From a virus, in IMG/VR virus record IMGVR_UViG_3300042896_000357, positions 1 to 36,875 of that record: 36,875 bases of DNA. One strand, written 5' to 3'. The notes under the pieces were generated by a model that saw nothing but the letters and a program-made list of their open reading frames with translations, was not told where the DNA came from and made no database searches. Positions 1 through 36,875 of this stretch are shown piece after piece. How positions within the stretch are numbered: position 1 is the first letter of the stretch; the number at the start of each line of letters is the position of its first letter. Both the position numbers and the translations under genes were made by a program.

Positions 1-127
1 TTATCTCAAATAAGTAAGTTAGATAATACTTCAGGCACAAATACAGGAGACGAAACAGCATCTACAATTATTAACAAAATTGGTGACGGTTCAAAAATAA
101 ATCAATCATACCTACCAAGTTATGTTG
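1..127. repeat. Terminal direct repeat, left copy (circular-contig overlap)
   Basis: This stretch is identical, base for base, to 36749-36875. The reading frame of the fibre gene starting at 36563 continues without a break from the right copy into the sequence after the left copy. The repeat is therefore best read as the overlap of a circular or circularly permuted assembly. Its length of exactly 127 equals a common maximum assembly k-mer (inference). A true 127-bp terminal redundancy is the alternative. Confidence 0.95.
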
Positions 128-885
128 ATGATATTTTAGAGTATGATACTATTTCATTATTTCCTTTATTTGGTGAATTAGGTAAAATATACATCGTAAC
201 TACTGGGGCAGATATAAATAAACAATATCGATGGACTGGTAGTTTATACACTCAAATTACCAACGGATTAATAGCTTCAACAAATGACGTTCCCGAGGGC
301 ATTAATAATTTGTACTTTACGGTTGCTAGATTCTTAGCTAACTTAACTGCTACAAATATTAAAAACGCCTTAGGAATTACCACTTTGTCAGGAAGCAATA
401 CAGGTGACCAAGATTTAAGCGATGTTATAAAAAACATAGTCAAAGAAGCAACACAAGGTGCAAACGTTACGGGGACAGTTTCTGAAACAATATTATATTC
501 AAAATTAATTCCAGCTAATACTTTTAAAGGCGGGGATTTTATGAATTTGTTTAGTAGAGTTGCTAAGTCAGGAACATTGGGTACTTTAATCCAAAGAATA
601 AAAATAAATACCTCAAACACTTTAACAGGAGCAAATATTATAGCTAGAAATGATTTAAATACTGCAAATTTAAGCGGTAATTTAAATAGGGTTTTTAATA
701 TATCCAACGGTTTAATATATGGCTATTCGTTTACAGTTCCTTCATCTAATGATATTATAAATTCTGGTATAATTTTTTCTTCAACCACTTTTGACCCTAC
801 AATTGATAATTATATTTTTATTACGGGTCAATTAGGCAACTCAGCCGACACAATGTATCATTTAGGAATTAAAATAACAAATTAA
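1..885 (+). CDS. Tail fibre/receptor-binding-type protein, 3' part (gene begins at 36563)
   Basis: The frame is open from base 1 to the TAA at 883-885. Joined to 36563-36748 it gives a 356-residue protein; the ATG at 310 is only an internal methionine. Residues 63 onward contain a low-complexity Gly/Thr/Asn/Asp-rich stretch (NTSGTNTGDE), then INQSYLPSYVDDILEY and GELGKIYIVTTG, followed by a YRWTGS motif. These are typical of short tail-fibre or baseplate-fibre modules in phages of Bacteroidota and lactic acid bacteria. The C-terminal part is Asn/Ser/Thr-rich and beta-prone, as in trimeric fibre heads. It lies just after a baseplate-like gene and the endolysin, and a small gene follows 1 nt after its stop. 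The receptor-binding role is inferred from composition and position. Confidence 0.75.
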   Translation, partial: LSQISKLDNTSGTNTGDETASTIINKIGDGSKINQSYLPSYVDDILEYDTISLFPLFGELGKIYIVTTGADINKQYRWTGSLYTQITNGLIASTNDVPEGINNLYFTVARFLANLTATNIKNALGITTLSGSNTGDQDLSDVIKNIVKEATQGANVTGTVSETILYSKLIPANTFKGGDFMNLFSRVAKSGTLGTLIQRIKINTSNTLTGANIIARNDLNTANLSGNLNRVFNISNGLIYGYSFTVPSSNDIINSGIIFSSTTFDPTIDNYIFITGQLGNSADTMYHLGIKITN

Positions 886-886
886 T

Positions 887-1045
887 ATGTTACACACAAT
901 AGTAAGTCAAGAAGGTAAAGAGTTATACGCTACAAATGATATTTCAGATTTGCAAGAAAATGAAATAGCTATAACGGAATTACGCACCGAAGAAATGGAA
1001 AACCCATGCTTCAATTTTGAAACAAGAATATTTTACAATAAATGA
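887..1045 (+). CDS. Small acidic protein of unknown function (52 aa)
   Basis: An ATG one base after the fibre stop opens a 52-codon frame beginning MLHTIVSQEGKELYATND and ending in TGA at 1043-1045. That stop overlaps the ATG of the next gene (ATGA), so the two are probably translationally coupled. The protein is acidic and has no signal peptide or membrane segment. Small proteins of this kind often follow fibre genes, where some act as fibre chaperones or caps, but nothing in the sequence shows that here. The tight packing between two confident genes is the main support. Confidence 0.6.
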   Translation: MLHTIVSQEGKELYATNDISDLQENEIAITELRTEEMENPCFNFETRIFYNK

Positions 1046-1428
1046 AATATCTATTAATATTATTGCTATTAGTAAGTTGCGGAACTCGAAAAGTAGAGTC
1101 CGAGAAACTGGGAAGCATAGAAGTAAATAATACCTACTCTAATGGTTCAAAAATAGTTTTAGGTACTAACTTAACTTTTACGCCTTTTGATAACTTAAAA
1201 CCTTTTAAAGTAGATGGAAAAGAGTACAATAACGTTATTGTTTCAAACGCTACAACTAAAGTTGTTGAAAAGTGGAAAATCAAAATAATTTATCGGACTA
1301 AAACTATTTACAGGACTAAGATAATAGAGAAAACAGATCACACAATTTTATATACTTCAATGTTTTTTATTGCTTGTTTATTTATATTTTTATGGTTCTA
1401 CTTAAAAAAGTTTAATTTGGCACGCTAA
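1042..1428 (+). CDS. Probable unimolecular spanin (lipoprotein with C-terminal membrane segment)
   Basis: The protein has 128 residues. Residues 1-13 form a lipoprotein signal with lipobox L10-V11-S12-C13, so the mature N-terminus would be lipidated at Cys13 and placed in the outer membrane. Residues 14-100 are hydrophilic and beta-prone, with an IYRT(K) repeat near 83-93. Residues about 102-120 form one strong transmembrane helix followed by a basic tail (KKFNLAR). An N-terminal lipobox plus a C-terminal inner-membrane helix in about 130 residues is the architecture of u-spanins such as phage T1 gp11, which fuse outer and inner membranes in the last step of lysis. The gene lies in the same late operon as the endolysin and holin candidates, on the far side of the fibre. 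The call rests on architecture alone. Confidence 0.6.
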   Translation: MKYLLILLLLVSCGTRKVESEKLGSIEVNNTYSNGSKIVLGTNLTFTPFDNLKPFKVDGKEYNNVIVSNATTKVVEKWKIKIIYRTKTIYRTKIIEKTDHTILYTSMFFIACLFIFLWFYLKKFNLAR

Positions 1429-1465
1429 TTGCAATTAACTAATAAATCTTAAAAACAAAACTGTC

Positions 1466-1552
1466 ATGAAAAATTCAATTATTGTTATCTCGATCATTTC
1501 TATATTTAGCGCTATTTTAGTACTCACTATTTTGTACGGAGACATGAGTTAA
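1466..1552 (+). CDS. Putative single-pass membrane microprotein (28 aa)
   Basis: An ATG at 1466 opens a 28-codon frame starting MKNSIIVISIISIF and ending GDMS before TAA. Almost the whole peptide is one hydrophobic helix. It sits between the spanin-like gene and the terminator at 1582, so it would be the last gene of the late transcript. Similar tiny membrane peptides occur elsewhere in this genome (17638-17932, 20885), which makes a real gene plausible. The function is unknown; it might be a lysis accessory peptide. A frame this short could also occur by chance. Confidence 0.4.
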   Translation: MKNSIIVISIISIFSAILVLTILYGDMS

Positions 1553-1581
1553 TAAAAATAAAAACACTAAAAATACTAAAA

Positions 1582-1603
1582 CCCTCCTTGTGAGGGCTTT
1601 TTT
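1582..1603 (+). terminator. Rho-independent terminator at end of late operon
   Basis: CCCTC (1582-1586) pairs with GAGGG (1592-1596) around a 5-nt loop, followed by C and six Ts (1598-1603). It lies after the last late gene and before control region A, as expected for the end of the transcription unit that starts near 26902. Confidence 0.8.
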
Positions 1604-1610
1604 ATGCCTA

Positions 1611-1872
1611 TAAAGCAACAAAAGCAAACAAAATAAACAAAGCTTTGTTTCTCTGTAAGCCCTTTAAAATATAGCCTTAAACCCTCCTATAAACAAAGTA
1701 AACAATAATACTACAATAATATATAAGTAATAAATATTATTATACATATACGCACGTGGGGCACTGTGGCGTTTTGCCCCGATGGACTTTTAAACTACCT
1801 TTGTTTATTGTTGCTTTTGTTTACTTTTCAGCTTAACCCCAATAAAATAAGGCTTTCACGGAGAAACAAAGA
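1611..1872. promoter_or_regulatory. Control region A: arrayed TTTGTTTA(C/T) boxes flanking an AT-rich core and a hairpin
   Basis: This is non-coding. Boxes of the form (G/A)TAAACAA(A/T)G or its reverse complement occur at about 1634-1642, 1690-1698, 1698-1706, 1799-1808 and 1816-1824, with weaker ones at 1642-1650 and 1863-1871. Bases 1635-1650 form the perfect palindrome AAACAAAGCTTTGTTT. Left-hand boxes read GTAAACAA and right-hand boxes read TTGTTTAC, so the array is roughly symmetric about a 50-nt AT-rich core (about 1705-1750) and a hairpin (1757-1781). The same layout recurs at 15472-15632. It may be a replication origin, an operator cluster or both. Position between the late terminator and the first early gene fits either. 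Confidence 0.7.
1757..1781. other. Conserved stem-loop in control region A
   Basis: GGGGCA (1758-1763) pairs with TGCCCC (1775-1780) around the 11-nt loop CTGTGGCGTTT; a T-G pair can extend the stem. The equivalent hairpin at 15552-15572 keeps 9 of 11 loop bases (CTGTGGAATTT) but has a different, still complementary stem (GGAAC/GTTCC). Preserved pairing despite changed bases suggests the folded form is what matters, as RNA or as extruded DNA. Confidence 0.65.
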
Positions 1873-1895
1873 AATAATATAAAATTTTACGTAAA

Positions 1896-1931
1896 ATTAT
1901 TTTTTATATCGAATAATCATTTGTAGATTTG
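1896..1931 (+). promoter_or_regulatory. Early-class promoter for the XRE regulator gene
   Basis: The upstream element is ATTATTTTTTATATC (1896-1910), then exactly 13 nt, then TAGATTTG (1924-1931), matching the Bacteroidota -7 consensus TAnnTTTG. The same upstream element and 13-nt spacer recur at 4513, 7648, 14250 and 26017. The start codon lies 17 nt after the -7 box, so the leader is very short. Confidence 0.8.
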
Positions 1932-1947
1932 TCAAAAATAATCAGAT

Positions 1948-2349
1948 ATGCAAACAATCGACCTACAAAAAATAATTGACGTTAAGGGGATATTAATTAA
2001 AGACCTCGGAAAAGTTCTTTTCCCTAAAACGAAATACCCCTATTTGGCTCTTCGCCGAATTATGAGAGGTGAAGCCTTTCTAAGTTCTGAACAAGTTGTG
2101 CGACTTTCCGAATACACCAATATCCCGGTTAACTTTCTTTTCAATTTTGGTAAGTGGGAATTGTCTCTTAGCGAGAAATGCATGAAAGCTTTATCGGGTG
2201 AAATAACTGCAGAGCTTAATACAGAGACTTGGGAAACACAACTTTTCAAAAATGGTGAAAAGCACCTTGATCCTTTCAAGTTCGCACACGGGGTGGCAAT
2301 AAGCACTTACCTAGAACACGTAACGAATTTAATCCTTAAAAATAAATAA
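1948..2349 (+). CDS. XRE/Cro-like helix-turn-helix regulator
   Basis: The protein has 133 residues. Residues about 8-70 look like a lambda-repressor-type HTH domain: a first helix (IDVKGILIKDLGKVLF), a recognition-helix region (YPYLALRRIMRGE), then SSEQVVRLSEYTNIPVNFLF, the usual last helix of XRE domains. The C-terminal half is unrecognised and lacks an S24 peptidase, so it is not a LexA/CI-type self-cleaving repressor. It is the first gene of the early operon and lies directly downstream of control region A, which makes it the prime candidate to bind the TTTGTTTAC boxes and control the early-to-late switch (inference). Without an integrase in the genome, a lysogeny role is unlikely. Confidence 0.7.
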   Translation: MQTIDLQKIIDVKGILIKDLGKVLFPKTKYPYLALRRIMRGEAFLSSEQVVRLSEYTNIPVNFLFNFGKWELSLSEKCMKALSGEITAELNTETWETQLFKNGEKHLDPFKFAHGVAISTYLEHVTNLILKNK

Positions 2350-2366
2350 TTTAAAATCAATCTATC

Positions 2367-2864
2367 ATGAAAATTAAAATTGAAGTAGACGGCTTAACAT
2401 TAGAGCACGCAACCGAGTTAACAAAATTCTTAAGTTCTTTAAAGCCTTTAGAGGGTATCGAACAAGATACAAGAACGGTAGTTTTTAATAAGGAAGAGGC
2501 GCCAAGTATCGAAGAGAAACCAAAGCAAACACGTAAAAAAGCTGAGAAAGTAGAAACTTTAAGCCCCGAAGATTTTGTAAAAGAGAGCGCTAATGCTTTT
2601 AAAAACGCTATCGAGGAAGTGAAAACTGAAATTCAAGACGTAAAAGAGTCTATAGAAGCCCAAAAAGTAGAAGCTATCGAGGTCGTAGAACCGGAAACAG
2701 TTAGTGCACCTACTTTGATGCAAATACGCTCTTTAGTGGCCCAAAAAGCAGGAGAGCACAAAGACGCCATAAAAGCAAAGTTAGTTGAGCTAGGGGCGCA
2801 AAACGTATCGACGTTAGACGCTAAACACTTCCAAACTATTTTTGATTTCCTTAACGAGTTGTAA
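2367..2864 (+). CDS. Acidic coiled-coil protein with Rrp5-like C-terminal domain
   Basis: The protein has 165 residues. Residues 1-50 form a small beta/alpha start (MKIKIEVDGLTLEHATEL). Residues about 50-115 are highly charged, Glu/Lys-rich and predicted helical. The last 50 residues (LMQIRSLVAQKAGEHKDAI, then KLVELGAQNVSTLD) resemble the short C-terminal helical domain often annotated as rRNA biogenesis protein Rrp5-like in phages. That label says little about function. The stop overlaps the next start (TAATG), coupling it to the DUF2800 nuclease gene. In comparable phages a protein of this kind sits beside DUF2800/DUF2815 genes, suggesting a DNA-metabolism accessory role. Confidence 0.55.
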   Translation: MKIKIEVDGLTLEHATELTKFLSSLKPLEGIEQDTRTVVFNKEEAPSIEEKPKQTRKKAEKVETLSPEDFVKESANAFKNAIEEVKTEIQDVKESIEAQKVEAIEVVEPETVSAPTLMQIRSLVAQKAGEHKDAIKAKLVELGAQNVSTLDAKHFQTIFDFLNEL

Positions 2865-4321
2865 TGAACTCCGCAACTAAAAACATTCTTACCGCCTCGC
2901 TACGAGTTTACGAGGCGGACAAGGACAAAGAAGTAAATATTCTTTGGGTAGAACGACAAAAGCAAAAACTATCAGATTCCGGCTGGATAAACGTACGTAA
3001 TAGCTCAGACGCTAACCACTACCAAGCTTATAAGATTTTCCTAAGAATCAAAAAACCAAAAACGAAAATGAGTTATTCCGAGAATCAATTAGAGCAAGTA
3101 CTTGGGGGTTACGCCTCTGACAAAACTGACAAAACTGATAAAAAAGAAGTAAACCACAGCGAAAGAGCGCACGCCCTTTTAAGTGCTTCGGGCGCGAGCC
3201 GTTGGATCAATTGCACGCCAAGCCCACGACTGGAGGAGGGCTTCGCAAACGAGAGCAGTAGCTTTGCCGAGGAGGGTACTTTGGCGCACGAGTTCGCAGA
3301 GCTTAACTTAAGGGCAGCTTTAAACGAAATGACTTTATTTGATTGGCAAGACTTTCAAGCGGCTTTAAAAGTTAGTGAATACTATTCATCGGAAATGGAG
3401 GATTTTGTACAGGTACACATAGATTACGTGCTTGAGCAATTCACGGAGGCAAAACGCAAAACCCCCGACGCTATTTTGCTAATCGAGCAAAAAGTCGACA
3501 TTACGCACTTAATCGAGGAGGGCTTCGGAACCTGTGACGTTATTATAATTGCGGACGGTACGCTCGAAGTAATTGACTTGAAGTACGGCTTAGGCGTTCG
3601 AGTAAGTGCCGACGACAACTCACAATTGAAGTTGTACGGCTCCGGAGCTTTAGAGGCTTACGACCTTATGTACGACATTCATACCGTTAAGTTGACAATT
3701 ACGCAGCCCCGCATGGACTCGATAAGCTCTTGGGAAATATCCGCAGAGGATTTGCGTCAATGGGGCGAAGAAGTTGTAAAGCCAAAAGCGCAAATAGCTT
3801 ATGCAGGCGAAGGTGAACAAGTAACGGGCGAATGGTGCAAGTTTTGCAAAGCCTCACCACGATGCAAGGCACAAGCAGCTAAAGCACAAGAGCTTGCACA
3901 GTATGATTTTGCAGACCCTTTTCTGTTAGAAGACTACCAACTTGTTAACATCTACGAGAAAATACCACAAGTTACAAAGTGGCTAAGTGCCGTTACTGAT
4001 TACATTTTCAAAGAAGCTATGAACGGTAAGAAGTGGGAAGGCTACAAGCTTGTTGACGGTCAAAACCGCAGAGGGTGGACGGATGAAAGCGAAGTAGCAA
4101 CGATACTTTTTGCAAATGATTTTGAGGAGCACCAATTTAGCAACTCAAAAATAAAAGGCATAGGAGACATTGAAAAGTTAGTAGGTAAGAAAGAGTTCCC
4201 GGCGTTATTAGGCGACGTTGTAGCCTTTAAAAAGACCTCACCAAGCTTAGTGCCAGAGAGCGACAAACGCCCAGCGTTAGGCATCGACCAAGCAAAAGCC
4301 GACTTTGCAGACGATTTATAA
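2864..4321 (+). CDS. DUF2800 Cas4/RecB-like PD-(D/E)XK nuclease
   Basis: The protein has 485 residues. The DUF2800 body starts near residue 97 (HSERAHALLSASGASRW). Nuclease residues visible are H142 (EEGTLAHEFAEL), D225 (GFGTCDVIII) and D238-x-K240 (LEVIDLKYG). C117 together with C325, C328 and C334 (EWCKFCKASPRC) fits the four-cysteine iron-sulfur cluster of Cas4/AddB-type nucleases. The family is usually encoded next to DUF2815 and a family A polymerase in phages, as here, and probably resects DNA ends for recombination-linked replication. The first roughly 65 residues lie outside the usual domain. The ATG at 2864 is favoured because it overlaps the previous stop, but the Met at 3068 is a possible alternative start. 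Confidence 0.85.
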   Translation: MNSATKNILTASLRVYEADKDKEVNILWVERQKQKLSDSGWINVRNSSDANHYQAYKIFLRIKKPKTKMSYSENQLEQVLGGYASDKTDKTDKKEVNHSERAHALLSASGASRWINCTPSPRLEEGFANESSSFAEEGTLAHEFAELNLRAALNEMTLFDWQDFQAALKVSEYYSSEMEDFVQVHIDYVLEQFTEAKRKTPDAILLIEQKVDITHLIEEGFGTCDVIIIADGTLEVIDLKYGLGVRVSADDNSQLKLYGSGALEAYDLMYDIHTVKLTITQPRMDSISSWEISAEDLRQWGEEVVKPKAQIAYAGEGEQVTGEWCKFCKASPRCKAQAAKAQELAQYDFADPFLLEDYQLVNIYEKIPQVTKWLSAVTDYIFKEAMNGKKWEGYKLVDGQNRRGWTDESEVATILFANDFEEHQFSNSKIKGIGDIEKLVGKKEFPALLGDVVAFKKTSPSLVPESDKRPALGIDQAKADFADDL

Positions 4322-4339
4322 ACTTTAAAATAAAAACAA

Positions 4340-4504
4340 ATGAAAGCGATAGCGATAGCGATAGCGTCGATAGTTAATGTATTAGCTATATTTATACTCC
4401 TTGAAGGAGTAAGCAAAACCATATCCGTTTTAATAATCATAGCGGTTGCTTTGGCAAACTATTTCGACGGAAGAGTAAGAGCGGAAAAGAATTTAAAAAA
4501 ATAA
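4340..4504 (+). CDS. Small membrane protein, two predicted helices (54 aa)
   Basis: An ATG at 4340 opens a 54-codon frame. Residues about 3-21 and 27-41 are hydrophobic, with a short charged turn (EGVSK) between them, and the C-terminus is basic (RVRAEKNLKK). The 5' end holds the tandem hexamer GCGATA three times, then GCGTCGATA, encoding Ala-Ile repeats. It lies 18 nt after the DUF2800 gene and before an early-class promoter. The function is unknown; early phage membrane microproteins sometimes act in superinfection exclusion or host takeover, but nothing here proves it. Confidence 0.5.
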   Translation: MKAIAIAIASIVNVLAIFILLEGVSKTISVLIIIAVALANYFDGRVRAEKNLKK

Positions 4505-4512
4505 GTATAAAA

Positions 4513-4547
4513 ATATTTTTTATATCTAAATAAGTTTATTACTTTTG
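4513..4547 (+). promoter_or_regulatory. Early-class promoter for the ssDNA-binding protein gene
   Basis: ATATTTTTTATATC (4513-4526), 13 nt, TACTTTTG (4540-4547). A single GTAAACAAT box (4548-4556) directly follows the -7 element, where it could act as an operator. The leader to the ATG at 4619 is about 65 nt, the longest of this class. Confidence 0.8.
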
Positions 4548-4618
4548 GTAAACAATCCTAAGCAAGATTTTAAAAGGCTTAAAAAACGAAAAATGTTTAA
4601 ATATTAAAAATTGAAAAA

Positions 4619-5164
4619 ATGGCTACAACGAGAGTTACCACAAAGAAAGTAAGATTTAGTTATGTTCACGTATTCGAACCAACAGCGATGAACGAGGGAG
4701 ACCCAAAGAAGTACTCAAGTGCTATCTTAATCCCAAAGAATGACAAAGTAACAGTAAAAGCAATCCAAGACGCTATCCAGTTAGCTCTTAACGAGGGGAA
4801 GAGTAAACACTTCGGGGGCAAAATACCAGGTAAATGGTCCAGCCCTTTGCGTGATGGCGACGAGGAAAAACCAGACGACGAGGTTTACGCAGGGCACTAT
4901 TTTTTAAACGCAAAGAGCAACAAACGCCCAGTTATTTTAGGCCCAGACAAAGAGCTTTTAGTCGACAAAGACGACTTTTATTCCGGATGTTATGGTAGAG
5001 CAGTTCTTAACTTTTACGCATACGGTAACAACTTACCAAGTAAAGGGGTTGCAGTTGGTTTCGAGTCCGCAATGAAGCTGGAAGACGGTGACAATTTAGG
5101 CGGTGGCGGTTTGAGCTATGCTGAAATAGTTGACGCCTACGACGACCAAGACGATTTAATGTAA
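4619..5164 (+). CDS. DUF2815 ssDNA-binding protein
   Basis: The protein has 181 residues and matches the DUF2815 phage family, OB-fold-like proteins related to T7 gp2.5. Diagnostic stretches are KVRFSYVHVFEP near the N-terminus, KKYSSAILIPKND, a central HYFLNAKSNKRPVI, and FYSGCYGRAVLNFYAYGN followed by KGVAVGFESAMKLEDG. The C-terminus is acidic (DAYDDQDDLM), like the protein-interaction tail of single-stranded DNA-binding proteins. It would coat ssDNA during replication and contact polymerase and primase-helicase. It has its own promoter, suggesting a need for high expression, and sits between the DUF2800 nuclease and the polymerase, the common arrangement of this cassette. Confidence 0.88.
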   Translation: MATTRVTTKKVRFSYVHVFEPTAMNEGDPKKYSSAILIPKNDKVTVKAIQDAIQLALNEGKSKHFGGKIPGKWSSPLRDGDEEKPDDEVYAGHYFLNAKSNKRPVILGPDKELLVDKDDFYSGCYGRAVLNFYAYGNNLPSKGVAVGFESAMKLEDGDNLGGGGLSYAEIVDAYDDQDDLM

Positions 5165-5383
5165 GATTACAAGAAACTAAAGAGGCTCGATACCTCTTTA
5201 GTTTACAAAGTCGAAAGACTAAATTCTTGAAAAGACGTAAACGCACCGAGTTAAGTCGACCCACTTACGTATTTTCAAGTGCGCCACCCCGATAGTTTGG
5301 CGAAGTAGGAAACTATCAGATATAAAATTTTTTGGTTTAAAAAAGTTAATCTTAGACCCGTGTAACTGGCGTTAAAGTTAAAA

Positions 5384-5440
5384 GAGGGTGTTGGCTGAAT
5401 GGCTAGGCTTTGTATACGGGTTCGACCCCCGTACACTCTC
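5384..5440 (+). ncRNA. tRNA-like element lacking an anticodon arm
   Basis: GAGGGTGT (5384-5391) pairs with ACACTCTC (5433-5440), an 8-bp acceptor-like stem with one G-U pair. A canonical T-arm follows: ACGGG, loop TTCGACC (fits TTCRANY), CCCGT (5416-5432). Between them is a D-arm-like stem GCT/GGC whose loop contains GG (5394-5408). Only seven bases (TTTGTAT) stand where the anticodon arm should be, so it cannot be a normal tRNA. GGCTTTG (5406-5412) is also complementary to CAAAGCC (5441-5447), which would make a pseudoknot. No CCA is encoded. Confidence 0.4.
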
Positions 5441-5574
5441 CAAAGCCGTCGCAGAAAGGGTGTGTTTGCGGTACCGAATAGGTATAGTCACCCACAAATA
5501 GCAAGGAGGATAAAAGCTAAAAGACCTCACAGCGGTGTATGTATAATTAAAAGTAAACTCGTCAGATGGAAGGC

Positions 5575-5662
5575 GATAAGTCCGATGTTAGGAGTGCGCA
5601 CTCCGAAGCCTTTTAGGCAGAAACTTCGATAGCTTGTTTGGGTTCGACTCCCGGAGTTTATC
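5575..5662 (+). ncRNA. Second tRNA-like element with unusual arms
   Basis: GATAAGT (5575-5581) pairs with GTTTATC (5656-5662), including two G-U pairs. A T-arm-like hairpin has stem TTGGG/CCCGG and loop TTCGACT (5638-5654). Inside are a hairpin GGAGT-GCGC-ACTCC (5591-5604) and a stem GAAG/CTTC (5605-5608/5624-5627), giving a four-way junction of 88 nt. No standard D-arm or 7-nt anticodon loop can be drawn and no CCA is encoded. It ends 13 nt before the polymerase start codon, so it might also affect polymerase translation or be a processing site. Confidence 0.35.
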
Positions 5663-5675
5663 AAATCTATCTATC

Positions 5676-7631
5676 ATGCCAAAAAAATTGCACCTTGATT
5701 TGGAAACCTATTCCAGTGTCGACATAACGACGTGTGGCTCTTACAAATACTTTGAGAGCCTTGACTTTGAAATTCTTATGATTGCGTACGCCTTCGACGA
5801 CCAGCCGATACAAATAATTGATTTATCGAACGGCGTAGATATTACGTTTTTATCAGAGGCTTTATTAAACCCCGATATTGAATTACATAGCCATAACGCG
5901 AACTTTGAGCGCAACGCTTTCCGTACTTACGGAATTGAAACTCCTATTGAAAGATGGCACTGTAGCGCAGTAAAAGCAGGTTATTGCGGTTTGCCTCTTT
6001 CTCTTGATGGGGCTTCTAAAGCTTTGCAATTAGGCGACAAAGGAAAGAGCGCCGAAGGTAAAGCTCTTATTAAATATTTTAGTTGCCCCGTAAAGCCAAC
6101 TAAGGTAAACGGTATGCGTTCTCGGAACTACCCACACCACGACCCCGAGAAGTGGGGACGCTTCAAAGATTATTGTAAGCAAGACGTTGAAGCCGAGAGA
6201 GAAATAGGGCGTAAACTACATGCGTATGAAATCCCAGAGAGCGAAAGACTTAATTACTTCTTAGATCAAAAGATAAACGACAAAGGCATTTTGATTGATT
6301 TAGTAATGGCTCAAAATGCTTACGACATCGACAACCGATTTAGCGCAGAGCTTTACACCCAAGTAAAAGAACTCACAGGACTTGACAACCCAAACAGCCC
6401 ATCGCAATTAAAAAATTGGTTGCAGGATAAAACAGGGTTCGAAATTCCTTCTTTGGCTAAAGGTTTGCTCCCGGACTTAATCAAAGATGCAAAGAGCCCC
6501 GAAGTATCGAAGGTTATAGGATTGCGTCAAATGATGAGCAAAACATCAACAAAAAAGTATTTAGCAATGCTGAATTGTGCGTGCAACGACAACAGGGCTC
6601 ACGGATTGTTTCAGTTCTACGGGGCAAACCGTACAGGGCGTTGGGCGGGACGTCTAATCCAAATGCAGAACTTACCACAAAACCACCTTGACGACTTGGA
6701 AGAGGCTCGAGCGTGCATAGCTTCGGGAGACTACGACCTCACAACTCTTTTATATGACGACATTCCCTCAATGCTTTCACAGTTAATCCGTACGGCGTTC
6801 ATAGCAAAGTATAAGCATGTATTCGGGATAATGGACTTTTCTTCTATCGAGGCCGCAGTGCTATCTTGGTTAAGTAATGAAAAATGGAGGCTAAAGGTTT
6901 TTGCTTCGCACGGTAAAATATACGAGGCTTCGGCTTCAAAAATGTTTAACGTGCCAATTGAGGCAGTTACTAAAGGATCAGACCTTAGGGCTAAAGGTAA
7001 AGTAGCGGAGCTGGCTTTAGGTTACCAGGGCGCAATCGGCGCGCTTAAAACTATGGGCGGTGAAAAGATGGGGCTTAGTGATCCCGAAATGGAAACAATC
7101 GTAAAACGTTGGCGTATTGCCAATCCTGCTATTGTAGCTTTGTGGGCAGACATGGAGAGTTGCGCAATGCGAGCGATACAATATAAAAAGAAAGTCGTAT
7201 CTATTCACAAAGGTTTAATATTCGATTGTGACGACATGGCTTTGACTATCGAGTTGCCTTCGGGAAGAAAACTATTTTATCAGTCGCCGAGCTTCACAGA
7301 GAACCAATGGGGGCGGAAGTCAATTCGATATAAAGGTATGGACCAAACAACTAAGCAATGGACTTACGTAGACACCTACGGCGGAAAGCTAACGGAGAAC
7401 GTAGTACAGGCGATAGCAAGGGATTTATTAGCAGACGCTATGCGTAATTTAAACGATGCGAATTTTGATATAGTAATGACGGTACATGATGAAATAGTTT
7501 GCGAGCTAAGAGAAGACACCGCGGAGGAACGACTAAAAGAGATGCAGACTTTAATGTGCGTTCACGCCCCGTGGTCGGAAGGAATACCGCTAAGAGCTGA
7601 GGGCGAGCTAACTCCTTTTTATAAAAAATAA
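5676..7631 (+). CDS. Family A DNA polymerase with 3'-5' exonuclease domain
   Basis: The protein has 651 residues. The start at 5676 (MPKKLHLDLETYS) is chosen because the frame upstream runs through the tRNA-like RNA. Exonuclease motifs: D8-x-E10 (DLETYS), HNANFERNAF (Exo II) and YCKQDVEAE (Exo III, YxxxD). Polymerase motifs: A at D387 (DFSSIEAAVL), B at R438-K442 (RAKGKVAELALGY) and C HDE at 604-606. In motif A the usual Arg of SxIEAR is Ala394, an unusual change. No 5'-3' exonuclease domain is present, as usual for phage replicative Pol I-like enzymes. It replicates the phage genome together with the DUF2815 protein and the primase-helicase encoded nearby. Confidence 0.95.
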   Translation: MPKKLHLDLETYSSVDITTCGSYKYFESLDFEILMIAYAFDDQPIQIIDLSNGVDITFLSEALLNPDIELHSHNANFERNAFRTYGIETPIERWHCSAVKAGYCGLPLSLDGASKALQLGDKGKSAEGKALIKYFSCPVKPTKVNGMRSRNYPHHDPEKWGRFKDYCKQDVEAEREIGRKLHAYEIPESERLNYFLDQKINDKGILIDLVMAQNAYDIDNRFSAELYTQVKELTGLDNPNSPSQLKNWLQDKTGFEIPSLAKGLLPDLIKDAKSPEVSKVIGLRQMMSKTSTKKYLAMLNCACNDNRAHGLFQFYGANRTGRWAGRLIQMQNLPQNHLDDLEEARACIASGDYDLTTLLYDDIPSMLSQLIRTAFIAKYKHVFGIMDFSSIEAAVLSWLSNEKWRLKVFASHGKIYEASASKMFNVPIEAVTKGSDLRAKGKVAELALGYQGAIGALKTMGGEKMGLSDPEMETIVKRWRIANPAIVALWADMESCAMRAIQYKKKVVSIHKGLIFDCDDMALTIELPSGRKLFYQSPSFTENQWGRKSIRYKGMDQTTKQWTYVDTYGGKLTENVVQAIARDLLADAMRNLNDANFDIVMTVHDEIVCELREDTAEERLKEMQTLMCVHAPWSEGIPLRAEGELTPFYKK

Positions 7632-7647
7632 AAAACTTTATATAAAA

Positions 7648-7682
7648 ATATTTTTTATATCAAAATAAGTTTCTTAGTTTTG
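7648..7682 (+). promoter_or_regulatory. Early-class promoter downstream of the polymerase gene
   Basis: ATATTTTTTATATC (7648-7661), 13 nt, TAGTTTTG (7675-7682). It lies 16 nt after the polymerase stop and 21 nt before the next ATG (7704). Spacing and sequence match the other early-class promoters. Confidence 0.8.
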
Positions 7683-7703
7683 ACCCAACAAATAAAAGAA
7701 ATC

Positions 7704-7817
7704 ATGAGACAAGCTATAATCGACAAGATGAACGAAGGGCAAGAGGCAGACACCCCGCCGTACACTTGGGAGACAATACCGAACGGATTAAAAGAATTTT
7801 GGAGCAAAAACCTATAA
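7704..7817 (+). CDS. Small protein (37 aa), first gene after an early promoter
   Basis: An ATG at 7704 opens a 37-codon frame (MRQAIIDKMNEGQEADTPPY) ending at TAA 7815-7817. It is positioned correctly behind the promoter at 7648-7682. The next coding frame (7822-8088) is in the +1 frame relative to this one, is open back to 7792 and has no ATG. This peptide may therefore be a stand-alone protein whose translation is coupled to the next gene, or the N-terminal part of a product joined by a +1 frameshift at CTA TAA. No domain is recognised. Confidence 0.5.
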   Translation: MRQAIIDKMNEGQEADTPPYTWETIPNGLKEFWSKNL

Positions 7818-7821
7818 GACC

Positions 7822-8088
7822 ATTAAAATAATAAAATTAGACGATCAATTTACTATCCAAGTAAAAACAGCAAGTTACCTACTTATTAAAACGGGAGAAC
7901 CTAAAAGAGTCATTGACACCGATACGCTCGAAGAGAAGACGGTAATACCTAAAGAGGTTTGGTACTACATAAGCATGGGGCAAGCCTTACGCAATTACGC
8001 CGACAAGGCTTTAGGGCAAAGCGAAGACTTAAAAGACGTGCTTAAAAGGCTAATCGCCGTTGAAGCAATAATCAAAAATATTAAATAG
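7822..8088 (+). CDS. Unknown protein (about 88 aa) with no obvious start codon
   Basis: The frame reads IKIIKLDDQFTIQVKTASYL and on to VEAIIKNIK before TAG, has protein-like composition and fills the gap between two genes. It contains no ATG, GTG or TTG before about 7972. The start given is an ATT at 7822, the most likely rare start by position. The alternative is fusion to the 37-residue gene upstream by a +1 shift at 7812-7815, or a single-base error there. The predicted fold is alpha/beta with a helical C-terminal half. No family is recognised. Confidence 0.5.
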   Translation: MKIIKLDDQFTIQVKTASYLLIKTGEPKRVIDTDTLEEKTVIPKEVWYYISMGQALRNYADKALGQSEDLKDVLKRLIAVEAIIKNIK

Positions 8089-8090
8089 CT

Positions 8091-8588
8091 ATGGCTGAAA
8101 ATGAAATTTGGAAACCTATTTTTGGTTACGAAGGCTTTTATGAAGTTTCGAATTTAGGGAACGTAAAGAGCTTAGAACGTAAAGTTAAAAATCCTCTTGC
8201 TTTTTCTGGATATAGAATTGTTAAAAGTAGAGCTTTAGCCTTAACAATTTCAAACGGTTATTTTGAAGTAAGCCTTTATAAAGAAAATAAAAGGAAGCAT
8301 TTTAGAGTACACCAACTTGTAGCTTTTAATTTTATGGATCACAAGCCTTGCGGATTTGAAATAGTTGTTAACCACAAGGACTTTAATAAAACTAACAACC
8401 GCCTCGATAATTTAGAGCTCGTAACAAACAGAGAAAACAGCAATAAAAAGCACTTGGCTAGTACGAGTAAATTTACGGGAGTTAGCAAGCAAAGGAATAA
8501 GTGGCGGGCTTCGATAAGTTTAGGATCTTTTGATACAGAACAAGAAGCCTCCGAGGCATACCAAAAAGCTTTAAAAAATATATCATGA
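8091..8588 (+). CDS. HNH homing-type endonuclease (NUMOD4, HNH, AP2-like)
   Basis: The protein has 165 residues and three modules: NUMOD4 at about 5-30 (WKPIFGYEGFYEVSNLGNVKS), HNH at about 70-117 (H74 in RVHQLVA, N94-H95-KDFNKTNN, then DNLELVTNREN) and a C-terminal AP2-like DNA-binding domain at about 126-162 (FTGVSKQRNKWRASI, GSFDTEQEASEAY). Such free-standing HNH enzymes nick or cut phage DNA and often spread as mobile genes. It is wedged between the start-less small gene and the primase-helicase, overlapping the latter by 4 nt (ATGA). That tight fit means it has been adapted to the operon, or that it replaced sequence there. Confidence 0.88.
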   Translation: MAENEIWKPIFGYEGFYEVSNLGNVKSLERKVKNPLAFSGYRIVKSRALALTISNGYFEVSLYKENKRKHFRVHQLVAFNFMDHKPCGFEIVVNHKDFNKTNNRLDNLELVTNRENSNKKHLASTSKFTGVSKQRNKWRASISLGSFDTEQEASEAYQKALKNIS

Positions 8589-10969
8589 AATACGACGGTA
8601 AAATAAATGTGGCTTTTGGGCTTAGTGCTAAGTCTAAAATTTGGAAAAACAAAACTTTGCTCTTTTCTGAGTTTGTAAACAAGCTTAGGCAAGAGCACAA
8701 AACTAATGAAACCTATAAAGAGTTTTTAGCTGCTAGCAAAGAAGAACAGGGGAAAATAAAAGATTGTGGTGGGTACGTAGGCGGGTATTTAAGAGCGGGT
8801 AAAAGAAGCCCCGAAAACATCGTGCATAGACAAATAGCGACTCTCGATATAGATTTTGCGCATTTGGATTTTTGGGAAGATTTCACAATGCAATTTGATT
8901 GCGCCGCAATTTTACACGGTACGCATAAACATTCTGAAATATCGCCTAGATACCGTTTAGTAATACCTTTGTCCCGTGAAGCTTCACCCGATGAGTATGT
9001 GGCGGTAAGTAGGCAAATTGCAGGCTTGCTCGGAATAGAGTTATTTGACGGGACAACTTTTGAAACCAACCGCTTAATGTTTTGGCCAAGTACCCCAATA
9101 GATCAAGACTATTATTTTAGAGAACAGGACGGCCCTTGGATTGATGTAGATGAGATATTAAGTTCATACATCGATTGGAAAGACACAAGCCTTTGGCCTA
9201 CTGCGGATAAAACTGCAAAGCTTATAGGAGAACAAGTTAAAAGACAGGAAGACCCCGAAGTTAAAAAGGGTATCGTAGGGGCCTTTTGCCGATCATACAC
9301 AATTACCGAAGCTATAGAAGCTTTTTTGCATGAGCAATATGTCCCGACAGATAAAGACGATAGGTACACATACACTAAAGGTAGCACGGCGGCAGGCTTA
9401 ATTATTTACGAGGATAAATTTGCGTATTCACATCACGGCACGGATCCGACCTCTGGTAAAACATCAAACGCTTTTGACCTTGTTAGACTTCACCTTTACG
9501 GACATTTGGACGGTGACAGCTACACAACACAAAAGCCAAAGAGCTACGTAGCGATGGAGGATTTAGCCAGACAAGACCCCGAAGTTAAAAAGACTTTAGC
9601 CTCTGAGAGTGTGGCAAATGCTAAGTACGACTTTGCAGAGGACTTAGAAGACGAAGAGCTTGGAAACGTTGAAGGCGACCAAGATAGTATCGAATGGATG
9701 GGTGAACTCGAAGCAGATAGCAAAGGGAAGTATCTCTCAAGTGCTACGAACATTAATACTATTTTAGCAAACGACCACAGACTTAAGCAGACGTTTAAGC
9801 AAAATGATTTCGACGGTAAAAGGTATGTGTTTCGTTCTTTACCATGGCGCAAGATCACAACGCCCGAACCAATTCGAGACGTAGACTATGCAGGAATTAG
9901 GAATTACATTGAGAGCATTTACGGAATTACCGGAGTAATGAAAATAGAGGACAGTATTGCTTTAGAGTTCGAGAAACAAAGCTTTCACCCAATTAAAGAT
10001 TATCTTAAAGCTTTGAAGTGGGACGGGGTTAACCGGTTAGATAATTTGCTTATTGATTACTTTGGTGCAGAGGATAACGCTTATAGCCGTGAAGCAATAA
10101 GAAAAACGTTATGCGCTGCAGTAGCAAGAGTATTTAATCCTGGCGTTAAGTTCGACATGGTTTTAGTATTAGTTTCAGACCAAGGAGCCTATAAGTCGAC
10201 ATTTATTAAAACGTTAGGTAAACAATGGTACAGTGATTCATTTATGACCGTACACGGTAAAGAGGCGTTCGAGCAAATACAGGGCGTTTGGCTTATGGAA
10301 ATGGCAGAGCTTGCAGGCTTAAGAAAAGCAGACGTCGAAGCGGTAAAGCATTTCATTACAAAGCAAGAGGACTCTTTTCGTGCAGCATACGGACGGGTGA
10401 CGATGAACCATAAAAGACAATGCGTATTTTTTGCCACAACCAACAAAAGAGACTTCTTAAATGACCCCTCAGGTAATAGGCGTTTCAATCCTATAGCAGT
10501 ACGCTCGCCGAAAATAACCAAACACGTTATTAACGACTTGCCGGGTGAAGTTGACCAAATTTGGGCGGAGGCGATGCAACTTTATAAGAAGGGGGAAAAC
10601 TTATACTTAAGCAAAGAAGCCGATCAATTAGCTAAACAAGAGCAAAGCAAGCACTCTGAGACTGACGAACGTACGGGGCTTGTAGAGAGTTATCTCGATG
10701 CTCGACTACCTAAAGATTGGAGCGATAAAGATATATTCGAACGTCGCCAATATTTAGACGTAGGCAAGACAGAGAACGGAGAACTTCGAAACTTCGTTTG
10801 CATGGCAGAGATTTGGTGCGAGTGTTTAGGTAAAGCAAAAGAGGACATGAGCCGATACAACACTCGAGAGATTAACGATATATTAAAAAGCCTTGACGGC
10901 TGGGAGCATCATACAACGACAAAGAATTTTGGATATTATGGCAAACAAAAATATTATTCAAGGAAATGA
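8585..10969 (+). CDS. Primase-helicase (AEP-like primase plus VirE/SF3-type helicase)
   Basis: The protein has 794 residues. N-terminal primase-polymerase region: catalytic-type acidic pair D88-x-D90 (LDIDFA) and a THKH motif at 113-116 followed by PRYRLVIPLS, as in archaeo-eukaryotic primase-like phage proteins. The C-terminal region from about 470 is a VirE-family (pfam05272-type) helicase: P-loop at 531-539, which reads SDQGAYKST rather than GxxGxGKST; Walker B-like WLMEMAEL; and an arginine-finger region ending SGNRRFNPI. It would unwind the replication fork and make primers for the family A polymerase. The deviating P-loop keeps Lys537 and Ser538, so activity is still expected. Confidence 0.88.
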   Translation: MKYDGKINVAFGLSAKSKIWKNKTLLFSEFVNKLRQEHKTNETYKEFLAASKEEQGKIKDCGGYVGGYLRAGKRSPENIVHRQIATLDIDFAHLDFWEDFTMQFDCAAILHGTHKHSEISPRYRLVIPLSREASPDEYVAVSRQIAGLLGIELFDGTTFETNRLMFWPSTPIDQDYYFREQDGPWIDVDEILSSYIDWKDTSLWPTADKTAKLIGEQVKRQEDPEVKKGIVGAFCRSYTITEAIEAFLHEQYVPTDKDDRYTYTKGSTAAGLIIYEDKFAYSHHGTDPTSGKTSNAFDLVRLHLYGHLDGDSYTTQKPKSYVAMEDLARQDPEVKKTLASESVANAKYDFAEDLEDEELGNVEGDQDSIEWMGELEADSKGKYLSSATNINTILANDHRLKQTFKQNDFDGKRYVFRSLPWRKITTPEPIRDVDYAGIRNYIESIYGITGVMKIEDSIALEFEKQSFHPIKDYLKALKWDGVNRLDNLLIDYFGAEDNAYSREAIRKTLCAAVARVFNPGVKFDMVLVLVSDQGAYKSTFIKTLGKQWYSDSFMTVHGKEAFEQIQGVWLMEMAELAGLRKADVEAVKHFITKQEDSFRAAYGRVTMNHKRQCVFFATTNKRDFLNDPSGNRRFNPIAVRSPKITKHVINDLPGEVDQIWAEAMQLYKKGENLYLSKEADQLAKQEQSKHSETDERTGLVESYLDARLPKDWSDKDIFERRQYLDVGKTENGELRNFVCMAEIWCECLGKAKEDMSRYNTREINDILKSLDGWEHHTTTKNFGYYGKQKYYSRK

Positions 10970-11127
10970 AGTATAACAGTATAGAACGTGAAAAAGTAGT
11001 TAAGAGAGGGTTTAAGCTACACCACGAAAGCACAAAGAAACGCTTAGCCCTAAGAGAAAAATTCCCCGTCGAAGTTGAAATAAAAGACGGGTTTTATATT
11101 ATTGAATCGCAAATGAATAAAGAATGA
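10966..11127 (+). CDS. Small basic protein (53 aa)
   Basis: An ATG at 10966 overlaps the primase-helicase stop (ATGA). The 53-residue product (MKYNSIEREKVVKRGFKLHH) is Lys/Arg-rich in its first 35 residues and ends with a beta-like FPVEVEIKDGFYIIES. Its stop overlaps the next start. The unbroken chain of 4-nt overlaps supports a real, co-translated gene. The function is unknown; the basic charge suggests nucleic-acid contact. Confidence 0.55.
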   Translation: MKYNSIEREKVVKRGFKLHHESTKKRLALREKFPVEVEIKDGFYIIESQMNKE

Positions 11128-11435
11128 TAACAATTGAAAACATAAGAGCGTGCATGATTAAATATCCTCGATGCATGTTATGGAATAAGAACCTTAGCAA
11201 ATGGGGTGATTCGGATAAAAAGAGGTTTGGTAAAATGCTGAAAGACGAACCAGAGAAAAGAAGCCCTAGACAAAAATTAGTATCGAGAAGTATAGGGCGT
11301 AAAGGTATTCGTATCTTGCGAGTTTCAGACGGTAAAGAGTACGATACTATGACCGCCTGCAGGATTGATAATAATTTACACTGTGGGTTAATGTTATCAA
11401 AATTAAAATTAGAAAACGAATTTAAAAGAATATAA
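11124..11435 (+). CDS. Unknown basic protein, possible NUMOD1/HTH-like C-terminus
   Basis: The protein has 103 residues and is basic. The C-terminal part (IRILRVSDGKEYDTMTAC) resembles the opening of NUMOD1-like DNA-binding repeats, in which a short beta-hairpin (ending DGKxYxSxxxA) leads into a helix-turn-helix. Residues 1-55 are unrecognised and Lys/Arg-rich. It could be a small DNA-binding protein or a remnant of a homing endonuclease. It begins within the stop of the preceding gene and is followed after 2 nt by the next. Confidence 0.45.
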   Translation: MITIENIRACMIKYPRCMLWNKNLSKWGDSDKKRFGKMLKDEPEKRSPRQKLVSRSIGRKGIRILRVSDGKEYDTMTACRIDNNLHCGLMLSKLKLENEFKRI

Positions 11436-11437
11436 CC

Positions 11438-11872
11438 ATGACACAAATAGAACAAGAGTTTGAGCAAAGTATCGAGATAGCACTATCGAAAGCTTTAAAG
11501 TATCACCCGAAAACAGAAAATACCTTACTAAAATTAAAGGAGCTGCTTATTGTTAAAGGTAAAGAGTATAGGCGAAATAATGACCCCTATCATAATTTTA
11601 ACGAAGGCGCAAAGCTTTTAAACGTTAGAGCTATGCACGTACTAAACTTCTTTAGGTTAAAGCATTTAATCAGTATTGCGGACATACTCAAAGATTTAGA
11701 GCAAGGCTTAAAAGTCAGCGAGGCTCAAGTCAATGAAAAGTATAATGATGTATTAGTGTATACTTTAATTGAACTGGCTTACGCAGAGAACCAAAAAGAA
11801 GCAAGCTTTCAGCACTACCAGACTTTCGAAACTTACTTATTAGCTAAACATAAAATGCTTAAAAGACTATGA
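11438..11872 (+). CDS. Nmad1/DUF1599-like (MazG-like) helical protein
   Basis: The protein has 144 residues, mostly helical. The pattern KGKEYRRNNDPYHNFNEGAK, then VLNFFRLKHLISI and, after a gap, YNDVLVYTLIELAYAE, resembles phage proteins annotated as nucleotide modification associated domain 1 or DUF1599. These share a fold logic with MazG-type all-alpha NTP pyrophosphatases: an E/D-bearing helix pair and a terminal DxxxYxLL-like helix. It may adjust nucleotide pools or be linked to modified DNA. The gene overlaps the VRR-NUC gene by 4 nt. The family assignment is by eye and moderate. Confidence 0.55.
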   Translation: MTQIEQEFEQSIEIALSKALKYHPKTENTLLKLKELLIVKGKEYRRNNDPYHNFNEGAKLLNVRAMHVLNFFRLKHLISIADILKDLEQGLKVSEAQVNEKYNDVLVYTLIELAYAENQKEASFQHYQTFETYLLAKHKMLKRL

Positions 11873-12150
11873 TTGAATCAGAGAAAGTACTGGAAAAGTA
11901 TTTAGTAGCAGAGGTTAAAAAGTTAGGAGGCTGGGCGGTTAAACTGCTAGCGGGATTAGTCACAGGACTACCCGACCGCCTTATATTATTACCGGGTGGC
12001 GTGGTTGCTTTTGTGGAAGTGAAGACAACAGGCAAGAAAGCAAGTGCGATACAATTAGTGCGGCATAAACAGTTGATGCAGTTAGGCTTTCGAGTTGAGG
12101 TCGTGGATAGCAAAGAGGGGATTAATAATTTTATAAATAGTTACAGATGA
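11869..12150 (+). CDS. VRR-NUC domain nuclease
   Basis: The protein has 93 residues and is a minimal VRR-NUC (PD-(D/E)XK) nuclease. Visible catalytic set: D36 (GLPDRLILL), E50-x-K52 (FVEVKTTGKKAS) and Q62. Stand-alone VRR-NUC proteins of this size are typical in phages and usually lie directly before an SNF2-like helicase. They are thought to cleave branched DNA such as Holliday junctions during recombination or before packaging. Here a ParB-like gene comes between it and the helicase, with 4-nt overlaps. Confidence 0.9.
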   Translation: MIESEKVLEKYLVAEVKKLGGWAVKLLAGLVTGLPDRLILLPGGVVAFVEVKTTGKKASAIQLVRHKQLMQLGFRVEVVDSKEGINNFINSYR

Positions 12151-12869
12151 AAATAGAAAGCACAAAAGATTATAGTTTGTTCAATATGTTGGTGGGTAAT
12201 CGAGTTTTGAACCAAAAGAAAATTGATACGATAGTTAAAGACGTAGAAGCGGGTTTAAACATGCTCCCCTTTTACCCCGTGGTTGTCTCTAAAAATGCAG
12301 ACAACACATATAGTATTATTGATGGGCAACACCGTTTTGAGGTGAGCCGAAAGACAGATAGCCCTATTTATTTTATCGTTTGTAATTCTTTATCTTTGAG
12401 CCAAATTGCGCAATTAAATTCAAGGGGGCAAAAATGGAGTATTAATGATTTTCTAAATTGCTACGCCAAAATAGGGCAAGAGGACTATGTTAAATTGAAA
12501 GAGTTAGCACTTGCGTATAAAATTCCAGTTTCGACAATAGGTAGCTTTTTGATGGATAATAAACCTAAGTCAGATTTCAAAGAGCAATTTGAAAGCGGGG
12601 CTTTTAAAATAAATTTCTTAGCTGAAACAGAAAACCTTTTCGCTTTAACTGATAGGCTTTTTGGTCAATACCGATTTTCAAAAGATAGATATCTTTTCGG
12701 AGCGATTCAAAAAATACAAGAGAAAGGTATTTGCGATTTTGATAAACTTGCTTTGAAAGTTCAACAAGCCCCCATGATGATGGATAAGCAGAGCGATGTT
12801 AAGAATTATATCTATAATATCGAACGTCTTTATAATTTCAAAAACTCGAAACGAGAAGCAATAATATAG
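12147..12869 (+). CDS. ParB/Srx-like domain protein (DGQHR motif)
   Basis: The protein has 240 residues. The N-terminal part contains the ParB/sulfiredoxin-like signature: YPVVVSKN, then IIDGQHRFEVSRKT with D59-G60-Q61-H62-R63. This fold binds and hydrolyses nucleotides (CTP in ParB) or nicks DNA in some phage and plasmid members. The remainder is helical and lacks a clear HTH, so it is not a classical centromere-binding ParB, and no ParA or parS-like cluster is seen. It overlaps the VRR-NUC gene and precedes the helicase by 3 nt, pointing to a role in DNA transactions. The exact activity is unknown. Confidence 0.75.
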   Translation: MKIESTKDYSLFNMLVGNRVLNQKKIDTIVKDVEAGLNMLPFYPVVVSKNADNTYSIIDGQHRFEVSRKTDSPIYFIVCNSLSLSQIAQLNSRGQKWSINDFLNCYAKIGQEDYVKLKELALAYKIPVSTIGSFLMDNKPKSDFKEQFESGAFKINFLAETENLFALTDRLFGQYRFSKDRYLFGAIQKIQEKGICDFDKLALKVQQAPMMMDKQSDVKNYIYNIERLYNFKNSKREAII

Positions 12870-12872
12870 GGT

Positions 12873-14241
12873 ATGCTAAACGAAACTAACTTACACGGCT
12901 ATCAACACACAGGAGTTGACCACATAATCACAAATACACATTCGGCCCTTCTCCTCGAGATGGGCCTTGGGTAAAACTACAACAACGTTGACAGCTATTA
13001 ACCGTTTGATCTACGACCACCTCGATATTAGTAAAGTACTTGTTATCGCCCCTCGACGTGTGGCTGAGTCCGTATGGGCGCAAGAGGTTGAGAAGTGGGA
13101 GCATTTGAAGCACTTAAAAGTAAGCAAGGTTATAGGTGACGCTAAGAAGCGAAAAGCAGCCTTAGCAATCAAAGCAGACATTTACACCATAGGGCGTGAC
13201 AACGTGGCTTGGTTATGTGGTTTATATGGTGGCGGCATGTTGCCGTTTGATATGCTTGTTATCGATGAGAGCAGTTCTTTTAAGAACCACGCCTCAATGA
13301 GGTTCAAAGCTCTTAAGCGTGTACAGCCCTCTTTTAGTCGTGTTGTGCTGCTTACTGGAACGCCTGCACCAAATAGCCTTATAGACCTATGGGCTCAAAT
13401 CTACCTACTCGATAGAGGCGATAGGCTTGGTAAGACAATAACTTTTTACCGAGATAACTACTTTCGTAAAAGTTACAACGGTTTTGGCTATGACCCACAA
13501 ATCGACTCCGACGAGCGCATACACAATAAGATAAAAGATATTTGTATTTCGATGAAGTCAGAGGACTACCTAGACTTACCGGAACGCATAGATAACTTCA
13601 TAGCTATTGACTTCCCGCCCGAAGTTAAGAAGCGTTACGAGATATTCGAACGTGACATGGTTCTCGAAATGTTTGAAGACGTGGAAGAGATAACCGCTAT
13701 GAACGCTGCAGGTTTATCGAATAAACTTTTACAGTTTGCGGGTGGAGCCGTTTACGATGCTGAGAAGAACTGGCACGAAGTCCACGACTTGAAGCTCGAC
13801 GCCGCGGAGGATATTATCGAGAGCGCCAACGGCCAACCCGTTTTAATCGCCTACACGTACAAGCATGAATTGGAAAGGCTTTTAGTTCGCTTAAAGAAAT
13901 ACAAGCCCGTGAAGCTTACAACGGACGCCGATATACTTAAATGGAACAAAGGCGAGATACAAGTAATGCTTGCACACCCAGCAAGTGCGGGACACGGTTT
14001 GAACCTACAAGCGGGAGGCTCTATAGTTCTTTGGTTTAGTTTGAATTGGAGCTTGGAGCTTTACCAGCAATTTAACGCCCGTTTACACCGCCAAGGACAA
14101 AAAAGTAGTGTAGTTATTAATCATTTGATTGCGCAAGGCACAGAGGATGAAACGGTAGTTAGAACGCTCGACGGGAAGCGGGACACGCAAGAGCTTTTGA
14201 TGCAAGCCGTAAAAGCCAAAATAGCAAAACATTTAAAATAA
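12873..14241 (+). CDS. SNF2-like DEAD/DEAH helicase, interrupted by a +1 frameshift at Walker A
   Basis: The frame from ATG 12873 reads LHGYQHTGVDHIITN, then ALLLEMGLG, and stops at TAA 12972-12974. Skipping one base there (GGG T AAA ACT) continues as KTTTTLTAI to 14241. The joined 455-residue product has a perfect GLGKT (31-35), DESSSFK (D131-E132), TGTP (161-164) and ARLHRQGQ (about 402-409), all SNF2/SF2 motifs. Without the shift the downstream part could only start at TTG 12967, inside Walker A. Explanations are programmed +1 frameshifting (Gly-tRNA slipping from GGG to GGU with a stop in the A site), a real mutation or an assembly error. This helicase normally accompanies DUF2800, DUF2815, PolA and VRR-NUC genes in phages. 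Confidence 0.85.
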
Positions 14242-14249
14242 ACATATAA

Positions 14250-14284
14250 ATATTTTTTATATAGAAATAAGTTTTATATCTTTG
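14250..14284 (+). promoter_or_regulatory. Early-class promoter for the small-gene cluster
   Basis: ATATTTTTTATATA (14250-14263), 13 nt, TATCTTTG (14277-14284), 25 nt before ATG 14310. Same geometry as the other early-class promoters. It drives a run of five small genes ending at the terminator 15293-15319. Confidence 0.8.
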
Positions 14285-14309
14285 AAATCTAATTTAAAAC
14301 ATAAAGAAA

Positions 14310-14552
14310 ATGCAAAAGCTTATTGATATAAACGGGGTCGAAATAAAAGAGGGGCAAAGAATAAAAAGTCAGCAACCCTCAGGCGGAATATTTGCCCCAG
14401 CTCCTGCGGTTATAGGCAGAGTTGTAATAGAACATTCTTTAGCTGGAGACGACTTACTACTTCGATACCAACCTTCGGGCTATAAAAACCATTTTTCTTA
14501 TATACTTCTTAGAGGTAAAATAAATGAAGTTTTAGAAGATGAAACAGTTTAA
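14310..14552 (+). CDS. Unknown small beta-rich protein (80 aa)
   Basis: The protein has 80 residues starting MQKLIDINGVEIKEGQRI, a common opening of small SH3-like or YopX-like barrel proteins in phages, followed by PSGGIFAPAPAVIGRVV and LLLRYQPSG. It is predicted mostly beta. It is the first gene after the promoter at 14250-14284, and its 3' end overlaps the next gene by 14 nt. The function is unknown; early genes in this position are often host-takeover or anti-defence proteins, but no motif supports a specific claim. Confidence 0.6.
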   Translation: MQKLIDINGVEIKEGQRIKSQQPSGGIFAPAPAVIGRVVIEHSLAGDDLLLRYQPSGYKNHFSYILLRGKINEVLEDETV

Positions 14553-14691
14553 GTTCTTTTACTGGCGACGTTACGGCGATAACGAAAAAGATTGCGACAC
14601 GATCGTAATCGAGGCACTGAGCGAAGCAAGCGCAAGGCTGATACTTAAACAATGTATACCAAGCGCATACGATATTAACCTATTAAAATAA
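14539..14691 (+). CDS. Unknown small protein (50 aa)
   Basis: A 50-codon frame from ATG 14539 (MKQFKFFYWRRYGDNEKDCD) ends at TAA 14689-14691. It overlaps the previous gene by 14 nt and is followed after 7 nt by the next. Composition is that of a folded alpha/beta miniprotein: the aromatic N-terminal strand and TIVIEALSEASARLIL resemble small phage proteins in which a strand is followed by an amphipathic helix. The function is unknown. Confidence 0.55.
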   Translation: MKQFKFFYWRRYGDNEKDCDTIVIEALSEASARLILKQCIPSAYDINLLK

Positions 14692-14698
14692 AAATATC

Positions 14699-14908
14699 AT
14701 GAAAACAAGAAGAGAGCATTTAAGCGTTTTACCGAAAGAGGTATTAGAAGAAATCCACGAAGAAATTAAGCTAGGGGTTTTACCAGAAATCGAAATAATG
14801 GGCCATTTTTGCGATAAAGAAGAAGCGATAAAAGGGTTATTTGTATTCAGCGAAACAGAAAAAGGTCACACCTATTGGTGGATTATTTACGAAAAATATA
14901 TCAAATAA
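14699..14908 (+). CDS. Unknown acidic small protein (69 aa)
   Basis: The protein has 69 residues starting MKTRREHLSVLPKEVLEEIH. The first half is helical and Glu-rich; the second contains FCDKEEAIKGLFVFSETEKG and ends with an aromatic strand (YWWIIYEKYIK). It has no membrane segment and no recognised family. It belongs to the small-gene run behind the promoter at 14250 and is separated from the next ATG by a single base. Confidence 0.55.
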   Translation: MKTRREHLSVLPKEVLEEIHEEIKLGVLPEIEIMGHFCDKEEAIKGLFVFSETEKGHTYWWIIYEKYIK

Positions 14909-14909
14909 G

Positions 14910-15026
14910 ATGAAAAAAGAGACAAACGTAGAAAGGTTTTATGCTTGGATGTGTAAAATTAACAGTATCCATTTAGCCGATAACGCAAAAATGGCAGCAG
15001 CATTTCACAAAATAGCAACTTCTTAA
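14910..15026 (+). CDS. Unknown small protein (38 aa)
   Basis: The start at 14910 (MKKETNVERFYAWMCKINS) is preferred over an in-frame upstream ATG at 14841, because that one would overlap most of the 3' end of the preceding gene. The 38-residue product is helical and weakly basic. It ends at TAA 15024-15026, one base before the next ATG. No function can be assigned. Confidence 0.5.
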   Translation: MKKETNVERFYAWMCKINSIHLADNAKMAAAFHKIATS

Positions 15027-15027
15027 G

Positions 15028-15201
15028 ATGAGAGCTGGGTATAAAGTTATTAACGACGTAGAAAAACTGGATAGATTTATATTAGTTTCAAACTACGGTA
15101 GTATTAATGAGGTAATAAATTATGGTTGCGAGGAACTACAAGAACTAAATTATCTTAAAGATGAGAGCGATATTGGCTTTTGGCGTATAAAAAGAAAGTA
15201 A
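15028..15201 (+). CDS. Unknown small protein (57 aa), last early gene
   Basis: ATG 15028 opens a 57-codon frame (MRAGYKVINDVEKLDRFILV) ending FWRIKRK. Its stop codon (15199-15201) lies inside the first GTAAACAAT box of control region B. It is an alpha/beta protein with a basic tail and no recognised family. It is the last gene before the terminator at 15293. Confidence 0.55.
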   Translation: MRAGYKVINDVEKLDRFILVSNYGSINEVINYGCEELQELNYLKDESDIGFWRIKRK

Positions 15202-15292
15202 ACAATACAAAGCAAAGTAAACAATCTTTGTTTACTTGTGAAGCACTGCGGTTATTGACTTAAACGCAAATGTAAACAAAGTAAACAATACT

Positions 15293-15319
15293 AAGCCCAA
15301 ACTTATATTTGGGCTTTTT
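15293..15319 (+). terminator. Rho-independent terminator ending the early operon
   Basis: AAGCCCAAA (15293-15301) pairs with TTTGGGCTT (15308-15316) around loop CTTATA, followed by further Ts (to 15319). It directly follows two tandem GTAAACAA boxes. Confidence 0.85.
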
Positions 15320-15551
15320 GCATTTTTACACGACAAAGCAATAAAAGTACTAAAAACGGCCCTTGTCTATAAATACTTACAAATTAGCTTAAAATGGATA
15401 CAAAGGAAACAAAAAGCAACAATCTTTGTTTACGCAAAAGTACCAATGTTTATAGGCTCTAAGGTACTATTGTAAACAATAAACAATAATATTATTATAA
15501 ATATTATAAAGTAAATAATATTATATATAACGCGTAATATAATACGCGTAA

Positions 15552-15572
15552 GGAACCTGTGGAATTTGTTCC
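15552..15572. other. Conserved stem-loop in control region B
   Basis: GGAAC (15552-15556) pairs with GTTCC (15568-15572); the loop is CTGTGGAATTT, 9 of 11 bases identical to the loop of the region A hairpin, while the stem differs but still pairs. Confidence 0.65.
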
Positions 15573-15746
15573 CCCGTCCCTTCAAAGTCAAGCTTGTTTA
15601 TTGTTTCTTTGTTTACTTTTTGGCTTAAACCCAATGAGAGTGCGGGTTAAGAGCGTAAACAAAGAATTTATTTTGTTTCTTGGCTATTTTCGTGATTAGT
15701 TAATAAGCTGATTTGTAGATAGTTAAAGATAAACAGTGCAAATTTC

Positions 15747-15788
15747 TTTGTTTATTTGATTGAAATGTAAAATAGTTTTGTAGTTTTG
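15747..15788 (+). promoter_or_regulatory. Late-class promoter(s) for the terminase operon
   Basis: TTTGTTTAT (15747-15755), 17 nt, TAGTTTTG (15773-15780). A second TAGTTTTG follows at once (15781-15788), with a TTTG at 15755-15758 at the equivalent distance, giving two overlapping promoters 8 bp apart. The ATG is at 15793, so transcripts would be leaderless or nearly so. The -33 box is the same word as the arrayed boxes of control regions A and B. Confidence 0.7.
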
Positions 15789-15792
15789 TGGT

Positions 15793-16287
15793 ATGGCTGC
15801 ACCTAAGGTAAATATCGAAAACGCAATAAACGAAATTCTTTCTGATTTGGATTTTGGTATTGAGCGTGCAGACTGTCTTTCGAAATTCGTCGAAAAATGG
15901 CAAGTGTCAACTCGAACGTTTGACCGATACTGGTCAGAAGCCCTCTCTCGCTTCGCTGCTTTGAACCTAAGGGCTCAAAACGTTTTGGAGGAGGAATACA
16001 TCAAAGGAAAAAAAGAAGCCCTTAAAAAGGCTATTTTAACCAAGCATGAACGTATGGAACTTTTAACCAAATTGGCTACTGGCGAAATACCAACTTGGCG
16101 CGAAGTGATAACAGAGGCAGGAATCCAAAAACTTGAGTACTATTCTGGGGCAGAAGCAAAAGCAGCAATTGCCGAAATAAATAAAATGGATGGGGAGTAC
16201 GCACCAATTCGAAAAGATATTACCTCGGGAGGCGACAAACTCGAAGCCCCTATTTTTAAAATCATTTTAGACGATGGGGAGCTTTAA
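15793..16287 (+). CDS. terS: Terminase small subunit
   Basis: The protein has 164 residues. The N-terminal helices (INEILSDLDFGIERADCLSK, then KWQVSTRTFDRYWSEAL) form an HTH-like DNA-binding region, followed by a helical oligomerisation region (LEEEYIKGKKEALKKAI) and GEIPTWREV. The C-terminal part (AEINKMDGEYAP, then PIFKIIL) is typical of small terminase subunits. It recognises the packaging site and regulates the large subunit. The assignment is strengthened by the 14-nt overlap with the large subunit gene. It is the first late gene, behind tandem late-class promoters, and its message would be nearly leaderless. Confidence 0.85.
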   Translation: MAAPKVNIENAINEILSDLDFGIERADCLSKFVEKWQVSTRTFDRYWSEALSRFAALNLRAQNVLEEEYIKGKKEALKKAILTKHERMELLTKLATGEIPTWREVITEAGIQKLEYYSGAEAKAAIAEINKMDGEYAPIRKDITSGGDKLEAPIFKIILDDGEL

Positions 16288-17596
16288 GCTTTCAAAGACA
16301 CAGACGAAGGCTTGGAAACTTCTTTTTGACCTTACAACCCTTTTTGTGGGCTATGGCGGAGGGGCTTTTTCGGGAAAGACTTATTTGCTTTGTTTTTGGC
16401 TTACGTACATGAGCCGAACTTACCCCGGAACCGCTTGGGGCTTAGGTAGAAAAGAACTCGTAACACTAAAGAAAACATCGTTAATAACTCTTTTCAAAGT
16501 ATTCCAAGAGGCAGGACTTCAAAACGAAATACACTACAACTACAACCAACAATTAAACTTAATTCGTTTCGATAATGGCTCGGTTATTTACTTAATTGAT
16601 ACCGCATACAAGCCCAGTGATCCAAACTATGAACGCTATGGAGGGCTAGAGTTGACCGGATGCGCAATTGATGAGAGTGCCGAAACAGATAGGAGGGCTA
16701 TTGACATACTTTTTACCCGTTTAGGGCGTTGTTTAAATGATAAGTACGATTTACCCAAGAAAATGCTTGAGTGTTTTAACTCCGCTAAAACGCACGTCTA
16801 CGACCGTTACTTTTTACCTTGGAAAGACAACAAGGAAACGGAATCAAAAAAGTTTATCTTGGCTAAGCCGACCGATAACCCGAGCCCCGAAGTTGCAAAC
16901 TACATTCGAGATATTTTGCTAACAGGTGAAGAGTCAACAATCCAAAGATTAATACACGCTAACTTCGATTACGAAAGCAACCCTTACGCCTTATTGCCAA
17001 GCTACGATAATATTTGCAACCTTTTTACAAACTCTTTTGTAGTGCCTGGACCAAAGCGTTATTTATCGTTAGACATTGCGTATTTAGGAGCAGATACCTT
17101 CGTGGCAACTACTTGGGCGGGGTTAGTAATTGAGAAAGTTAGATGCATAGATAAAATCGATGAAGTTGCAATTGGAAATCAGATTATTCTATGGGCGGAG
17201 GACGATAGAGTACCATATTCGAATATCGTTTATGATGCTGACGGCTTGCGAAAGTTCACCGCTAACAGCCTTAAAAAGTTAACTGCAGCAAAAGCATTTA
17301 ATAATAACGCGGCTCCGCTAAAAGGCAAAAATTATGGCAATTTAAAAGCCGAGTGCGCCTTTAAACTTAAAGAGCTTGTCGAGGCAGACCAAATTTACAT
17401 AAAGGATCAAACCTACCGAAAACAAATAATAGCGGATTTAGAGAACATTTGCAGAGAACCACTCGACGATGAGGGCAAAATACGCCTTGAGAAGAAAAGC
17501 AAACACAAAGAGCGCACAGGGAAGTCTCCCGATTTCTTTGATAGTTTATTAATGCGAATGATTTTCGAAATAAAACCTCCGGGAGGTTGGGGGTAA
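16274..17596 (+). CDS. terL: Terminase large subunit
   Basis: The protein has 440 residues. ATPase: Walker A GGGAFSGKT at 28-36 and Walker B-like CAIDESAET with D133-E134. RNase H-like nuclease: D267 (YLSLDIAYLG), D321/D323 (IVYDADGLRKF) and D420/D423 (SPDFFDSLLMRMIFE). It is of normal length for the family. It pumps DNA into proheads and cuts the concatemer. The start at 16274 overlaps the terS 3' end, as is common. The packaging type (cos, pac or terminal repeats) cannot be told from sequence alone; the circular assembly would fit headful packaging. Confidence 0.95.
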   Translation: MGSFKLSKTQTKAWKLLFDLTTLFVGYGGGAFSGKTYLLCFWLTYMSRTYPGTAWGLGRKELVTLKKTSLITLFKVFQEAGLQNEIHYNYNQQLNLIRFDNGSVIYLIDTAYKPSDPNYERYGGLELTGCAIDESAETDRRAIDILFTRLGRCLNDKYDLPKKMLECFNSAKTHVYDRYFLPWKDNKETESKKFILAKPTDNPSPEVANYIRDILLTGEESTIQRLIHANFDYESNPYALLPSYDNICNLFTNSFVVPGPKRYLSLDIAYLGADTFVATTWAGLVIEKVRCIDKIDEVAIGNQIILWAEDDRVPYSNIVYDADGLRKFTANSLKKLTAAKAFNNNAAPLKGKNYGNLKAECAFKLKELVEADQIYIKDQTYRKQIIADLENICREPLDDEGKIRLEKKSKHKERTGKSPDFFDSLLMRMIFEIKPPGGWG

Positions 17597-17597
17597 G

Positions 17598-17616
17598 ATA
17601 TTTTTTTATATCTTTG
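17598..17616 (+). promoter_or_regulatory. Possible degenerate early-class promoter
   Basis: ATATTTTTTTATATC (17598-17612) runs straight into TATCTTTGG, so the upstream element and the -7 box (17609-17616) overlap instead of being 13 nt apart. Compared with the moron promoter at 26017-26051, the sequence looks as if about 17 nt between two TATAT copies had been deleted. Activity is doubtful. Confidence 0.35.
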
Positions 17617-17637
17617 GTAAAACTTAAAATAGAAACC

Positions 17638-17712
17638 ATGGAAACAATTATTATAATTTTTATCGCAGCACTGTGGGTCATAATGTTAATAAACGCAATA
17701 GGGCCTAACTAA
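17638..17712 (+). CDS. Membrane microprotein 1 (24 aa)
   Basis: ATG 17638 starts a 24-codon frame that is almost entirely one hydrophobic helix (METIIIIFIAALWVIMLINA) ending at TAA 17710-17712. The final A of this stop is the A of the next gene's ATG. It is the first of three coupled membrane microproteins between the large terminase and tail-type genes. The function is unknown. Confidence 0.45.
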   Translation: METIIIIFIAALWVIMLINAIGPN

Positions 17713-17840
17713 TGGAAGCAAAAGCAATCAGAATGCTAACGATCATTTTCTTAAGAACTATCGCAGCAATCGCCTTAATTGGCGCCGGACTTTATTACTT
17801 TTTAAAAACCGATTTAGGACAATTATTATTCAAGCTATGA
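17712..17840 (+). CDS. Membrane microprotein 2 (42 aa)
   Basis: A 42-codon frame from ATG 17712 has a positively charged start (MEAKAIRMLT), a hydrophobic helix at about 8-31, which includes the GAGLYYF stretch, and a short polar tail (KTDLGQLLFKL). It overlaps the previous stop by 1 nt and the next start by 4 nt. The shape fits a small holin- or pinholin-like or regulatory membrane peptide, but the lysis genes are elsewhere. The function is unknown. Confidence 0.5.
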   Translation: MEAKAIRMLTIIFLRTIAAIALIGAGLYYFLKTDLGQLLFKL

Positions 17841-17932
17841 AAACAGAATTAAGAAATACAGCACTTTGGGTATTACTTGTTTTCCATTTAATAAACTACA
17901 TAAGCTTAGGGCTTTTTATAGTATTTAAATGA
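17837..17932 (+). CDS. Membrane microprotein 3 (31 aa)
   Basis: A 31-codon frame from ATG 17837 with 4-nt overlaps at both ends. It has a polar start (MKTELRNTALW), then one hydrophobic helix (VLLVFHLINYISLGLFIVF). Strict ATGA coupling through three such frames argues for genuine co-translation. The function is unknown. Confidence 0.45.
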   Translation: MKTELRNTALWVLLVFHLINYISLGLFIVFK

Positions 17933-18426
17933 AAAATAAAGACGAAAATATAATCTTAAGCAATGAAGACTTTTATTGCAAGAACCTTGTTATCGGGATA
18001 AGTATTGACGACATTATGGCAGAGGTTAACTCCTTCGATTGGATGGAGTTGAAGCAAAAACCTATCGAAGCGGTTTTCGAAGACTTCAAAAAACGTTTGA
18101 ACTTTGAAAATCCTAAAGGTAAATACTTTTCAATCCGAGAGAAAGCCTTTGCGCATAAGTTCGAAAGAGCTATTATCAACCTAAGCGCATTGGTTGAGGA
18201 GGTTAATAATTCTTATAACATACCCAACAAAGGTGGAATCTCAAACGAGCTCTTACAGGCTTATTATTACGTCAAATATTGGGCGGATAAAAAGCAAATA
18301 GCCGTCGACTATAACGAGCAAGAATATAATAAAAGAAAACTATTTAACTTTTATACAATTCTTTTCGATATATTTGCAGTTAAGTTAGATAATTTCAATA
18401 CTTTTAATAATCAAAAAACGAAATAG
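17929..18426 (+). CDS. Unknown helical protein (165 aa) in the late operon
   Basis: The protein has 165 residues, begins MKNKDENIILSNEDFYCK, and is mostly alpha-helical with many aromatic and charged residues (YNEQEYNKRKLFNFYTILFD). There is no signal peptide, membrane helix or recognised family. It lies between the terminase/microprotein block and the putative tail completion genes, so it may be a virion assembly or tail chaperone-type protein. It starts within the stop of microprotein 3 and is followed after 2 nt by an acidic small gene. Confidence 0.55.
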   Translation: MKNKDENIILSNEDFYCKNLVIGISIDDIMAEVNSFDWMELKQKPIEAVFEDFKKRLNFENPKGKYFSIREKAFAHKFERAIINLSALVEEVNNSYNIPNKGGISNELLQAYYYVKYWADKKQIAVDYNEQEYNKRKLFNFYTILFDIFAVKLDNFNTFNNQKTK

Positions 18427-18428
18427 CT

Positions 18429-18650
18429 ATGACCCTAGAAGATTTATCACAAGCAACTTTTTACCATATGCAAAACTATAGTCAGTTAATAATTGATTTT
18501 GTTGAAGAAATAGAGGAGGACCTATCAGAAATGACTGAGGAGGAAAGAGGCGCTAAACGTTACGAGCTTCAAAACGTTTTAGATATAATTGATAGAGAGC
18601 GAACGCACGACGTAGAAGCCCTTAGAAGTTTATTAGTTATCTTACTTTAA
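18429..18650 (+). CDS. Small acidic helical protein (73 aa)
   Basis: The protein has 73 residues, strongly acidic in the middle (FVEEIEEDLSEMTEEERGAK), then a helix (VLDIIDRERTHDVEAL), and is probably an all-alpha hairpin. Only a single base separates it from the next gene. The function is unknown; small acidic helical proteins in this part of the operon can act as assembly chaperones. Confidence 0.55.
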   Translation: MTLEDLSQATFYHMQNYSQLIIDFVEEIEEDLSEMTEEERGAKRYELQNVLDIIDRERTHDVEALRSLLVILL

Positions 18651-18651
18651 A

Positions 18652-19128
18652 ATGATACTCAAACCAATTGACGAAACTTTCGCCTGCGTATTAGCCACAA
18701 CTCCCGACGAGGTGCTGGCTAATATTTTTACGTTTAATGATTTGTTGTACGTAGAAACAGACGTAGCAGGATCACAGCTACAACCTAAAGACGGTCTTTG
18801 GTTTGGAGTTAATAGGGTGCTCGCTTATGGTCCAATCGCTAACAACTCACGAAACAGATATGCTCAAATGACTTACGACTGCATGCTTACTATCGCCACA
18901 CCTTCGGACGCAAGACAAGAAGTTGAGACAGTTGATACCAAAGCAGGGCAATTTGACGAAATAACAAAAGAACTTTTAACGCTCGATTTTATCAATACTT
19001 TTAAAAGTTATTTTACTTGTTGCGATTACCTTATCGAGAATATACGTTGTCGCCCAGTGTGGAACGTTACAACGGTTTTAATGCAAAATTATAGCGGGGT
19101 TGAGATTAATTTTACAGTAACAATTTAA
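18652..19128 (+). CDS. Putative tail/neck protein (158 aa)
   Basis: The protein has 158 residues and is beta-rich with a central helix. The alternating pattern (YAQMTYDCMLTIATPS in the middle and WNVTTVLMQNYSGVEINFTV at the end) resembles phage tail terminator or tail completion proteins of 130-160 residues. A short central segment (DTKAGQFDEITKELL) may form the connecting helix. Position upstream of the large tail-type proteins and tape measure supports a virion role. No specific family is recognised, so the tail assignment is an inference from shape and context. Confidence 0.4.
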   Translation: MILKPIDETFACVLATTPDEVLANIFTFNDLLYVETDVAGSQLQPKDGLWFGVNRVLAYGPIANNSRNRYAQMTYDCMLTIATPSDARQEVETVDTKAGQFDEITKELLTLDFINTFKSYFTCCDYLIENIRCRPVWNVTTVLMQNYSGVEINFTVTI

Positions 19129-19132
19129 AATT

Positions 19133-19342
19133 ATGGCTTTTGAACATAAATTATATTGGCTAATATATCAAAAAATCGCAGATGGGCCAAACCCCGAAGA
19201 GATAGCAAAAGAAATTGAAGCTATTTCAGAAGCTTTCACTACTGCTTTTTGGGAGTGGCGAAGTAATACACCTATAAAAAACATAGACCAATACACAAAC
19301 GCTGAGACGCTGAGAATGTTTAAGCAAGAAAAAGGAATATGA
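19133..19342 (+). CDS. Unknown small protein (69 aa)
   Basis: The protein has 69 residues: MAFEHKLYWLIYQKIADGPN followed by an acidic helix (PEEIAKEIEAISEAF) and WEWRSNTPIKN. It is probably helical and cytosolic. Its stop overlaps the next ATG (ATGA), coupling it to the following putative tail gene. Small proteins just ahead of tail structural genes may be assembly chaperones, but nothing specific is visible. Confidence 0.5.
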   Translation: MAFEHKLYWLIYQKIADGPNPEEIAKEIEAISEAFTTAFWEWRSNTPIKNIDQYTNAETLRMFKQEKGI

Positions 19343-19782
19343 AAATAGACGAAGCAGTTCAAAGCGTAATAATCGACAAGCTTAAACAAGCGATAGTTGA
19401 TAACGACATGGTGGCGACACGTGCGCTTTATAACTCTGTACGCTTTGAGAAAAAAGAACTACTCGAGCAAATAACTATTAACCTTTACGCTCTCGATTAT
19501 ATTGTTGGTTTGAACTACGGAATTGCCCCAATGGAACGGCCCTACCCAACTATTGAGAATTTAAAAATATGGATAAAAGCGAAAGGTATACCTGCTGACC
19601 CGTATGCGGTACGAAACTCGATAATAGCAAACGGTACTACGTGGTTTCGTATAGGAGGATCAAACATAGTCACGGACTCGATTAACAACGAAGCATTTAA
19701 ACAGGTGATTGAATTAGCGACACCAGACTTAAAAATTAAAATAAAAGAGCAATGGCAATTACTTTTCAAAAACAACCGTTAA
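19339..19782 (+). CDS. Putative virion-associated protein (147 aa)
   Basis: The protein has 147 residues and starts MKIDEAVQSVIIDKLKQAIV. The region ALYNSVRFEKKELLEQITIN followed by LNYGIAPMERPYPTIENLKI and a helix (WIKAKGI) resembles HK97 gp10-like or neck-type proteins of siphophages, where an NSI/NSVR motif and a YxxxxxxGT-like segment recur. It ends LLFKNNR and its 3' end overlaps the next gene by 31 nt. A tail completion or head-tail joining role is likely but unproven. Confidence 0.45.
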   Translation: MKIDEAVQSVIIDKLKQAIVDNDMVATRALYNSVRFEKKELLEQITINLYALDYIVGLNYGIAPMERPYPTIENLKIWIKAKGIPADPYAVRNSIIANGTTWFRIGGSNIVTDSINNEAFKQVIELATPDLKIKIKEQWQLLFKNNR

Positions 19783-20888
19783 AATTCTTCAATGTTAACG
19801 AGCCTGCTATATTCGAATTTACTTCCGATGAGGATTTAGGCGTAAACCCAAACGACCTCGTAGCGGATTTGGAAATGAAATCTTTGTACACGCAAAGACG
19901 CTACGCCGTTAAAAATATCTTACCAAAGTATGAAAGCGGGGTATTTAGAATTGACGTATCGGGGTATTTAAAAGCCTTGCTTATTGATAATTTTGGCTTC
20001 GACTTCAATTCGACAAATAAGCAGTACACTATTGAGCAGTTTACTATTGGCGTATCGGTAAGAGCCGAAAATGGGGCGGACATTTTCGCCGACGAGTTCG
20101 TATTTGATAGCGGTTATATTTTTGACACTACTTTTATATTTGCCGAACAAACGCCAAGCGATACCGAGATAGACGCAGACGGCTTTTACCCAACTTTAGG
20201 GATTAGCCAAATAAGTGAGGCGGTTAAAATCCAAAAAGACGTAACGAAAATAAACCACATGAGCCCAAAATATATCGAGTTCGCAGAGGACTTCGATAAC
20301 ACTTTGAGTTTATTTGTTGGTGAGCTCGTAACTGCTCCAGGTTCTACGGTTTCAGTCGGAGGAGTTACTTCACCAATTCCCGTAATTATCGGAGTAGCTA
20401 CCGTGCCAATTTTAGACACGCAAATAGCTTCAATGGTATTACCCGCTTTGATAACAACCTCTTTAAATAATCCTTTAATACCCGTTTACGGCATTAAATA
20501 CAAAGCGGAGGACTGCGAGGATACTTTACAATTTAGATACTTTACAAGCTATGGAGGATACTGTTATTTTTTTACACAAGCCGAAGCCCAAACAGGCAAC
20601 AGGGGTAAAACGGAATTTATCAATAATAACTTTTACAATCAACAAGATAACCAAAGTTCGAGATTGCAACGTGAGGGAAACTTCACCCAACAAATGAGCT
20701 TAACCGGTACAAAGCAAATTGAGTTAAAAGAAACCTTTCTGGAATTGTTGCGCTCTCCGAAAATTGAAGTACTTTTACCAAGCGGATTTCGTGAGTGTGA
20801 AGTATCCGGCTCTTTCAATTTAAGAAAGTTTGACTTTGAATACACGCTAACCGTAAATATTGCAAACGAAAACGGAATTTCATTATGA
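19752..20888 (+). CDS. Large tail-type structural protein (378 aa)
   Basis: The protein has 378 residues and is beta-rich. It opens MAITFQKQPLKFFNVNEPAI, with FEFTSDEDLG and an FRIDVSGYLKALL stretch. The middle is Thr/Val/Pro-rich (VSVGGVTSPIPVIIGVATV). The C-terminal part (ECEVSGSFNLRKFDFEYTLT) resembles tail proteins of Bacteroidota phages. It precedes a 759-residue tail-type protein and the tape measure. It overlaps the previous gene by 31 nt and a 25-residue frame by 4 nt. The precise role (tube, distal tail or baseplate hub) is not resolved. Confidence 0.5.
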   Translation: MAITFQKQPLKFFNVNEPAIFEFTSDEDLGVNPNDLVADLEMKSLYTQRRYAVKNILPKYESGVFRIDVSGYLKALLIDNFGFDFNSTNKQYTIEQFTIGVSVRAENGADIFADEFVFDSGYIFDTTFIFAEQTPSDTEIDADGFYPTLGISQISEAVKIQKDVTKINHMSPKYIEFAEDFDNTLSLFVGELVTAPGSTVSVGGVTSPIPVIIGVATVPILDTQIASMVLPALITTSLNNPLIPVYGIKYKAEDCEDTLQFRYFTSYGGYCYFFTQAEAQTGNRGKTEFINNNFYNQQDNQSSRLQREGNFTQQMSLTGTKQIELKETFLELLRSPKIEVLLPSGFRECEVSGSFNLRKFDFEYTLTVNIANENGISL

Positions 20889-20962
20889 TAGCATTGATTT
20901 ACATAGCCCTCAGTTATATAGTGGCTAACGTAGTGACGGATAGACTAAACAGAGACAAATGA
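20885..20962 (+). CDS. Membrane microprotein (25 aa) between tail genes
   Basis: A 25-codon frame (MIALIYIALSYIVANVVTDR) begins in the stop of the preceding gene (ATGA) and ends overlapping the next ATG (ATGA). It consists of one hydrophobic helix with a charged end. The exact two-sided coupling is either a real microprotein or a translational relay that lets ribosomes reach the large downstream gene. Confidence 0.45.
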   Translation: MIALIYIALSYIVANVVTDRLNRDK

Positions 20963-23238
20963 TTGAAATATTCCGCAAAGGCTTTCGCCTCGATATTAAC
21001 CCGACGCAGGTTATTACCTTCAAGAAGTCGCAAAACTTAAATGGTATTCAAGATAGGTACGCCTACTCGAACACTATCTCTTTGGATAAAACCGCCAACA
21101 ATAAAAAGCTTTTGGAGTTGTTCGATTTGCCTACTAACAAAGTAGCGAGTTTAATGAATGGCTACACCGTTGACGTTGTTTTAAACGGCTCAATTCAATT
21201 ACGAAATCAAACGCTTAAGATTCAAAAGGAAACACTTGAAAAGATTGATACCTATTTGCTTTATAGCGATAACGCTCTTGTGGTAAAACTCAAAGAACAG
21301 TATATAAATGCAATTGCTTCAAGCTTTTTATACAAAAAAGACATTAACGAATTTTTCAATAAAAGTGAGGATATAACTTCCCGAACTGCTTTCGTAGAAA
21401 CACAAGAAAATAGCGGGCTTTACGTTATTGAGGAAATGCCAATTTTAATTCAGTTGCAAGAACTGCTTAAAATGGTTTTTGTATCAAACGGTTACACAGT
21501 TTACGGCGACTTCTTTGTAGCTGATAACGACGTGAGCGAGTACTATGTAGCTCCAAACAAAGGAGTGTATCAAATATACGAAACAGGATTAGGCTTTGCG
21601 CCTACTTTCGACGCAAACCTCACAGCTTTCGACTTCTTAAACCAAACCTTAGCTTTTTTCAATTGTTATGCCGAAGTAGACGACACCTACAGAACATTAA
21701 TAATCAATAAGTGGACTAACATCGAAGAGTACAAAAGTAATTACGTTGATTATTCAAAGTATTTCGTAAATTATTCAGATTATACCTTTCAAAGCAAATT
21801 AGCAAAGCGTAACGAATTGACGTACTCGGATTCCGGGACGCTATTTAATTCCTTTTTTAATAACAACCTATCTAGCCAAGAAAAAGCGACTTACCTTTCA
21901 AGTGCTTTTGGTGCAGGTAGCTTGCTAACATTTGACGATTCAGAGATTCAAGACGATTTAACTATACCGCTAAGAGCTAATAACGAAATTGGTGAAACTT
22001 CCGCAGTGCGTATTTTCAAAATAAGCCCTGCAAAATTAGATTTAAAGGTTTATGTAGGTGGAGTAGCTACGAACGCTTCAAATTATAAAGCGGTTTCAGT
22101 CAGTATGCTGAACGTTTATAATGACTTTCACAAAGATTATACGGATTTTATTTTAACGCCTCTCGTGACTAATATTGTATTTCGATACGATGCTATTTTA
22201 GCTGCGACTTTCTCGCTTACTAAGGTATTTTTTGTTGAGCAGTTGAGTAGTTATTGGATCCCTTTAGAACTTAACTTCTCAACAAAAAAAGACCAAATTA
22301 GCATTAAAGCAATGCTCGTTAAAAAGCGTAAAGTTGCAAGCCCTTTACTGAATAATTTCAATTCAATACTTCTAAACTTCAAAGAGAAAGCAGTATTTCC
22401 GCTTGAATACCTATTTAGTATGTACCCAATACCTCCGAACGAATACGCTTGGGACGTTATTATTTTTAAAAGCTACAATCAAGACCTAAACAGGCTTTTC
22501 GTTAACGACGTGCTTGTTCCTGCTGCAACACTTCCCCAGGCGTTTGCAATTGCCGACCTTGTGAGCATAAAGATTGAAGCCAACAAAGCAGGCGATACAC
22601 AACCCGATTTTAATACCGACTCGCTCTATATCCAAGCAATCGACACTAACGGAGGGGTATCGAACGAAGCCTATATAAATATTAAACATAGTGGAGTGGC
22701 AAGCTACGAAAGTAATTTTATACAACTTGAGGACATGAGCTATGCGAGAGATAATTTTGACGACGGGGATTTAAACTTTATGCCATTAAATTACATATTA
22801 GGTTTAAAGCCAAACTTAAACGATACGGTTACAAGTGTTGCTCAGACTATTAGCGGAACCGCTCCAGACGACAGTTACAATCTAGTGCAAACGACAGAGA
22901 CTTACACTAACGTAAATATGATAATCGAACCATTTACTATACGTTTGCGCACAGCCAATAGAGGAATAGGTAAGGCGAGAGCAAAAGCCCAAATAACTGT
23001 ATATGATGGCGTGACTAGATTCCAATTATACGAGGTTAATAGCTCAAATAATACAGACACGACTTTTAATATACCTAAATTAACTAAAATGTTCCCAAGT
23101 TTACCCGTGGGCCGAAAGCTAAGAATGTTTATTTATTTTGCTTTCGATAACGTTAGGGGCTCTAACTCAGGGAGTATGGACGTGGAAACAATAGTAAGCG
23201 GGGTTAAAGTAGCAATATCAACAAGTAAAACATTATAA
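20959..23238 (+). CDS. Large tail tip/baseplate-type protein (759 aa)
   Basis: The protein has 759 residues. The N-terminal region (MIEIFRKGFRLDINPTQVIT, then YAYSNTISLDKTANNKKLL) looks like the opening domain of baseplate or tail-tip proteins. The middle (about 200-300) resembles tail-hub beta domains (TAFDFLNQTLAFFNCYAEVD). The last third is Asn/Asp/Thr-rich and Ig-like (TFNIPKLTKMFPSLPVGRKL). It lies directly upstream of the tape measure with a 1-nt gap. It is a probable virion protein at the tail end; the domain assignment is by eye only. Confidence 0.55.
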   Translation: MIEIFRKGFRLDINPTQVITFKKSQNLNGIQDRYAYSNTISLDKTANNKKLLELFDLPTNKVASLMNGYTVDVVLNGSIQLRNQTLKIQKETLEKIDTYLLYSDNALVVKLKEQYINAIASSFLYKKDINEFFNKSEDITSRTAFVETQENSGLYVIEEMPILIQLQELLKMVFVSNGYTVYGDFFVADNDVSEYYVAPNKGVYQIYETGLGFAPTFDANLTAFDFLNQTLAFFNCYAEVDDTYRTLIINKWTNIEEYKSNYVDYSKYFVNYSDYTFQSKLAKRNELTYSDSGTLFNSFFNNNLSSQEKATYLSSAFGAGSLLTFDDSEIQDDLTIPLRANNEIGETSAVRIFKISPAKLDLKVYVGGVATNASNYKAVSVSMLNVYNDFHKDYTDFILTPLVTNIVFRYDAILAATFSLTKVFFVEQLSSYWIPLELNFSTKKDQISIKAMLVKKRKVASPLLNNFNSILLNFKEKAVFPLEYLFSMYPIPPNEYAWDVIIFKSYNQDLNRLFVNDVLVPAATLPQAFAIADLVSIKIEANKAGDTQPDFNTDSLYIQAIDTNGGVSNEAYINIKHSGVASYESNFIQLEDMSYARDNFDDGDLNFMPLNYILGLKPNLNDTVTSVAQTISGTAPDDSYNLVQTTETYTNVNMIIEPFTIRLRTANRGIGKARAKAQITVYDGVTRFQLYEVNSSNNTDTTFNIPKLTKMFPSLPVGRKLRMFIYFAFDNVRGSNSGSMDVETIVSGVKVAISTSKTL

Positions 23239-23239
23239 A

Positions 23240-25900
23240 ATGGCTGAGGAAATAATAATCGGGAAATTAATAATCGACACGAGCGACCTTGAAAGCTCTA
23301 TGGCTTCCTCCAAGAAAGCTATTGTCGATTTAGAGAACGAACAAAAGAAATTAAAAAAAGATACCGAAGGGTTAACCTCCGCAAACGAGGACCAGCTACA
23401 AAGCTTTGTCGATAACGAGCTTGAACTTAAGAAGCTAAAATCGGAATACGCAGCGAACCAAAAAAGCGTTTTGGATTTAACCAAAGCCCAAACGGGGCTC
23501 GATGCTGCTTTGAATACGAACGTTAAAACCCAAGCTCAAGCGATAGCAAATACCAAAGAGTTAACCGCTGCGAGGAAACAAATCGATGCTTCAACAGTTG
23601 ACGGAGCGAAAGCGATTGCAGACATTAACTCAAAGATTGATAAAAATAATAATTTCGTAAAGGAGAACTCAAGCCAACAAGAGAAAGCCGCAACGATAAC
23701 AGGAAACTATCGTCAAAAGATATTTGAGTTAGGAAATTCCTTCGGAGGTACTTCGGGGCAAGTTGTCGGATTTGTGCAACGTGGACGTGAAATTATAGGC
23801 AGCATAGGTGAAGTAAATACTCTCGTTACTAACTCCGCTAAAAATATAGTTGGTTTTGGGAATGCTTCTAAAATGGCTTCGGTGCAAGCCGCCACTTTGG
23901 CGACTTCGGAGACAGCCGTCGGAGCAGCTACGGAAGTCGCAGCAGCGGGAACAAACACGGCAACGAAATCGACTTGGCTTTTAAACGTTGCAGTTGGTAC
24001 TTTGCTTTTACCTATTACGGCTATTATCGCAGCGGGATTAATCCTCTATTCGGTTTTTAGTTCGTTCCAGCCCGTTGTTGATAAAGTCGAACAGGGCTTT
24101 GCAGCGTTGCAAGCCGTTTTTAATGTTATTAAAAATACAATCCTTGCCTTGCTAACAGGGGCGAAGAATTTAAAAGAAGCCTTTAGCGGGTTAGGTGGCT
24201 CAATGGCTACAGCCGCAAAAGAAGCCGCAGCACTTACCAAAGCACAGCAAGACCTTGAGGACGTTATGAAGTCTCAAGAGGTTACAACGGCACGAAACAG
24301 GGCGGAAATAAACAAGCTTAACGTCGCACTTAAGAATAGAACTTTGAGCGAGCAAGAGCGTCTTAAAATATCCGATGAGATAATAAGCAAAGAGCAAGCC
24401 GATTTTAAACAAAGAAAGGCTATTGTAGACCAAGAAGTACTTTTGGCCCGCAGAGCGATTGCAAACAAAGCGCAATTTACCGAGCAAGAGAAAAAACAAT
24501 TAAAAGAAACGGGAGACGCTACGAAGGAATTAGCTGAAAGCCGAGGAGGGAACTACGATAAAGAGTTTGACGCTTTGAACAAAGCCCGCCTAAAAGCTAT
24601 CGCCTTAGAAGACGAAAGTACGGTTAATTTAGAAAAGACTTACAGCCGTAGAGATAAAATCGAAGACGACGCAAAGAGCAAAGCGGAGAAACGCCAAGCA
24701 GACGCACAAGCATCGAACGAGAAAGCCACTCAAAGCAATTTGAAAAATGCTCAAAATAGAATTGATATTTTGAAAGCTGAGGGCGAAGCTCGAAACCTTG
24801 ACGCCTCGGAGCGTATCGCTTTAGCACAAAAAATATTTGATGCTGAGAACGCTCTTGCGCAAAAAAGCTCTAGTGGTTCAGACCTCCAAAAACAATTGTT
24901 GCAAAATAGGCAAAACCTATCGAGCGCAATTCTGGAAATAACCGACGAGCAAATAAGCAAAGAAGCCGAAGCCCAGAAAGCATCTATCGAACAAACCAAA
25001 GCGATAAACGCCGAGCTTTACGATTCACAGAGCCAAAGCGCAAACGACCTTGCTACGGCGCAATTAATGCTTTTGAATAAGAAAGTACTTAGCGAGAAAG
25101 ATTACGCAAACGAGGTTATTAAAATCAATCAAATTAAAAACGAAAGCTTAACAGCTATTCAAACTAATTTTGACGAAGCGGAGAAAATAAGAAGAGAAAC
25201 GGAAACGGCAAACGCTAAGATCCTCGACGACTTACAATTTCAAATACGCCTCCAGGATATACAGGACCGAGACGCAACGGAGCAAGAAATAAAAAGGGCT
25301 TTACTTGAAGAGAACTATTCGCAAGAGCTTGCACTACTTGACGAGAATTTAGCAGCTAAGAAACTAAGTGAAGAGGCTTATAGGGCTGCAATCTCTTTGG
25401 CAGACAAAAAGTACGCAGCAGCTACGAAGTCAATAGACAAACAAGTAAACGCCCAAAAGCGAGCAGAGACAGAGCGAACAGTAGCTAACGGATTAGCCGC
25501 TGCCGGTGAACTCTTCGAGGGCAGTAAAGCGGTGGCGGTTGCCTCAGCTCTTTTTAATACTTACCAAGGTATAACGGCAGAACTTTCAACTAAAGCGGTT
25601 ACGCCTTATGAAATAGGTTTAAAAGTGGCTAACGTTGCCTTTGTAGCCGCTGCGGGATTTGCTGCGGTTAAGAATATACTTAAAACCGACAAAGGCAGTA
25701 GCTCCGTTGACGCTTCGAGCGCAAAGCCTCAAACCACTACGGGGTCGGGTTCGTTCGTTAATACGGCACAGACTGAAACCGTGGCACGTGTGAGCGATAC
25801 GCCACAACAACAAAATACAATCGTAACGCCTCCCGTCTTAGTTGTAGAGACTTTGCAAGAGGTTACAAATAATTTAGCAATAAAGCTTGCGAGTGGATAA
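23240..25900 (+). CDS. Tail tape measure protein
   Basis: The protein has 886 residues. Residues about 10-150 and 330-760 are long Ala/Lys/Glu/Gln-rich coiled-coil helices (DLENEQKKLKKDTEGL, EAEAQKASIEQTKAINAELY). A hydrophobic region near 247-275 (TLLLPITAIIAAGLILYSVF) and a second near 790-815 match the membrane-active segments usual in tape measure proteins. It sets tail length and may help DNA cross the inner membrane. By the rule of thumb of about 1.5 angstrom per residue, a tail of roughly 130 nm would be expected. Its length indicates a long-tailed phage (siphovirus-like; no sheath gene was recognised). Confidence 0.88.
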   Translation: MAEEIIIGKLIIDTSDLESSMASSKKAIVDLENEQKKLKKDTEGLTSANEDQLQSFVDNELELKKLKSEYAANQKSVLDLTKAQTGLDAALNTNVKTQAQAIANTKELTAARKQIDASTVDGAKAIADINSKIDKNNNFVKENSSQQEKAATITGNYRQKIFELGNSFGGTSGQVVGFVQRGREIIGSIGEVNTLVTNSAKNIVGFGNASKMASVQAATLATSETAVGAATEVAAAGTNTATKSTWLLNVAVGTLLLPITAIIAAGLILYSVFSSFQPVVDKVEQGFAALQAVFNVIKNTILALLTGAKNLKEAFSGLGGSMATAAKEAAALTKAQQDLEDVMKSQEVTTARNRAEINKLNVALKNRTLSEQERLKISDEIISKEQADFKQRKAIVDQEVLLARRAIANKAQFTEQEKKQLKETGDATKELAESRGGNYDKEFDALNKARLKAIALEDESTVNLEKTYSRRDKIEDDAKSKAEKRQADAQASNEKATQSNLKNAQNRIDILKAEGEARNLDASERIALAQKIFDAENALAQKSSSGSDLQKQLLQNRQNLSSAILEITDEQISKEAEAQKASIEQTKAINAELYDSQSQSANDLATAQLMLLNKKVLSEKDYANEVIKINQIKNESLTAIQTNFDEAEKIRRETETANAKILDDLQFQIRLQDIQDRDATEQEIKRALLEENYSQELALLDENLAAKKLSEEAYRAAISLADKKYAAATKSIDKQVNAQKRAETERTVANGLAAAGELFEGSKAVAVASALFNTYQGITAELSTKAVTPYEIGLKVANVAFVAAAGFAAVKNILKTDKGSSSVDASSAKPQTTTGSGSFVNTAQTETVARVSDTPQQQNTIVTPPVLVVETLQEVTNNLAIKLASG

Positions 25901-25964
25901 AATTTGTTGTACGTTTGCCTATCTTCTATTTTGTTATTCTTATTTCATGGTTTTTGGATTTGGG

Positions 25965-25996
25965 AAACCCGTTATTAATTTAGCGGGTTTTTTTTT
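25965..25996 (+). terminator. Terminator 1 flanking the moron (31-bp direct repeat with 26817-26847)
   Basis: AAACCCGTTA (25965-25974) pairs with TAGCGGGTTT (25981-25990) around TTAATT, followed by six more Ts. 25965-25995 is identical to 26817-26847. It ends the first late operon after the tape measure gene. Confidence 0.9.
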
Positions 25997-26016
25997 GTTT
26001 AAAAATACAGGTAAAA

Positions 26017-26051
26017 ATATTTTTTATATAGAAAAAAGTTTTATATCTTTG
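26017..26051 (+). promoter_or_regulatory. Early-class promoter of the moron
   Basis: ATATTTTTTATATA (26017-26030), 13 nt, TATCTTTG (26044-26051), 17 nt before ATG 26069. An early-class promoter here means the two moron genes can be expressed independently of the surrounding late operons. Confidence 0.8.
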
Positions 26052-26068
26052 GTAAAAATTAATAAGAT

Positions 26069-26593
26069 ATGGCAAAAACTAAAGAGGAACTAAAAGAGTA
26101 TCTACGTTTATACTATCAGGCAAATAAAGATAAAATAAAATTATCAACCAAGGTGAACGAAAGTAAACGTAGAGAAGACCCCGAGGTAAGAGCAAAAGAA
26201 CTAAAAAGATCTCGTGAGAAACAGAAAAACTACTACCTTAATAACACTGAAAAGTGTAAAGCGCGAGATAAAGCGTGGAGATTAAGAAACCCCGAAAAAG
26301 CAAAACTAAAAGAAGCGGAGTATCGACTAAAGCACAGAGATGTAAGGCTTATTGCGAGTAGGGAATACCACGGTAAATTCAAAGAAGCTATAAACGCAAA
26401 AAATAGAGAAAAATATGCGTCTGATTACGGGGAAGTAAGGACTAAACAACAAAATAGATCTAAGAAGAAAGCAGCCACCTTGACGGACGGGTATATTTTA
26501 AATCAACTAACTAGTAAAGGCTTCCCAAAAGAGAGTATTACAAAAGAATTAATAGATGTAAAAAGAATAATTATAAAAACAAAAAGACTATGA
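26069..26593 (+). CDS. Highly basic moron protein with Lys/Arg/Asn-Pro-Glu-Lys repeats (174 aa)
   Basis: The protein has 174 residues and is extremely Lys/Arg-rich. Two imperfect repeats (YYQANKDKIK and YYLNNTEKCKARDKAWRLRNPEKAK) are of the kind seen as helical leader segments in phage HNH-type proteins, but no HNH motif is present. The C-terminal module (TLTDGYILNQL followed by ITKELIDVKRIIIKTKRL) is a widespread phage tail-piece that usually precedes a small partner gene, as here. It probably binds nucleic acid. It is expressed from its own early-class promoter and overlaps the partner by 4 nt. It could be an endonuclease derivative or a regulator. Confidence 0.6.
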   Translation: MAKTKEELKEYLRLYYQANKDKIKLSTKVNESKRREDPEVRAKELKRSREKQKNYYLNNTEKCKARDKAWRLRNPEKAKLKEAEYRLKHRDVRLIASREYHGKFKEAINAKNREKYASDYGEVRTKQQNRSKKKAATLTDGYILNQLTSKGFPKESITKELIDVKRIIIKTKRL

Positions 26594-26799
26594 AAAACAT
26601 TGAAGATTTAAGAACCGATTTATTGAGCAATTACGAAAAAACTAAAACTGGTGAAATTTCAATCGGATTAGCTAAGGAGCTTTCAAACTCTGCGGGGAAA
26701 ATAATTGCAACGGTTAAGGCGCAATTAGAGTACAACAAGTACGTAGGCAACACAAGCGAAATACCTTTTATGAAAGTAGCCCCGCACGAAAAAGAATAA
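26590..26799 (+). CDS. Small moron partner protein (69 aa)
   Basis: The protein has 69 residues (MKNIEDLRTDLLSNYEKTKT, then LAKELSNSAGKIIATVKAQL and a short tail ending in EIPFMKVAP). This helical pattern is a recurring small phage protein found downstream of proteins ending in the ITxELIxxKRxxIKxKR module, so the pair appears to be a conserved unit. The function is unknown. It ends 17 nt before terminator 2. Confidence 0.6.
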   Translation: MKNIEDLRTDLLSNYEKTKTGEISIGLAKELSNSAGKIIATVKAQLEYNKYVGNTSEIPFMKVAPHEKE

Positions 26800-26816
26800 T
26801 TTACAAACAAAAGCAA

Positions 26817-26847
26817 AAACCCGTTATTAATTTAGCGGGTTTTTTTT
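26817..26847 (+). terminator. Terminator 2 flanking the moron
   Basis: A perfect 31-bp copy of 25965-25995: stem AAACCCGTTA/TAGCGGGTTT, loop TTAATT, then Ts. It closes the moron transcript just before the head-operon promoter. Confidence 0.9.
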
Positions 26848-26901
26848 ATGGCTAAAAACTACGTATAACTTTTTTCTATGTCAAAAATAATATTAATAAA
26901 G

Positions 26902-26935
26902 TTTGTTTATTATTCAATTAATTTATTTACATTTG
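26902..26935 (+). promoter_or_regulatory. Late-class promoter for the head/tail-fibre/lysis operon
   Basis: TTTGTTTAT (26902-26910), 17 nt, TACATTTG (26928-26935): the same -33 word, spacer and -7 form as the terminase promoter at 15747. ATG 26940 lies 4 nt after the -7 box, so the transcript would be leaderless or the real first start lies further in. Confidence 0.7.
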
Positions 26936-26939
26936 CTTT

Positions 26940-27179
26940 ATGATAGATTTTATCAATGCATTGACAAAGAGCATAAACGGCAAACATACACAAGAATCAC
27001 GGCGACGTGCTGAGATATGCGCAAACTGCCCACTTAAAGAAAAACGTTTCTATGCTGATTTTGTCAATGCTGAGGTAAAAGATGTTCAAGGGTACGTTTG
27101 CACTTTATGCGACTGCCCAATAGCAACTAAGGTATTTGCAACCGAACCACAAAACATCTGTAAAGAATGGTCGAAATAA
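26940..27179 (+). CDS. Small cysteine-rich (zinc-ribbon-like) protein (79 aa)
   Basis: The protein has 79 residues. Two Cys clusters (ICANCPL and VCTLCDCPI) plus a late Cys (ICKEWS) suggest a small zinc-binding fold. Similar 70-90-residue proteins with CxxCPL...CxxC patterns are common in phages of Bacteroidota, without a known function. It is the first gene of the head operon and overlaps the protease gene by 13 nt. An in-frame Met at codon 1 falls almost on the expected transcription start. Confidence 0.6.
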   Translation: MIDFINALTKSINGKHTQESRRRAEICANCPLKEKRFYADFVNAEVKDVQGYVCTLCDCPIATKVFATEPQNICKEWSK

Positions 27180-27658
27180 ACGTTATCGGAGGCTTTAATG
27201 CCGACTTAGAAAACAAGTTCAACAAAGATATAAAAGCCGTTAAACCTAACGAAAAGCTTTTAATCAATATAACTTCTCACGGTGGAGACGTTGAAGTTCT
27301 TAAAAGAATGACAGCATCGATTTTAGCCTTGAAAAATAAAGGCGTTGAGGTTATTACCTTTGTTCCCGATTACGCAGAAAGCGCAGGTTTTTTCCTGTTC
27401 CTTTTAGGCGACCACAGAGAGATTGCAGCAAAAGCCTCAGTACACTACCACGCTCCGAGAGTAGAGCTTGGAATGGGTTTTATTGGTACGAAAAACAATC
27501 TTACCGAAGTGCTCCAAGACTTGACAGACTACCAAGACTTCACAAATCAAATATTCAGATCATCGTGCGACATTAATGACGACCTTTTTTCTTTAATTGA
27601 AAATAGTGAGTTGCCAATGAATAGAGCGCACCTCGTTTCCTTAGGAATTATTAACTAA
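27167..27658 (+). CDS. ClpP-like prohead protease
   Basis: The protein has 163 residues with a ClpP/crotonase-type fold. Oxyanion-hole-like SHGGD (37-41) follows LLINIT; the catalytic Ser72 sits in YAESAGF and His95 in VHYHAP; a TNQIF helix and NRAHLVSLGII match the C-terminal helices of phage ClpP-like proteases. In phages it matures the head by cleaving the scaffold and capsid N-terminus. It lies directly before the scaffold-like and capsid genes, the standard protease-scaffold-capsid order. The start at 27167 overlaps the preceding gene. Confidence 0.88.
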   Translation: MVEINVIGGFNADLENKFNKDIKAVKPNEKLLINITSHGGDVEVLKRMTASILALKNKGVEVITFVPDYAESAGFFLFLLGDHREIAAKASVHYHAPRVELGMGFIGTKNNLTEVLQDLTDYQDFTNQIFRSSCDINDDLFSLIENSELPMNRAHLVSLGIIN

Positions 27659-27672
27659 TTTATATAAATCAA

Positions 27673-28134
27673 ATGAAAATCAAAAACGTTTTTTTAGCGT
27701 CGTTACTTTCCAAAATGGGGGTCGAAGCGAAAGCGGAGTTAGTCATAGATGATTCCAACGGAGTTACTTTGACATTTCCGGACATCTCGGATATTGCCGA
27801 GATAGCAGAAGGGGTCGCAGTTGATGCGCCAGACGGCACTTACGTAATTGCAAACGGTGAGGACGTTTGGACTCTTGTAGTTCTTGCGGGTGCTATCGTT
27901 AGCGCAACTATGGAAGCTCCTGCGGTTGCTGAGGCAGTAGCCACAGAATTAGAAGCTGAAACTCAAGCAGTTTTAGAAGCAATTACTGAACAAGTGGTGG
28001 CTTTGAAAGCTTCTAACGTTAACTTAGTTGCAGAAATGGCAGACCTTAAAAAATCATTAAAGCATGATGTAGAGGCTCCAGTCGTAACCCCAACGGCAAA
28101 CACAAAAGTACCAACCTTTAAAATGATCGGATAA
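27673..28134 (+). CDS. Putative scaffolding protein (153 aa)
   Basis: The protein has 153 residues. A C-terminal Ala/Glu/Val-rich coiled coil (about 88-130: VATELEAETQAVLEAITEQV, MADLKKSL) is preceded by a small beta-rich domain (VTLTFPDISDIAEIAEG). It lies between the prohead protease and the major capsid protein, with its stop overlapping the capsid ATG (TAATG). Helical character, acidity and position are those of head scaffolds or of the scaffold-like delta domain of HK97-type capsids. It is not matched to a specific family. Confidence 0.65.
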   Translation: MKIKNVFLASLLSKMGVEAKAELVIDDSNGVTLTFPDISDIAEIAEGVAVDAPDGTYVIANGEDVWTLVVLAGAIVSATMEAPAVAEAVATELEAETQAVLEAITEQVVALKASNVNLVAEMADLKKSLKHDVEAPVVTPTANTKVPTFKMIG

Positions 28135-29177
28135 TGCCAACAATCAACGAAGTATGTATCCCTAAAGGGAAAACGGTAAACGGTATCCCCGATTTATCCA
28201 GTATCGAATTAGCTTTGGCTTTAGATTCGATAAAATATAACACAACTCTACAAGCAGACGTTGACAGCGTATTTTTAGCCCCAGAGGTTATCGCCGACGC
28301 AGTTGCTATGGTTGGGTGCGTTATCGACCAATCTTGTGATTTACCAGAGGTTTTAATTGCCGAAGAGTATAATTTCATGGCGGGGTGTACATTATGTTTG
28401 AATGAATTGACTTCAAATGAAAAGAAAGTATTTGGTATGAGTACGGCTAAGCCTGCACCAACTGCTGCTTTATCTTCTCGTTACGAAAGCCGTTTTATTC
28501 AAAACATTTTGAACTCGACAAGAAAAATCAACTGGTTAGGAAATAAAGCTTATATCGCCGCGAATTTAGCGAATGCAGCCCTATTGCCAAACTACGTGAA
28601 AGCTGACGGGATTTGGACTAAATTAGTTGCACTTGTGCCGGATGCACCGCATTACGCAGGAGACATCGCAGCCAAAAATGCTTTGCTGACTAAAACAGCT
28701 CAGACAACTTGGACGGGGCAAGAAGTTCTTGACGTAATTGACGCAATGAGAGGCTTACAGTCTGACACTATGAAGTTAGTAGTTGATACTGAAAAATATG
28801 TTTGGTTAACAGTTGAGATGTACGATGCTTTAATCTACGCAATGAAAAGCGAAAGTTTCTCTTTGTGTTGTGTTGGAACTTTAGCTTCTCAAGTAAGTGG
28901 AGGTAAAGAGATTGTTACAATCATGTATGGCGATTTGACTTTAATCAAATACGACGAGTTCTCAGCAGCTATTCGTGACTTGGCTTTAGTTGGGGCAGCT
29001 TGGAACTTACCAAACAGAGCTATCTTGGCTTTAGGTTTACCAATTGTGAACTACATCGAGAGTGGTTCTTTTGAGGAAGACTTCAAACCAACGACAGGGG
29101 CGTATGAGGCTTCTTACGGACTTACAACTGCGATAGTTGAGCCTTACCCGGGTGACTTCTACGTAGTAGGCTATTAA
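28134..29177 (+). CDS. Major capsid protein
   Basis: The protein has 347 residues. Size, position after protease and scaffold, and a high-expression context fit an HK97-type major head protein. The C-terminal half has the usual alternation of helix and strands (LVVDTEKYVWLTVEMYDALI, then GDLTLIKYDEFSAAIRDLAL). A cysteine-containing segment (FMAGCTLCLNELTSNEKKVF) near residue 80-100 is notable. The identification comes from operon logic and composition; the fold cannot be confirmed by eye. A head-decoration or tail tube gene follows 19 nt downstream. Confidence 0.8.
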   Translation: MPTINEVCIPKGKTVNGIPDLSSIELALALDSIKYNTTLQADVDSVFLAPEVIADAVAMVGCVIDQSCDLPEVLIAEEYNFMAGCTLCLNELTSNEKKVFGMSTAKPAPTAALSSRYESRFIQNILNSTRKINWLGNKAYIAANLANAALLPNYVKADGIWTKLVALVPDAPHYAGDIAAKNALLTKTAQTTWTGQEVLDVIDAMRGLQSDTMKLVVDTEKYVWLTVEMYDALIYAMKSESFSLCCVGTLASQVSGGKEIVTIMYGDLTLIKYDEFSAAIRDLALVGAAWNLPNRAILALGLPIVNYIESGSFEEDFKPTTGAYEASYGLTTAIVEPYPGDFYVVGY

Positions 29178-29196
29178 TCTTTAAAACAAAAGCTAA

Positions 29197-29814
29197 ATGG
29201 CAAATTGTTATAAACCCGCTGATATATCCAAAGGATGTGACGCAGCAGATTTACAAGCCCTCTCCGGGGGGCTTTTAGTAGACTTAGCGGCTTTTTTGCC
29301 TACTAAGCACGTTACTAAGAAATTTACCCTTGCTAACATTGGTGTAATTGATCCAGACACAGGAGTTTATCCGGTTGTAGGTTCAGACTACTATCCTTTG
29401 AAAGTAGAGTGGGAGAAAAACGCAGTAAAACCAAACTACGAAGTTATCTCAAGCGAAGTTAAAAAAGATACTTATGCGCAAATTGCAACAGGTATTATCA
29501 TTAACGATTCTGAGAGCGACGCAGGGAAAGAAACAGCAATGGCTCTTTCAACTCGTAAATGGGTATTTATCTATAAAGCTACAGGCGTAGCCGATGCAGA
29601 CGACGCTTACCACGTTTTAGGTTACAAAAACGGCTTACAGTTCGTTGTTGAGCCTACGAGTGATGACTTAGGAGGGCGCGTAAGTGGTTCTTTAAGAAGT
29701 CTTACAGGTGGCGGGGAAGCTAATCCTAACGGGGTTAATTTCTTATTAGCTGGTGGGCTTGCTGCAACAGATACGTTGTTTAATAACCGCTTTGAGGTGG
29801 TTGTAATACCATAG
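29197..29814 (+). CDS. Putative major tail tube or head decoration protein (205 aa)
   Basis: The protein has 205 residues and is beta-rich (YYPLKVEWEKNAVKPNYEVI, then KDTYAQIATGIIINDSESDA). A single-domain, glycine-rich protein of about 200 residues beside the capsid gene is usually either the tail tube protein or a decoration protein. The repeated Gly/Thr/Asp turns and balanced composition favour an abundant virion protein. The terminator-like hairpin at 29837, just after its stop, would let it be made in large amounts relative to downstream genes, which supports an abundant structural role. Confidence 0.5.
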   Translation: MANCYKPADISKGCDAADLQALSGGLLVDLAAFLPTKHVTKKFTLANIGVIDPDTGVYPVVGSDYYPLKVEWEKNAVKPNYEVISSEVKKDTYAQIATGIIINDSESDAGKETAMALSTRKWVFIYKATGVADADDAYHVLGYKNGLQFVVEPTSDDLGGRVSGSLRSLTGGGEANPNGVNFLLAGGLAATDTLFNNRFEVVVIP

Positions 29815-29818
29815 TCTT

Positions 29819-30325
29819 ATGACTAAAGAAAATTTTAATTCCTTGCCCTTAGAGGCAAGGAATTTTATTCAGAAACACGCAGGTTGCCTCTCTTGCGGAA
29901 ATGCAGAGGCTAAACTAACAAAGGGCTACGCTCTTTACCTAACTTCTAAAAAGATGAACACATACACTATATTTGGCGGAGGGGTTAACTACTCACAGAA
30001 TGGGCAAACGGGCGTTTTAAGAGCCGTTAACGACTCAGATACACCTTTCGAAATTAGAGAAAAAATAAGTATCGCAAAAGCGATTCACGCTACAAGCCCT
30101 CACCTGTTTATGGTTTTTAATGTTGAAGCTATGGACGCTTTAATTGAAAGTCTTCCCGCTGACGAGGTTGTGGAAATCGGATTTAATGCTTCTAAAGCTT
30201 CTTACGAGGAACTAAAAGATTTTGTAAAAGATAACGGTATCGAAGTAAAAGGCAACGCCTCAAAAAAAGAACTTATTAAAGCGATTGAGGCTTTAGCAGA
30301 CACAGAAGGTAACGAATTGTTATAA
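29819..30325 (+). CDS. Unknown protein with SAP/HeH-like C-terminus (168 aa)
   Basis: The protein has 168 residues. Its N-terminal segment has a CxxC pair (GCLSCGNAEAK). The last 40 residues (ASYEELKDFVKDNGIEVKGN, then ASKKELIKAIEAL) have the helix-extended-helix pattern of SAP/LEM-like DNA-binding domains, which recur in phage head-tail region genes. The middle (TYTIFGGGVNYSQNGQTGV) is beta-rich. The first 15 codons contain a strong hairpin (29837-29864). It may be a virion-associated or DNA-ejection-related protein. Confidence 0.5.
   Translation: MTKENFNSLPLEARNFIQKHAGCLSCGNAEAKLTKGYALYLTSKKMNTYTIFGGGVNYSQNGQTGVLRAVNDSDTPFEIREKISIAKAIHATSPHLFMVFNVEAMDALIESLPADEVVEIGFNASKASYEELKDFVKDNGIEVKGNASKKELIKAIEALADTEGNELL
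29837..29868 (+). terminator. Terminator-like hairpin inside the 5' end of a gene
   Basis: AATTCCTTGCC (29837-29847) pairs perfectly with GGCAAGGAATT (29854-29864) around CTTAGA, followed by TTATT. The hairpin lies in codons 7-16 of the gene starting at 29819, directly downstream of an abundant structural-type gene. It probably acts as a partial terminator that lowers transcription into the portal region, and it may also slow translation. Confidence 0.6.
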
Positions 30326-30338
30326 ATAAAAAGTAACT

Positions 30339-31619
30339 ATGTTTACAAGTATTTTTAAAATAGTAACAGGGCGTAAAAAGAAAAAAGCCGTTGACACTAA
30401 AGGCTTCGTGCAGTTAGGCGAAGAAGGCTTATTTTTTCAAAGACTTGACGAGGCTTATCTTAATAGCCCGACAGCTACGATGTGCTTATTGAAGTTTCAC
30501 GAATACTGCGTACCTATTGGTTTATTAGACGAGTATCAGTCTCTTTGGAAAAAAATAGAAAACGATTATATCCGATATGGCTATTTCGTTTTAAATGTGC
30601 AGTACGATGTAGACGCAAACCCTATCGGGGTAGTCTATAAAAACCCAAAGCACTTCGTACCAAAAGAGCAAGACGACAACGACAACGTGGCTACGTTTAA
30701 AAATATTAAATCCGGTAAAGAGTACCCCGCTTTTAATAGCGATAAAACAGTAGTTAAGTCGCAATTTGCTAAAGACGGTTTCGCAAAGTACACAGGTCAA
30801 ATCTATATGTACAACGATAGCTCAATGCCTTTCCGAGTTACGCCTCTGTACTCAGTACTAAAATGGATGGAACTCGAAAACGACGCTTCTACGTACGTAT
30901 CGAAAGCCTCAGATAACGCAATGTTTGGTAATAACATATTTGTAGTTAAAGCAAGTAGTAACGACCTCTCAGATATGAGCCCCGAGGCTATAAAAGAACG
31001 TGAAATACTAAGCGATATTAAAGAAGCTCTTACGGAAGCTAAAGGAGTCGAGAATACAGCGCAAAACATTCTTTTAGAGTGGAAAGGCGACACCGAAGAC
31101 GTTACGAAACTAATTACGAAAGTATCAATTTCAAACGAGGTTAACGTGGATTTACTCAACTCAGTTGACGACAAAGCCGAGAGTAAAATTTGTGTGGCCT
31201 GCTACAACTTCCCAAAGATTTTATTATTTGAAGGCGAAGGTATTTTTGGCGATAGCGGTGCAGCTATCCAGACGGCGAAAGATTTATGGGCCGAGAGTTG
31301 TTTAAAAGAAGCGGATAATATCTTAGATGCTTTTAAAGCTATCGGGGTTAAAATAACCGAAGACATTGAAGCAGTTGTGGAAGTAGATACGTCAATAAAA
31401 GACGGTCAAGACCTGTTACGCTCGACCGTAGGGGGGTTCACCGCCGTATTAGATACCCAAAAATCAGTACAAGCTAAAACAACCACGAGAGAAAGCGCAA
31501 TAGCTCTATTTATGACGTTTATGGGGCTTACCAAAGAGGAAGCAACAGCACTATTAGGAAATCCAGAAATACTCCCTACAGATGGCAGCAATACCAACAC
31601 CGACACTATCGGAGCTTAA
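30339..31619 (+). CDS. Portal protein
   Basis: The protein has 426 residues. The N-terminus is basic (TGRKKKKAVDTK); the body contains the portal-like YIRYGYFVLNVQYDVDANPIGVVYKNPKHFV, in which the Y-x-R-x-G-x-x-x-L-N pattern, a PxxxV segment and a later long helix (about 220-260) fit HK97/SPP1-type portals. The C-terminal region (ESAIALFMTFMGLTKEEATA) is helical, as in the barrel/crown. It forms the DNA entry vertex. It is placed downstream of the capsid gene rather than just after the terminase, an unusual order. Confidence 0.75.
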   Translation: MFTSIFKIVTGRKKKKAVDTKGFVQLGEEGLFFQRLDEAYLNSPTATMCLLKFHEYCVPIGLLDEYQSLWKKIENDYIRYGYFVLNVQYDVDANPIGVVYKNPKHFVPKEQDDNDNVATFKNIKSGKEYPAFNSDKTVVKSQFAKDGFAKYTGQIYMYNDSSMPFRVTPLYSVLKWMELENDASTYVSKASDNAMFGNNIFVVKASSNDLSDMSPEAIKEREILSDIKEALTEAKGVENTAQNILLEWKGDTEDVTKLITKVSISNEVNVDLLNSVDDKAESKICVACYNFPKILLFEGEGIFGDSGAAIQTAKDLWAESCLKEADNILDAFKAIGVKITEDIEAVVEVDTSIKDGQDLLRSTVGGFTAVLDTQKSVQAKTTTRESAIALFMTFMGLTKEEATALLGNPEILPTDGSNTNTDTIGA

Positions 31620-32037
31620 AGAGTTCTACCCTACTACGGGTTCACTTGGAGAGGATAAAATCGCAGAGACGGCAAACTACGTTAAAAATCATGTATTTTT
31701 AAAAATGTTTGGCTTTGAGGCAACTACTAAAATAATGGCGGGCACAATCGCTGACAGCGCAAGCGCCTCCTTTATTGGTTTTAAAAAGTTGTTCGCTTTG
31801 TGCGTAGCCTACCAACAGGAGAAAGACCCTTTAATGAGTACGAACTTCGGTAGTAAAATAATTTCACGCCCGAACGTAACAGACCCGAGCAACAACCAAA
31901 AAAGTATTACACTAATTGATATTGAGGGTACTATCTCATACCACGTTCAAGAAGCGTTTAAAGTTCTTAGCGCAACAACTTGCCAAGGCGTACCAACGTG
32001 GGGCGGGTACTTCTCTTATAAAGTAAGTAAGATATGA
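31582..32037 (+). CDS. Head-tail connector-like protein (151 aa)
   Basis: The protein has 151 residues, starting MAAIPTPTLSELKEFYPTTG within the last codons of the portal gene (38-nt overlap). The initial helix pair (DKIAETANYVKNHVFLKMFG) and following VAYQQEKDPLMSTNFGSKII resemble adaptor/connector proteins that dock to the portal. Overlap with the portal gene supports the same role. The next gene begins 4 nt before its end. The family is assigned by position and shape, not by a clear motif. Confidence 0.55.
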   Translation: MAAIPTPTLSELKEFYPTTGSLGEDKIAETANYVKNHVFLKMFGFEATTKIMAGTIADSASASFIGFKKLFALCVAYQQEKDPLMSTNFGSKIISRPNVTDPSNNQKSITLIDIEGTISYHVQEAFKVLSATTCQGVPTWGGYFSYKVSKI

Positions 32038-32588
32038 TTAATTTATATCAATTTGACAACGCAAACGTTGACGGCGACAAAGAAGCCGTTATAGTTCCAA
32101 ACGTACCCACTCTTGTAAATAAGTTAAGTGCCAATGAGACTAATAACATAAAGGACAAACTAAACGAGATAATCGGGTTAGCAAACCCAACTATTACACC
32201 TATTCTATTTTTAGAATTACGTTTGAAGTTTAAAGGCGAAGTGGGTGGAGTGCCAAATACTCTACCGACATTGCAAGCGGGTGACATCGTTCACGGCTTT
32301 GCTGACATCGATACTATTTGGACCAACGCCATATACAACGGGGGCGACATTAATGATAGAGCGAACTACACACCTCTTTACGATGGTAAACCCGACCCTA
32401 TTTTAATAGTGGCGTCAGCTACGGGCTTAGGACAGACTTTTATTTTAGATCCAGGCTTTAAGGTCGGGAGCGTATTGAAGTCAAAAGGAGAGCTATACAA
32501 GGGCCCAGAGTGGACGCAAACGGCAGACGTTTTGACAATTATTATTAATGTAACAACAGGAAACACAATTTACATAAAACCAGAGTAA
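32034..32588 (+). CDS. Putative tail/baseplate protein (184 aa)
   Basis: The protein has 184 residues and is beta-rich. It begins MINLYQFDNANVDGDKEAVI, with KLSANETNNIKDKLNEII as its only clear helix, and ends in DVLTIIINVTTGNTIYIK. The alternating hydrophobic strands and Gly/Asp/Asn turns fit a small jelly-roll or fibre-anchoring domain. It is immediately followed (2 nt) by the large fibre gene, so it may be a fibre-attachment or baseplate subunit. The function is inferred only from position. Confidence 0.45.
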   Translation: MINLYQFDNANVDGDKEAVIVPNVPTLVNKLSANETNNIKDKLNEIIGLANPTITPILFLELRLKFKGEVGGVPNTLPTLQAGDIVHGFADIDTIWTNAIYNGGDINDRANYTPLYDGKPDPILIVASATGLGQTFILDPGFKVGSVLKSKGELYKGPEWTQTADVLTIIINVTTGNTIYIKPE

Positions 32589-32590
32589 AC

Positions 32591-34933
32591 ATGAAAAAAA
32601 TACTTTTAATATTATTAGCTTTTACCTCTTTTGCTTCTTTCGCTCAAGCGGAGTTCCCAGAGGGTATCGCTTTAAACGGAAACGCTTCGAGCGTAAATAC
32701 CTCTAAGGTTGTTATTCAAGAGCCGACAACAGGAAATTTAAATTACATTAACGCTTTAGACTTACCAGCCTCTACAGCAGACAAGCTAAAGGGCTATTTA
32801 TCAACAGGCTTAATCAAAAACGGTGCAATCGCTATTAACGGTGATCCGACTAAATTTAATATTACTGCCGGAATAGGTATAATTTCAAATTTTGATGATC
32901 CTTCAAATCCGATAAGTACTATTATTAATTTTCCTGCTTTTACTGGGGTCACTCCGACTTATTTAACTACTGGAAATATTACCTATGTAGCAATAAATAG
33001 TACGCCTGCTGTAGTTATGCAAGCTACCCCATTTACGGCTATTCAAAGGCGTGATTTAATCGAATTGGGTGCAGTTATACATTCTAATTTAACTACTATA
33101 AATGTAATTAACAATCTTTCGTCTCCTACTGAGGCGGGTACAAATCAATTGCATGATTTATTTGATTTTATCGGAGCGTTAAATTTATCAGGAAATGTTT
33201 ATTCTGCTAACGGAGCAAACTTACAATTAAATAAATCCGCTGGAATAATTGGAAAAAGAGGGGTTAACTTCATTAATAATTGGAAAGACCCACACAGATT
33301 ATCCCAAGCCGAAGCATTAGCATTAACTTTCAGATATCGTACTCAAAATGGTACCGAAGGAAGTGACAGGGTAAATTTAGATCCTACTTTGTACGACTTG
33401 AATAACGTATATACAGCCGTACCAAATAATAAATTTGTAATTGAAACAGCCGTAACTTTTCAAACCGGAATGACTAGAATTTTGAAAAGTCAACAATATT
33501 ATGATGACTTGCAAAGTGCTATAAATGCCGTGCTTACTAGAGATTTTGTTATCGAACCAAACTCAAAAGAAAACGGGATTATTCGTGCTTATATCATAAT
33601 GCGTAATACTACTACTTCTTTACAAAATGTAGCAGATGCAAAAATATTAGAAGCTCAGAAGTTTGGAGGGGTCGCTTCGGGTGGGGTTGCTTTGACTTTA
33701 GCGAATATCTTGACGGCTTTAAATTATACCCCCGAAGATATTGCAAATAAGCAAAACAGTTTAGCAGTTGATGGAGCAAATACAAAATATCCTACTGTTA
33801 CGGCAGTTAATACTGGATTAGCTTTAAAAGCAAATTTAGCAAGTCCAACATTTACAGGCATACCATTAGTGCCAACGGCAACAGCAGGAACGAATACATT
33901 ACAGGCTGCAAGTACGGCTTTTGTAAGTACGGCAGATGCTGGAAATGTTAAGTTGACTGGAAATCAAAATATAGCAGGAATTAAAACGCTTACCAATACT
34001 GGGTCTTCCAAAATAAATGGTTTAAGTTTAATAAATAACGGGACAGGTAGTAATGTAATTAGTCTAGACAATAATTCTACTGGAAACGGATTTGAATTGT
34101 CTAATTCTGGAGGAGGGATAGGTTTTAAAGCTGTAAATACTTCTGGAATAGGTTTATATATAAATAGCTCAGCAGGTCAAGGGTTACAAATAGACAACAC
34201 CTCTTCTGGTCAAGGGCTACAAATATCTAACACTTCTACAGGGGTAGCAATTAAAATTTCTAGCAACTCAACTGGGAATAATATACAATCAAATCAAACA
34301 TCCACAGGAACAGGTTTTAATTATGTAGGACAAAACGTAGGAGTAAACACATTTACAGTTGATAAATTAGGAGCAACTATAGCTACCTCTTTCATAAACT
34401 CAACAGCACCAGCAACCAACGCCTTATTAGCGAACGGGACTACTTTAGCAGTTGCCCCTATAACAGGAGGAACAGGATATATTCAAAATCAAAATTCTTC
34501 TGCTCAATCTGCTAATATGTGGATTAGTGGGTCGGGTGAGTTTGGTTCAAGTGTGACGGCAAGTAGTTTTAAAGTAATAACACCAGACCCTTCGACTAAT
34601 TATTTAATTGCAGATTATAGAAATATAGCTGGTTACGGTATCTTTTTGCGTTCAAATACTACGGCTTCAAGAGGCAATAATCTTGAATTAGTAGCGACTG
34701 ATTATAATTTTGGGAGTCCTATAACTAGAAAAATTGCTGATTTCAACATAGACGGCTCAGCCACCTTCTCTTCAAGTGTTACGGCAACAGATTACAAAAT
34801 ATCCGCTTTAAATACAGCCCCTGCAAGCGCAACAGCAACAGGAACAACAGGAGAAATAAGAATAACAGCAGGTTTTATTTATGTATGTATAGCGACAAAC
34901 ACATGGGTTAGAACAGCTTTAGCAACTTGGTAA
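32591..34933 (+). CDS. Large tail fibre/spike-like protein with N-terminal signal peptide (780 aa)
   Basis: The protein has 780 residues. Residues 1-20 form a clear Sec-type signal (MKKILLILLAFTSFASFAQA, predicted cut after AQA), unusual for a virion protein. Residues about 30-350 are beta-rich; about 380-450 contain the PTFTGIPLVPTATAGTNTLQ module seen in many tail fibres; about 465-570 hold short NTSxGxGLQI-type repeats suggesting a beta-helix; the C-terminus (TTGEIRITAGFIYVCIATNT) is a common fibre end in Bacteroidota phages. It lies between baseplate-like and lysis genes. It is probably a receptor-binding fibre; the leader might alternatively make it an exported protein. Confidence 0.75.
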   Translation: MKKILLILLAFTSFASFAQAEFPEGIALNGNASSVNTSKVVIQEPTTGNLNYINALDLPASTADKLKGYLSTGLIKNGAIAINGDPTKFNITAGIGIISNFDDPSNPISTIINFPAFTGVTPTYLTTGNITYVAINSTPAVVMQATPFTAIQRRDLIELGAVIHSNLTTINVINNLSSPTEAGTNQLHDLFDFIGALNLSGNVYSANGANLQLNKSAGIIGKRGVNFINNWKDPHRLSQAEALALTFRYRTQNGTEGSDRVNLDPTLYDLNNVYTAVPNNKFVIETAVTFQTGMTRILKSQQYYDDLQSAINAVLTRDFVIEPNSKENGIIRAYIIMRNTTTSLQNVADAKILEAQKFGGVASGGVALTLANILTALNYTPEDIANKQNSLAVDGANTKYPTVTAVNTGLALKANLASPTFTGIPLVPTATAGTNTLQAASTAFVSTADAGNVKLTGNQNIAGIKTLTNTGSSKINGLSLINNGTGSNVISLDNNSTGNGFELSNSGGGIGFKAVNTSGIGLYINSSAGQGLQIDNTSSGQGLQISNTSTGVAIKISSNSTGNNIQSNQTSTGTGFNYVGQNVGVNTFTVDKLGATIATSFINSTAPATNALLANGTTLAVAPITGGTGYIQNQNSSAQSANMWISGSGEFGSSVTASSFKVITPDPSTNYLIADYRNIAGYGIFLRSNTTASRGNNLELVATDYNFGSPITRKIADFNIDGSATFSSSVTATDYKISALNTAPASATATGTTGEIRITAGFIYVCIATNTWVRTALATW

Positions 34934-34952
34934 ACAATTAAATTAAATAAAT

Positions 34953-35204
34953 ATGAGTACATTAAAAAATTGGTGGTTTGCAATCGTTGGATTTGCGTTA
35001 ATTATTTTAGATCAAGGGTTCGAGGTTTTAAATCCTTTTTTGGTAGAAGTGGGAATTTCTGAAAAATGGATTGGTTTCTTAAAATTAGCTTTTGGACTTT
35101 ACGGAGTTTACAAATTGAAAGTTTCTTTGCCTACTCAGAATGTAGATAAATTAGAAGCTTTAATTGGTGGTTCAAGACCTCCAGCTGAAAAAGATGAGAA
35201 ATAG
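34953..35204 (+). CDS. Holin candidate (83 aa, two membrane segments)
   Basis: The protein has 83 residues. Hydrophobic segments lie at about 8-24 (AIVGFALIILDQGFEVL) and 38-57 (EKWIGFLKLAFGLYGVY), joined by a short loop, with a hydrophilic, charged C-terminus (GGSRPPAEKDEK). Size, topology and position a few hundred bases before the M15 endolysin suggest a class II holin. The gene overlaps the next, also membrane-spanning, by 11 nt. Which of the adjacent membrane proteins is the true holin cannot be decided from sequence. Confidence 0.55.
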   Translation: MSTLKNWWFAIVGFALIILDQGFEVLNPFLVEVGISEKWIGFLKLAFGLYGVYKLKVSLPTQNVDKLEALIGGSRPPAEKDEK

Positions 35205-35550
35205 ACATTTAATATTATTGTCATTAATACCGCTTTCAGAAGTGAAGGCGGTATTTTATCAATCGAATTTAAAAGTTAGGTACGCTGTATTTTCAGATAA
35301 TAAATTATATTTATGCAATATTTTAGAAGAGTATTCAAATATTTTAATTATTGGAATTGTATTTTACTTTTTAGCTTTTTTAAAAATTGACTTAATCACT
35401 AAAAAAATAGCTTTATTTTTATTCATTATTAATGCTTTAGATTTTGTATTTTTGGGTTTAATGGATAATTTTTTATATTTACTCAAAATACCTTTGTCTT
35501 TATTAATTTTCGCTTATGCAAACAGTAAAATTTCTTTTCAACGCAATTAA
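35194..35550 (+). CDS. Membrane protein of the lysis region (118 aa, three or more helices)
   Basis: The start at 35194 (MRNRHLILLSLIPLSEVKAV) is preferred over the in-frame ATG at 35164, because it overlaps the previous gene by only 11 nt. The product has 118 residues with hydrophobic segments at about 4-20, 50-65 (LIIGIVFYFLAFLK) and 68-112 (IALFLFIINALDFVFLG onward). It may be a holin, a holin regulator (antiholin) or another lysis membrane protein. It overlaps the next gene by 35 nt. Confidence 0.5.
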   Translation: MRNRHLILLSLIPLSEVKAVFYQSNLKVRYAVFSDNKLYLCNILEEYSNILIIGIVFYFLAFLKIDLITKKIALFLFIINALDFVFLGLMDNFLYLLKIPLSLLIFAYANSKISFQRN

Positions 35551-35830
35551 CTATTGTTTCTTTGTATTTTATAGCTTCACAATAATTGACGTCGTTAAGA
35601 AGGTTTCATTCGGGGAGTTTTACTTATCAAATGCGACTAATTTTACTCAGTTTATATTAACATTAATAGGGGTGTTTTTTGCATATTTTAAGCTAAGAAC
35701 ATATATAAGGGATTCAAGAACTAAAAGCCAAATATTAGAGCAAGAACTACAAGAGAAAAGAGATAACCACTTTTACAAAAAATTTAACGGACAATTTATA
35801 AAACCATTTGAAAAAGACGAAATATTATGA
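35516..35830 (+). CDS. Membrane protein with coiled-coil tail, lysis region (104 aa)
   Basis: The protein has 104 residues. Hydrophobic helices lie at about 6-26 (FLFNAINYCFFVFYSFTII) and 43-60 (TQFILTLIGVFFAYFKL), followed by a charged helix (SQILEQELQEKRDNHFYKK). Start and stop overlap both neighbours (35 nt and 4 nt), so it is clearly translated as part of the lysis block. It could be an inner-membrane lysis protein working with the endolysin. The u-spanin candidate at 1042 would supply outer-membrane disruption. Confidence 0.55.
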   Translation: MQTVKFLFNAINYCFFVFYSFTIIDVVKKVSFGEFYLSNATNFTQFILTLIGVFFAYFKLRTYIRDSRTKSQILEQELQEKRDNHFYKKFNGQFIKPFEKDEIL

Positions 35831-36201
35831 AATTAACTAAAAATTTTAACTCTGAGGAGTTCGATTGCAAAGATGGCACAAAAGTACCCGAAAAGTATTT
35901 ATTAAACGTGAAAGAGGTTGCGAACAACCTACAAGCATTACGTGACTATTTAAATGTTTCGGTAAGTGTTACGGGTTCTGGTTACAGAACACCAACACAT
36001 AATAAAAAAGTACGCGGTGCAAAAGCGAGTCAGCATTTAACGGCTTCGGGTGCTGATATAAATGCCGAAGGTTACGAGCCAAAACAATTAGCCGAAGTAA
36101 TCGAATTGCTTATTTTAAAAGGCAAAATGAAACAGGGGGGAATTGGAATATATCCAAATTTTGTACACTATGATATTCGTGGAACAAAAGCTAGGTGGTA
36201 G
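35827..36201 (+). CDS. Endolysin, peptidase M15 family
   Basis: The protein has 124 residues and is a complete M15_3-type (VanY/D,D-carboxypeptidase-like) peptidase. Zinc ligands and active site: H70 (SQHLTASGADI) with D77, and H114 in FVHYDIRG, with SGYRTP at 51-56. It is the minimal endolysin form with no separate binding domain and no signal sequence, so it needs a holin to reach the cell wall, and would cut the peptide part of peptidoglycan. It overlaps the preceding membrane gene by 4 nt, fitting a coordinated lysis cassette. Confidence 0.9.
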   Translation: MKLTKNFNSEEFDCKDGTKVPEKYLLNVKEVANNLQALRDYLNVSVSVTGSGYRTPTHNKKVRGAKASQHLTASGADINAEGYEPKQLAEVIELLILKGKMKQGGIGIYPNFVHYDIRGTKARW

Positions 36202-36245
36202 GTAGAAGTAAATCAGAAGTAGAACAATACTTTACAAAATAAATT

Positions 36246-36566
36246 ATGATACAAACATGGGCAATTAAACCGCATATAAAAGGCGATACTTTTAATAGTA
36301 GAAAAATAACGTTTCCTTTTGATATAACAGATTGTAGAATTGATATGCAATTCAAAGTTACGGTAAGAGCGGGTATCTCTTTTGCATGGAGTACTGAGGA
36401 TAATACTTTTGAAAAAATAAGCTCTACTGAGGTAATAATGAAAAGTCGTATTTTAGGTGAAGCGGTATCGGGGTATATTTCGGACTTGCAAGTATCTTTT
36501 GAAGATGGTACAATCTACACTTATTTAAGAGCTAATTTACAAATACTTCAAGACGTAACGACATGA
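36246..36566 (+). CDS. Baseplate-like protein, BppU N-terminal-domain type (106 aa)
   Basis: The protein has 106 residues: MIQTWAIKPHIKGDTFNSRK, then IDMQFKVTVRAGISFAWSTE, and a final strand pattern (TIYTYLRANLQILQDV). The N-terminal immunoglobulin-like pattern resembles the start of upper-baseplate fibre-anchoring proteins such as BppU N-terminal modules, which hold receptor-binding fibres. It overlaps the fibre gene start (ATGA at 36563-36566), an arrangement that fits an anchor coupled to its fibre. The assignment is by eye. Confidence 0.55.
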   Translation: MIQTWAIKPHIKGDTFNSRKITFPFDITDCRIDMQFKVTVRAGISFAWSTEDNTFEKISSTEVIMKSRILGEAVSGYISDLQVSFEDGTIYTYLRANLQILQDVTT

Positions 36567-36875
36567 ATATAATTATAGAGGAAATAGTATTAAATCCATT
36601 AATCCAGATTGAAGAAACAATTACGGAAGTTATCATTGAAGTTTCAGAAATGCAAGTTCCGGGGACGACTGGAGCAGATGGTAAATCAGCTTATAAATCA
36701 GCTGTAGATGGTGGTTTTGTTGGAAGCGAATTGGAATTTAATAATTTCTTATCTCAAATAAGTAAGTTAGATAATACTTCAGGCACAAATACAGGAGACG
36801 AAACAGCATCTACAATTATTAACAAAATTGGTGACGGTTCAAAAATAAATCAATCATACCTACCAAGTTATGTTG
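36563..36875 (+). CDS. Tail fibre/receptor-binding-type protein, 5' part (continues at base 1)
   Basis: ATG 36563 overlaps the preceding stop (ATGA). The N-terminus (MNIIIEEIVLNPLIQIEETI) is a beta-strand anchor, then PGTTGADGKSAYKSAVDGGF, a collagen-like or BppL-type GxxG spacer of phage fibres, then EFNNFLSQISKLD at the repeat. The frame runs unbroken through 36749-36875, which equals 1-127, and continues to 885, giving 356 residues in all. The gene is therefore intact in the circular genome and only appears split in this window. Confidence 0.85.
   Translation, partial: MNIIIEEIVLNPLIQIEETITEVIIEVSEMQVPGTTGADGKSAYKSAVDGGFVGSELEFNNFLSQISKLDNTSGTNTGDETASTIINKIGDGSKINQSYLPSYV
36749..36875. 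repeat. Terminal direct repeat, right copy
   Basis: Identical to bases 1-127; see the left copy. It lies within the fibre gene and shows that the unique genome length is 36,748 bp. Confidence 0.95.

Follow-up and report, generated by a model that had tools for sequence, protein, structure and literature searches.

PICI origins are described as an AT-rich region with an iteron set on either side, located directly 3' of the initiator gene (PMC6092414), and the Rep protein of SaPIs recognises its iterons via a C-terminal domain (PMC7581432). The intergenic origin of SCCmec cch2 is a putative origin just downstream of the initiator helicase, with iterons that are likewise bound by a C-terminal domain (PMC7581432). 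SPP1 has two separate sites, oriL and oriR, which depend on one phage initiator, and oriR has been proposed to serve the later, concatemeric stage (PMC5615212). Our literature search, which covered openly licensed papers, returned no paper describing a vapE-adjacent origin in phages.

The window, by which we mean the whole 36,875-nt stretch analysed here, is a virus record with an identical 127-nt direct terminal repeat (1-127 = 36749-36875), consistent with a circular or circularly permuted genome, and nearly all of its genes run rightward. Two elements in the same orientation flank the replication genes: A is preceded by a terminator-like stem near 1580-1606 and followed by the early operon; B comes after that operon ends and before the terminase genes. 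Judging from sequence comparisons, A and B are likely to be two copies of a phage replication origin, with a VapE-like primase-helicase as the probable initiator. An origin pair was one of several options left standing by the original prediction; it is now the best-supported one, and relatives keep the pair. By position, the features are:

1633..1640, plus strand: outlying box ATAAACAA, left of A
1689..1705, plus strand: left iteron set of A, ATAAACAA-A-GTAAACAA, inward-facing
1706..1800, no strand: AT-rich core of A, holding ATACGCACG and a putative hairpin
1758..1780, plus strand: hairpin of A, GGGGCA-CTGTGGCGTTT-TGCCCC (stem 1758-1763/1775-1780), folding not conserved
1801..1824, minus strand: right iteron set of A, TTGTTTAT...TTGTTTAC
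1831..1843, plus strand: tail of A, GCTTAACCCCAAT, common to B
1948..2349, plus strand: XRE-like gene, just downstream of A
2864-4321, rightward: DUF2800 nuclease-like gene
4619-5164, rightward: Enc34-type SSB gene
5634..7631, plus strand: family A DNA polymerase (PolA)
8091-8588: NUMOD4/HNH (weak AP2) homing-endonuclease-like gene, between polA and vapE
8585..10969, plus strand: VapE-like primase-helicase, candidate initiator
15198..15288, no strand: left sub-array of B, with boxes at 15198+, 15217+, 15228-, 15272+ and 15281+
15295..15319, plus strand: terminator-like stem GCCCAAACTTATATTTGGGC with a T-run after it, where the early region ends (read directly)
15426..15433, minus strand: single box of B
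15472..15486, plus strand: left iteron set of B, GTAAACAATAAACAA, inward-facing
15487..15593, no strand: AT-rich core of B, with ACGCGTAATATAATACGCGT
15552..15572, plus strand: hairpin of B, GGAAC-CTGTGGAATTT-GTTCC (stem 15552-15556/15568-15572), folding not conserved
15594..15616, minus strand: right iteron set of B, TTGTTTATTGTTTCTTTGTTTAC
15623..15635, plus strand: tail of B, GCTTAAACCCAAT, common to A
15655..15662, plus strand: outlying box of B
15748..15755, minus strand: outlying box of B, ATAAACAA, ahead of the start of the small terminase candidate
15793..16287, plus strand: small terminase subunit candidate (by position)
16274..17596, plus strand: terminase large subunit

Downstream of vapE, a VRR-NUC-like gene, an SNF2 helicase gene, the small terminase candidate, the large terminase and the structural genes follow in that order. 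Two other repeats occur in the window. Five diverged copies of a 53-nt element (1879-1931, 4495-4547, 7630-7682, 14232-14284 and 25999-26051) lie in or next to intergenic gaps and have in common a stretch around ATTTTTTATAT and a TTTG end about 20-30 nt later; they resemble a family of phage promoters carrying a Bacteroidota-type -7 element. The other repeat, of 79 nt, has copies at 25965-26043 and 26817-26895 that are 75% identical and both hold the terminator-like stem AAACCCGTTATTAATTTAGCGGGTTT.

A and B are homologous, aligning within the window at 72% identity over 154 nt (E=2.3e-10), with a similarity of z=18.5 against 500 dinucleotide shuffles; the cores with their boxes removed still reach z=5.9 against shuffles. 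The box GTAAACAA occurs 15 times in the window against 3.3 expected, a 4.6-fold excess, and a count of 15 was seen in 0/100 shuffles. Both elements have two iteron sets around an AT-rich region, as PICI/SaPI-type origins do. The coordinates, box order, AT-rich cores and GCTTAA(A/C)CCCAAT tails that had been described for A and B were all confirmed on the sequence; the region first given for B, 15472-15632, stands but is too small, since boxes run from 15198 to 15755, with five more leftward to 15198 and others at 15426, 15655 and 15748. Across the array cores of 27 elements, ACGC/GCGT words were seen 48 times against 17 expected and in 19 of the elements; this excess is a lead only, because the elements are not independent and the words are absent in some clades. 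GC skew, proposed earlier as a check for an origin signal, was uninformative; it shows no consistent break at A or B, and at third codon positions it varies with no break at either.

Each core also contains a hairpin, and the stems that had been described are present as letters in both; both can be drawn, and 9 of the 11 loop bases are common to A and B. From these features it had been argued that the stems changed in a compensatory manner under selection on the folded form, and the source of a small RNA had been one of the options. A reading in which A and B specify a structured RNA, or need a selected hairpin whose loop is fixed, is in our view very improbable. The compensatory change is unsupported, as it was drawn from one A-versus-B comparison: of the five stem pairs compared across eight B homologues, none was compensated and three were broken in at least one sequence, and in L041, the nearest relative with both regions, the A stem changes uncompensated from GGGGCA to GGAGCA. 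On the same counts, a conserved hairpin or structured RNA element was rejected as a class for A and B. Selection on the folded form finds no more favour, with no covariation and a stability as DNA no better than that of shuffles (A z=-0.48, B z=-0.06), nor does a small-RNA source, given in addition that an Rfam search for a structured RNA in A and B returned no match. The hairpin was not found in more distant A/B pairs.

Relatives were gathered by TerL, DUF2800 and PolA scans, with whole contigs and Croceibacter phage P2559Y. The original prediction had named relatives lacking the pair as the finding that would count against it; the pair is present in nine genomes (the window, G011, G014, G020, G021, G031, G016, G017 and P2559Y), and the order A, XRE-like gene, vapE, B is the same in all nine. 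A BLASTN search of B against cultured phages gave no match, and the arrangement in P2559Y was seen by direct inspection. In Elizabethkingia phage TCUEAP1 (L164, W03), a single TGTCTCAA array lies inside a long inverted repeat at 24888-25220 of the record, about 1.3 kb upstream of an XRE-like gene; a second array was looked for there and none was found.

Arrays of the same type, built from other iteron words, occur in more distant phages that share the PolA–VapE replication module, at a different place. In a survey set of 28 non-redundant vapE loci, with arrays detected as exact 8-mers, a significant array was present in 18 loci and in 0/140 Markov shuffles, and 13 of these 18 arrays have their start in the interval from -97 to +263 nt relative to the vapE stop; at several loci, exact 8-mers reveal no array. 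Distant relatives whose VapE is 41-51% identical have one array each, at the vapE 3' end, and its word differs by lineage (GTATACAC in G024, AGCATACA in G025, GTGTTCCA in G026, CCGGCAAC in G029, TGTAAACA in G032, GTAAACA in G028, and others), and the succession of inward set, AT-rich core and outward set is clear in several of the vapE-adjacent arrays. One relative, from the bacterial genome scan, is a Staphylococcus prophage (Staphylococcus americanisciuri, L167 12400-12740), in which a AGTAACAC array around an AT-rich core lies directly 3' of vapE. The window has no array at the vapE 3' end and has arrays at 1.7 kb and 15.5 kb instead; throughout its clade the vapE 3' end is without an array, which sits twice, ahead of the early operon and ahead of the terminase. 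In G030 (L159 1596-1899), a AAAGCCTA array lies far upstream of vapE and not at its 3' end. G006 (L126 4494-4751), whose large terminase is 60% identical, encodes a helicase only 26% identical over the helicase domain, with nine AGTAAACA boxes, a GTAAACA array, from 2 nt past its stop; this connects arrays of this kind with replication helicases as a class, and it suggests that GTAAACA can arise as a word more than once.

The position of these arrays bears on a reading of A and B as operator arrays through which the XRE-like regulator (1948-2349) would control the early and late operons. The XRE-like gene adjoins A in all nine pair genomes, a homologue was found in 10 of 45 relatives with all 8 other pair genomes among them, and A and B each stand ahead of a transcription unit. 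Nevertheless, we regard this reading as unlikely: relatives without a detected XRE homologue have arrays of this type at the vapE 3' end, G022 has an array in the A position and no detectable XRE homologue, an operator has no need of a long AT-rich core between inverted array halves, and the boxes are mostly clear of promoters. The arrays at vapE in relatives without an XRE homologue, together with that of G022, disfavour the XRE-like protein as the main binder, and it is not the best candidate; since it accompanies the A/B arrangement, it is possibly an additional binder.

Iteron words change jointly in A and B within a genome: GTAAACAAT is the word of both copies in most A/B genomes, G016 has GAAACAAT in both arrays, and G017 has GGAACAAT and ACACAAT mixed in both. 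A and B of G016 have an identity of 0.89 to each other, and no A-A or B-B comparison of G016 with another genome exceeds 0.72; the corresponding values are 0.83 against at most 0.73 for P2559Y and, by a narrow margin, 0.75-0.77 against at most 0.75 with other clades for the window/G011 clade. In G017 the A-B identity of 0.58 is not above between-genome values, and the box words agree nonetheless. In a tree of the cores, A and B group together with support of 1.00 in G016, 0.98 in P2559Y, 0.98 in window/G011 and 0.78 in G017, while the copies of the G014 clade and G031 are not clearly grouped by genome, so that cores group by genome or clade in 4 of 6 lineages. By these comparisons, A and B appear to be kept matched to each other in most of the related phages examined.

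Two further explanations can be weighed against this pattern. As cos or pac sites are often found just ahead of terminase genes, B, which directly precedes them, could be a packaging site with boxes for the small terminase and A a decoy or relic. The deposited record of P2559Y (L125, position 1 / 43153) starts inside the core of its own B array, which may reflect either an arbitrary choice or a physical end. This proposal seems quite improbable, however, given that (i) no homologue of the window's small terminase candidate was found in P2559Y, which has the same boxes, (ii) the array is at vapE in distant relatives, and (iii) A and B are equally well conserved and their iteron words vary in step. 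Alternatively, A and B could be direct repeats kept for recombination, by which the early module is excised or amplified; they have the same orientation, flank the replication genes and are alike within genomes. We find this hardly probable at all: initiator binding accounts for the array structure and for the single-copy, vapE-linked form elsewhere, no excised form was seen, and no recombinase was found among the ORFs scanned.

The VapE-like primase-helicase, a cognate Pri-Rep-type helicase encoded in cis, is probably the initiator at A and B, judging from position, homology and correlation. It matches PriRep1 (PDB 7pds, 'PriRep1 with dsDNA') in sequence at E=6e-72, and its predicted fold matches 7pds at E=2e-33 with a TM score of 0.80 on the target over 448 columns, covering the full solved PriRep1 length. 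The model ends in a C-terminal helix-helix-strand-strand unit, predicted to be winged-helix-like, at about residues 737-793. Similarity of iterons follows identity of the VapE C-terminus (Mantel r=0.66, P=0.0002), a correlation confounded by shared descent and based on hand-chosen iteron words; the rest of VapE gives 0.63, and the partial values are 0.31 for the C-terminus versus 0.13 for the rest, confounded by shared descent in the same way.

Taken with the PICI/SaPI descriptions, the PriRep1 match and the winged-helix-like C-terminus lead us to infer that VapE initiates replication by binding the boxes of A and B and opening the core. The GTAAACAA(T) boxes would act as iterons, with one inward-facing set on each side of an AT-rich core, and this core would melt; the C-terminal winged-helix-like domain of VapE (8585-10969) would bind the iterons, load the hexameric helicase where the core has opened and provide primers for the phage PolA. 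The origin would be single-copy 3' of vapE in distant relatives, and in the window's clade it would have been lost from there and placed twice, as A and B, with the copies kept alike. Melting, the activity of either copy as an origin and any sharing of tasks by the two are, likewise, what we infer. Two origins in one unit are unusual, and one of the copies may thus be inactive. A fuller scenario, possible but on balance doubtful, is that the clade, whose known hosts are Bacteroidota, moved a PICI-type origin off the initiator gene and duplicated it, with both copies active, matched by gene conversion and dividing the labour, e.g., with theta replication starting early at A, and B serving late concatemer synthesis or initiation linked to packaging.

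Compared with the described systems, the locus resembles PICI/SaPI origins (rep or pri-rep, then ori) in its two iteron sets flanking an AT-rich region (PMC6092414, PMC7581432), in a primase-helicase initiator candidate related to PriRep1 and in the array 3' of the initiator gene in distant relatives; it differs in that the genomes are complete phages with PolA, terminase and structural genes, and in that the window's clade has the probable origin in two copies, neither of them at the 3' end of vapE. An array adjoining the initiator gene, the position that defines PICI origins, was looked for in the window and not found; we therefore do not class A and B as PICI origins, and they most likely work like them. 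SPP1 is, by analogy, the nearest functional precedent for two sites with one initiator; here each genome has the same iteron word in both sites, whereas the SPP1 protein G38P is a replisome organiser with separate helicase and loader, and the SPP1 sites are likened to A and B by description. The SCCmec cch2 origin agrees with the distant relatives in its position just 3' of an initiator helicase and, by prediction, in C-terminal iteron binding, and differs in having only three short iterons (AAGTG), a single site and a helicase of another family. What is new here is the relocation and duplication of the probable origin, copies that stay matched and a PICI-type layout in complete phages.

To conclude, the reading of A and B as paired origins is well supported at the level of sequence. 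PolA–VapE–SNF2 is a very common phage replication module for which our searches found no described origin, and the finding indicates its initiator-iteron pair. A layout that has been called unique to phage satellites (PMC6092414) is present in complete phages, which bears on the source of satellite origins. Iteron words and initiators vary together across phages, so that initiator-iteron specificity can be tested by swapping, and the paired version would offer a natural case of two origins co-evolving in one small genome.
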